Shown: in pieces, positions 1 to 44,962 of the stretch | Position numbering within the stretch: position 1 is the stretch's first letter | Layout: the number at the start of each line of letters is the position of its first letter | DNA from: Myxococcales bacterium UBA5297 | GTDB lineage: Bacteria > Myxococcota > Myxococcia > Myxococcales > UBA5297 | DNA: 44,962 nt | NCBI GenBank assembly: GCA_002408385.1 | Contig: DHSB01000022.1 | Location: 27,764 to 72,725 of the forward strand | Reading direction: 5' to 3' | Made by a program: the position numbers and the translations under genes | The notes under the pieces: model-generated | What the model was told of the DNA's origin: nothing | Database searches by the model: none | Seen by the model: only the letters and a program-made list of their open reading frames with translations

Positions 1-2994
1 GCGATGGCCCGGTTGCGCACCCTGGGCGCCATCGTCGAGCAGCTCGAAGAGGCCGCCGGAAGCGCTGCGCCCGCGCCTCAGAAGACCAACTGCGCGACCG
101 CTCCGGAGAAGCCGACCGGCGCTCCATCGATCGACCTGAAGCAGGTTCTCCTCTCGGTCGTGGCCGAGAAGACCGGCTATCCGGCCGAGATGCTCAACCT
201 GCAGATGGGCCTCGAGTCCGACCTGGGCATCGACTCCATCAAGCGCGTCGAGATCCTCTCGGCGCTGCGCGCCCGCGTCCCGAATCTGCCCGACGTCGAG
301 CCGGCGGCCATGGCCCGGCTGCACACGCTCGGCGCCATCGTCGAGCAGCTCGAGCAGGCGTCGGGCAGCGCCGCGCCCGCGCCTCAGAAGACCAACGGCG
401 CGACCGCCCCCGAGAAGCCGAACGGCGCTCCGCCGGTCGATCTGAAGCAGGTCCTGCTCTCGGTCGTGGCCGAGAAGACCGGCTATCCGGCCGAGATGCT
501 CACCCTGCAGATGGGCCTCGAGTCCGACCTGGGCATCGACTCCATCAAGCGCGTCGAGATCCTCTCGGCTTTGCGCGCCCGGGTCCCGAACCTGCCCGAC
601 GTCGAGCCGGCGGCCATGGCGCGGCTGCACACGCTCGGCGCCATCGTCGAACAGCTCGAGGGCACCGCCAGCGTGGCCGCGCCCGCCCCCCACGAAGCCG
701 CCGTCGCCGCCGCGCCGGCGTCAACGACCGTCCCCAGGTCCATCGATCGGCTGGTCGTCGAGCCGTTCGAAGCCCCGGCCATCGGCCTGGGGATGCCCGG
801 AATCACCACCGCCCGCAGGCTCGTGGTCACCGGCGGCCTCCCCGATCTTTCGGATGCCCTGGTCGCCTCGCTCTGCAAGCGCGGAATCCCGGCCGAACGA
901 CTCGACGAAGTCGCCCCTGACGCCGACGCCGTCATCTTCCTCGGCGGTCTGCGCGAATCGGCCGCGCCCGAAGCGGCTGCGCTCGCCGTGCGAGCCGCCT
1001 TCCGTGCGGCCCACGCCGTCGCCCCTCGCATCGGGCGCGACGGCGGCGTCTTCGTCACCGTGCAGGACACCGGTGGCGACTTCGGCCTCTCTGGCAGCGA
1101 GCGCGCCCTGCTCGGCGGCATCGCCGGCATCGCCAAGACAGCGAGCCTCGAGTGGCCCGCCGCGGCGGTGAAGGCCATCGACCTCGAAGGCGGCGGCCGC
1201 GACGCGGCCACGCTCGCCGAGGTCCTGACCGCCGAGCTGCTCGAAGGCGGGGCCGAGCTCGAGGTCGGCCTGCGAGCCGATGGCCAGCGCCTCTCACTGC
1301 GTGCCGTCTCTCGCGCGCTCGACACCGCGGCCACCCCCTCGCTCGACGAAGGGTCGGTGGTCGTCGCCACCGGCGGCGCCCGCGGGGTCACCGCGGCCTG
1401 CCTGACAGAGCTCGCCCGCCAGACCCGCGCCCGCTTTTTGCTGCTCGGCCGCACCCGGCTCGAAGACGAGCCCGAGGCCGTCCGCGGCGCGAGCGACGAC
1501 GCGAGCCTGAAGCGCGCGCTCTTGCAGGCCGGCTCGGCTGCCGGCAAGCCGCTCGCCCCTGCCGAGCTCGGCGCCCGGGCCCGCGCCATCCTCGCCACGC
1601 GCGAGGTGAAGGCGACGATCGAGGCCATCCGCGCCGCTGGAGGCGAGGCGCGCTACGCCGTCGCCGACGCGCGCGATCCCGCTTCGCTGCGGGCCGCGCT
1701 CGCCGAGGCCCGCGCGGCCTGGGGCCCGATCACCGCCATCGTCCACGCCGCCGGAGTCATCGCCGACCAGCTCATCGCCCAGAAGACCGACGAGCGCTTC
1801 GACTTGGTCTACGACACCAAGGTCGCCGGCCTGCTCAACCTGCTCGAGGCGACCTCGTCCGATCCCCTGCGCGTCATCGGCCTCTTCTCCTCGGCCGCGG
1901 CGCGCTCGGGCAACCCTGGCCAGTGCGACTACGCCGCGGCCAACGAGGTGCTCAACAAGCTCGCCGCGCTCGAGGCCCGGCGGCGCGGGGCGGCCTGCGT
2001 CGTGCGCGCCTTCGGCTGGGGACCGTGGGACGGCGGGATGGTCGGCCCCGCGCTGCGCGCGCACTTCGAGGCCCACGGCACGCCGCTCATCCCGCTGAGC
2101 GCCGGGGCCGCGGCCTTCGCCGCCGAGCTGCAGCACGGCGGCAGCGCCCCCGTCGAGCTCGTGCTCGGCGCGGCCCTCCCGGCCAAGGTCTCGGTCCAAG
2201 GCGCCTGCTTCGACATGCTGGTGACCCGCGCGAGCCACCCGTACCTCGCCGACCACGCCATCGACGGCGTCCCGGTGCTGCCGGTCGCCTTGGCGCTCGA
2301 GTGGTTCGCCCGCGCCGCGAAGGCGGCCCGCCCCGGGCTCGAGGTCGTCGCCTGCCGCGACGTGCGCGTCCTCAAAGGCGCACGCCTCGGGCGCTACCTC
2401 GACGGCGGCGACCGCTTCACCGTCCGCGCCAAGGAGATCGCACCGAACCGGCTCGGGCTCGAGCTGAGAGGCCCGGACGGCACGCTCTTCTACACGGCGA
2501 CCGCCGAGCTCTCGACCTGCCATCCCAAACCGGCGGCGCCTCCGCCCGATCCCGCGGCGCTCGAGGAGCTCGGCCACGCGGTCTATGGCCACGAGCTCTT
2601 CCACGGACCGCAATTCCAGGTCATCGAGTCGCTCCAGGGCGTCTCGCAGCAGGGTGCGCTGGGCACGCTCGCCGGCACCCGCGAGCAGCAGTGGCCGGGC
2701 GAATGGACGACCGACGCCGCCGCGCTCGACGGCGGACTGCAGCTCGCGCTGCTCTGGACGACGCACGTCCTCGGCGGCAGAGGGCTTCCGGCGGCCGTGG
2801 GGACCTACCGCCTCTATCAGCCGAAGCCGGCTGACGGGCTGCTGCGCTGCGCGCTGCGCGGGCGGGTCGTCGACAGCTCCAAGACCGTCTGCGACCTCTC
2901 CTTCGTCGGAGAGGACGGCCAGCTCGTCTCCGAGCTGAGCGAGGTCGAGGTCTACTGCCGTCCCGAGCCCAAGACGCCCGGAGCGCGCTCGTGA
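1..2994 (+). CDS. pfa2: PUFA synthase subunit Pfa2, C-terminal part (tandem ACPs - KR - DH), truncated by window edge
   Basis: The reading frame is open from base 1, so the 5' end (expected KS and malonyl transferase domains) lies outside. It begins in the tail of one acyl carrier protein, then has two complete ACPs at about residues 43-115 and 145-220, each with the phosphopantetheine site GIDSIKR. A ketoreductase follows (about residues 445-720) with the nucleotide loop ATGGARGVTA and a catalytic YAAAN motif. The last 250 residues are a PKS-type dehydratase double hotdog, with HPYLADHAIDG in the first half and LFHGPQF in the second. In PUFA synthases this subunit carries the growing chain on its ACPs and performs the beta-keto reduction and dehydration. 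The stop overlaps the GTG start of pfa3 (GTGA), so the two are translationally coupled. ER and the first half of Pfa2 should lie upstream. Confidence 0.9.
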   Translation, partial: AMARLRTLGAIVEQLEEAAGSAAPAPQKTNCATAPEKPTGAPSIDLKQVLLSVVAEKTGYPAEMLNLQMGLESDLGIDSIKRVEILSALRARVPNLPDVEPAAMARLHTLGAIVEQLEQASGSAAPAPQKTNGATAPEKPNGAPPVDLKQVLLSVVAEKTGYPAEMLTLQMGLESDLGIDSIKRVEILSALRARVPNLPDVEPAAMARLHTLGAIVEQLEGTASVAAPAPHEAAVAAAPASTTVPRSIDRLVVEPFEAPAIGLGMPGITTARRLVVTGGLPDLSDALVASLCKRGIPAERLDEVAPDADAVIFLGGLRESAAPEAAALAVRAAFRAAHAVAPRIGRDGGVFVTVQDTGGDFGLSGSERALLGGIAGIAKTASLEWPAAAVKAIDLEGGGRDAATLAEVLTAELLEGGAELEVGLRADGQRLSLRAVSRALDTAATPSLDEGSVVVATGGARGVTAACLTELARQTRARFLLLGRTRLEDEPEAVRGASDDASLKRALLQAGSAAGKPLAPAELGARARAILATREVKATIEAIRAAGGEARYAVADARDPASLRAALAEARAAWGPITAIVHAAGVIADQLIAQKTDERFDLVYDTKVAGLLNLLEATSSDPLRVIGLFSSAAARSGNPGQCDYAAANEVLNKLAALEARRRGAACVVRAFGWGPWDGGMVGPALRAHFEAHGTPLIPLSAGAAAFAAELQHGGSAPVELVLGAALPAKVSVQGACFDMLVTRASHPYLADHAIDGVPVLPVALALEWFARAAKAARPGLEVVACRDVRVLKGARLGRYLDGGDRFTVRAKEIAPNRLGLELRGPDGTLFYTATAELSTCHPKPAAPPPDPAALEELGHAVYGHELFHGPQFQVIESLQGVSQQGALGTLAGTREQQWPGEWTTDAAALDGGLQLALLWTTHVLGGRGLPAAVGTYRLYQPKPADGLLRCALRGRVVDSSKTVCDLSFVGEDGQLVSELSEVEVYCRPEPKTPGARS
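130..665 (+). repeat. 306-bp tandem duplication encoding identical ACP domains
   Basis: Two consecutive ACP-linker units repeat with a period of 306 bp (for example the conserved Leu-Lys-Gln start at about 136 and again at about 442). They are nearly identical at DNA level, including long exact stretches around the phosphopantetheine serine codon. The tail of a third copy is present at 1-60, so the array continues upstream. Identity of synonymous positions points to recent duplication or gene conversion. Confidence 0.85.
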
Positions 2995-5900
2995 GCTTCG
3001 AGCCGATAGCGATAGTCGGGCGCGCCTGCATCCTGCCGGGCGCGCTCAACCCCGCCGAGCTCTGGGAGGCGGTGCGCGCCGGCCGCGATCTGGTGAGCCG
3101 CGCGCCGCCGGAGCGCTGGCGCGTCGCCCGCTCGCGCATCCTCGGCCTGCCCGGGCAGGCCGGCGACCGCACCTGGACCGACCGCGGCGGCTACGTCACC
3201 GGCTTCGAGCAGGTCTTCGATCCTTCGGGCTTGGCGCTGCCCGCCGCTGAGCTCCTCGGGCTCGACCCGCTCTTCCAGTGGTTGCTCCACGTCTCACGCG
3301 AAGCGCTGCGCGACGCCAACCTCGAAGGCCACGCGCGGGCCGGCGCGGTCTTCGGCAACCTCTCGTTCCCTTCGGCGTCGATGGCGCGCTTCGCCGAGCG
3401 CGTCTGGCTCGGCGAGCAGCCCGCGGACCTCGCGGGGATCGCAAAGACCGACCCGCGCAACCGCTTCATGTCCGGGCTGCCCGCGCACCTGGTCGCCCGC
3501 GCCCTGGGGCTGGGCGCCGGCGCCTTCGCGCTCGACGCCGCCTGCGCCTCGTCGCTCTACGCCATCAAGCTCGCCTGCGATCGGCTCCACGATCGAACGG
3601 CGGATTTGATGCTCGCCGGCGCGGTCAACTGCGCCGACGACCTCTTCATCCACGTCGGCTTCTGTGCGCTGCAGGCGATGAGCCGCACTGGCCAGAGCCG
3701 CCCGTTCCACCGCGAGGCCGACGGCCTGCTGCCGGCCGAGGGCGCCGCGGCGGTCGCGCTCGAGCGGCTCGAGGACGCCGAGCGCGCCGGCCACCGGATC
3801 CTCGGCGTCATCCGCGGCATCGGCCTCTCCAACGACGGCCGCGGCAGCGGGCTGCTCGTCCCGTCGGAAGAGGGCCAGGTGCGCGCGATGCGCGCGGCCT
3901 ACGAGTCGGCCGGCCTGCGGCCCGCAGACGTCTCGCTCGTCGAGTGCCACGCGACCGGGACGAGCGTCGGCGACGCCGTCGAGGTGCGCAGCATGCGCCG
4001 GGTCTTCGAGGGCGCGCGCGACCTGCCGATTGGCTCGCTCAAGTCGAACTTCGGCCACGCGATCACCGCCGCGGGCGTCTCCGGGCTGCTCAAGGTCCTC
4101 GGCGCCATCGAGGCGCGGGTGCGGCCGCCGACCCTGCACGCCGACGAGCCCATCGCCGAGCTCGCCGATTCACCCTTGCGGCTCGTGCGCGAAGCCGAGC
4201 CTTGGGAGGCCGAAGGGCCGTTGCGCGCCGCCGTCAGCGCCTTCGGCTTCGGCGGCAACAACGCGCACCTGATCGTCGAGGAGCACCGTCCGAGCGCTTC
4301 GCCGCGAGCTCCAGCCGCGCGTCCGCCGGGCCGAGAGGTCGCCATCGTCGCCATCGGCGCCGCGGTGGGCAGGGGCCGCGACCGCGCCGAATTCGAGGCG
4401 GCGCTCTTCTCTCCGGAAAGGGAGCGCGCGCGGCGCGCCGACTCGATCGCCCTGCCCCTCGCCGGGACCCGCTTCACCCCGCGCGACCTCGACCAGGCGC
4501 TCGCGCAGCAGACCTGGCTGCTCGCCGCGTCGCGCGAGGCGCTCTCCGACCTGCGGGCCGAGACCGGCGCGCGGGCGGGCGTCTTCGTGGGCATGGGCTG
4601 CGATCCCGAGGTCGCCCGCTACGGCGCGCGCTGGCGGCTCGCCGACTGGGCCGACGCGTGGGGCGAGCACGACGAGGCGTGGAGGCGCGCGGCCGCCGAG
4701 GCCTTCACCCCGGTGCTCGAGCCCGCCGGCGTCCTCGGCACGATGCCCAACGTGCCCGCCAACCGTCTCAACGTGCAGTTCGACCTGGGAGGAATGGGGT
4801 TCGCGGTCTCGGCCGAAGAGCTCTCGGGCGTTCGCGCTCTTCAGATCGCCGCGCGGGCGCTCGCCCTGGGCGAGCTCGACGTGGCGCTCGTCGGCGCGGC
4901 CGACTTCTCGTGCGAGCCGGTCCATAAGGCCGCCCTCGCCGCGCTCGAGGGAGCGGTCGAGCCTGGTGATGGCGCGGTCGTCCTCGCTCTCGAGCGAGTC
5001 GAGGACGCGCGTCGGAACGGCGATCCGATCCTCGCCCTCCTCGGCGGACCCGATGACGGCGCGGTCGAGCCTGCGGTCGAAGAGTTGGAGGCGCGGTTCG
5101 GACGCGCTCACGCGGCGTTCGGCCTGATTCGCGTCGCGGCGGCCGCGCTCTCGTGCGCTCGTGGCCGGCACGCCGGCGGCGCGCCGTGGACCGGGCCTCG
5201 CGCCGCGCGGCTCGAGATCGACGCTCTCGGTGGCGAGCGTGCGACCGTGGTGCTGCGCTCGGCGAGCGCCGAGGTGGTTCTCCCGCCGAGCCCCTCGGAG
5301 CGCACCCCCGGCCCGGCCCGCGACTACGCGGCGCACCGGCCGCCCGTCGCGCTCCCCGACTGGCCGGAAGACGAGAGCGCCGAGCACGCGCGCTTGGCGC
5401 CTCCCGAGCCGCCCTCGGAGACGCAAGCGATGCCCCACGCGCCCGCGCTGCCGCCGGTGTTCGAGGACGAGGAAGAGCCTGTGGCCAGACCTGCTGAACG
5501 CGTCGTCCCACGCCAGGTCACGAGGATCGTCGCGCCCGCGCCTGCCATGCCGACAGCAGCTTCTCCCGCCGCGCCGGCCAGGCTCGCCGCCCAGCATGCG
5601 CTCGTCGCTTCGGTGCATCGCCAGTTCATCGATCAGCAGGCGCAGGCTCACCGCAAGTTCCTCGATCTGCGCGAACAGGCGGCGCGGGTGCTGATGCAGG
5701 CGGCGGGGGTTGCGCCGAGCGGAATGGCTTCGCCCTCCATTCCATTGCGTGCAGAGGCTTCGTCCGCCCGCTCGCGCGACGGCGAAGCTGGAGCTTCGCC
5801 CTCCATTCCATTGCGTGCAGAGGCTTCGTCCGCCCTTCGCTCGTACGCCGATGAAGCTGGAGCTTCGCCCTCCATTCCCTCGCGTGCAGAGGCTTCGTCC

Positions 5901-8900
5901 TCCCTTCGCTCCCTCGACGGCGAAGCTGGAGCTTCGCCCTCCATTCCCTCGCGCGCAGAGGCTTCGTCCTCCCTTCGCTCGCACGCCGATGAAGCTGGAG
6001 CTTCATCCTCCACGCTGCCTGGCCCGAAGCTCGACCGGGCCGGGCTCGAGATCCACGCCTCGGGGCGCATCTCGGAGATCTTCGGGCCGCTCTTCGAGAA
6101 GCAGGACGGCTTCGCGCGCCAGGTGCGCATGCCGGAGCCTCCGTTGCTGCTCGCCGACAGGCTGCTCGGCATCGACGCGGAGCCGGGCTCGATGGGCCTG
6201 GGCACGCTCTGGTCCGAGACCGACGTCCACGCCGATTCCTGGTACCTGCACGATGGGCGGATGCCCGCCGGAATCATGATCGAGTCGGGCCAGGCCGACC
6301 TGATGCTCATCTCGTACCTGGGCATCGACTTCCTGAACCGCAGCGAGCGCATCTATCGGCTGCTCGGCTGCGACCTGACCTACCACGGCTCGCTCCCCGC
6401 GCCGGGCGACACGCTGCGCTACGACATCCACGTCGACGGCCACGCCCAGCACGGCGAGGTGCGCCTCTTCTTCTTCCACTACGACTGCCGCATCGATGGC
6501 CAGCCTCGGCTCTCGGTTCGCAACGGCCAGGCGGGCTTCTTCAACGACGCGGAGCTCGAGGACTCGAAGGGCGTGCTGTGGGACGCCGAGTCGGGCGAGC
6601 GGCGCGACGAGGTGCGGCTCGATCCGCCTGCCGTCGAGCTTCAGCGCTCCCGCTTCGGGCGCGAGCAGCTCGAGGCCTTCGCCGCCGGCCGCATCCCCGA
6701 TTGCTTTGGCCCCCAGCTCGCGCACGCGCATACGCACACGCGTAGCCCGCGCATCGCCGGCGGGAAGATGCTGCTGCTCGAGGAGGTGACCGACTTCTCG
6801 CCGCGCGGCGGCCCGTGGGGCCGCGGCTACCTGCGCGCGGTCGATCGCATCGCGCCCGACGACTGGTTCTTCGAGGGCCACTTCAAGAACGACCCCTGCA
6901 TGCCCGGCACCCTGATGTTCGAAGGATGTCTGCAGGCGATGGCGTTCTACCTGACCGGGCTCGGCTACACGCTCGACAAGGACGGCTGGCGCTTCGAGCC
7001 GGTGCCTGAAGAGACCTACAAGCTGCGCTGCCGCGGCCAGGCGACGCCGTCGTCGCGCGAGCTGGTCTACGAGGTGTTCGTCGAGGAGGTCATCGACGGC
7101 CCGATCCCGACGCTCTTCGCGGACCTGCTCGTCACCGTCGACGGTCGCAAGGCCTTTCACTGCCGGCGCATGGGCCTGCGGCTGGTGCCCGGCTGGCCGA
7201 TGGACTCAAAGCCCGAGCTCGTCGCCTCGCTCGTCGACACGCGCCCGGTCGCCTCCGAGAACGGCTTCAAGTTCGGCGCCCACTCGCTGCTCGCCTGCGC
7301 GTGGGGCAGGCCGTCCGAGGCCTTCGGGCCGATGTACGCGCCCTTCGACGGCACCCGCCGCGTCCCGCGGCTGCCGGGACCGCCGTATCAGTTCATGTCA
7401 CGCATCAGCCGCGCCGAGGGCGGCGTCGGGGCGATGAAGGTCGGCAGCAGCATCGAGTGCGAGTACGACGTGCCGCCGGACGCCTGGTACTTCGACGCCA
7501 ACGGCGCGCGCACGATGCCCTTCTGCGTGCTGCTCGAGGCCGCGCTGCAGCCGTGCGGCTGGCTCGCGTCGTACATCGGCAGCGCCACCACGACCGAGCA
7601 CGACCTGTCGTTCCGCAACCTCGACGGCCAGGGGCGCGTGCTCGTCGAGGTGCTGCCGGACGCCGGCATCTTCCGCACCCGCTCCAAGCTGACCAACGTC
7701 TCCGGCTCGGCCGGGATGATCATCGTCTCCTTCGACGTCACCTGCCTCGTCGGCGAGACGCCGGTCTACGAGCTGAAGACGGTCTTCGGCTTCTTCCCGA
7801 AGGAGGCCCTCGAGGCGCAGAGGGGCCTGCCTGTCCCCGACGACGAGCGCGAGGCGCTGACCGCGCCGTGTGACGAGAGCGTCGATCTGCGCGCGCGGCC
7901 CGAGCGCTGGTTCGCCCGCGGCCCGAAGCTCGCCGAGCCGATGCTCTGCATGATCGACCGAGTCACCGGGATCTGGCCGGAGGGCGGCGCCAAAGGCCTC
8001 GGCCGCTTCCGCGCAGAGCACGACGTGCGCAAGGACGCCTGGTTCTTCAAGGCGCACTTCTTCCAGGACCCGGTGCAGCCGGGGTCGCTGGGCATCGAAG
8101 CGATGCTGCAGCTCCTGCAGTTCGCGATGATTCGGCTCGGGCTCGCCGACGGCGAATGGTCGAACGGCCGCTTCGAGCCGATAGCGCTCGGCGTGGAGCA
8201 GACCTGGAAGTACCGGGGCCAGGTCCTGCCCAAGAACCAGCGCGTCACCACGCTGCTCGACATCGTGCGCGTCGAGGAGGACGAGCGCGGCAGGCTGGCC
8301 GTCGCCGACGCGTCGTTGTGGGTTGACGGGATGCGCATCTACGAGGCCAAGGGCCTGGGCATGCGCATCACGAGGACTCGATCGCCGGTCTCGACGACCG
8401 CGCCGAAATCGGGGACCGGAGGCCCGGCCTTCGTGCCGGCCGCCTCCGCTCACCCCGAGCTTGTCGAGGGGCCCGAGAACCCGGAGAGCACCGGATCGCC
8501 GGCCCTCGTGCCGGCCCCCTCCGCTCACCCCGAGCTTGTCGAGGGGCCCGAGAACCCGGAGAGCACCGGATCGCCGGTCTTCGTTCCGGCCTCCTCCACA
8601 GGAACGCCGGCCTCTGGGACCGGATCGCCGCTCGGCAGCATCTCGACGCCTTCCCTCGACTCCGAGGCTCCCGCTGGTCGCCTCTACGCTCGGGATGACC
8701 GGGGCGACGCGCGGCATGACCGCCAGCGGGATGAAGAGACGCTCGATCCCTCGATCCACACCTGGCTCAACGACCACCATCCGACCTGGACCGTGCCCGC
8801 GCTGCCACTGATGTCGATGGTCAACCGCCTCGCCGCTGCTGCAGCACAGCGCTCGCCGGCAAAACGCGTCATCGCCATCGAGGACGCGCGCGCCCTGCGC

Positions 8901-10853
8901 TGGCTACCGGTCCCCGGCCCCGCAAAGCTGCGGACCAGCATCGAGCCCGCCACAGACGGCGCCTTCGACGCCACTCTGCTCGCCTGGCGAGACGCCGCGC
9001 GCGCGGAGTTGTCGCGCTTCGAGCCGGCCGCCTCCGGCCGCGTCGTCCTCGCTGACCGCTATCCCGAGCCCGAGAGCCCGTGGAATCCGCCCGCCGACGC
9101 GCAGCCAGTCCCCGATCCGTACGAAGCCGGCTCTCTCTTCCACGGCCCCTCGTTCCAGCTCCTGCGTTCGCTCGCCATCGGAAAGGCGGGCTCGACCGCG
9201 ATCCTCGACGCCGCCGCCGGCGGCGCTCCGCGCGGCCTGCTGCACGAAACCCTGCTCGACGGGCTGACGCACGGCATCCCGCACGACGGCCTCTGCGCCT
9301 GGAGCCCCAAGATCCCGCCGGACCTCGTCGCCTATCCCCATCGCGCGACGCTGCGGCTTTTTGGCGATCTTCCACGCGAGGGCCTGATTCGACTCGAGAC
9401 GCGCTTTGCCGGCTTCGACGGCGACACGCGCTTCCCGAGGCTCGAGATCCAGGCGATTGCCGAGGGCCGCGTCCTCGCTCACCTCGCTCTCGTCGAGGTG
9501 CTCTTTCCCAAAGGTCCCATCGGCCGTGCTGAGCCGCGCGCACGCCGGGCCTTTCTCCGGGACCGCGCCTTCGTCGAAGGCGTCCGCCTCTCCACCGACA
9601 ACGGCGTGACCACGCGCCTGGCCGCCGAAGCGGTGCGCGCGAGCGACTGGCTGCCCGGCACGATCGCCGCGGCCTTTGGCGCCGAGCCTGCCGATCTCGG
9701 AACGCTCGCCGCGAAGGAGCACGTCGCGGCGCGCGCTCAGGTCCATCCTGCAACCGTCCAACTCGTCGGCAGCGGACAGGCCGCGCGCTGCGAGGCCGAG
9801 CCGTTGACACTGCGGCCGCTGGAGATCGAGAGCGCGGGCAACGAGGCGACCGTGCGCGATACGGGCGAGCCGCGGCTCGATCTCGCGCAGGTTCGCGACT
9901 ACTGGGCCCGCTACTTCCACATCGGCCGCTGGCCGGTCGAGGATCTCTACTTCGGGATGGCCGAGCGCTTCGTGAAGCGCGTCCGCCTCGTGGACCCTAT
10001 GTCGCTCTCGGCCTATCGTGGCCGGCCGTTCCTCTACGTCGGCAACCACCAGGTCGGCATCGAGTCCCTGATGTTCTCGCTGCTGACCGCGGGCCTGACC
10101 GGCGTGCCGACCCTGACGCTCGCCAAGGCCGAGCACAGGACGACCTGGCTCGGGCTGCTCATCAAGCACGCCTTCGCCTACCCCGGCGCCCACGACCCCG
10201 GCGTCATCACCTACTTCCAGCGCGACGAGCCCGATCAGCTCCCGATCGTCATCGCCGGGCTCGGCGAGGAGCTGCGGCGCGGCAAGTCGGTGATGGTCCA
10301 CGTCGAAGGCACCCGCGCGCTCTCCTGCCGCCCGCCGGTCATCAAGATGAGCGGCGCCTTCCTCGACATGGCGATAGCCGTGAGCGCCCCGGTCGTGCCG
10401 GTGCGCTTCGTCGGCGGGCTGCCCGTCGCGCCACTCGGGAAACGCATCGAGTTCCCCGTCGGCATGGGACGCCAGGACCTCTACTTCGGAAGGCCGATTC
10501 CACCCGACGAGCTCTCGACGCTGCCCTACAAGGAGCGCAAGGAGCGCGTCATCGCCGCCATCAACGCGCTCGGTCCGTCGAACGCCGTCGAGGAGCCGCT
10601 ACCCGGCGATCCCGCCTTCGCGGCGCTGGTCGCCGAGCGCGTCGAGCGCACCGGGGCCTCGCACGAGCACGCCACGCTGCTCGAGGTGCTCCGCGAGCTG
10701 CGCTCGCCGCATCCGGAGGTCCGCGAGCTGATCGAGGCCGAGGACGAAGGCCTGCTCTCCCTCGCCGGCGACGGAAAGGGCCGCTGGCTCGCCGAGCTCG
10801 CCCGAAGGCTCTATGGCGAGCGGGGCGCCAAGGTCATCGTGGGCGGTCGATGA
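2991..10853 (+). CDS. pfa3: PUFA synthase subunit Pfa3 (KS-CLF-DH-DH-DH-like-AGPAT), 2620 aa
   Basis: This giant multidomain enzyme starts with a ketosynthase (residues 1-430) whose triad is visible: Cys185 in DAACASS, His320 in ECHATGT and His356 in KSNFGH. Residues about 440-810 are a second KS fold with the active Cys region changed to FAVSAEE, as in chain-length factors. After a repetitive linker come four FabA-like hotdogs, about residues 1010-1790. Two carry HFxxDP motifs (GHFKNDPCMPG and AHFFQDPVQPG), so they make two dehydratase pairs. A second repetitive linker leads to a degenerate PKS-type DH (LFHGPSFQ). The C-terminal 270 residues are a glycerol-phosphate acyltransferase with NHQVGIE (about residue 2352) and EGTR (about 2440). 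A C-terminal AGPAT is characteristic of myxobacterial Pfa3 and should move the finished acyl chain directly to a glycerolipid. The start GTG overlaps the pfa2 stop, and the end overlaps mutY. Confidence 0.9.
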   Translation: MSFEPIAIVGRACILPGALNPAELWEAVRAGRDLVSRAPPERWRVARSRILGLPGQAGDRTWTDRGGYVTGFEQVFDPSGLALPAAELLGLDPLFQWLLHVSREALRDANLEGHARAGAVFGNLSFPSASMARFAERVWLGEQPADLAGIAKTDPRNRFMSGLPAHLVARALGLGAGAFALDAACASSLYAIKLACDRLHDRTADLMLAGAVNCADDLFIHVGFCALQAMSRTGQSRPFHREADGLLPAEGAAAVALERLEDAERAGHRILGVIRGIGLSNDGRGSGLLVPSEEGQVRAMRAAYESAGLRPADVSLVECHATGTSVGDAVEVRSMRRVFEGARDLPIGSLKSNFGHAITAAGVSGLLKVLGAIEARVRPPTLHADEPIAELADSPLRLVREAEPWEAEGPLRAAVSAFGFGGNNAHLIVEEHRPSASPRAPAARPPGREVAIVAIGAAVGRGRDRAEFEAALFSPERERARRADSIALPLAGTRFTPRDLDQALAQQTWLLAASREALSDLRAETGARAGVFVGMGCDPEVARYGARWRLADWADAWGEHDEAWRRAAAEAFTPVLEPAGVLGTMPNVPANRLNVQFDLGGMGFAVSAEELSGVRALQIAARALALGELDVALVGAADFSCEPVHKAALAALEGAVEPGDGAVVLALERVEDARRNGDPILALLGGPDDGAVEPAVEELEARFGRAHAAFGLIRVAAAALSCARGRHAGGAPWTGPRAARLEIDALGGERATVVLRSASAEVVLPPSPSERTPGPARDYAAHRPPVALPDWPEDESAEHARLAPPEPPSETQAMPHAPALPPVFEDEEEPVARPAERVVPRQVTRIVAPAPAMPTAASPAAPARLAAQHALVASVHRQFIDQQAQAHRKFLDLREQAARVLMQAAGVAPSGMASPSIPLRAEASSARSRDGEAGASPSIPLRAEASSALRSYADEAGASPSIPSRAEASSSLRSLDGEAGASPSIPSRAEASSSLRSHADEAGASSSTLPGPKLDRAGLEIHASGRISEIFGPLFEKQDGFARQVRMPEPPLLLADRLLGIDAEPGSMGLGTLWSETDVHADSWYLHDGRMPAGIMIESGQADLMLISYLGIDFLNRSERIYRLLGCDLTYHGSLPAPGDTLRYDIHVDGHAQHGEVRLFFFHYDCRIDGQPRLSVRNGQAGFFNDAELEDSKGVLWDAESGERRDEVRLDPPAVELQRSRFGREQLEAFAAGRIPDCFGPQLAHAHTHTRSPRIAGGKMLLLEEVTDFSPRGGPWGRGYLRAVDRIAPDDWFFEGHFKNDPCMPGTLMFEGCLQAMAFYLTGLGYTLDKDGWRFEPVPEETYKLRCRGQATPSSRELVYEVFVEEVIDGPIPTLFADLLVTVDGRKAFHCRRMGLRLVPGWPMDSKPELVASLVDTRPVASENGFKFGAHSLLACAWGRPSEAFGPMYAPFDGTRRVPRLPGPPYQFMSRISRAEGGVGAMKVGSSIECEYDVPPDAWYFDANGARTMPFCVLLEAALQPCGWLASYIGSATTTEHDLSFRNLDGQGRVLVEVLPDAGIFRTRSKLTNVSGSAGMIIVSFDVTCLVGETPVYELKTVFGFFPKEALEAQRGLPVPDDEREALTAPCDESVDLRARPERWFARGPKLAEPMLCMIDRVTGIWPEGGAKGLGRFRAEHDVRKDAWFFKAHFFQDPVQPGSLGIEAMLQLLQFAMIRLGLADGEWSNGRFEPIALGVEQTWKYRGQVLPKNQRVTTLLDIVRVEEDERGRLAVADASLWVDGMRIYEAKGLGMRITRTRSPVSTTAPKSGTGGPAFVPAASAHPELVEGPENPESTGSPALVPAPSAHPELVEGPENPESTGSPVFVPASSTGTPASGTGSPLGSISTPSLDSEAPAGRLYARDDRGDARHDRQRDEETLDPSIHTWLNDHHPTWTVPALPLMSMVNRLAAAAAQRSPAKRVIAIEDARALRWLPVPGPAKLRTSIEPATDGAFDATLLAWRDAARAELSRFEPAASGRVVLADRYPEPESPWNPPADAQPVPDPYEAGSLFHGPSFQLLRSLAIGKAGSTAILDAAAGGAPRGLLHETLLDGLTHGIPHDGLCAWSPKIPPDLVAYPHRATLRLFGDLPREGLIRLETRFAGFDGDTRFPRLEIQAIAEGRVLAHLALVEVLFPKGPIGRAEPRARRAFLRDRAFVEGVRLSTDNGVTTRLAAEAVRASDWLPGTIAAAFGAEPADLGTLAAKEHVAARAQVHPATVQLVGSGQAARCEAEPLTLRPLEIESAGNEATVRDTGEPRLDLAQVRDYWARYFHIGRWPVEDLYFGMAERFVKRVRLVDPMSLSAYRGRPFLYVGNHQVGIESLMFSLLTAGLTGVPTLTLAKAEHRTTWLGLLIKHAFAYPGAHDPGVITYFQRDEPDQLPIVIAGLGEELRRGKSVMVHVEGTRALSCRPPVIKMSGAFLDMAIAVSAPVVPVRFVGGLPVAPLGKRIEFPVGMGRQDLYFGRPIPPDELSTLPYKERKERVIAAINALGPSNAVEEPLPGDPAFAALVAERVERTGASHEHATLLEVLRELRSPHPEVRELIEAEDEGLLSLAGDGKGRWLAELARRLYGERGAKVIVGGR
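5725..6012 (+). repeat. In-frame 66-69 bp tandem repeat in pfa3 linker, with GAAGCTGGAGCTTC hairpin
   Basis: Four full units and a partial fifth begin at about 5728, 5794, 5863, 5932 and 6001. Each encodes roughly ASPSIP[LS]RAEASS followed by a variable Ser/Arg part. Units 2-5 contain the near-palindrome GAAGCTGGAGCTTC. The spacing is a multiple of three, so the frame of pfa3 is kept. The array sits between the CLF and the first dehydratase and encodes a flexible linker. A related DNA motif occurs outside genes at 41746-41860. Confidence 0.85.
8430..8600 (+). repeat. 75-bp in-frame direct repeat with REP-like CACCCCGAGCTTGTCGAGGGG core
   Basis: Two near-identical 75-bp units (8430-8504 and 8505-8579) and the start of a third lie in the linker after the last FabA-like hotdog of pfa3. 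Each holds an imperfect palindrome, CCCCGAGCTTGTCGAGGGG, encoding HPELVEG. Similar palindromes are recurrent intergenic repeats in many bacterial genomes, and a related hairpin is present between genes here at 18344-18367. Confidence 0.8.
8652..8701 (+). repeat. Dispersed repeat inside pfa3 linker, similar to intergenic copy at 20836-20884
   Basis: The segment starting CTCGACTCCGAGGCTCCC and ending CTCGGGATGACCG aligns along its length with the intergenic segment at 20836-20884, which starts TCGACTCCGATCTCCC and ends CCCGGAATGACCG. It encodes part of the unconserved linker just before the DH-like domain of Pfa3. Confidence 0.6.
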
Positions 10854-11983
10854 CTCGAGCGAAGCGGCAGGTTCTGGTCCGGCGTCGGGAGGCTCCGGCG
10901 CCGCTGGCCGGGTCCAGCAACGTGCGTGACACGCAGTCCAAGCCTGGTCCCTCGACCCGGCGAATGCGCAAGAGCCTGCTCGCCTGGTTTGACGCCCACC
11001 AGCGCGACCTGCCCTGGCGCCGCCGGCGCGATCCGTATGCGGTCTGGCTCTCCGAGGTGATGCTCCAGCAGACGCAGGTGGCGACGGTCGTCCCCTACTT
11101 TGAGCGCTTCCTCGCGCGCTTCCCGGACGTACAGGCGCTCGCCGACGCCGAGCTCGCCGAGGTCCTCTCGCTCTGGCGCGGCCTCGGCTACTACTCGCGG
11201 GCCCGCAACCTCCATCGAGCCGCGCAGCTCATCGCCAAGCGAGCCTTTCCGAGCACGGCACAAGGGCTGCGCGAGCTGCCGGGCCTCGGGCGCTACACGG
11301 CCGCCGCGGTCGCCTCGTTCGCGTTCGGCGAAGCCGTCGCGGTGCTCGACGGCAACGTCTCGCGGGTGCTCGCCCGGCTCCGTGCCATCGAAGGCCCGCT
11401 CGGCTTGTCGGAGGCAAGGCTCTGGGCCGAGGCCGAAGCCCTGCTCGACCGTTCGCGGCCCGGCGCCTTCAACGAGGCGATGATGGAGCTGGGCGCGCTC
11501 GTCTGCGTCCCCGGCGAGCCGCGATGTGGCAAGTGCCCGCTCGAGAAGGACTGCGCGGCGAGGGCGAGCGGGCTCGAGCGCGCGATCCCGGCGCCCAAGC
11601 CCCGGCCCGAGCGCAAGCGACTGCGCATGGCGTGCGGCGTGGCGGTCACCCGGGGGCGCGTGCTCCTCGCGCGGCGCGAAGAGAAAGGCCTCTTCGGCGG
11701 GCTCTGGGAGCTGCCGAGCGTCGCGGTCGAAGGCGCTTCGCCTCGCGAGTCGCTCGCCGCCATCGGACTGCGCGCAACCGGCGACGAGCCGCTCGCGTCG
11801 GTGCGCCGCACCCTGACGCATCGAGAGCTGACGCTCGAGCTGTACCGGTGCCGGACGCCGAGGGGCGCGCTGGTGGGGTTCATCGAGCAGCGCTTCGTCG
11901 CGCGCTCGGAGCTGGCGCAGCTCGGCATCTCGACCGCGATGGCCAAGGGGCTCGCGCAGGTGGAGTCGCTGCTCGGCGGCTGA
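10850..11983 (+). CDS. mutY: A/G-specific adenine DNA glycosylase MutY
   Basis: MutY removes adenine mispaired with 8-oxoguanine in base-excision repair. Visible features are the catalytic region SEVMLQQTQV (Glu69), the helix-hairpin-helix LPGLGRYTAAAV (143-154), the catalytic Asp in VLDGNVSR (Asp167) and the [4Fe-4S] ligands Cys219, 226, 229 and 235, spaced C-x6-C-x2-C-x5-C. A NUDIX-like C-terminal domain for 8-oxoG recognition begins about residue 265 and ends near 370. The first 38 residues are not part of the fold. The ATG at 10850 overlaps the pfa3 stop (ATGA), while a second ATG at 10964 would give a more usual N-terminus (MRKSLLAWF). Coupling to pfa3 is therefore possible but not certain. 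The family assignment is firm. Confidence 0.93.
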   Translation: MTRAKRQVLVRRREAPAPLAGSSNVRDTQSKPGPSTRRMRKSLLAWFDAHQRDLPWRRRRDPYAVWLSEVMLQQTQVATVVPYFERFLARFPDVQALADAELAEVLSLWRGLGYYSRARNLHRAAQLIAKRAFPSTAQGLRELPGLGRYTAAAVASFAFGEAVAVLDGNVSRVLARLRAIEGPLGLSEARLWAEAEALLDRSRPGAFNEAMMELGALVCVPGEPRCGKCPLEKDCAARASGLERAIPAPKPRPERKRLRMACGVAVTRGRVLLARREEKGLFGGLWELPSVAVEGASPRESLAAIGLRATGDEPLASVRRTLTHRELTLELYRCRTPRGALVGFIEQRFVARSELAQLGISTAMAKGLAQVESLLGG

Positions 11984-12048
11984 GGGTCCGAGGCGATCGG
12001 AGCCTCGCGCCTGCCCTGTGCGCCGTTCGCCCGCTCAAACGCGCGCCG

Positions 12049-12343
12049 AAAACGCGATTTGCAGAGTGCCAGTCGCCGTCTTCACAACAAAAGACGCGAT
12101 TGGCCGCCGCCAGTCGTCTTCTTCACGACAAAAGACGCGATTGGCCGCCGCCAGTCGCCTCCTTCACGACAAAAGACGCGATTGGCCGCCGCCAGTCGCC
12201 TCCTTCGCGACGAAGACCGCGATTGGCCCTGGGCAAGTCGCCTTTTTCGCCACGAAGACGCAACTGGTCACGGTATGAGGCGACTTCTCAAAGCGAAAGA
12301 ACGCGATTCCCCTAGGCAAGTCGCCTTCTTCGCCGCCGAACCG
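12049..12343. repeat. Seven-unit tandem repeat of about 41 bp, each with an 8-bp hairpin
   Basis: The anchor CGCGATT (or a variant) recurs at 12053, 12095, 12136, 12177, 12218, 12259 and 12302, so the period is 41-43 bp. Units 2-4 are almost identical and outer units are more diverged. The core CGATTGGCCGCCGCCAGTCG folds as an 8-bp stem with one G-T pair and a 4-base loop. Units 5-7 change the right part to GGCAAGTCGCC, and unit 6 carries the complementary GGCGACTT. There are no unique spacers, so this is not a CRISPR array. It lies in the gap between mutY and the convergent LON-domain gene. The rest of the gap, 12344-12450, shows nothing clear. Confidence 0.8.
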
Positions 12344-12450
12344 CGGCCGCCCTCGGAAGAGTGATTGGCACGCGACGCCTGATTCGCGGAGCTTGCCGCG
12401 GATTCGCTCACACCTCCAGCCTCGGAAGCGAGCCTGGAAGTCGAGCCTCC

Positions 12451-13047
12451 CTACACCGGCAGCCCGCCGCCACGCCGCTCCAGGCTGAGCCGCCCCAACT
12501 CCGCGAGCACCAGATCGAGCCGCTTGCCCACGTCGAGCTGCTCGAGGACCGATTGTCGAAGCTCGGCGGCGTCGAACAGCCCCGCTGCGGCCAGGTCGCA
12601 CAGCCGGCCGGCCTCGGGCACGCTCGTCGCCGCCTCGGTCAGCCCGCGGCGCTCGCGCTCGGGCAGAGTCGGGGCGAGCGCGAGGATCAAGCGCCGCAGC
12701 TCGACCGGCGCCGCGAGCCCGGCCGATGACTCCTCGAGAGCCTGGGCCTCGACGACGCGGTAAGGCCGCTCCGAGTGCAGAACGCGCAGGATGCGCACGC
12801 GAGAGAGGCCGCGGACGACCAGGTCGATGGCGCCGCTGGAGAGCCGCTGCTCGCGCTCGATGACGCCCGCGCCGGCAATCGGCCGCAGCTTCGCCGAGGG
12901 CTCGCCCTCGGCAGACTTCTGCTGCACGAGCATCACCACCGCGAGCACCCGGTCGGCCGCGACCGCGTCGTAGACGAGCGCCCGATGGCGCGGGTCGAAG
13001 GCGCGCAGGCGCAGCGCGGCTCCGGGCAGCAGGACTCCGGAAGGCAA
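12451..13047 (-). CDS. LON substrate-binding (N-terminal) domain protein
   Basis: The protein resembles the free-standing PUA-like LON N-terminal domain: PSGVLLPGAALRLRAF near the start, then RHRALV, a middle GAGVI segment, the strand LVVRGLSRVRI and PYRVVEAQ, followed by a helical C-terminal third (residues about 110-198). It has no ATPase or protease domain, so it is not Lon itself. Function of such single-domain proteins is unknown, with substrate or adaptor roles suggested. The start is uncertain. The TTG used here begins inside the first strand, and homologous sequence continues upstream (LPRLKALT), to a possible CTG start at 13125 giving LSDERQRDSG. No in-frame ATG, GTG or further TTG exists before the stop upstream. 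It is convergent with mutY. Confidence 0.7.
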   Translation of the reverse strand: MPSGVLLPGAALRLRAFDPRHRALVYDAVAADRVLAVVMLVQQKSAEGEPSAKLRPIAGAGVIEREQRLSSGAIDLVVRGLSRVRILRVLHSERPYRVVEAQALEESSAGLAAPVELRRLILALAPTLPERERRGLTEAATSVPEAGRLCDLAAAGLFDAAELRQSVLEQLDVGKRLDLVLAELGRLSLERRGGGLPV

Positions 13048-13223
13048 GGTGAGGGCCTTGAGCCGCGGCAGCGCCGCGAGGACGGCCTGGGAGCTGCCAG
13101 AATCGCGCTGTCGCTCGTCGCTCAGTGCCTTCGCCCTCGCGCGGACTGCGTGGTGATGACCTGGCTCGACCGCATCTCATCTGCCTTTTTCCCGGCTTGC
13201 GACCAGGTCGGGCGCGGAAGAAA

Positions 13224-13253
13224 GCCCCCTGCTCCGCCGCCGGAACAGGGGGC
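13224..13253 (-). terminator. Rho-independent terminator of hppA
   Basis: The arms GCCCCCTGCTCC (13224-13235) and GGAACAGGGGGC (13242-13253) pair with one mismatch around a 6-base loop. On the minus strand the hairpin is followed by TTTCTTT. It sits 26 bases beyond the hppA stop. Confidence 0.75.
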
Positions 13254-13278
13254 CAAAACCGCATTCGCCCCAGTCGCC

Positions 13279-15765
<2,487 letters not shown>

Positions 15766-15934
15766 TCGAGCTCCTGTGCGTATGCGGCGCGGGCGTCTGG
15801 CGTGGCGCCATCGGCTGCCGGCAAAGGGGCAGAGGCACCCGCGTGCGCCCGGGGGGCGACCGCGCGTGCGGGTGGCAAAAGCTGGGGATAGGGCAGCGCT
15901 GGTCTGCGAACTGAGCACCGTCCGTATCAGCGAG

Positions 15935-15964
15935 GGTTTACGCGGTAGCTCACGACCAGGTCAA
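15935..15964 (-). promoter_or_regulatory. Candidate promoter of hppA
   Basis: On the minus strand TTGACC (15964-15959) and TAAACC (15940-15935) are separated by 18 bases. The transcript would have a leader of about 160 bases before the hppA start. The -35 is good and the -10 weak. Confidence 0.35.
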
Positions 15965-16149
15965 GCGGATTGGAGGCTCCCGGCGGGCGCCATCACGCGA
16001 GTGCGCCTGGAGGCTTCCCGGAAGTCCCAGCGCCTGCTCGCATGGCTGACCATCGGGCATGGCGGGCGCGCCGCGCTTCGAGGTCCCGGCGTGCCCGTTC
16101 CAAGCTCGGCGTGAGAGGCGGAGGGCGCCGATTGCGGCCGGCGCGGACT

Positions 16150-16209
16150 GTCCGGGCGGGAATCGACCTGCATCGAGTCCAGCGCGTTCCCAGGCACGCC
16201 GACCCGCGG
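16150..16209 (+). pseudogene. Tyrosine-recombinase (integrase) fragment
   Basis: One frame reads VRAGIDLHRVQRVPRHADPR, which matches the box between the conserved Arg and the catalytic Tyr of phage-type integrases (consensus GVDLHRVQRLLRHADPRMT). No surrounding integrase sequence stays in frame, and the next 50 codons are an excisionase-like remnant in another frame. I read it as a relic. The C-terminal piece of a similar enzyme occurs at 17189-17275. Confidence 0.5.
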
Positions 16210-16378
16210 AAACCGTGCGCCAAGTGGTCGAACTGCTCGCGGTCTTGACGGCGATCTATCTACGCCCTTGTTGACCAGCGAGCTGCCGTCCGTCCGGCTG
16301 CTCAACGCGATCCGCGTCGCCCCGGCCCACCTCGAGTCCTTCCTCGCCGAGCACAAAGGCTTTCGCCGCGGGCACAAC
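16209..16378 (+). pseudogene. Excisionase / HTH_17 family DNA-binding gene, frameshifted remnant
   Basis: The frame starting at 16209 reads ETVRQVVELLAVLTAIY, and the frame starting at 16280 reads ELPSVRLLNAIRVAPAHLES then FLAEHKG. Together they match the small winged-helix excisionase fold (consensus TVREVAELLGVSxATIYxL...GELPAVRLG..IRVxxxxLEAFLA). A tandem ATCT duplication at about 16254-16261 and a one-base loss near 16279 would explain the two frame changes. The gene is broken and lies directly before the toxin-antitoxin promoter. Confidence 0.6.
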
Positions 16379-16407
16379 TTGACGTTAAGTCAACGGTTGC
16401 GCATTCT
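16379..16407 (+). promoter_or_regulatory. Promoter of the toxin-antitoxin operon with overlapping operator palindrome
   Basis: TTGACG (16379-16384) and CATTCT (16402-16407) are 17 bases apart, giving a leader of about 33 bases to the toxin GTG. The perfect inverted repeat TTGAC-GTTAA-GTCAA (16379-16393) covers the -35 box. Autoregulation by the HTH antitoxin encoded by the second gene is the expected arrangement for MqsRA-like modules. That part is inference. Confidence 0.5.
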
Positions 16408-16445
16408 TTCCCTGTGACCCTGCCGAAGCTCAGACCCTCGCGACC

Positions 16446-16676
16446 GTGCGCGGTTACGTCTCGGCAGGCCGCTGGTTGCTGTCCGCTCACGCCAAGCGAC
16501 GGGCCATCGAGCGAGGAATCAGGTTGGAAGACGTTCGCTTCGCGCTGGTGTCGGCCGTGACCTGTTGCGACCAAGGCGACGGGACGTGGAAGGTTCCGAG
16601 CAGCGACCCGGACGGCGACGAGCTGACAGCAATCGTCGCGCGGGAAGACGGCGTGTTGGTGGTGACGCTCTTCTGA
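16446..16676 (+). CDS. DUF4258-family putative toxin (MqsR/RelE-like)
   Basis: This 76-residue basic protein has the pattern of the DUF4258 family: SAHAKRRAIERGI for the first helix (His, then Arg-Arg), LEDVRFAL, a turn, a GTWKVPSSDPDGDELTAIV strand pair, and VLVVTLF at the end. Members of this family are small RNase-fold proteins that often precede an antitoxin with a YgiT-type zinc finger, as here. The GTG start at 16446 is the only one that leaves the first helix complete. The next gene starts 12 bases downstream, so they form an operon. Toxicity is inferred from family and context. Confidence 0.75.
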   Translation: MRGYVSAGRWLLSAHAKRRAIERGIRLEDVRFALVSAVTCCDQGDGTWKVPSSDPDGDELTAIVAREDGVLVVTLF

Positions 16677-16688
16677 GCCGAGGTGCCC

Positions 16689-17150
16689 ATGAAGCGGTGT
16701 TTACAGTGCAAGGGCGAGAGGCTGTCGGAAGCGACGACCGAAGAGCGGCTCGAGGTGGCCGGCAAGACCTTCGAGGCATCGGTCCCGGTCATCCGATGCG
16801 CCGACTGCGGCGAGAGCTACTACCCCGGCCCCGAGCTTGAAAGGTTCGAGTTGGAAGTGGCAGGGGCGCTGGCCGAGCACGGCGAGATTTCGGCCGAGGC
16901 CTTCCGATTCATGCGAAAGGCGCTCGGGGTGCGCGCCTGCGAGCTGGCCGAGCTGTTGGACGTGGCGCAAGAGACGGTGTCGAGGTGGGAGCATGGCCGC
17001 CTGCCCATCGAACGCCGGGCCGCGGCGCTCCTGTCGGCGATGGTGCTCGACCGGCTCGAGGGTCGGACGGCGACGCTGGACCGGCTCAAGGCGCTGCTCA
17101 AGCCTGAGCCGCTGCCCTCCCTTGTGCGCGTGGTGCCGCGGTCGGCCTGA
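16689..17150 (+). CDS. MqsA-like antitoxin: YgiT-type zinc finger plus HTH
   Basis: The N-terminus has two CxxC pairs (Cys4/Cys7 and Cys37/Cys40) that would bind one zinc, as in MqsA and YgiT-type proteins. The C-terminal half holds a Cro/C1-type helix-turn-helix with FMRKALGVRACELAELLDV and QETVSRWEHGR, which should bind the operator palindrome at 16379-16393. Start: the ATG at 16689 has GAGG five bases upstream. An in-frame GTG two codons earlier lies within that ribosome-binding site. At 153 residues it is slightly longer than E. coli MqsA (131). The C-terminal 25 residues are basic and unconserved. Confidence 0.85.
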   Translation: MKRCLQCKGERLSEATTEERLEVAGKTFEASVPVIRCADCGESYYPGPELERFELEVAGALAEHGEISAEAFRFMRKALGVRACELAELLDVAQETVSRWEHGRLPIERRAAALLSAMVLDRLEGRTATLDRLKALLKPEPLPSLVRVVPRSA

Positions 17151-17188
17151 GCGCCGCCCCGGTCGGCTGACCATGATCCGGGCGCCGC

Positions 17189-17275
17189 TTGGAGTCCGAA
17201 GCCGTCGCCCACCTGCCTGTCGAGGACCTGCGCGCCACGGTCGCCTCGCTGCCGACCGTGCCCGCGCCCGAAGCC
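17189..17275 (+). pseudogene. C-terminal remnant of a tyrosine integrase next to tRNA-Lys
   Basis: The frame reads SEAVAHLPVEDLRATVASLP, resembling the integrase end TYAHLPVEDLRAAVxxLP. The position of the catalytic Tyr is Val, and a TGA lies five codons upstream, so this is not functional. The open frame runs on into the tRNA gene, which is an artefact. Together with the fragment at 16150-16209 it suggests the element once carried an integrase, later rearranged. Confidence 0.45.
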
Positions 17276-17342
17276 GCCCGCGCCGTGGCGAACGCGCCTC
17301 GTGCTACCCGGAGGCTACCCGGAGCCCCGAACCCGCAAAGCG

Positions 17343-17386
17343 AAGGGCCGGAGCCCGTCGGGTTTCCCCAGGAGTCTCCGGCCCTT
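17343..17386 (-). terminator. Terminator downstream of tRNA-Lys
   Basis: Arms AAGGGCCGGAG (17343-17353) and CTCCGGCCCTT (17376-17386) form a perfect 11-bp stem with a 22-base loop. On the minus strand it is followed by CGCTTTG, a modest T-run. It begins 7 bases after the tRNA 3' end. Confidence 0.65.
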
Positions 17387-17393
17387 AGCTGTG

Positions 17394-17466
17394 TGAGCGC
17401 GGAAGGAATCGAACCTTCAACCTATGGATTAAGAGTCCATTGCTCTGCCAGTTGAGCTACGCGCCC
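17394..17466 (-). tRNA. tRNA-Lys (anticodon CTT)
   Basis: On the minus strand the 73 bases fold as a complete cloverleaf: acceptor GGGCGCG with CGCGCTC (one G-U pair), D stem GCTC/GAGC, anticodon stem ATGGA/TCCAT around loop CTCTTAA (anticodon CTT), a 5-base variable loop, T stem GAAGG/CCTTC with loop TTCGATT, and discriminator A. CCA is not encoded. The 3' end faces the integrase and excisionase remnants, as expected for a tRNA used as an integration site. Confidence 0.95.
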
Positions 17467-17588
17467 TTCCTCTCCCGCCCGACCTGCGAACTACCCGTCG
17501 TGCGAAAGCGGCGCGGTTTGTAGCCGAGCTCTTTGCTGTTGTCAACACTTGAACGACAGTTTCTTCCCGCTCTGGGATCCACCGCGCC

Positions 17589-17685
17589 GGCCTCTCACGT
17601 CGGTCGACCGGCTGCCACCGGCCAATCGGCCCGGGGATGGATGCGAGCCTCCCCCCCGCCGGCGGCCTCTCACGCCAGTCGACCG
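17589..17685. repeat. Short dispersed motif GGCCTCTCA...TCGACCG, two copies
   Basis: GGCCTCTCACGTCGGTCGACCG at 17589 and a variant at 17664 are direct repeats. A shorter relative, GGCCTCTCATCGACCGGCTGC, occurs at 32782-32802 in another intergenic gap. The CGGTCGACCG core is palindromic. The remainder of the gap 17467-17715 shows nothing recognisable. Confidence 0.4.
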
Positions 17686-17715
17686 CCGTCGACGACGGCC
17701 CCGCCCGCCGCACGC

Positions 17716-18021
17716 TCAGGGGAACTCGGACGGATCCAGAGGCATCCGCTCGCTCGGCTGAGCGCTCAGCTCAGGCTCCTCTTCCGGCGGGACCTCCGGC
17801 GTGACGCCTGACGGGAAGAACTGGACCTGGTCCGGAAGGATGTCTTCGGACTCGCCTGTGTCCTCGACGGGCTTGGGCAGGCCTCCGGTCATGTCCGCGC
17901 CATAGGGCGCCGCTCCGTTGCCCGCGCTGCCCGGCTCGGCCTCGTCCATCGTCGCGTCGAAGCCCGTCAGCTCGTCCGTGCGCTCCCGCGGGTCCTGGTT
18001 GTTTCGGTTGGGGTTCGGCAT
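17716..18021 (-). CDS. Small acidic, proline-rich hypothetical protein
   Basis: The gene encodes 101 residues, beginning MPNPNRNNQDPRERTDELTG and ending MPLDPSEFP. It is rich in Asp, Glu and Pro, has no hydrophobic segment and no Cys, and is probably unstructured. I do not recognise a family. The ATG at 18021 has AGGTGA ten bases upstream, while an in-frame GTG at 18045 would add eight residues but lies at that ribosome-binding site. It is isolated on the minus strand between the sigma/anti-sigma operon and the tRNA, separated from the former by 385 bases. Codon usage matches the neighbours. Moderate confidence that it is real. Confidence 0.55.
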   Translation of the reverse strand: MPNPNRNNQDPRERTDELTGFDATMDEAEPGSAGNGAAPYGADMTGGLPKPVEDTGESEDILPDQVQFFPSGVTPEVPPEEEPELSAQPSERMPLDPSEFP

Positions 18022-18406
18022 GGTCGCGCGTTCACCTTTCGCCACTTCTCATCTCTTGACGTTGCGGCCGGCGGCCCCGCGCGGCAAGTCCAGGAGGCGA
18101 CAGGGAGAGGGAGCCGGCGAACGATGAACCGGACCGAGGCAGGCGCGAACGGGCAGCCCGCGGCCAGGCCGGAGGCTCGGCCCCGCCTGCGGCGGCGACT
18201 TCGGCCAGCACCAGGCTCGCTGGGCGAGCCCTCGAGACGTATTCGCGAGGTCTCCCTGACCTCGGCCGCCCTCCGGCTCACCCGAGCGCCGTCTCCCGAG
18301 GGATGAGAGAGGCGGAGTCGCGGGGGCCTCGACTTCGGCCTGCCCCGAGCCTGCCGAGAGGCTCGGGCTGACCGTCTATCGCTCGAAGGATTCTTCGAGG
18401 GCGCAT
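18022..18406. other. Intergenic region with one clear hairpin
   Basis: Apart from the hairpin at 18344-18367 and the ribosome-binding site of the small acidic gene, I see no gene in these 385 bases. The open frames here lack family similarity and good starts. Confidence 0.5.
18344..18367 (-). terminator. 9-bp hairpin after the anti-sigma gene, REP-like
   Basis: CCCGAGCCT and AGGCTCGGG form a perfect stem with loop GCCGAG. It lies 40 bases beyond the anti-sigma stop, so it may end that transcript, but there is no T-run. Its sequence (CCCCGAGCCTGCCGAG) resembles the REP-like core repeated in pfa3 at 8451 and 8526. Confidence 0.4.
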
Positions 18407-19771
18407 TCAGTGTGCGACCGCCCGCCGAGCCTCTTCCGCGTGTTGGCCATCGGGGAATTCGCGCAGGTAGCGCCGGTATTCGGCGTCGGCGTCGACCGGC
18501 ATCGACATCTGGTCGAAGCACCGCGCGCGGAGCCAGCGGGCCTTTTCACGCCCTGAGGGCGCGCTCATGTCCTCGAGGTACTCGGCGAGGAAGAGCTGGT
18601 ATCTCGGGCACTCGCCTCGCGAGGCCGCGAACTCGGCCTCGTTCAGGAGCTGCTCCTCGACGCTTATCGCCGCTGGGTAGCGAGGCGGCTGCCCCTGCGG
18701 CATGCGTGGAGCGGGCTTGGCCTCGAGCAGCGGAGCCTGCGGCGCCGGGGCGACAGGGCCCGACGGCGCGGGCGGCGGCTCGACGATGGCCGCAGCGCTG
18801 AGAAGCGTCGCGGGGGGCGCCGGTTCGCTCGCCGGGGCCGCCACCGCAGGCTGCGCCGGCGACGGGGCGGCCACCTTCGGGCGCGCAGGCGCGGCCACCG
18901 CGACCTCGACCCCGAGCGCGCCCAGGTCGTCGGCGACCCGCGGGGTGAGGCCGAAGAATCTGACCGAGCCGTCCTTGGGATTGACGAGGGCCCGCTCGCC
19001 CGCCCGGACGAAGGTCTGCGGCTCCCCGCGCTCGAGGGCGACGACGCCTTCGGCGACCGCGACCTCGAGCTCGCCCGCGCCGAGCGACACGGTGAACGCC
19101 GTGCCCACGACGCGCACCTGGACGCCCGCCGCTTCGACGACGAAGGCCTTGCGAGCGACGTGCGCCGCCTTGATGGCGACGCGTCCCTCTTCGAGCTCGA
19201 GCCTGACCTCGTCAGCCGCGAGGTGGGCCAACCGCATCCGGCTCGACTCGGCGACCCGCACCCGGCTGCCCTCGGGCAACCCGAGCACGGCACGGCCATC
19301 GTCCGGGGTCGAGACCGTCTTGCCGGCAGCGACCGCCTCGCCTTCGGCGAGCCCCGCCGCGGCGCCGTCGACGCGGGCGCCGAAAACCGCCTCGGCGATG
19401 GCGGGCGCGGGGGCCTCGGCGACAGTCGGCGCGTCTGAGGAGACTGGCGCCCGGTCGACCACCAAGAACAGCGCGATGCAGGCGGCCGCGGCCAGACCGA
19501 GGCCCCATTGAAGGCCAAACGGCCAACGCGGCTCGAGCCGCGCCATCCTGCGGGCCGCAGCGCTCGTCACCTGGTCGTCGGCGCGCCGCCAGTCGACACA
19601 AGGATCGACCGATGAGGCGAGCGAGAGCACCTGGCGCGTCGCGCGCAGGGCTTCGACCTCGGCGCGGCATTCGGAGCACGCCTCGAGGTGCGCCTCCAGG
19701 TGTTCACGCTCGGCGGGCGAGAGCTCGCCGGCGACATGGGACCAAAGGCTCTTGCGCTCTTCACACGCCAT
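18407..19771 (-). CDS. Zinc-finger anti-sigma factor with FecR domain
   Basis: The N-terminal 40 residues carry the ZAS motif His28-x3-Cys32-x2-Cys35 (AHLEACSEC) that holds ECF sigma factors inactive. One membrane segment follows (about residues 84-107). The periplasmic part has a FecR-like domain at about 125-265 (SRVRVAESSRMRL, GTAFTVSLG, GVVALERGE), a proline/alanine-rich linker (about 275-365), and a helical tail with the repeat-like pattern AEFAASRGECPRYQLFLAEYL and DADAEYRRYLREFPDG, similar to tetratricopeptide proteins. It starts inside the end of the sigma gene (11-base overlap), so the pair is co-translated. It probably senses an envelope signal and releases the sigma factor on proteolysis. 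That mechanism is inferred from the family. Confidence 0.85.
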   Translation of the reverse strand: MACEERKSLWSHVAGELSPAEREHLEAHLEACSECRAEVEALRATRQVLSLASSVDPCVDWRRADDQVTSAAARRMARLEPRWPFGLQWGLGLAAAACIALFLVVDRAPVSSDAPTVAEAPAPAIAEAVFGARVDGAAAGLAEGEAVAAGKTVSTPDDGRAVLGLPEGSRVRVAESSRMRLAHLAADEVRLELEEGRVAIKAAHVARKAFVVEAAGVQVRVVGTAFTVSLGAGELEVAVAEGVVALERGEPQTFVRAGERALVNPKDGSVRFFGLTPRVADDLGALGVEVAVAAPARPKVAAPSPAQPAVAAPASEPAPPATLLSAAAIVEPPPAPSGPVAPAPQAPLLEAKPAPRMPQGQPPRYPAAISVEEQLLNEAEFAASRGECPRYQLFLAEYLEDMSAPSGREKARWLRARCFDQMSMPVDADAEYRRYLREFPDGQHAEEARRAVAH

Positions 19772-20510
19772 GGGCCCCTCCTGTCGTTGGGGACTTCAAC
19801 AGCTTCTGCATCGCCTCGTTGAACTCCAGGCGAGCGTGGTGCAGCCGCGAGCGCACCGTGTTGGGCGAGGTCGAGACCGCCTGCGCGATCTCCTCGGGGC
19901 CCATGCCGCAGAGCTCATGGTAGACGAAGACGATTCGCTTCTTGGCGGTCAGGCCCTCGAGCGCCGCCTGCACCAGACGCGAGGCCTCACGCCTGGCCGC
20001 TTCGCCCTCTGGATCGGCCTGGCGCGAGGCGTCGAACAACCCCGGAACCTCGGGGATTTCGGCCATCACGTCCTCGGGCCTTCGCCGCCGCCACCGCAGG
20101 TGCATCAGCGCGACGTTCGCGCAGACACGGTAGAGGAAGGTCCGAAAGCGCGCCTCGCCGCGAAACGACTTCACCGCGGTCAGCAGGCGCAGGTACGTCT
20201 CCTGGATCAGATCCTCGATGTCGGCCCGGCGCCCGACCAGGCGATACAGCGTGCGCGCGGTCTCCTCGCGGGTGAGGCGATAGAGCTGATCGAAGGCGGC
20301 GATGTCGTCCTGGCGGATCCGCTCGACCAGGGCGCACAAGACCGCATCGTCCGCGCCGGCGCGCGGCGGCGGGCTCTGCGTGGGCACGGATTGGGGGGCG
20401 GCGACGGGCGCCAAACGCACGCCTCCAGTCTCAACGGAGTCCAGTCGTTCGAGCTGGCGCGGGGACTCTAACCTGCCGAACATCGATTCGCGAAGCGCGA
20501 GGGCGACCAC
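19761..20510 (-). CDS. ECF-type RNA polymerase sigma factor
   Basis: Region 2 is visible in DDIAAFDQLYRLTRE, VGRRADIEDLIQETYLRLL and GEARFRTFLYRVCANVALMHLR. Region 4 is LEGLTAKKRIVFVYHELCGM and GPEEIAQAVSTSPNTVRSRL, a helix-turn-helix that reads the -35 element. The N-terminus before region 2 is about 60 residues of low-complexity sequence. The start is uncertain. The GTG at 20510 has AAAGGA nine bases upstream and is chosen, while GTG codons at 20528 and 20552 and an ATG at 20483 are alternatives. It overlaps its anti-sigma gene, which is strong evidence for the pairing. The regulon cannot be seen from here. Confidence 0.88.
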   Translation of the reverse strand: MVALALRESMFGRLESPRQLERLDSVETGGVRLAPVAAPQSVPTQSPPPRAGADDAVLCALVERIRQDDIAAFDQLYRLTREETARTLYRLVGRRADIEDLIQETYLRLLTAVKSFRGEARFRTFLYRVCANVALMHLRWRRRRPEDVMAEIPEVPGLFDASRQADPEGEAARREASRLVQAALEGLTAKKRIVFVYHELCGMGPEEIAQAVSTSPNTVRSRLHHARLEFNEAMQKLLKSPTTGGAHGV

Positions 20511-20835
20511 GGTTTCGGTTCCTTTCACGGCGTCGCCGCCGCGGTGCAGCACATCCTTCGTTGCCGCGGGACGAAGGAGCGATCAAAGACAGTTGGGAGT
20601 CGACGTCGACAGTCGAGCTGGCGGGACGCTTCGCCGGGTGCCCTCTTGCCGTGGCGAGAGACCAAGCTAGGCGCAAGGTCGAGCCCGCGCTCGGCGCAGT
20701 ACGACGGCAGCCGACTCGCGCGCACCTGAGAGTCCATTCCGCGCCTCTTCTCGGGCTCGGCAAGAACGCGTCTTCACGCCGAGGCGTCGGCTGGCTCTGA
20801 GCACGTCGCTAGCTTGAGGAGGCGGACCTGCGAGT

Positions 20836-20884
20836 CCTTTCGACTCCGATCTCCCTTCGGTCGGCGCTACGCGCCCGGAATGAC
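20836..20884. repeat. Dispersed repeat, intergenic copy of the family in pfa3 at 8652
   Basis: The segment TCGACTCCGATCTCCC ... CCCGGAATGACCG aligns with pfa3 positions 8652-8701 over about 50 bases with one or two short gaps. Such GGGATGACC-ending elements are frequent intergenic repeats in bacteria. Confidence 0.55.
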
Positions 20885-20988
20885 CGTTGAAGTCCGAGCT
20901 GCTTGGACAGGAGTCGCGCGCGCCTTCGCTCCGAGCGAAGCCCCGGGCTGGCGGCTCGACTCTCGACTCTCGCGCCGGCCGAGCATGT

Positions 20989-21024
20989 GCTCGATTCCAG
21001 GCCGGGCGCATTGCCATGCGCCCC
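20989..21024 (+). repeat. Palindromic repeat GGGCGCATTGCCATGCGCCC, copy 1
   Basis: The palindrome GGGCGCAT-TGCC-ATGCGCCC is preceded by GCTCGATTCC. A copy in inverse orientation, sharing flank and core (about 30 of 36 bases), is at 29325-29361. This shows a dispersed family of 36 bases or more. Confidence 0.75.
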
Positions 21025-21068
21025 TACCCACCGAGCGGCTGCTCAACCTGCTCTTCAATCTCGGCCCG

Positions 21069-21105
21069 ACTCCCAACTCACAACTCAAAGCTCCCAACTC
21101 ACATC
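21069..21105. repeat. CCCAACTCACAACTCAA simple-sequence-like repeat
   Basis: The block has two CTCCCAACTCACA-type units. The 14-base string AACTCACAACTCAA (21075-21088) recurs in inverse orientation at 31526-31539, directly after another gene. Confidence 0.5.
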
Positions 21106-21196
21106 CGCCTTTGATCGCTTCGCCGCTGGCGGGCAACCAACCGGTCGAACGCGTCGGAAACGCGCCAACCGAAGAGACCCAACCCCGGAGAAGCCC

Positions 21197-22096
21197 ATGA
21201 ATCGAAGCCCTCGTCGTTCCCTCATGACCGTTGCGCTGGTGGCCCTGGGCGCCGCGGCGCTGCTCGCCGGCTGCAAGTACGAATACCCTTGCGACGGCAC
21301 CAGCAGCGGCTGCCAGCCGCCGCCCTGCGTCGACTGCGCCGGCACCTACTGCGTGGGCGACGCCGAGTGTGGCCCCGGCTTCGCGTGCGTCAATTCGACC
21401 TGCGCCCCGGTTCAGGACGAGGGCTGCACCAGCAACGCCGACTGCGCCAACGATTCGGCCTGCGTCGACGGCATCTGCAAGCCGTTCTGCCGGTCAAACG
21501 GCGACTGCGACGAGGGGCAGTACTGCATCCGCGGCGCCTGCCGCGAAATCCCGGACAACGCGCTCGTCTGCCAGACCTCCGCCGACTGCCTGCAGGGCGG
21601 CACGTGCATCAACGGGTTCTGCACGCTGGTGTGCGCCAAGGACGCGGACTGTCCAACCGGCGAGGTCTGCGAGGACTACTACTGCAAGAAGGTCGAGCTG
21701 CCGGCCGACCCCGACGGCGGCGTGACCGATCCTCCGGATGCGGGCGAGCCCGACACCTGCGCGCGCAACTCGGATTGCGCTCCGGGCAGCTACTGCATCA
21801 ACGCCCAGTGCCACCTCGGCTGCGCCGCCGACAACGACTGCCCCTCGACCGAGCGTTGCCAGGCGGGCATCTGCCAGCCGCGTCCGACCGAGGAGTGCGC
21901 GACCGGCGCCGACTGCCCCGAGGGCAATGACTGCGTCGACGCGTCCTGCCGCGCCCGCTGCGTCGAGACCTCCGAGTGCCCGGCCGGCGCGGTCTGCAAG
22001 CTCGGCTACTGCATGCCCGGAAGCGGCGCGGCCTGCACTTCGCACTGCGACTGCCCGGTCACCGAGCGCTGCGTCGACGGCATCTGCCAGCCTTAA
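21197..22096 (+). CDS. Cys-rich lipoprotein with repeated C-x-x-x-x-DC-P-x-G-x-x-C modules
   Basis: The ATG at 21197 has GGAG six bases upstream. The first 25 residues are a lipoprotein signal (MNRSPRRSLMTVALVALGAA then LLAGC), so Cys25 should be lipidated and the protein anchored in a membrane. The remaining 275 residues contain about eight modules of roughly 30 residues with the pattern C-x4-6-DC-x-x-G-x-x-C-x(4-6)-C (for example NADCANDSACVDGICKPFC), each with Cys pairs suited to disulfides. A Pro/Asp-rich hinge (PADPDGGVTDPPDAGEPD) separates two groups. Such modules are abundant in myxobacterial surface lipoproteins, and function is unknown. A strong terminator follows. Confidence 0.85.
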   Translation: MNRSPRRSLMTVALVALGAAALLAGCKYEYPCDGTSSGCQPPPCVDCAGTYCVGDAECGPGFACVNSTCAPVQDEGCTSNADCANDSACVDGICKPFCRSNGDCDEGQYCIRGACREIPDNALVCQTSADCLQGGTCINGFCTLVCAKDADCPTGEVCEDYYCKKVELPADPDGGVTDPPDAGEPDTCARNSDCAPGSYCINAQCHLGCAADNDCPSTERCQAGICQPRPTEECATGADCPEGNDCVDASCRARCVETSECPAGAVCKLGYCMPGSGAACTSHCDCPVTERCVDGICQP

Positions 22097-22122
22097 GCCG
22101 CCTTCCTCGCCCGCTTTGAAAG

Positions 22123-22156
22123 AAAGCCCCCGGGCCTGCGCTCGGGGGCTTTTCTT
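22123..22156 (+). terminator. Bidirectional terminator between lipoprotein and kamE
   Basis: AAAGCCCCCG (22123-22132) and CGGGGGCTTT (22143-22152) form a 10-bp stem, followed by TCTT on the plus strand and TTCTTTC on the minus strand. It serves the two convergent genes. Confidence 0.85.
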
Positions 22157-22212
22157 GTCGCGCGCGCGAGCGTCTGTCCGAAGGGCTCGCCGCGCCGGCC
22201 TTCTTGCGCGAC

Positions 22213-22962
22213 CTACTTCGCCTTCTCAGCTACGGCGTGCGCGATGTAGTTGGCGACGTCCGAGGCCTTGCTGCCCGGGCCAAAGCCGGCCTCGAAGCCA
22301 AGCTCGAGGGCCAGCTTGTGGTCGATACGAGGACCGCCCAGCAGCAGGATTGTCTTCCCGTAGATGCCCGCGTCCTTGGCCTTCTGGATGAAGTCGCGCG
22401 AGTTGTCGAGGTGCACGTCGCGCTGGGTGACGATCTGCGAGACGAGGATGGCGTCGGCGTTGGCGGCCTTGGCCTTGGCGATCAGCTCTTCGTTGGGCAC
22501 CTGCGCCCCGAGGTTGCGAGCGTCGAACATCGGGTAGCGCTCGAGACCGAAGTCGCCGTCGAAGCCCTTCATGTTCATGATGGCGTCGATGCCCACCGTG
22601 TGGCTGTCGGTGCCGGTACAGGCCCCGAGGACGACCAGCCGGCGGCCGATGGTCTTCCCGATCCACTCGTTGAGCTGCACGCGCCCCATCTTCTTGATGA
22701 TGACCTCGGGGACGTCGATCTCGCCGTAGTCGATCGAATGGCTGCTGCGCCCGTAGACCACGAAGAACGAGTAGTTCTCGGCGGCCCGCTCCATCGTCGC
22801 CACCTTGGCGTCGACAAAGCCCATCTTCTTCATGAACAGGCGCGCGGCCTCCTTCGCCTTCTCCGAGGGGGGAACCGGAAGCACGAAAGCGGTCTGTACG
22901 ATCCCGTCATCCATCCGGTCGCCATAGGGCCGGATGATCTGCTTGGCCTTGGTCTCGCTCAC
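22213..22962 (-). CDS. kamE: D-lysine / beta-lysine 5,6-aminomutase, beta (B12-binding) subunit
   Basis: KamE holds adenosylcobalamin and PLP in the enzyme that moves the terminal amino group of beta-lysine (or D-lysine) from C6 to C5. The cobalamin motif D-x-H-x-x-G is present as Asp119-Ser-His121-Thr-Val-Gly, and Lys132 in IMNMKG, eleven residues after the His, is the PLP-binding lysine position known from the clostridial enzyme. Other hallmarks are LGACTGTDSHTVGI, ARNLGAQVPNEEL and LVSQIVTQRDVH. The GTG at 22962 has GGAG seven bases upstream and gives 249 residues, close to the usual 260. The gene follows kamD by 85 bases in the same direction. Confidence 0.93.
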   Translation of the reverse strand: MSETKAKQIIRPYGDRMDDGIVQTAFVLPVPPSEKAKEAARLFMKKMGFVDAKVATMERAAENYSFFVVYGRSSHSIDYGEIDVPEVIIKKMGRVQLNEWIGKTIGRRLVVLGACTGTDSHTVGIDAIMNMKGFDGDFGLERYPMFDARNLGAQVPNEELIAKAKAANADAILVSQIVTQRDVHLDNSRDFIQKAKDAGIYGKTILLLGGPRIDHKLALELGFEAGFGPGSKASDVANYIAHAVAEKAK

Positions 22963-23047
22963 CTTGTCGCTCCATCGGCGCCGCAAGGAGGGCGCCTTCG
23001 TCTCGAGGTTCGATTCGCGGGGGTAGCGCTGAGGTCGAAAGGCCCGA

Positions 23048-24610
23048 TCAGGCCTTGGGGCTGCGGCCCTCGAGGATCTCCAGGAAGGGGTTGAAGTAGT
23101 GCTCGCCCTTGCCGAGCACGCCCTCGAGCCCCTTGCCACCGGTCTCGGTGCGGGCGATGTCGCCGAAGCGCGCTTTGCCGATGGCCGGCATCAGGCCGGT
23201 CTTCTCGACCTCCTCGAGCAGCTCCATCGCCTCGCCGAAGACCTTGCGCGCGCGGCCGGCGATGACCCCGTCCGGCTTGAGCACGAACTCGTCGGCGATG
23301 CCGTCGAAGGCCCGGTAGACGTAGCCGGCGCCCTTGAGCGCGACGTAGCGGTCCATCATCAGCGGGGTGTGCATCGCCTCGGTCATCATGCCGAGCAGGT
23401 GAATTCCCTGGCCGGTCCATTTGGCCACGATGTCGGCCATCAGGTCGTAGGCGTGGCTCCAGAAGATGTCGCCGCTCTTGTGTTTGGTCGGCGGCATGTA
23501 CTTGAGCGGGGCGTCCGGGAAGCAGCGGCGCACGAGCATCGCCTGGCCCAACTCGAGCAGGAAGGTCTGGGGCAGCGCCGGGTCGAGCTCATAGGCAAGA
23601 CCTATCCCGAGCTGCCAGTCCTTGAGCCCGGCGCGCTTGCCGAAGGCCTCGTTGATGAACTCGCTGGCGACCACCGTGTAGGCGGCATCGAAGGCGTCGG
23701 CGGTGGTGACGTAGTTGTCCTCGCCGGTGTTGATGATGATCCCGGTCAGGGCGCAGATGCGGCGCGAGAAGTACTGATCGATGAAGGTGCGCTGCATGTT
23801 GATGTCGCGGAAGAGGATTCCGTACATCGCGTCGTTGAGCAGCATGTCCAGCCGCTCCCAGGCCGCCGCGAAGGCGATCTCCGACATGCACAGACCCGAG
23901 GAGTAGTTGGTCAGGTGGATGTAGCGCCCGAGCCTCTTCGACTCCTCGTCGAGCGCCTCGCGCATGATCCGGAAATTCTCCTGCGTCGCGTAGGTGCCGC
24001 CGTAGCCCTCGGTCGTCGCGCCGTGGGGCACGTAGTCGAGCAGCGACTGGGCGGTCGAGCGGATGACCGCGATGATGTCGGCGCCGGCCTGGGCCGCGGC
24101 CTTGGCCTGCTCGACGTCGTCGAAGATGTTGCCGGTGGCGACGATGACGTAGCGCAAAGGAGCCTTGGCGGTGCCAAGCTCCTTCTTGAGCGCGTCGCGC
24201 TGCTCACAGCGGCGCAGCAGCTCGTCGACCGCCGCGCGCGTCTCCTTGCGCATCAGCTCGCGGATGGCCCCGTCCTCCTCGGCCGTGGGCGGGTCGAGCC
24301 TCTCGAGCGGCAGGGCGATGAGCTTCTCGACCGCGTCGAGGGGGCTGTTGGCACCCATGCGCAGGGCCCGGCCGAGCCACCAAGCCGCGCCGCGGTCGAG
24401 CACGCCGGCCGCGTGGAGCCTGTCGACGAGCGTGTTGACGAGCGGAACGCCCCGCGGCCCGGCACCCGACAGGCCATAAAGGCGCAGGACCGTCCGCTCG
24501 ATAGAGACCGTCGTGTGCTGGCTGATGAAGCCGAGCACCGGCTCGGTGATTCGAGAGGCGAGCTCTCGAGCCTGGGCGACTTGGGAATCTTCGACAAAGA
24601 GGTTGGCCAT
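23048..24610 (-). CDS. kamD: D-lysine / beta-lysine 5,6-aminomutase, alpha subunit
   Basis: The 520-residue protein has the TIM-barrel alpha subunit pattern: HTTVSIERTVLRLYG, GVPLVNTLVD, LRYVIVATGNIFDDVEQAKAA, GADIIAVIRSTAQSLLDYVP, GATTEGYGGTYATQENFR, LTNYSSGLCMSEIA and INTGEDNYVTTADAF. Its length equals that of characterised KamD proteins. The ATG at 24610 begins MANLFVEDSQ. The large open frame upstream of it is not conserved. With KamE it forms the alpha2beta2 B12/PLP enzyme of lysine fermentation. kdd, encoding the next enzyme of the pathway, is 0.9 kb away on the other strand. Lysine 2,3-aminomutase (kamA), kce and kal are not in the window. Confidence 0.94.
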   Translation of the reverse strand: MANLFVEDSQVAQARELASRITEPVLGFISQHTTVSIERTVLRLYGLSGAGPRGVPLVNTLVDRLHAAGVLDRGAAWWLGRALRMGANSPLDAVEKLIALPLERLDPPTAEEDGAIRELMRKETRAAVDELLRRCEQRDALKKELGTAKAPLRYVIVATGNIFDDVEQAKAAAQAGADIIAVIRSTAQSLLDYVPHGATTEGYGGTYATQENFRIMREALDEESKRLGRYIHLTNYSSGLCMSEIAFAAAWERLDMLLNDAMYGILFRDINMQRTFIDQYFSRRICALTGIIINTGEDNYVTTADAFDAAYTVVASEFINEAFGKRAGLKDWQLGIGLAYELDPALPQTFLLELGQAMLVRRCFPDAPLKYMPPTKHKSGDIFWSHAYDLMADIVAKWTGQGIHLLGMMTEAMHTPLMMDRYVALKGAGYVYRAFDGIADEFVLKPDGVIAGRARKVFGEAMELLEEVEKTGLMPAIGKARFGDIARTETGGKGLEGVLGKGEHYFNPFLEILEGRSPKA

Positions 24611-24795
24611 GGACTCCACCGAGAGCCTCGCCCCAGGGGTGCGGGGCGGGCCCTTCTCACAGATGCGGTCGGCCGCCTGTCTCCCCTTGCTCGCGGAGAG
24701 CGGTTGGCCAGCGGACATAAGCCGCCTGCTAGATAAGCCGTTCAACCCTCGTTGATCAAGGGGGCGAATGACGGCCGGCGGCCAGAAGAAGCCGC

Positions 24796-24826
24796 TTGCC
24801 ACGCGGCGAGGAGGCGAAGATAGAAT
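24796..24826 (+). promoter_or_regulatory. Candidate promoter of the receiver-domain gene
   Basis: TTGCCA (24796-24801, 5/6 match) and TAGAAT (24821-24826, 5/6 match) are separated by 19 bases, two more than ideal. Transcription would start about 25 bases before the ATG at 24858. Confidence 0.4.
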
Positions 24827-24857
24827 CCGAGGCACGGCGAGGGGCGTTGAGGTGCAG

Positions 24858-25220
24858 ATGCCGGCGAAGATCCTGGTTGTCGACGACGACAAGTTCCAGC
24901 TCATGTTCCTGAGCGACGTCCTGCAGGCGGCCGGCTTCGAGCCGATCGCGGTCTCCTCGGCCATCGACGCCCTGAAGATGGACCTCTCGCAGATCGCGCT
25001 GGTCCTCTCCGATGTGGAGATGCCGCGCATGGACGGGCGCTCGCTCGTCGAGGCCATCCGCACCATCAAGGGCAGCGAGGTCCCGTTCGTCTTCGTCACC
25101 GGTACGGCCGATCCTCGCTCGCTGCTCTCCGACGCAATCCAGTACCAGGCCGAATTCATCTCCAAGCCCGTCGCGCCCGAAGAGCTCATCGCGCTCGTCA
25201 AGCGGATGCTCGCGGGCTGA
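24858..25220 (+). CDS. Stand-alone response-regulator receiver protein
   Basis: The 120 residues are one CheY-like receiver domain with no output domain. Acidic residues at 9-11 (VVDDDK), the phospho-acceptor Asp52 in LVLSDVEMPRMDG, the Thr in FVTGTAD and Lys103 in FISKPVAPEE are all present. The ATG at 24858 has GAGG five bases upstream. It lies between the divergently placed kamD and the co-directional kdd, 330 bases before the latter. No histidine kinase is nearby, so its partner is unknown. A link with lysine metabolism is only positional. Confidence 0.9.
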   Translation: MPAKILVVDDDKFQLMFLSDVLQAAGFEPIAVSSAIDALKMDLSQIALVLSDVEMPRMDGRSLVEAIRTIKGSEVPFVFVTGTADPRSLLSDAIQYQAEFISKPVAPEELIALVKRMLAG

Positions 25221-25550
25221 AGAGGCGTCGAAGAGAGTTGGACCCCGTCAGCCCGAGCATTGGTCGAGGGCTCCTCGACGGGGCGCGGGCCCCTTGGGCT
25301 TCGCTCGCTGCGAGCGGGCGCCCGTGTCTTGGTCGCGGCGGACTTCGCTGTCGCCAGCCAGAGAGAGAGCGACACGAGCCCACGCAAAGCTGCGCGTCTT
25401 CCTTGCCGACGGCGCCTCGCGTGGGTGAGAGCCTCCGAACGCCTGCAGCAGGGCCCAACCGGAGCCTGCCCTGCTTGCCTCCCATTCGAGCGTTCGAGTA
25501 GCCTCCCGCCTTCCGTTTTTCGGAGGGACCACCCGACCAAGGAGAGTGCC
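25221..25550. other. Intergenic region upstream of kdd
   Basis: No gene is visible. The segment CCCGAGCATTGGTCGAGGG at about 25254 is similar to the REP-like cores in pfa3. A weak promoter TTGCCT-N18-TAGCCT can be drawn around 25477-25506, followed by a CCTTCCG/CGGAGGG hairpin close to the kdd ribosome-binding site. Confidence 0.4.
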
Positions 25551-26588
25551 ATGAAGAAGGGCGATCGCTACGGGCTTCACCGCGTCATCGAGCCGAAGGG
25601 CGTGCTCCCGCAGACCGCCGTCAAGGTCGACAACAACATGGAGATCTACGACAACGAGATCCTCTGTGACGTCGAGACCCTGAACGTCGACTCGGCGAGC
25701 TTCACTCAGATCGAGGAGCAGGCCGGTCACGACAAGGCGAAGATCGCCGAGATCATGCTCGGGATCGTCTCGGAGCGCGGCAAGCACCAAAACCCGGTCA
25801 CCGGCTCGGGCGGCATGTTCATCGGCCGCGTCCACAAGATTGGCCCCGCGCTCGAGGGCAAGGTCGACCTCAAGCCTGGCGATCGCATCGCGTCTCTGGT
25901 CTCGCTCTCCCTCACCCCGCTGCGCATCGACAAGGTCAAAGAGATCCGCCCGGACATCGACCAGGTCGACATCGACGGCCAGGCGATCCTCTTCGAGAGC
26001 GGCGTGTGGGCCAAGCTGCCTCAGGACATGAGCCCGACCCTCGCCCTGTCGGTGCTCGACGTCGCCGGTGCCGTGCCGCAGGTGGCGCGGCTGGTCAAGC
26101 CGGGCGACACCGTCCTCGTGATCGGCGCGGGCGGCAAGTCGGGCATGCTCTGCATGCACGAGGCTCGCAAGCGCGCCGGCGTCACCGGCACGGTCATCGG
26201 CAACGCCCACAGCGCCAAGAGCACCGAGCGCGCCAAGGAGCTCGGCCTCGCCGACCACGTCTTCTCGGCGGACGCGACCCAGCCGGTCGAGGTGCTGAAG
26301 AAGGTCGAGGAGCTCACCGGCGGCAAGCTGTGCGACGTCGTGATCAACTGCGCCAACATCCCGAACACGGAGATGGCCTCCATCCTCTCCTGCAAGGATC
26401 GCGGGGCGGTCTATTTCTTCTCCATGGCGGTCAGCTTCACCAAGGCGGCGCTGGGCGCCGAGGGCGTGGGCAAGGACATCGACATGTTCATCGGCAACGG
26501 CTACGCCCACCGGCACGCCGAGATCTCGCTCAACGTCATGCGCGAGAACCCCACGCTGAAAAAGGTGTTCGAGGAGCTCTACGCGTAG
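25551..26588 (+). CDS. kdd: L-erythro-3,5-diaminohexanoate dehydrogenase
   Basis: Kdd oxidatively deaminates 3,5-diaminohexanoate, the product of KamDE, to 5-amino-3-oxohexanoate with NAD(P)+. The 345-residue sequence has the family N-terminus (YGLHRVIEPKGVLPQTA), the segment GKHQNPVTGSGGMFIG, a medium-chain-dehydrogenase-like Rossmann fold with VIGAGGKSGMLC (about residue 190) and the end INCANIPNTEMAS and GNGYAHRHAE. AAGGAG lies six bases before the ATG. It is transcribed away from kamDE but belongs to the same pathway. A strong terminator follows, so it is probably monocistronic. Confidence 0.93.
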   Translation: MKKGDRYGLHRVIEPKGVLPQTAVKVDNNMEIYDNEILCDVETLNVDSASFTQIEEQAGHDKAKIAEIMLGIVSERGKHQNPVTGSGGMFIGRVHKIGPALEGKVDLKPGDRIASLVSLSLTPLRIDKVKEIRPDIDQVDIDGQAILFESGVWAKLPQDMSPTLALSVLDVAGAVPQVARLVKPGDTVLVIGAGGKSGMLCMHEARKRAGVTGTVIGNAHSAKSTERAKELGLADHVFSADATQPVEVLKKVEELTGGKLCDVVINCANIPNTEMASILSCKDRGAVYFFSMAVSFTKAALGAEGVGKDIDMFIGNGYAHRHAEISLNVMRENPTLKKVFEELYA

Positions 26589-26651
26589 CTCGTTCTGGTC
26601 GGCGTTGAGCACCCTGTGGGCTGACGAGAAGTCCTCGCGCACCGTGGTTCC

Positions 26652-26689
26652 GCGGCCGCCTGTCACACGGGCGGCCGCTCCGTTTTTTT
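26652..26689 (+). terminator. Rho-independent terminator of kdd
   Basis: GCGGCCGCC (26652-26660) and GGCGGCCGC (26670-26678) form a perfect 9-bp stem with a 9-base loop, followed by seven T residues (26683-26689). Confidence 0.9.
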
Positions 26690-26817
26690 CGCTTTACGCG
26701 CCCCTCCCCGCCTCGGCCAGCGCAGCCTCCAGGCGCACGGCGCACACCGCAAGCTCAAGGTGGTCGAACGAGGGCGGTAGTATTGCCTCTTCACTCTGCC
26801 GAAGGAGCTCCAGCCAA

Positions 26818-27450
26818 GTGGACGCTCAACTCTGCCCGACATGCGCTCAGGCATTCGAGCAACACCAGTTCGAAGGCCAGCCTTTTCGTTGGTGCGGGCG
26901 CTGCTCGATTCTCTCGGCGGGTGCCGACGAGCTCGAGCAAGTCGCCGAGGCGCTCCGCGAGGCGTGCAGAGCAGGAAAGAGACTCGACGAGCTGCTGCCT
27001 CCTGCGGACGGGCAGTGCTTCCCTGCCCGTGTGACAACGTGCCGAACCTGCGGGGGCGCGCTCTACCATGGCGATCGCTATGCCTGGTCGGTCTGCTCCA
27101 ACTGCGCGATGCGCTTCGTCCCAATCCTCGAGCTTCCCGAGCTCGTCAGCGACCCGGCGCTCGCCCATCGAACCCCGCTCGGCATGCCGATCAAGATGAC
27201 GAAGGAGACCGCGAGTCGCGAACGCTCGGCCAACTTCCTGCTTGGTGTCGCCTCGCTCGTCCTGGCGGGCCTGTGCGCGATGCTGACGGTTCAATACTGG
27301 GACGAGGTCTCGCTTGTCGCCATGCTGGGATCGAGACGGCACATCCCCACAGCGAACCTCTTTCCATTCGGCCTCCTCTTGTTCGGGACCTCAGGCGTCA
27401 GTCTGCTCTTGCGCGCCGCCAAGGCCCGCGCTGGAGGTCTGGTCCATTAG
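26818..27450 (+). CDS. Membrane protein with two zinc-ribbon-type Cys clusters, function unknown
   Basis: The GTG at 26818 (AGGAG about ten bases upstream) gives 210 residues. Two four-Cys zinc sites are visible: Cys6/Cys9 with Cys26/Cys29 (LCPTC, WCGRC), and Cys75/Cys78 with Cys93/Cys96 (TCRTC, VCSNC). A helical segment links them. Two hydrophobic helices follow at about 135-158 and 177-200. The earlier in-frame sequence, up to an ATG at 26605, includes the kdd terminator and is not expected to be translated. It is 59 bases upstream of another zinc-ribbon membrane protein, so they are likely an operon. I do not recognise a named family. Confidence 0.7.
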   Translation: MDAQLCPTCAQAFEQHQFEGQPFRWCGRCSILSAGADELEQVAEALREACRAGKRLDELLPPADGQCFPARVTTCRTCGGALYHGDRYAWSVCSNCAMRFVPILELPELVSDPALAHRTPLGMPIKMTKETASRERSANFLLGVASLVLAGLCAMLTVQYWDEVSLVAMLGSRRHIPTANLFPFGLLLFGTSGVSLLLRAAKARAGGLVH

Positions 27451-27509
27451 CCGCCGGCCTTCGAGTTGAGTCCGCGGACCCAACTGTTCCGCCACGATGG
27501 GGAAACCGA

Positions 27510-29261
27510 ATGAACTTCTTCGAACCGACCTCGGCGCTCGCCGTCCTCAACAGTCTGTACCTCTGGGGGCTCTTCTTCGTGCTCGGCGGCGGCACTGTGG
27601 GGCTGGTCTTGCTCGTCCAGGACTGGCGCCGCTCCAAGGTCACGTTCAAGGCCATCCACCAGCTCGAGACACCCGCCAGCGCCAAGCTCGTCGATCAGGA
27701 GATCGCCCGGCTCCGCAAGGAGGACCGGGACTTCGATCTCGCGGCCTTCGAACAGCGCGCGCAGGCGCTCTTCGCTCGCATCATGGACGGGCGTGAAAAG
27801 GGCGAGCTGCCGCCGCGCCACGAGGTCTCCGACGGCGTCTATCGCCGCGAGCTCGCAATGCGCGAGATAGAGCGCGAGCACGGCGTTCGCCTGGTTCATA
27901 CGGCCATCCACCCGCTCGAGGTCCGGACCATCGGCGCCTTTCACGACCGGTTCTTCGACTCCCTCCACGTCCGCTTCTCCTTCAGCTCGCGCGTCACCGA
28001 GCTCTCCACGGGCAAGAACCTGGCGACCACCCGGAGTCCCGAAGAGCAGGTGACGACCGTGGTCTGGGTCTTTGTGCGCCGGCCTGGCGCGAAAACGAAG
28101 AAGGGACTGCCGGCCGGAAGCTGTCCGAACTGCGGGGCGCCCTTCTCCGGCGGAGCGACCAACCTCTGCAGCCATTGCCAGGCGATCGGCAACTCCGGCC
28201 AGTACGACTGGGTCCTCGCCCAGGAGCTGAGCTTCGACGCGTATCGCGGCCCGTGGCGCGAGTTCACCGGGCTCGAGCAGATGAACGAACGCGACCCGGG
28301 CTTTTGCCCCGAGGTGAGCGAGGACCGGGCGGCGCTCATCTTCTGGAAGTGGATCCTCGCCCGCACCCGACGCGACCCCGACCAGCTTCGACGGGTCGCC
28401 ACCCCGAGCATGCTCCAGGAGACCGCCGCCGAGGCCGAGGCCTATCGCGGGCGCGGGGAGCGCCGCTGGATCTGGGACGTGCAGGTCGAGGGCGTCGACC
28501 TCGTGCTCATCGACCACGACACCGATGAAGACAAGGACGAAGTCTGTCTCAGGGTGCGCTGGCGCGGCCGGGTGGGCGATTTCTCGGAAGGCTCTCGCCC
28601 GGTCGTCCCCGTGTCGTCGCAGTCGACCGTCCTGACGCTGGTGCGCGAAAGCGGCGTGAAGACCGACATGCGCACCGGCGTGTCCAGCGATCGCTGCCAC
28701 AAGTGCAAGGCCGCGCACGGCGAGGCGGACACCGTGAAGTGCTCCTACTGCGGCGCTCCTCTCGAGCCGGGCAAGCACGACTTCGTGCTCGACGGGGCCC
28801 ACGGCTGGGAGACCTGGATGAGCGTGCGCAGGCAGCGCGCCGAGGTCGCCAAGACGGTCGAGCCCTACCTGCCGAGCTTCAAGTTCGCCGACGAGCGCCT
28901 GCGCCTCCTGCAGATGATGGCCGCGATGGCGCGGGCCGACGGCCGCGTGGACAGCTCCGAGCGCGCGCTGCTCAAGCTGTGCGCCAAGCGCTGGGGCGTC
29001 GGCTTCCGCGACGTCGCCCCGATGCTCGACTGCCACCAGCCCCCTGAGTTCGACCTGGAGCCCGGGAGCTGGCTCGCGCGCTCCTTCCTCGAGGCGGTCA
29101 TCACCGCGGCGGCGATAGACGGCCAGATCGACAGCAAGGAGCGGGCGCTCATCCTTCGGCTCGCCCGCAGGCTCCGCATCGCGGCGCCCTCGCGCGAGGC
29201 GCTCGCCGCGCGCGCCGAGCAGGTGAAGGCGACCAGGCGCCAGGTCGAGCTCGACTCCTAA
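27510..29261 (+). CDS. Membrane-anchored Tim44-like / zinc-ribbon / TerB-domain protein
   Basis: The ATG at 27510 has GGGGA seven bases upstream and gives 583 residues. Residues about 12-38 are a membrane segment. Next is a region that looks Tim44-like (FDLAAFEQRAQALFARIMDG, HEVSDGVYRRELA, TIGAFHDRFFDSLHVRFSF). A zinc ribbon CPNC...CSHC follows at about 205-225. A second Tim44-like or NTF2-like stretch ends in another ribbon, CHKC...CSYC, near 395. The C-terminal 130 residues match a TerB-like helical domain with the two acidic metal-site motifs ARADGRVDSSE and AAIDGQIDSKE. The combination suggests an envelope-associated stress or binding protein. The function is unknown, and the domain names are my reading of motifs. 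Confidence 0.7.
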   Translation: MNFFEPTSALAVLNSLYLWGLFFVLGGGTVGLVLLVQDWRRSKVTFKAIHQLETPASAKLVDQEIARLRKEDRDFDLAAFEQRAQALFARIMDGREKGELPPRHEVSDGVYRRELAMREIEREHGVRLVHTAIHPLEVRTIGAFHDRFFDSLHVRFSFSSRVTELSTGKNLATTRSPEEQVTTVVWVFVRRPGAKTKKGLPAGSCPNCGAPFSGGATNLCSHCQAIGNSGQYDWVLAQELSFDAYRGPWREFTGLEQMNERDPGFCPEVSEDRAALIFWKWILARTRRDPDQLRRVATPSMLQETAAEAEAYRGRGERRWIWDVQVEGVDLVLIDHDTDEDKDEVCLRVRWRGRVGDFSEGSRPVVPVSSQSTVLTLVRESGVKTDMRTGVSSDRCHKCKAAHGEADTVKCSYCGAPLEPGKHDFVLDGAHGWETWMSVRRQRAEVAKTVEPYLPSFKFADERLRLLQMMAAMARADGRVDSSERALLKLCAKRWGVGFRDVAPMLDCHQPPEFDLEPGSWLARSFLEAVITAAAIDGQIDSKERALILRLARRLRIAAPSREALAARAEQVKATRRQVELDS

Positions 29262-29324
29262 GGCGGTCGAGAGTCGGCAGCCTGGGCTTCGCCCGCGAGC
29301 TCCTGCGACGGGCCGCGGATAGAA

Positions 29325-29361
29325 GGGGCGCATAGCAATGCGCCCGTCGAGGAATCGAGCC
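29325..29361 (-). repeat. Palindromic repeat GGGCGCATTGCTATGCGCCCC, copy 2 (inverse)
   Basis: Read on the minus strand it is GCTCGATTCCTCGACGGGCG followed by CATTGCTATGCGCCCC, matching copy 1 at 20989-21024. The rest of the 29262-29537 gap holds no gene and is rich in GGCCGGCACG-type repeats. Confidence 0.75.
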
Positions 29362-29537
29362 TCCTTGGCCGGCACGAACGCAGGCCCTCGAAACCGTGCT
29401 CCGCCGCAACGAATCCGAATTCTCGTCCGGCACGAGGGGGCCCGGCGGCCGGCACGCACGATGGCCCCGCCGGGAAGCCCTTTCGCCCATCGAGCGGGCG
29501 GCCGGCAAGCTCGACGCGAACCCGCGGCGCCGTTACC

Positions 29538-30863
29538 GTGCGGCCCGTGGCTTTCCGCCTCGCAGACTTCGGCGGCCTGCTGCGGCCACGCAGGCCGAAA
29601 ACCGAGACGACCGCAGCCGCCAACGACGAACGCGAGGCGCGGCGGCTCGCCTATGCCATCACCCCCGGGGTCCTGCTCGCCGGGGTGGCCGGAGGCATCG
29701 CCTTCCCCGTCCTGCCGTTGGTGGGGCTGCGCGCGGGCTTGCCGCTGTGGTTCATCGGCACCATCCTCGCGGCCAATCGCGCCGGGCGAGTCATCTCCGC
29801 GCCGTTCGTCGGAGCGCTGACCGATAGGTTGGGTGGCCGACGCATGCTCGTCGCCGGGCTCGCGCTGCAGGTCGCGGTGATGGCGCTCTATCTGCTGGGC
29901 GTCACGCTCAACCGGCCCGGGCTCTGCTTCCTGCTCGCGCGGGTGCTGCACGGGCCGGCCTCGGCCTGTGTCTTCGTCGCCGCCCAGACCCTCGCGCTCC
30001 ACGCGGGCGGCCGCTCGTACGGCGGTCTTGCCGCCGGCACGGTCCGCGCGGCGATGTCCGCGGGGATGCCCATCGGGCTCGCGGTCGGAGGCTTGCTCGC
30101 CGCGCTGTGGGGCGAGCGCGAGATGTTCGAGGCGGCGATGGTCGCCGTCGGGTTGGGCGCGCTCGTCGCCTTCCTCACCGTCCCCGACCTCCGGGCCTCG
30201 GCCCCCCCCGCGGGTCGAGCGGCGCGCCCCTGGAGGCCTTGGGCCAACCGCCGCCTGCTCGCCATCGGCGCGCTCAACTTCGCCAGCTTCTTCGCCGCAC
30301 AAGGGATCGTGCTCACCACCCTCGCCCTGCTGCTCAATGCGCGCGGCTTGGTCTTCGCGCGCCTGGGCGACGTGGGCACCTCGGGATTGGCGATGGCGTG
30401 GATGGTGCTCATCTCCTCGGCGGCGATGGCGCTCGCCGGTCGCCTTGGCGACCAGCACGCCAGCCACGCGCGCATCGCCGCCGCGGGAATCGCCCTCACG
30501 ATTCCGGGGCTGCTCGCCGTCGCGTTCGCCGGCTCGTTCGGCCTGCTCACGGCTGGCATCGGCCTGGTCGGTCTGGGGATGGGCGCGCTCGGGCCGTCGG
30601 TGCTGGCCCTGCTCTCTGCGGTGGTCGAGCCCGAAGACCGCGGGCGGGCGACCGGCGTGCTCCAGCTCTTCGCCGACCTTGGCGGCGTGGGCGGGCCCAT
30701 CCTCGGCACGACTCTCATCGCCTACGGCCAGGCCGCCCCCTACCTGGCGGGCGCCCTGGTGCTGGTGCTCGTGCTGCCGGTCGCAGTGTGGATAGCCAGC
30801 CTCGAACAGCGCGCGGGCAAGGAGGCGAGCCTCAGCGCGCCGCTTCACCCTCACCTCGAGTAG
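29538..30863 (+). CDS. Major facilitator superfamily transporter
   Basis: The 441-residue protein has about twelve hydrophobic helices and the MFS loop 2-3 motif GALTDRLGGRRM. A second copy of the pattern, GRLGDQHASHARIA, follows helix 8, as expected from the internal duplication. The pattern GQAAPYLAGALVLVLVLPVAVW closes the last helix. The substrate cannot be told from sequence. It resembles drug-efflux type members of Bcr/TetA-like groups. The GTG at 29538 is used, and the first 35 residues are cytoplasmic. The following gene is 119 bases downstream with its own possible promoter. Confidence 0.85.
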   Translation: MRPVAFRLADFGGLLRPRRPKTETTAAANDEREARRLAYAITPGVLLAGVAGGIAFPVLPLVGLRAGLPLWFIGTILAANRAGRVISAPFVGALTDRLGGRRMLVAGLALQVAVMALYLLGVTLNRPGLCFLLARVLHGPASACVFVAAQTLALHAGGRSYGGLAAGTVRAAMSAGMPIGLAVGGLLAALWGEREMFEAAMVAVGLGALVAFLTVPDLRASAPPAGRAARPWRPWANRRLLAIGALNFASFFAAQGIVLTTLALLLNARGLVFARLGDVGTSGLAMAWMVLISSAAMALAGRLGDQHASHARIAAAGIALTIPGLLAVAFAGSFGLLTAGIGLVGLGMGALGPSVLALLSAVVEPEDRGRATGVLQLFADLGGVGGPILGTTLIAYGQAAPYLAGALVLVLVLPVAVWIASLEQRAGKEASLSAPLHPHLE

Positions 30864-30881
30864 GCGGCATATCCCCGCCGT

Positions 30882-30911
30882 TTGACGCGATTCTCGGCGC
30901 CGTGCTAGCAC
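30882..30911 (+). promoter_or_regulatory. Candidate promoter upstream of the 30983 gene
   Basis: TTGACG (30882-30887) and TAGCAC (30906-30911) are 18 bases apart. The -35 box is good and the -10 is weak. Confidence 0.3.
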
Positions 30912-30982
30912 CCGGCGCTCCAGCGGCGCGGGCGAACGGGCGACTCCGCAGGCAGCGCCGCCACCGACAGGCAGGTCGACCT

Positions 30983-31522
30983 ATGGCTTCCACGCTCTTC
31001 TTCTTCATGACCGCCGAGGACGAAAAGGCCTTCCTCCGCGCGCTCGAGGCGCGCCAGCTTGAGGTCTATCCCGAGACCTTCGTCGCCGCCTACAAGCCCT
31101 TCGTGGCGAGCGAGGAGAACGCTTCGCTCCTCGTCGAAGAGGCCTACTACCTGCACGTGCCGGCCGCCGGCGAGCTGGTCGGACGGCAGCTTCGCCGCGG
31201 GCCGCGCTCGGGGATGCTCGAGGTCGACGAGGTGGGCTCGCCGGTCATCTACTACGCGCGCAGCCTCGAGGAGAACGGCGAGCTGCGCTCGGGCCGTGTC
31301 TGGTCGGAGCTCGAGACGATGGGCGACAAGATGCACCGGCAATTCAAGTCGACCCTCCTGCGCCACGCGTTCGAGGATATGCGCACCTACTTCAAGAAGC
31401 GCTTCGTGCGCTCCGAGCCGACGGGCTTCTTCATCGGCCCGGTGGCCGCGCGGCGGGTCAAGGAGGGGCTCGTGCTCCGCGAGGCCGGGCGCAAGGGGGG
31501 ACTGGTCAGGCCGTTTCGATGA
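30983..31522 (+). CDS. Conserved hypothetical protein, 179 aa
   Basis: The ATG at 30983 begins MASTLFFFMTAEDEKAFLRA. It is soluble, with alternating charged helices and strands, no membrane segment and no Cys. Phrases such as YYARSLEENGELRSGRVWSE, MHRQFKSTLLRHAFEDMRTY and EPTGFFIGPVAARRVKEG look like a compact folded domain. I do not recognise a family with a known role. The frame is open upstream through the MFS gene in another frame, but a start there is unlikely. An AACTCACAACTCAA-type repeat follows the stop at 31526. Confidence 0.7.
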   Translation: MASTLFFFMTAEDEKAFLRALEARQLEVYPETFVAAYKPFVASEENASLLVEEAYYLHVPAAGELVGRQLRRGPRSGMLEVDEVGSPVIYYARSLEENGELRSGRVWSELETMGDKMHRQFKSTLLRHAFEDMRTYFKKRFVRSEPTGFFIGPVAARRVKEGLVLREAGRKGGLVRPFR

Positions 31523-31525
31523 GTC

Positions 31526-31539
31526 TTGAGTTGTGAGTT
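31526..31539 (-). repeat. Second copy of the AACTCACAACTCAA motif (inverse)
   Basis: TTGAGTTGTGAGTT is the exact reverse complement of 21075-21088. It lies four bases after a stop codon. The rest of the gap to 31698 shows no gene. Confidence 0.5.
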
Positions 31540-31698
31540 TTGGGGCTTCGCTCCCCGGCGCGATCCAGCCGCGGGGCATCGCGGCTGCGACTGCCGCGGC
31601 GCTCCTGCGCTCCGGTCGCTTGGGCGCCAGAGCTCAGCCCACCGCTCTCGGTCGAGCGCGCGAGGTGGCGGTGCTCAAGGCGGCGCCCGCGGTCCGCC

Positions 31699-32526
31699 TC
31701 ACCTTCGCCCGTCGAAGGCCGCGTCGGTAACCACGAAGCTGCTCGCGTTCTCTGGAACGAAGCGCTCGGAGCCGTACCACCAACCGCCTCTCACCCTGCT
31801 GGCGATGGTGAAATCACCGAACCTCCGCTCTTCCTCGACGGCAAAGCCGTAGGGGTACAGGCCCGCGCCGTCCTTGCCGACGTTGCCAAAGCGCTCCATG
31901 CGAAGCTCCGTCACCCTGCCCTGCGCATCGACGGCGAGCACCATCGCCACCTCTTCCCCCTCGATGCTCTGGCGGAGGCGGAAGCGCTCCTCGTCGACGG
32001 TCTCCCAGCGGACATCGGGCCTGTCGAGCAGCGCCGACGGGCACCAGAGCGCCTCGGCAGCGACGCGTCCCTTTGACGAGCGCACCACGTCCGGACCGGT
32101 GTCGTTCGCCACCGGGACGAGGCCGAGCACCGCGACGCGGACGGCGGCGTCGTCGTGCAGATAGTGGTCGTTGATGGTGAGCGGCGGCGCCTTGGTCGTC
32201 TTCGCGCGCCAGACCAGCCCGAGGCCGGGGGTCAGGGTCTCGTCCCATATGAGCTCGAAGAAGTCCTTGTCGGGCGCGGGCTTCATCTTCGCGGTGCCAC
32301 GGAGGTCGACGAAGCGCGCGAGCGGCGCCCCGGGGCGGATGGCGTGGAGCAGGAAGCGCCGGGCGGGTTGGGGAAGGTCGGCGACCATCGCAGGATCGAA
32401 GGCCTTGCTCGCCGTGGAGGACCGAAGCCGCGCGGTGATCTCCTCGAGCCGGCGCTTGGTCTGGTGCGAGGGCAACCAGAGCCCCATGCCTAGAACCCCG
32501 ACCGCCACCGCGAGGACTGCGACCAT
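31699..32526 (-). CDS. DUF6544-like protein with N-terminal membrane anchor
   Basis: The ATG at 32526 follows a strong AAGGAGA (8-base spacing) and gives 275 residues. The first 25 residues are a hydrophobic helix (MVAVLAVAVGVLGMGLWLP). The rest shows the pattern of the family I know as DUF6544: LPQPARRFLLHAI, a beta-rich core with RGTAKM, GLVWRAKT and DHYLHDDAAVRVAVLGLVPV, then AAEALWCPSALL, VRWETVDEERFRL and the end SRVRGGWWYGSERF. No catalytic motif is evident, and the fold resembles lipid- or ligand-binding beta barrels. Function unknown. The frame open before the ATG lacks a plausible start. Confidence 0.75.
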   Translation of the reverse strand: MVAVLAVAVGVLGMGLWLPSHQTKRRLEEITARLRSSTASKAFDPAMVADLPQPARRFLLHAIRPGAPLARFVDLRGTAKMKPAPDKDFFELIWDETLTPGLGLVWRAKTTKAPPLTINDHYLHDDAAVRVAVLGLVPVANDTGPDVVRSSKGRVAAEALWCPSALLDRPDVRWETVDEERFRLRQSIEGEEVAMVLAVDAQGRVTELRMERFGNVGKDGAGLYPYGFAVEEERRFGDFTIASRVRGGWWYGSERFVPENASSFVVTDAAFDGRR

Positions 32527-32937
32527 GACTTGATCTCCTTCTCTGATTTCTTCGTGTTGACGGTGCGGGTCGATACGGCTCGGGGTTCGTTCGATTGCAC
32601 GGCTGGCTGAAGAGGTGTCGCGGAACCCTTCGAGCGAAGGTCGGCCAGTCCGAGCCTGGGCCAAGATTGCGAGGCCGAAGTCGAGGCCCCGACTCCGCCT
32701 CCCTCGTTCCTCGGGAGGCTACCCTGACTAACAGCCATCGATGCTCCCTGAGGTTGAGCACGAGCGTCGAGTCGATAGGGGGCCTCTCATCGACCGGCTG
32801 CGGCAGCCTCCCCTCTCCCCCGGGCGCACGGCGAGAAAATGCGGTCCTCCCGCCCCCGTGATTTGAGCGCCGCCTGAAAGCCTGCTAAACGCAACCTACC
32901 GGGCGATGGCCGGACACTCGGCTTGAAGGGGACCTTC
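32527..32937. other. Intergenic region between divergent genes
   Basis: No gene is evident in these 411 bases. They contain the palindrome CCTTCGAGCGAAGG at about 32628 and one copy of the GGCCTCTCA...TCGACCG motif at 32782-32802. Confidence 0.5.
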
Positions 32938-33312
32938 ATGAGAACGAGCATTCTTTGCTGTCTGATGGCCATCTCCATGGCGTTCGCTTGTGGGGACGAC
33001 GAGACCGAGCCAGAGGTCTTGGACGTTCCGTCGGTTTGCAAGCGCATGAGCAGCACCTACGCGACCTTCGAAAACGAGAAGAAGTGTCCCGGGACCTACT
33101 ACGGCAACCCGGTCATCGGCGCGGTGGGAGACCAATGCGAGCAGAAGCTCGCCGGGTGTGCTTCCGATCTTCAGACATTCAAGAAGCATCTCGACTGCAT
33201 CGACGGCCTCTCGGCTTGTACTCCGGCGACCGAGGATCAGTTCACCGACGCGGTCCACGATTGCTTACCGATGTTCAGCATGGATTGCCTCGACTCACTC
33301 TCGGGCAGTTGA
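32938..33312 (+). CDS. Small Cys-rich secreted protein or lipoprotein
   Basis: The ATG at 32938 has AAGGGGA five bases upstream and gives 124 residues. The N-terminus MRTSILCCLMAISMAFACGD is a signal peptide with a Cys followed by GDDETEP, typical of myxobacterial lipoproteins, although the lipobox (AFAC) is imperfect. The mature part has eight Cys (VCKRM, KKCPG, DQCEQ, AGCAS, LDCID, SACTP, HDCLP, MDCLD), suggesting four disulfides in a helical domain. No known function. It stands alone. Confidence 0.7.
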   Translation: MRTSILCCLMAISMAFACGDDETEPEVLDVPSVCKRMSSTYATFENEKKCPGTYYGNPVIGAVGDQCEQKLAGCASDLQTFKKHLDCIDGLSACTPATEDQFTDAVHDCLPMFSMDCLDSLSGS

Positions 33313-33502
33313 CCCCATTCTCGTTTGCCAGTCAGGCGACCGCTCGAGCTGAGCGGGCGCACCTGCCCTGACGACCGCCACGCGGCTCGAGCGGATGCCC
33401 GAAGTGACCGAGGAGCAGACCGCGCCTCATCGCCGATACCGCTGGGCCAAGCCAGGCCCTTTTGCTTCAAGCGCTCTCGTCGGATGCCCCTGCTCGTTCT
33501 CG

Positions 33503-33991
33503 TTAGAGGTAGCGCTCCAGAAACTTGCGGCTCCGGGCATCGAGCGCGCGCACGTGCGGGATGCGGAAGTGAAGCCCGTGCGAATCGGTGATCAGCGCGC
33601 CGTCGGCCCCCAGGCGGCGCACGTGGTCCTCGTTGGGAAGCTGAAAGCTCGTCTCGCCCCTATCGGTCTCGACCTGCCAGAGCGTGGGCTCGGGCCCGGA
33701 CGAGACCCGGGTGATCCGCCGGATCACCGGAACCAGCTCGCGGCGCGCGAGGTCCGCCTCGAGAAATGCGCGAGTCCCGGCCGCCAGGCTGTCGAGCGAC
33801 CCCAGGCTGCAGACCTCGTGGCCCGCCTCGTCGCAGAACGAGATGGCTCCCGAAGGATCGCTGAAAGGAAAACAGCGCACCGGCACGACCCCGACGTGCT
33901 CGAGGCCCTCCGCGGTGGTGAGGACGAGCCGGCCGAAGGCGTCGTGGCGAAGCGCGATCGCTGAGGCCACAGGTCGCGAGGGGGGGCTCAT
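33503..33991 (-). CDS. DUF1854 family protein associated with cyanophycin metabolism
   Basis: The 162-residue protein begins [20 protein letters not shown] and shows the DUF1854 pattern: RLVLTTAEGLEHVGVVPVRCFP, GHEVCSLGSLDSLAAGTRAF, ELVPVIRRITRVSS, WQVETDRGETSFQLPNEDHV, RRLGADGALITDSHGLHFRI and LDARSRKFLERYL. In many beta-proteobacteria such a gene accompanies an ABC transporter and two cyanophycin synthetases, exactly as here. Its role is unknown. The ATG at 33991 overlaps the ABC transporter stop (ATGA) and follows a strong AAGGAGG, so it is translationally coupled to that gene. Confidence 0.85.
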   Translation of the reverse strand: MSPPSRPVASAIALRHDAFGRLVLTTAEGLEHVGVVPVRCFPFSDPSGAISFCDEAGHEVCSLGSLDSLAAGTRAFLEADLARRELVPVIRRITRVSSGPEPTLWQVETDRGETSFQLPNEDHVRRLGADGALITDSHGLHFRIPHVRALDARSRKFLERYL

Positions 33992-36339
33992 GCGACCTCC
34001 TTGCGCAGGACGAGCGTTGCCGGCTTCTTGCCACAATCGCCCTCCTCTTCCCGGAGCTGAGCCCGGTAGAGGCCGGCGTAGATGCCCTCGGCCTCCATCA
34101 ACTGCTGATGGCTGCCCATTTCCGCTATTCGCCCGCGGTCGAGCACGACGAGCCGGTCCGCGTTGCGCAGCGTGCTCAGCCGGTGGGCGATGGCGACGGT
34201 GGTGCGCCCGCGGATCAGGTTGTCGAGCGCCTCCTGGATCTCGCGCTCGGTCTGGGTGTCGACCGAGGAGGTCGCCTCGTCGAGGATGAGGATGCGCGGG
34301 TCGATGAGCAGCGCGCGGGCGATGGAGACGCGCTGGCGCTCGCCGCCGGAGAGCGTCTGGCCGCGCTCGCCGACCACCGAGTCGTAGCCGTCGGGAAGTT
34401 GCAGGATGAACTCGTGGGCGCGGGCGGCGCGCGCCGCCGCCATGATCTCCTCGCGCGTCGCGTCCGGCCGGCCGTAGGCGATGTTCTCGGAGATGGTCCC
34501 GTAGAACAGGAAGGGCTCCTGCAGCACCATGCCGATGTTGCGCCGATAGGCGCCTAGCGGGAACGAGCGGATGTCGGTGCCGTCGACGCGGATCTCACCC
34601 TCGGTCGGGTCGTAGAAGCGGCACACCAGGTTGAGCAGGGTGCTCTTGCCGGCGCCGGTCGCGCCGACCAGGCCGATCATCTCCCCAGGCTCGACCTTCA
34701 GGCTCACCTCGTCGACGACCAGCCGGTTGCCGAAGCGAAAGCTCACCCCGCTCAGCTCTATCTGGCCGCGCAGCCGCCCGGGCTGCACCGGCCTGGCCGG
34801 CTCGGGGACGCTCGGCACGCGGTCGAGCACCTCGAAGATGCGCTGCGCGCTCGCCGCTGCCCGCTGCGTGCTGTTGGCCATCCGCGTCATCGACTCGAGC
34901 CGCGCGTAGAAGCGGCCGATGTAGGCGAGGAACGCGGTGAGGACGCCGACGGTGATCTGCTGGTCGAAGACGCGCCAGGCGCCGAAGGCCCAGGCGATGA
35001 TGAGCCCGAACTGGTTGACGAGCGCGACCATCGGCCAGAAGAAGGTCCAGAGCCGGTTGACCCGGTCGTTGACCTCGACGATGCGCGCATTCGCCGCCCG
35101 GAAGCGCTGCACCTCGCGCCGCTCCTGGGCAAAGGCCTTGACCACGCGGATGCCCGGGATGGTGTCGGCGAGCACGCTGGTCATCTCCGCCCAGGCGCGG
35201 CTGCCGCGCAAAAAGCCGCGGCTCAGACGCCGGCGCGTGCGGAAGGTGAGGAAGGCCACCAGCGGGAACGAGCAGAGCGTCACCAGCGCCAGCACCGGGT
35301 CCATGTAGAAGAGCATCGCCGCGACGCCGGCGATCATCACCAGGTCGGTGACGAAGTCCATCAGCGTGTCCGACAGGAAGTAGCAGATCCTGTCGGTGTC
35401 GCTGCTGATGCGGGAGACGAGATCGCCGGTGCGCTTCGCGCTGAAGAACTCGAGCGACAGCTTGTGCAGGTGCGCGTAGGTCGTGTTGCGCAGGTCCGCG
35501 CTGACGCGCTCGCTCAGGCGCGCGAGCACCCAGCCTTGTGCCCACCCCAGGGCCCAGGCGAGCAGGGCCGCTCCGAGCATCGCCGACAGGTACCAGGGCA
35601 CCCGCGAGAACGGCGCCGCTCCCTTCTCGCGGACCTGCTCGAGGCGCTCGTGGCGCTGTGCCTCGCCGACGCCGGTCGCCTCCCGGGCCTGCTGCACCTG
35701 GTTCTGGTAGGGCGCGAGGATCTCGTCGACGAGCGGCCAGGTGACATACGGCGGCACGAGCCCGGCGGCGGTCGTGCCTAGGGTGAGCGCGACGCCCAGG
35801 GCGAGCACCTTCAGGTGCGGGCGCGCGAACCGCAGCAGGCGCAGCAGCACGCCTAGGCGCGCCGGTGCTTCGGCTTCGGCGGCCTCCGGCGCCTCGTGTT
35901 GCGACCTGTTCCCCGCCGCCGCGGCCTCGCCGGCGCGCACCGCGGCAAAGGCCTCCGCGAGCGCCTTGGCCTCACCGGCCCGGGCCACCGTGTAGCGAAA
36001 GCAGGCCAGCCGCCCGGTCTCCGAGAAGGCCTCCAGCGAGCCGAGCCCTGCGCGATCGCGCGCCGAGACCGAGGCGACCGACTCGAGCGGCCAGCTCTCC
36101 AGCCGCGGCTCAGGGGCCTTGCGAAGAGCGAGCAGCCTGCGCTGCGTCAAGGCGACGAGACCTTCGCTGAACGAGAGCGCCTCATCGAGATCGAGCCGAA
36201 GGACCGCGAGCAGCCTCTCCCCGGGCTCGAGCGCGGCCTCGAGCGGCCCGCGCAGGCTCTCCGGGACGCGGCTGGGAGCATCGAAGGTGGCGATCAAGGA
36301 AGTCTGCTCCAGGCGGATGACCTGTTCTGTCGCGGGCAC
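33988..36339 (-). CDS. Cyanophycin-metabolism-associated ABC transporter (exporter type, fused permease-ATPase)
   Basis: The GTG at 36339 gives 783 residues. The first 160 residues are a soluble domain with beta-rich segments ([34 protein letters not shown]) resembling the PH-like domain of this subfamily. Six membrane helices of an ABC exporter follow (about 180-505) with a long loop after helix 1. The nucleotide-binding domain has Walker [11 protein letters not shown], signature [15 protein letters not shown], Walker [13 protein letters not shown] and the H-loop AIAHRLST. It probably works as a homodimer. The substrate is unknown, and the association with cyanophycin genes is conserved. It is divergent from cphA' across 197 bases and coupled to the DUF1854 gene. 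Confidence 0.88.
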
Positions 36340-36536
36340 TTGTCTACCGCCAAACACTGCCGCAGTATATTTCGCCGTTCGCCGTCGGCGTCCCGCGGCT
36401 TCACGCGGAACCTCCCGCGGCTCTGGAGCCTGCACAGCAAGCACTACTGCCCTCTCGCGAGCGGTCCGCTCGCCCGGAGCCCTGACGGTTCGACGGTGCA
36501 CCTCCTGCGCCTCCACTGCCGCCGTGGGCGCATCCT
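36340..36536. promoter_or_regulatory. Divergent promoter region of the cyanophycin locus
   Basis: On the minus strand TATACT (36369-36364) is placed correctly for a short leader to the ABC transporter GTG. On the plus strand the overlapping TATATT (36366-36371) could serve cphA' with a leader of about 160 bases. Neither has a strong -35 at the best distance (plus strand TTGTCT at 36340 is 20 bases away). The AT-rich island CAGTATATTT stands out in otherwise GC-rich DNA. Shared control of both arms is inference. Confidence 0.45.
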
Positions 36537-38522
36537 ATGCGCATCCTCGAAACCCTGACGTTGCGGGGGCCCAACATCTGGTCGCGCCGAACCGTGCTCG
36601 AGGCCTGGGTCGATCTCGAGGAACTGGCCGAGCGCCCCTCGGACTCTATCCCCGGCTTCGCCGATCGTTTGCTCGGCTGGCTGCCGAGCCTGGTCGAGCA
36701 CCGCTGCAGCGTCGGCGAGCGCGGCGGCTTCATCCAGCGGCTTCGCGACGGGACCTACCCGGCCCACATCCTCGAGCACGTCACCCTCGAGCTGCAGTGC
36801 TTGGCCGGCACCCCGGTCGGCTTCGGCAAGGCGCGCGAGACGAGCCGCCCGGGTCTCTACAAGGTCGCGGTGCGCTACCGGGAGGAGCTGGTCGCCCGCG
36901 AGGCGCTGCGCTCAGCACTCGCGCTCGTACTCGCGGCCGTGCGTGCCGAGCCCTTCGACGTCGAAGCCCTGCTGCTGCGGCTTCGGGCCCTCGCCGAGCG
37001 CTGCCGGCTCGACCCGGCAACCAAAGCGCTCGTCGCCGCGGCCGAGACGCGCGGCATCCCGACCCGGCGGCTCGGCACCGGCAGTCTGGTGCTGCTCGGA
37101 CACGGTGCCCGGCAACGGCGCGTCTGCGCGGCCGGGACCGACCGCACTGGCGCCATCGGCGAATCGATCGTCCGGGACGCAGAGCTCGCCCGCAGCTTCC
37201 TTGGGAGGGTTGGCATTCCCGTCCCCGAGGCCCGGCTGGTCACGCACGCTTCGGACGCCTGGGCGGCTGCCTGCGAGATCGGCCTACCGGCCTCCATCCG
37301 ACCTGCCGACGGTGCCGCCAAAGACCACGACTGCCCGCTGCAGACCCGGGACGAGGTCGAAGCCGCGTTCCGCGCCGCGGCGAGCCACGGCAGCGCCGTC
37401 GTCGAGCGCTGGCTCCCCGGCAAGCGCCACCGCCTCCTCGTCATCGACGACAGGCTCGTCGCCGCCGCGCCCCTCGAGCCCGGCACCGACCTCACCAGCG
37501 CCCTCGATCCGAGCCTCAAGGCTCACGCCCTCCTCGCTGCGCGCGTCGTCGGCCTGGACGCGGCGGCGATCGACATCGCCGCGCAGAGCCTCTCGCGGCC
37601 GCTCGAGGAGCAGGGCGGAGCCCTCGTCGCCGTCAGCGCCAGCCTCGACCTCGAGCCGCTGGCGGGCCCGTCGGCGCAGACGCCCCCCGTCGCCAAGGGC
37701 GTCGCCGAGACCATCGTCGAGGAGCTCTTCGGCCCCGGCGAAGACGGCCGCATCCCCGTCGTCAGCGTCACCGGCACCCGCGGCAAGACGAGGGTCGCGC
37801 GGCTGGTCGCGCACCTTCTGCGCTCGACAGGCCGTGTCGTCGGCCTCGCCTGCAGCGAGGGCGCCTTCGCCGGCGATCGCCGGATAGCAGCGGGCGACTG
37901 CGCGCGGGCGGAACCGGCGCGCGCGCTGCTCCTCAACCCGAGCGTCGAGGCCGCCGTCTTCGAGTCGGGCGCCGAGAGCATTCTGCGCGAGGGGCTCGGG
38001 TTCGACCGCTGCCAGGTGGCCATCGTCACCAACCTCGGCGAGCCCGACCACCTCGGAACCTGCTTCATCGACAGCGCCGAGAAGATGTTCTCGGTCAAGC
38101 GCTGCGGGGTCGACGTGGTGCTGCCCTCGGGCCTCGCCGTCCTCAAGGCCGACGACCCGCTCGTCGCCGAGATGGCCGAGCTGAGCGCGGGAGCGGTCAC
38201 CTTCTTCGCCGTCGATGGCGAGCACCCGGTGCTCTGCCGGCATCGCGAGCAGGGAAAGCGAGCGGCCTTCTTGCGCGCCGGCCGCCTCATCCTCGCCGAG
38301 GGCCCGGCCGAGAACGACCTCGGCCCGCTCGAGGCTCTCGGCCTGGCGCCTCAGGCTCGCGCCTTCGAAATCGAGAACGCCCTCGCCGCGGCCGCGGCCG
38401 TCTGGTGGCTGCGCGTTCCCCTTGACCTCATCCGCGAAGGACTCGCGTCCTTCCAGCACGACACCACGCCACGCGAAGCCGGGCGCTCTGGCACTGCGAC
38501 TTCGCCTCGAGGCGCAGCATGA
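36537..38522 (+). CDS. cphA': Truncated cyanophycin synthetase paralogue CphA'
   Basis: The 661 residues align with CphA over the N-terminal, ATP-grasp and central Mur-ligase parts. The N-domain is intact and has His77-x-x-Glu80-His81 (HILEHVTLELQ), the motif position linked in some CphA1 enzymes to a hydrolytic site that makes primers. The ATP-grasp domain lacks about 75 residues between LLVIDDRLVAAA and DPSLKAHA, the VVVKPLDGNHGRG motif is changed to ASIRPADGAAKDH, and the metal-binding EVNAGPG is AVSASLD, so it should be inactive. The Mur-ligase P-loop is GTRGKT rather than GNNGKT, and about 160 C-terminal residues are missing. Both ends join neighbours cleanly and its stop overlaps cphA (ATGA), so this is an evolved form and not a recent break. 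Likely a partner of CphA. Confidence 0.85.
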   Translation: MRILETLTLRGPNIWSRRTVLEAWVDLEELAERPSDSIPGFADRLLGWLPSLVEHRCSVGERGGFIQRLRDGTYPAHILEHVTLELQCLAGTPVGFGKARETSRPGLYKVAVRYREELVAREALRSALALVLAAVRAEPFDVEALLLRLRALAERCRLDPATKALVAAAETRGIPTRRLGTGSLVLLGHGARQRRVCAAGTDRTGAIGESIVRDAELARSFLGRVGIPVPEARLVTHASDAWAAACEIGLPASIRPADGAAKDHDCPLQTRDEVEAAFRAAASHGSAVVERWLPGKRHRLLVIDDRLVAAAPLEPGTDLTSALDPSLKAHALLAARVVGLDAAAIDIAAQSLSRPLEEQGGALVAVSASLDLEPLAGPSAQTPPVAKGVAETIVEELFGPGEDGRIPVVSVTGTRGKTRVARLVAHLLRSTGRVVGLACSEGAFAGDRRIAAGDCARAEPARALLLNPSVEAAVFESGAESILREGLGFDRCQVAIVTNLGEPDHLGTCFIDSAEKMFSVKRCGVDVVLPSGLAVLKADDPLVAEMAELSAGAVTFFAVDGEHPVLCRHREQGKRAAFLRAGRLILAEGPAENDLGPLEALGLAPQARAFEIENALAAAAAVWWLRVPLDLIREGLASFQHDTTPREAGRSGTATSPRGAA

Positions 38523-41146
38523 ATTCGCAACCGTCATCCCGCTCGCACCAGCAGCCGCTCGCGCCCCAGTCCGTGCGAGCGCTGCGCGGACCAAACGTCT
38601 GGACCCGCTGTACGGCGATCGAAGTGCTCATCGAGCTGCAGGCGCGGCACGCGCAGTTGACGTCCGAACAAGGGCGCGCCATCTGCGAGCGCTTCCCGGC
38701 GCTCCACGCGGTCGACCTCGGGCCGACCCTGGCCCACGCCCTCGGGCGCATCAGCCTCACGCTCCAGGCGCAGGCCGGGTGCGCCGTCGCCTTCAGCCGC
38801 ACCGTGGCGATCGCCCCGCTCAGCTTCAAGGTCGTCGTCGAATACGTCGAGGAGGAGGTCGGCCGACGCGCCCTTCAGCTCGGCCAGGGGCTCGTCGAAG
38901 CTGCGCTCGACGACCGCCCGTTCGACACCGCCGCGGCCCTCCATTCGCTGCGCACCCTGGACGAGCGGGTGCGCCTCGGCCCGAGCACGGCCTCCATCGC
39001 CCGCGCGGCCGAGCGGCGCGCAATCCCCGTGCGCCGCCTCACCGACGGCAACCTCCTGCAGCTCGGCTGGGGCTGCCGTCAACGGCGCGTCTGGACCGCC
39101 GAGACCGACCGCACCAGCGCGGTCGCCGAGCTGGTCGCCAAGGACAAGGAGCTCACCAAGACGCTGCTGCGCGCCGTCGGCGTCCCGGTGCCCGAGGGCC
39201 GCGTCGCCAGCGACGCCGAAGACGCGTGGAGGGCGGCCCGCGAGCTGGGCGTTCCGGTCGTCGTCAAGCCGCTCGACGGCAACCACGGCCGCGGCGTCGC
39301 CGTCGGCCTGACCACGCGCGAGGGGGTGGCGACCGCCTTCCAGAGCGCGCGCCGCGAAGGCGAGATGGTGCTCGTCGAGCGGTTCGCCCCGGGCTTCGAC
39401 CATCGGCTCCTCGTCATCGGCGGCAAGCTCGTCGCCGCGGCCCGGCGCGAGCCGCCCCGAGTCATCGGCGACGGCGCGCGCACCCTCTACGCGCTCATCG
39501 AGGCCGAGAACCAGGACCCGCGCCGCGGCGAGGACCACGCGACCTCGTTGAGCAGGATCCCGCTCGACGAGACCACCCGGGCGGTGCTCGCCGAGCAGGG
39601 CTATGCGCCCGAATCAGTCCCCGCGGCGGGCGCGGTGGTCGCGCTGCGGCGCAACGGCAACCTGAGCACCGGCGGCAGCGCCGAGGACGTGACCGACCGG
39701 GTCCACCCGAGCCTCGCCGCGCACGCCGTCGAGGCTGCGCGCGCGGTCGGGCTGGACATCGCCGGCATCGACTTCGTCTGCGGCGACGTGAGCGTGCCCC
39801 TGGAGGAGCAGAGCGGGGTTGTCGTCGAGGTGAACGCGGGCCCCGGGTTCCGCATGCACCTCGCGCCGTCGTCGGGCCAGCCGCGCCCGGTGGGCGAGGC
39901 GGTCGTCGACAGCCTCTTCGCCGAAGGCGACGACGCCCGCATCCCGGTCGTCGCCATCTCCGGCAACAACGGCAAGACCACCACCACCCGGCTCGTCGCG
40001 CACATCTTCCAGACGATGGGCAAGCGGGTCGGGATGACCTGCACCGACGGCCTGTACATCGAGGGCCGGCGCATCGACGACGGCGACTGCGCCGGCCCGA
40101 AGAGCGCGCGCACGGTGCTCTTCCACCCGCTCGTCGAGGTCGCGGTGCTCGAGACCGCGCGGGGAGGCCTGTTGCGCGAGGGGCTCGGGTTCGACCGCTG
40201 CGAGGTCGCGGTGGTCACCAACGTCGGGCGCGGCGACCACCTTGGCCAGAGCGGCATCGTCACCGCCGAGCAGCTCGCCGAGGTGAAGCGGACCGTGGTC
40301 GAGAACGTGGCGCCCTCGGGCACCGCGGTGCTCAACGCGGCCGACCCGCTGACCGCCGCGATGGCGCCCTTCTGCCCGGGCTCGGTCACCTTCTTCGCGC
40401 GCGAGCCCTCGGACCCGACCCTCGAGGCGCATCGGGCCCGGGGCGGGCGCGCGGTGTTCGTGGAGGAGCAGGCCATCGTCGTCGCGGAGGGGCCGCAGAA
40501 GACACGGATCATCGAGCTGGGGAACGTGCCGATGACGCTGGGCGGGCTCATCGCCTTCCAGATCGAGAACGCGCTCGCGGCCGTCGGCGCCGCGTGGGCC
40601 GCCGGCATCCCTTGGGAGGCGATCCGGACCGCGCTCTCGACCTTCGTGACCGATCCGCGCAGCGTCCCCGGGCGCTTCAACGTGCTCGGGCACCGCGGCG
40701 CGACGGTGATCGCCGACTACGGCCACAATCCGGATGCCCTCCAGGCCATCGCCGACGCCATCGAGAAGCTGCCCGCCCGGCGGCGCGTCGTCGTCCTGAG
40801 CTGCGCGGGCGACCGACGCGACGAGGACATCCTCCACGTCTCGGAGATAGCCGGGAACGCCTTCGACGAGGTCATCCTCTACGAGGACGCGTGCAACCGC
40901 GGCCGAGCCGACGGCGAGGTGATCGGGCTGATGCGCCACGGGCTCGGCAAAGGGCGGCGGGGCGCGGCGACGAGCGAGTACTACAACGAGCTGGCGGCGA
41001 TGCAGGCGGGCCTGAACACCTTGCAGCCGGGCGATCTGCTGGTCGCGCTCGTCGATCAGATCGAGGCCTCCCTGGCGTTCCTAGAAAAGACCGTCTCCGA
41101 GAGGAAGCCGTCCGTGCCCCGGCCCCCTTCGGCCGCCGCTGCCTGA
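38519..41146 (+). CDS. cphA: Cyanophycin synthetase CphA
   Basis: The 875-residue enzyme polymerises Asp and Arg into cyanophycin using ATP. The ATP-grasp domain adds Asp to the chain end: VVVKPLDGNHGRG (about residue 247), LVERFAPGFDHRLLVI, RRNGNLSTGGSAEDVTD, GIDFVCGD and VVEVNAGPGFRMHL. The Mur-ligase-like domain adds Arg to the side chain: P-loop ISGNNGKTTTTRL (about 480), VLETARGGLLREGLGFDRC, FQIENALAA, and the C-terminal lobe PGRFN with DYGHNPDA. All key motifs are present. In the N-domain the HxxEH site of primer-making enzymes is replaced by His73-Ala-Leu-Gly-Arg77. The ATG overlaps the cphA' stop. No cyanophycinase is in the window. Confidence 0.95.
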   Translation: MNSQPSSRSHQQPLAPQSVRALRGPNVWTRCTAIEVLIELQARHAQLTSEQGRAICERFPALHAVDLGPTLAHALGRISLTLQAQAGCAVAFSRTVAIAPLSFKVVVEYVEEEVGRRALQLGQGLVEAALDDRPFDTAAALHSLRTLDERVRLGPSTASIARAAERRAIPVRRLTDGNLLQLGWGCRQRRVWTAETDRTSAVAELVAKDKELTKTLLRAVGVPVPEGRVASDAEDAWRAARELGVPVVVKPLDGNHGRGVAVGLTTREGVATAFQSARREGEMVLVERFAPGFDHRLLVIGGKLVAAARREPPRVIGDGARTLYALIEAENQDPRRGEDHATSLSRIPLDETTRAVLAEQGYAPESVPAAGAVVALRRNGNLSTGGSAEDVTDRVHPSLAAHAVEAARAVGLDIAGIDFVCGDVSVPLEEQSGVVVEVNAGPGFRMHLAPSSGQPRPVGEAVVDSLFAEGDDARIPVVAISGNNGKTTTTRLVAHIFQTMGKRVGMTCTDGLYIEGRRIDDGDCAGPKSARTVLFHPLVEVAVLETARGGLLREGLGFDRCEVAVVTNVGRGDHLGQSGIVTAEQLAEVKRTVVENVAPSGTAVLNAADPLTAAMAPFCPGSVTFFAREPSDPTLEAHRARGGRAVFVEEQAIVVAEGPQKTRIIELGNVPMTLGGLIAFQIENALAAVGAAWAAGIPWEAIRTALSTFVTDPRSVPGRFNVLGHRGATVIADYGHNPDALQAIADAIEKLPARRRVVVLSCAGDRRDEDILHVSEIAGNAFDEVILYEDACNRGRADGEVIGLMRHGLGKGRRGAATSEYYNELAAMQAGLNTLQPGDLLVALVDQIEASLAFLEKTVSERKPSVPRPPSAAAA

Positions 41147-41155
41147 GCCCGCCTC

Positions 41156-41644
41156 ATGCGAGAAGACCCCACCCGCGCGCGCCTGGGCGAGGACGCGCCC
41201 CGCGTAGAGCTCTTCGCCGACGGCGCCTGCCTCGGAAATCCCGGACCAGGAGGCTGGGGCTTTGTCCTTCGGATGGGCAAGCACGAGCGCGAGGGCTCGG
41301 GCGCCGAGGCCGGCACGACGAACAACCGGATGGAGATCACCGCGGTCCTGCGCGGGCTCGAGGCGCTCAAGCGCCCGTGTCGCGTCGGTCTGGTCAGCGA
41401 CAGCCAGTACGTCGTCAAGGCGATCGACGAGTGGCTCGCGGGATGGAAGGCGAAGGGCTGGCGGCGCAACAACGGCCCGGACGGCCGGTTGCTCAACGCC
41501 GAGCTGTGGAAGCGGCTCGACGCCCTGCTGCAGGTCCACGACGTGACGGCGACCTGGGTTCGCGGGCACAACGGGCACCCGGAGAACGAGCGGTGCGACC
41601 TGCTCGCGCGCAGCGCTGCGGAGCGGTTGAAGGTTGGAGGATGA
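41156..41644 (+). CDS. rnhA: Ribonuclease HI
   Basis: RNase HI cuts the RNA strand of RNA/DNA hybrids. The four catalytic acids are visible: Asp22 in [17 protein letters not shown], Glu in [13 protein letters not shown], Asp in [11 protein letters not shown], and Asp in [13 protein letters not shown], after the His of WVRGHNGH. Length (162) is normal. The first 15 residues precede the fold. The gene begins nine bases after cphA and may be read from the same transcript. A functional link with cyanophycin is not expected. Confidence 0.95.
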
Positions 41645-41745
41645 AGCGCCTGCTTCGTCGTCGGGTGACAGGTTGACGTCACGTACCTCCGCTCGTCCAG
41701 ACGGCTTGAAGCTCGAGGGATGAGGGGCCAAACGAGCAGAAGGAT

Positions 41746-41773
41746 GGTTGGCGGAGCTCCAGCTCCGCCAACC
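41746..41773. repeat. Perfect 13-bp stem hairpin, GAGCTCCAGCTC family
   Basis: GGTTGGCGGAGCT (41746-41758), CC, AGCTCCGCCAACC (41761-41773) is a perfect inverted repeat. There is no T-run, so it is probably a dispersed repeat and not a terminator, although it is the first hairpin after rnhA. Confidence 0.7.
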
Positions 41774-41799
41774 CCGCACAACGGCCCTCACCCTGTACG

Positions 41800-41895
41800 G
41801 ATGGATGGCAGCGCCCCCGCTTCGACGCGCGCGGGCAGAGCTGGAGCTCCGCCGTCCATCACCCCGCCTTCCATCAACCTCGCCGCTCCATCCTT
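41800..41895. repeat. AGAGCTGGAGCTCCGCC(G)TCCAT element, related to the pfa3 linker repeat
   Basis: The string AGAGCTGGAGCTCCGCCGTC followed by CATCACC (41836 onwards) has the same order of parts as the pfa3 linker unit (GAAGCTGGAGCTTCGCCCTC, then CATTCC). Flanking GGATGG and CCATCC segments could pair over a longer range. Confidence 0.5.
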
Positions 41896-42055
41896 CTCCA
41901 TCCTTTGGCTCGCGCTCGGTTCTGGTACATGCCTGCCAGCATTCGCCGGGCTGGGGCCTCCGCCGCTCCGTTCCCCTTGCGAAGAATAATGGAAGGAAAT
42001 CGACGCGAGCCCCGTCTTCGGGCTGACGACGCGAGCATCAACCGTGGAGCGAAGA

Positions 42056-43321
42056 ATGCGACGAGGAATCGTGGTGGGCGTGGCCGCCGTGGCGGCAGTC
42101 GGTATCGGCGCCGGGGTCGTGCTCGGGCTCCAGCCAGGCAAGAAGGAGCCCGTCCAGTTCGAGACCGCGGCGGTCAAGCGCGGCCGGCTCGCCGCCTGGG
42201 TAACGGCCACCGGGACCGTCTCCCCGCGCGTCACCGTGCAGGTCGGCAGCCAGGTCTCCGGCCGCATCCTCGAGATGCTCGCCGACTTCAACTCCCGGGT
42301 GACCAAGGGCCAGCTCATCGCCCGAATCGACCCTCAGCTCTTCGCGACCGAGGTGGCGCAGGCCCGCGCGAACCTCGTCTCGGCCCAGGCCGGAGTCAAA
42401 GGCGCCGAGGCGCAGCTCGCCGACTCGAAGCGCCAGTTCGAGCGCTCCTCCTCGCTCGCCGAGCGCAAGCTCGTCGCGCAGGCCGAAGCCGATTCCGCAC
42501 TCGCCGCGATGCAGTCGGCCGAGGCCAACCTCGCCTCCAACAAGGCCAAGCTCGAGCAGGCGCGCGCTGCCCTCGAGCGCGCCCAAACCAACCTCGCCTA
42601 CACCAAGATCGTCTCGCCCATCGACGGCGTGGTCATCTCCCGCGACGTCGACGTCGGCCAGACCGTCGCCGCGTCGCTGCAGGCCCCCACCCTGTTCACC
42701 ATCGCCGAGGACCTGCGGAAGATGGAGGTGCACACCAGCGTCGCCGAGTCCGACGTCGGCCGCCTCGCGCCCGAAATGAAGGTCGAGTTCACCGTCGACG
42801 CCTTCCCCGGCGAGCGCTTCGGCGGCGTGGTCAAGGAGGTGCGCTACTCGCCGACCACCGTCCAGAACGTGGTCACCTACGACGCGGTCGTCTCGGTCGA
42901 GAACCCCGAGCTCAAGCTGCGCCCCGGCATGACCGCCGACGTCAGCTTCCTCATCGAAGAGCAGGCCGACGTGCTGATGGTGCCCAACGCGGCGCTGCGC
43001 TTCCGGCCACCGGAGGAGTTCCTGGCCCAAGCTCGAGCACAGCTCGAACGAGGCGGTGCGGGCGCAGCTTCGGCCGGCGATGCCCCGGCCGAGCGCCGCA
43101 CCGAGCGCGCCGCGGGCGGGGGTGGCAAACGCCCGCTCTGGAGGCTCGGCCCCGACGGCAAGCCGCAGGCGGTGCGCGTGGACCTCGGCATCAGCGACGG
43201 GCGCAACACCGCGGTCAGCGGTCCCGGGCTCAAGGAAGGCGACCTGATGATCGTCGGCACGCTCTCCGGCGATGAGCCGGCACCCGCCGCCCGTCCGATG
43301 CAGCGCGGCCGCTTCCTGTGA
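42056..43321 (+). CDS. Periplasmic adaptor (membrane fusion) protein, MacA/HlyD type
   Basis: The protein links an inner-membrane MacB-type ABC transporter to an outer-membrane channel. It starts with one membrane helix (MRRGIVVGVAAVAAVGIGAG), then a barrel-sandwich half (VTVQVGSQVSGRILEMLADF), a coiled-coil hairpin (about 95-175, rich in Ala/Gln/Glu), the second sandwich half (YTKIVSPIDGVVISRDVDVGQTV), a beta-barrel and a membrane-proximal domain. An insert near 325-355 is low-complexity Ala/Gly/Arg. The ATG at 42056 has GGAG seven bases upstream, and the GTG at 42044 overlaps that site. The next gene follows nine bases after the stop. Confidence 0.9.
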   Translation: MRRGIVVGVAAVAAVGIGAGVVLGLQPGKKEPVQFETAAVKRGRLAAWVTATGTVSPRVTVQVGSQVSGRILEMLADFNSRVTKGQLIARIDPQLFATEVAQARANLVSAQAGVKGAEAQLADSKRQFERSSSLAERKLVAQAEADSALAAMQSAEANLASNKAKLEQARAALERAQTNLAYTKIVSPIDGVVISRDVDVGQTVAASLQAPTLFTIAEDLRKMEVHTSVAESDVGRLAPEMKVEFTVDAFPGERFGGVVKEVRYSPTTVQNVVTYDAVVSVENPELKLRPGMTADVSFLIEEQADVLMVPNAALRFRPPEEFLAQARAQLERGGAGAASAGDAPAERRTERAAGGGGKRPLWRLGPDGKPQAVRVDLGISDGRNTAVSGPGLKEGDLMIVGTLSGDEPAPAARPMQRGRFL

Positions 43322-43329
43322 GGCACGAG

Positions 43330-44058
43330 ATGGCGCTCATCGAAATCCGCGACATGCGCAAGACGTACGACTCGGGCGAGGTGCAGGTGCACGCGCTGCG
43401 CGGCGTCTCCCTGGACATCGAGGTCGGGGAGTCGGTGGCCATCATGGGCGCCTCGGGCTCCGGCAAGTCGACGCTGATGAACATCCTCGGCTGTCTCGAC
43501 CGGCCGACCGGCGGCAGCTACCTGCTCGCCGGCGAAGAGGTGGCCACGCTCAGCCGGGTCCGACTCGCCGAAGTGCGCAACCGCACTCTGGGCTTTGTCT
43601 TCCAGAGCTTCAACCTGCTCGCGCGCACCAGCGCCCTCGAGAACGTCGAGCTGCCGCTGATGTACGCCGGGGTTCCTCGCAAGGAGCGCCATCGGCGCGC
43701 CACCGCCGCCCTCGAGCGCGTCGGGCTTGGCGAGCGGGTCCACCACCATCCGAATCAGCTCTCGGGCGGTCAGCAGCAGCGGGTCGCCATCGCCCGCGCC
43801 CTGGTCGGCGAACCGCGGCTCATCCTCGCCGACGAGCCCACCGGCAACCTCGACTCGCGCACCAGCATCGAGGTGATAGCGCTCTTCCAGGACCTGGTCG
43901 CCTCGGGGATGACCGTGGTGCTCGTCACCCACGAGCCGGACATCGCCGAGCACGCCGGGCGCATCGTCGAGATCCGCGACGGGCTGGTGCGCCGCGACGA
44001 GCGGCGCGAGCCCAAGCCGGCCCGGGTCCGGGCGGACGAGGAAGGAGCGCAGGCGTGA
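43330..44058 (+). CDS. ABC transporter ATPase, MacB/LolD type
   Basis: The 242-residue ATPase has Walker A GASGSGKSTLMN, Q-loop FVFQSFNLL, signature LSGGQQQRVAIARAL, Walker B LILADEPTGNLDS and H-loop VTHEPD, with the PTGNLD sequence typical of MacB/LolD ATPases. The ATG at 43330 has GAGG six bases upstream. A GTG at 43318 overlaps the previous stop but has no better site. The basic C-terminal tail (DERREPKPARVRADEEG) is unconserved. Its stop overlaps the permease start. Here ATPase and permease are separate genes, unlike the fused E. coli MacB. Confidence 0.93.
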   Translation: MALIEIRDMRKTYDSGEVQVHALRGVSLDIEVGESVAIMGASGSGKSTLMNILGCLDRPTGGSYLLAGEEVATLSRVRLAEVRNRTLGFVFQSFNLLARTSALENVELPLMYAGVPRKERHRRATAALERVGLGERVHHHPNQLSGGQQQRVAIARALVGEPRLILADEPTGNLDSRTSIEVIALFQDLVASGMTVVLVTHEPDIAEHAGRIVEIRDGLVRRDERREPKPARVRADEEGAQA

Positions 44059-44962
44059 GCCTCAGCCAGATCTTCCTCGTCGCGCTCCGGGCGCTGTTGC
44101 GCAACAAGATGCGCTCCTTTTTGACCACGCTCGGCGTGATCATCGGCGTCGGCGCGGTCATCGCGATGACCGCCATCGGCGCGGGCGCCAAGGCGCGGGT
44201 CGAGAAGACCTTCGAGTCGATGGGCAGCAACATGCTCATGGTGCGCTCGGGCGCCAGCAGCCGCGGCGGCGTGCGCGGCGGGGCGGGCTCCCAGCCCTCG
44301 ATCACCTGGGATGACCTCGAAGCCATCCGCACCGAGGTGAGCGCGGTGCGCTACGCGGCGCCCCTGCTCGGCACCAACGCGCAGGTGATGGCCGAGGGCC
44401 AGAACTGGGCGACCAATGTCCAGGGCACCACGCCCGACTACTTCACCATCACCAACTGGCCGGCCAGCCGCGGCACGTTGTTCGACGAGTCCGACGTGGC
44501 GATGGGCACCAAGGTCGCGGTGCTCGGCCAGAGCGTCGTCGACAACCTCTTCGGCCCCTTCTCCGAGCCGATAGGCCAGCAGGTGCGCATCAACCACGTG
44601 CCCTTCGAGGTGATCGGCGTCGCCAAAACCAAGGGCCAGATGGGCCACGGCGACCAGGACGACGTCGTCTTCATCCCGGTGAGCACCTTCCGCGCCAAGC
44701 TGCAGGGCGGCCTGCAGCAGTTCATCGCCGGCTCGATCTACGTCGGGGCGGCATCCCAGGAGGCGACGACCAGAGCCGAGGAGGAGATCACCTCGCTGCT
44801 GCGGGGGCGCCACCGGATCCGCCGGGGCGCCGAGGACGACTTCTCGGTGCGCAACCGCGCCGAATTCGCCGCCGCGCAGATGGAAGGCGCCGAGACGATG
44901 ACCTCGCTGCTCGCCGGCATCGCGCTGGTCAGCCTGCTGGTCGGCGGCATCGGCATCATGAA
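44055..44962 (+). CDS. MacB/FtsX-type permease, truncated at window end
   Basis: The GTG at 44055 overlaps the ATPase stop (GTGA). The visible 302 residues begin MSLSQIFLVALRALLRNKMR, then the first membrane helix with TTLGVIIGVGAVIAMTAIGAG, then the large periplasmic MacB core (about 45-270: GSNMLMVRSGASS, WDDLEAI, VLGQSVVDNLFG, NHVPFEVIGVAKTKG, DDVVFIPVSTF). It ends in the second helix (LLAGIALVSLLVGGIGIM), where the sequence stops. The remaining two helices and the stop are outside. With the two genes before it this makes a tripartite efflux or lipoprotein/peptide export system, probably needing a TolC-like channel encoded elsewhere. Confidence 0.92.
   Translation, partial: MSLSQIFLVALRALLRNKMRSFLTTLGVIIGVGAVIAMTAIGAGAKARVEKTFESMGSNMLMVRSGASSRGGVRGGAGSQPSITWDDLEAIRTEVSAVRYAAPLLGTNAQVMAEGQNWATNVQGTTPDYFTITNWPASRGTLFDESDVAMGTKVAVLGQSVVDNLFGPFSEPIGQQVRINHVPFEVIGVAKTKGQMGHGDQDDVVFIPVSTFRAKLQGGLQQFIAGSIYVGAASQEATTRAEEEITSLLRGRHRIRRGAEDDFSVRNRAEFAAAQMEGAETMTSLLAGIALVSLLVGGIGIM

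Follow-up and report, generated by a model that had tools for sequence, protein, structure and literature searches.

The three-site cyanophycin synthetase CphA1 of Synechocystis sp. UTEX2470 (PDB 7lg5, 7txv) shares its domain order and fold with both proteins described here, CphA' and CphA. CphA' has all seven of its N-site residues and CphA its ATP-grasp (G) and Mur-ligase (M) catalytic residues; the three sites are thus divided over two chains, neither of which is complete. Like CphA, the primer-dependent CphA1 of Tatumella morbirosei (7lgn), which is solitary and N-minus (PMC9262961), and the N-minus CphA1 of Acinetobacter baylyi (7lgm) have lost the N motif and kept G and M. No partner is described for either in the published passages drawn on, whereas here an N-intact partner gene adjoins cphA.

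In trans, SuCphA1 whose G and M domains are dead, or the N domain alone, frees TmCphA1 from its need for primers, and a heterodimer of N-G+M+ and N+G-M- SuCphA1 is active, without primer somewhat less so than the cis form (PMC9262961). The natural pair divides its sites as these constructs do, but the constructs are laboratory-made, and the natural N+ partner also lacks G-omega and the M lid. CphA2 (PDB 7ta5, 8fxh) resembles CphA' in overall fold and as a degenerate paralogue without the M lid. Its N motif is absent and its G site is active in joining dipeptides, the reverse of CphA' in the window. Of the features given for CphA2, absence of the N motif (PMC9262961) does not apply to CphA', where the motif is present, and loss of the M P-loop and lid (PMC9427784) applies to the lid, GTRGKT being present.

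The activated-sludge 'Group 1' cluster, already described, combines tandem cphA with an ABC transporter but lacks cphB; it resembles the locus reported here in gene arrangement, and both copies are evenly expressed in Accumulibacter (PMC10687191). The sections of that account considered do not mention active-site complementarity, and Tetrasphaera there has two cphA plus cphB. No published statement of such complementarity was found in our literature search, with subscription papers, including older cphA gene surveys, outside its scope.

The cphA'-cphA locus

The window, i.e., the whole stretch of 44,962 nucleotides analysed (Myxococcales bacterium UBA5297, contig DHSB01000022.1), belongs to an assembly of 7.65 Mb that is 95.55% complete. 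Both cph open reading frames were confirmed, and the following features were considered.

33503..34036, minus strand: DUF1854 protein, cyanophycin metabolism-associated (NF052234; 178.6 bits, cut-off 150)
33988..36516, minus strand: ABC transporter, cyanophycin metabolism-associated (NF052233; 1062.5 bits, cut-off 880), divergent from cphA'
36537..38522, plus strand: cphA', 661 aa; intact N metal site, ATP-grasp remnant, lid-less Mur-ligase core
36699..36707, plus strand: H55 and C57 of CphA', corresponding to SuCphA1 H57 and the third metal ligand C59
36765..36779, plus strand: HILEH of CphA', residues 77-81, corresponding to SuCphA1 H79, E82 and H83
37017..37739, plus strand: degenerate ATP-grasp (G) remnant of CphA', residues about 161-401; P-loop G and G-omega deleted
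37740..38471, plus strand: Mur-ligase core of CphA', residues about 402-645; C-terminal lid absent
38519..38522, plus strand: ATGA overlap of the cphA' stop and cphA start
38519..41146, plus strand: cphA, 875 aa; N site gone, ATP-grasp and Mur-ligase catalytic residues present
38735..38749, plus strand: HALGR of CphA, residues 73-77, aligned to the HxxEH columns
39266..39295, plus strand: segment of cphA
39962..39979, plus strand: GNNGKT of CphA, residues about 482-487, M-domain P-loop
41156-41644: RNase HI gene, next after cphA

Elsewhere in the window, two large ORFs (4-10853) with ketoacyl synthase, FabA-like, KR, carrier and acyltransferase domains encode a predicted polyketide or polyunsaturated fatty acid synthase. 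A MutY-like protein with HhH-GPD and NUDIX_4 (10850-11983), a D-lysine 5,6-aminomutase alpha subunit domain (23048-25552, minus strand; 755 bits) and an HlyD-type fusion protein with an ABC ATPase (42044-44058) were also observed.

Sites kept and lost in the two proteins

The N-domain site of CphA1 is complete in CphA' (H55, C57, R68, H77, E80, H81 and E85). A sequence-only reading of this DNA had singled out HxxEH (His77, Glu80, His81), and alignment to SuCphA1 H79, E82 and H83 places these residues on the N-domain metal site. The stretch from C57 to H81 aligns with C59 to H83 without a gap, and the Cys-His-His metal triad, the general base Glu and the supporting His and Arg are all present in the alignment. 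The PF18921 match reaches 127 bits (cut-off, 27). A chance motif as the source of HILEH was rejected on the gap-free alignment and the conserved supporting residues.

The ATP-grasp domain of CphA', which the same reading had called apparently dead, is indeed destroyed at its catalytic site. In SuCphA1 columns it carries K220A, K261R, R323L, E450A, N452S and R458E, H267 and N394 are deleted, and 1 of 75 G-omega columns is left; R309 and D431 remain. The Mur-ligase lid, whose loss that reading had not mentioned, is reduced to 12 of 138 columns with no Mur_ligase_C match, while the core still has the P-loop lysine K499, E558, D585 and H586. The G catalytic residues and M lid required of a CphA1 are therefore missing, and the protein scores below the curated CphA1 cut-offs (TIGR02068, 559.7 against 850 bits; NF010623, 720.7 against 877 bits). 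An AlphaFold2 model (pLDDT 90.1) predicts folding of nearly the whole protein, and the M core is 91% identical to P0002 despite the missing lid. Relatives at 98% and 85% identity have the same architecture, and in the latter the N core is the best-conserved part. Judged by alignment, only the N site of the window's CphA' is still fully intact as a catalytic site, which makes this protein a clean case.

HALGR in CphA occupies the same alignment columns as HILEH, as had been supposed: H79 is kept, E82 is replaced by G, H83 by R, C59 by L and E87 by T, and R70 is deleted. The Cx19HxxEH motif is absent; it occurs in 83% of CphA1 and is hence not strictly defining (PMC9262961). The ATP-grasp residues (K220, K261, H267, R309, R323, N394, D431, E450, N452, R458) and Mur-ligase residues (K499, T500, T522, E558, D585, H586) are present, in agreement with the earlier claim of intact motifs; two checked positions differ (E215L and T496N), both outside the ATP/Mg set. 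CphA scores above both CphA1 cut-offs (TIGR02068, 954.5 bits, 850 needed; NF010623, 1151.5 bits, 877 needed). The catalytic His267 is present in CphA of the window. Among 161 N-minus G+ CphA it is replaced by Gln in 96%, among 62 N-intact CphA in 27%.

Complementary pairs in other genomes

The patterns of a first scan (best 80 of 143 loci) included HILEH and cannot test motif retention, so whole genomes were searched with the G and M part of CphA only (hereafter, N-blind). Matches were found in 24 of 195 Myxococcota, 97 of 250 Burkholderiales and 34 of 244 Planctomycetota genomes, and 23, 94 and 34 of these, respectively (151 in total), were read. By script, complementary pairs numbered 5, 84 and 5 and solo intact CphA 13, 7 and 28 in the three groups; G193, a complementary pair with CphA in pieces on two contigs, brings the complementary total to 95. 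The read genomes thus comprise 95 with a complementary pair, 48 with one intact CphA (at the survey cut-offs of 1e-40 or 1e-60, degenerate extra copies in these 'solo' genomes may be missed), one other split and seven fragmentary cases. Three Burkholderiales were cut by contig ends (G273, G294, G404), and fragments or lone paralogues only were found in four Myxococcota (G024, G148, G168, G186).

None of the 151 genomes has a CphA'/CphA pair in which both proteins have, or both lack, the full N site, which bears out the anticorrelated motif retention proposed for such pairs. Pairs in which both proteins keep HxxEH had been named as evidence against it; the letters H79/E82/H83 do occur in 3 of 163 N-minus G+ ORFs, so that the string is present in both partners of those pairs, but the Cys ligand C59 in none of the 163.

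For a non-circular count, 238 N-blind ORFs with the N domain and M core covered were sorted only by R323 and R458. The 143 of polymerase type (both Arg) all have the six ATP/Mg residues, and 142 the M site; the N site is kept in 48 of them and lost in 95. Among the other 95, of CphA' type, all seven N-site letters (HCRHEHE) occur in 93 and the M site in 14. The N site outlasts the M site in CphA', since 80 of the 93 N-intact proteins have a broken Mur site. The two without an N site (L237, L238) are both from G699, another protein of which has it. Two further figures, 100% retention of the six ATP/Mg residues in the G* class and HCRHEHE in 165 of 166 of the N+ class, were dropped as circular, each class being defined by some of the letters. 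As far as aligned residues can tell, complementary loss of sites is a general pattern in several bacterial phyla.

Outside the N-blind sets, exceptions were an intact CphA with an N-intact CphA' (G228), a pair plus an intact CphA (G240), an additional CphA' whose N site is broken (G222) and an intact CphA with an N-minus copy (G224). G1156 has an N-minus CphA together with an N-intact one that a contig end truncates. A Pseudomonadota survey matched 37 of 397 genomes and returned 30 loci; five CphA without sign of a pair were read, all N-intact, with seven further single CphA outside the count. Among 193 Verrucomicrobiota genomes, cphA was found in just 2. Eight CphA-like genes on plasmids were read: six keep the N site, one (L256) is a different protein, and one, read from a Chryseobacterium plasmid alone, is an N-minus CphA. 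Two complementary Burkholderiales (G299, G493) each have two extra, convergent N-minus CphA (L224, L225) beside a strong cyanophycinase.

Several other paralogues were observed. In the planctomycete G699 (L237:1474-6045), one protein (724 aa) has N and G intact and no M, and in its neighbour (799 aa) the M domain alone is intact. Next after many of the solo intact CphA genes comes an M-domain paralogue of ~550-770 aa (stop to stop) with intact Mur motifs (L035, L037, L039-L044, L046, L226, L235, L236, L239-L242, L247, L248, L287-L290, L293-L305, and L250 and L252, annotated as Mur ligase family protein); two examples match TIGR02068 far below cut-off. Third cph paralogues of ~580-760 aa (L131, L134, L165:827-2557, L238, L142, L158, L163) lack both N site and M domain and resemble CphA2; their G site is altered at R323 (to G or C) or at R458.

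Phylogeny and gene linkage

A FastTree phylogeny was built from 298 sequences (SuCphA1 columns 162-724; midpoint root); the pool of 340 ORFs includes a few genes fetched twice, e.g., L057/L165. Most CphA', the window protein included, form one clade of 117 (SH 0.978). G-degenerate copies lie on long branches and their placement is weak (L061/L074 beside L142/L158; the group of the window CphA', SH 0.735). With losses only allowed, 12 losses of the N site are counted, and seven of these fall in polymerases whose G and M are intact: the main CphA clade (99 members), a clade of 19 from Verrucomicrobia, an Isosphaeraceae pair, a gene from Acidobacteria, L049, the L224/L225 copies and L159. Truncated contigs aside, the genomes examined in each of the seven groups also encode an N-intact cph protein; as the Verrucomicrobia, Isosphaeraceae, Acidobacteria, L049 and L159 genomes were sampled via the HILEH scan (G196 was refound N-blind), the polymerase's loss alone is informative for those groups. 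The G site was lost five times and the N site kept in four of these clades, all save that of the window found via the HILEH scan, so the kept N site of G-degenerate CphA' beyond the window's close kin proves little. Confidence in the split reading allows for the motif-chosen loci behind part of the tree evidence.

The same two sister copies were resolved in opposite ways in L049 (N+G-M+ beside N-G+M+) and L237 (N-G-M+ beside N+G+M-). E82Q is an inactivating change of SuCphA1, and the N-minus copy of L049 reads H79-Q82-H83. In G196, G200 and G239 the sites seem to be divided three ways, among an N-intact protein without G, a CphA and the product of a third gene, in which G is changed. Such opposite and three-way splits are what duplication, degeneration and complementation would predict.

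The four-base overlap had been taken to support a stoichiometric complex, an argument that the other genomes undercut. The two cph genes are kilobases apart in Verrucomicrobia and unlinked on one chromosome in G196. Of 82 Burkholderiales pairs whose two genes share a strand, 61 have a cphA frame (read stop to stop) that reaches or overlaps the cphA' stop; in the remaining 21 that frame begins 4-196 bases beyond it. Overlap as proof of a complex was discarded on these grounds; overlap or linkage is not general in split genomes.

Proposed function and alternatives

We propose, with a probability of roughly two in three, that a natural enzyme is split over cphA' and cphA. The genes would derive from a duplication followed by complementary active-site loss. 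CphA (N-minus, G+, M+) would polymerise Asp and Arg and be unable to cut cyanophycin into primers, while CphA', with its Cx19HxxEH zinc-type endo-cyanophycinase site, would act in trans, cutting rare long chains into short pieces that CphA would then extend. In the window's lineage, what is left of CphA' would be a folded CphA1 scaffold bearing a single fully intact catalytic site. We favour this reading because an N-intact, G/M-dead CphA1 lifts primer dependence in trans (PMC9262961), and the natural pair, with its sites divided as in those constructs, points most directly to primer supply in trans. The window's genome has no match to canonical cyanophycinase (TIGR02069, peptidase S51; at 95.55% completeness a gene may have been missed), so chains from canonical degradation are an unlikely primer source. 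The split enzyme of the sequence-only reading is thus upheld by the published primer-making role of the N motif, the complementary losses and the published trans experiments, and not in its complex deduced from the overlap, although the two chains may touch, nor in a generally dead ATP-grasp domain. Several observations weigh against a split enzyme: N-site function alone leaves the 91% M-core conservation of CphA' unexplained, N-minus CphA without a known partner occur (A. baylyi, T. morbirosei, the Chryseobacterium plasmid), the SuCphA1 heterodimer without primer falls somewhat short of the cis form (PMC9262961), and G228, G240, G222, G224, G299 and G493 depart from a plain pair.

A dead ATP-grasp domain is the state of the window protein and a few others. 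Among the 95 N-blind CphA'-type ORFs, K220, K261, R309, D431, E450 and N452 are all kept in 93 and H267 in 91, whereas G replaces R323 in 91 and L replaces R458 in 84. R323 sits close to the carboxylates of both the incoming aspartate and the chain end, and recognition of aspartate depends on R458 (PMC9427784). The acceptor site of CphA' has probably changed in most lineages, and in that of the window even this site is gone. It is possible, though we rather doubt it, that most CphA' outside the window have an altered ATP-grasp domain active on another acceptor, e.g., a beta-Asp-Arg dipeptide as in CphA2. The kept ATP/Mg residues, the position of the two changed arginines and the missing M lid of many CphA', likewise missing from CphA2, point that way; the N motif, absent from CphA2 (PMC9262961), does not, and the idea is inapplicable to CphA' of the window, whose G site is gone. 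No cyanobacterial CphA2 was among the 40 listed of 125 plasmid rows, and no CphA2 among the PDB alignments (best five, all CphA1). Such a synthetase would also cut and is compatible with primers in trans. A catalytically silent scaffold or regulatory subunit, its N domain binding polymer without cutting, would suit the conserved M core and the predicted folding of nearly all of CphA', but binding has no need of metal ligands and a general base, and the seven N-site letters persist in 93 of 95 CphA'-type ORFs, mostly Mur-broken; we regard it as improbable. The degraded G and M domains could also suggest a decaying pseudogene with a relic motif. With an open frame, conserved relatives at 98% and 85% identity and N-intact CphA' in 95 genomes of the N-blind surveys, this is scarcely credible, and it was rejected on the relatives and retention counts.

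CphA' might instead be mainly a depolymerase, an endo-cyanophycinase mobilising stored polymer without canonical cyanophycinase, with primers as a by-product. Besides the missing TIGR02069 match in the window's genome, a strong cyanophycinase match (E<1e-60) was found in 2 of 71 split genomes, each time next to an extra CphA pair, versus 47 of 51 solo genomes (Fisher p 1.7e-26, a test that ignores phylogeny, the association being partly phylogenetic), with 0 of 5 versus 13 of 13 within Myxococcota and 2 of 51 versus 6 of 6 within Burkholderiales. Nine of the 71 were reached via the HILEH scan (G195, G200, G205, G210, G215-G217, G236, G239); the 51 include G086 (not taken as a region), G088 (broken frame) and G848 (cut by a contig end), and G224, G228, G240, G1156 and seven genomes with N sites not read were left out. 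The cyanophycinase rate of 2.8% in beta-proteobacterial CphA1 genomes has likewise been called unanticipated, with unknown isozymes suggested (PMC10206079). On the other hand, the SuCphA1 N site is slow, taking days on whole polymer, and yields mainly dipeptide tetramers rather than single dipeptides (PMC9262961). Four solo genomes (G571, G714, G848, G507) also have no strong match, absence partly following lineage, 12 of the 71 split genomes have a match over the curated cut-off, and Tetrasphaera has two cphA in series with a neighbouring cphB (PMC10687191). A mainly depolymerising CphA' is unlikely in our view. CphA' may still serve in degradation too, which would answer the puzzle of PMC10206079.

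Implications

The split enzyme would make the engineered trans-complementation a natural and widespread arrangement, and split pairs can account for many CphA1 without the N motif. More speculatively, CphA' would be an unrecognised cyanophycin-cutting enzyme in many cphA+ bacteria without cyanophycinase, a freed N site serving as both trans primer maker and endo-depolymerase, and CphA1 would have been broken up repeatedly by duplication, each site surviving at least once per genome. The proposal predicts that good polymer yield requires co-expression of cphA' with N-minus cphA genes, and it makes CphA' a candidate for the cyanophycin-cutting activity seemingly missing in beta-proteobacteria.
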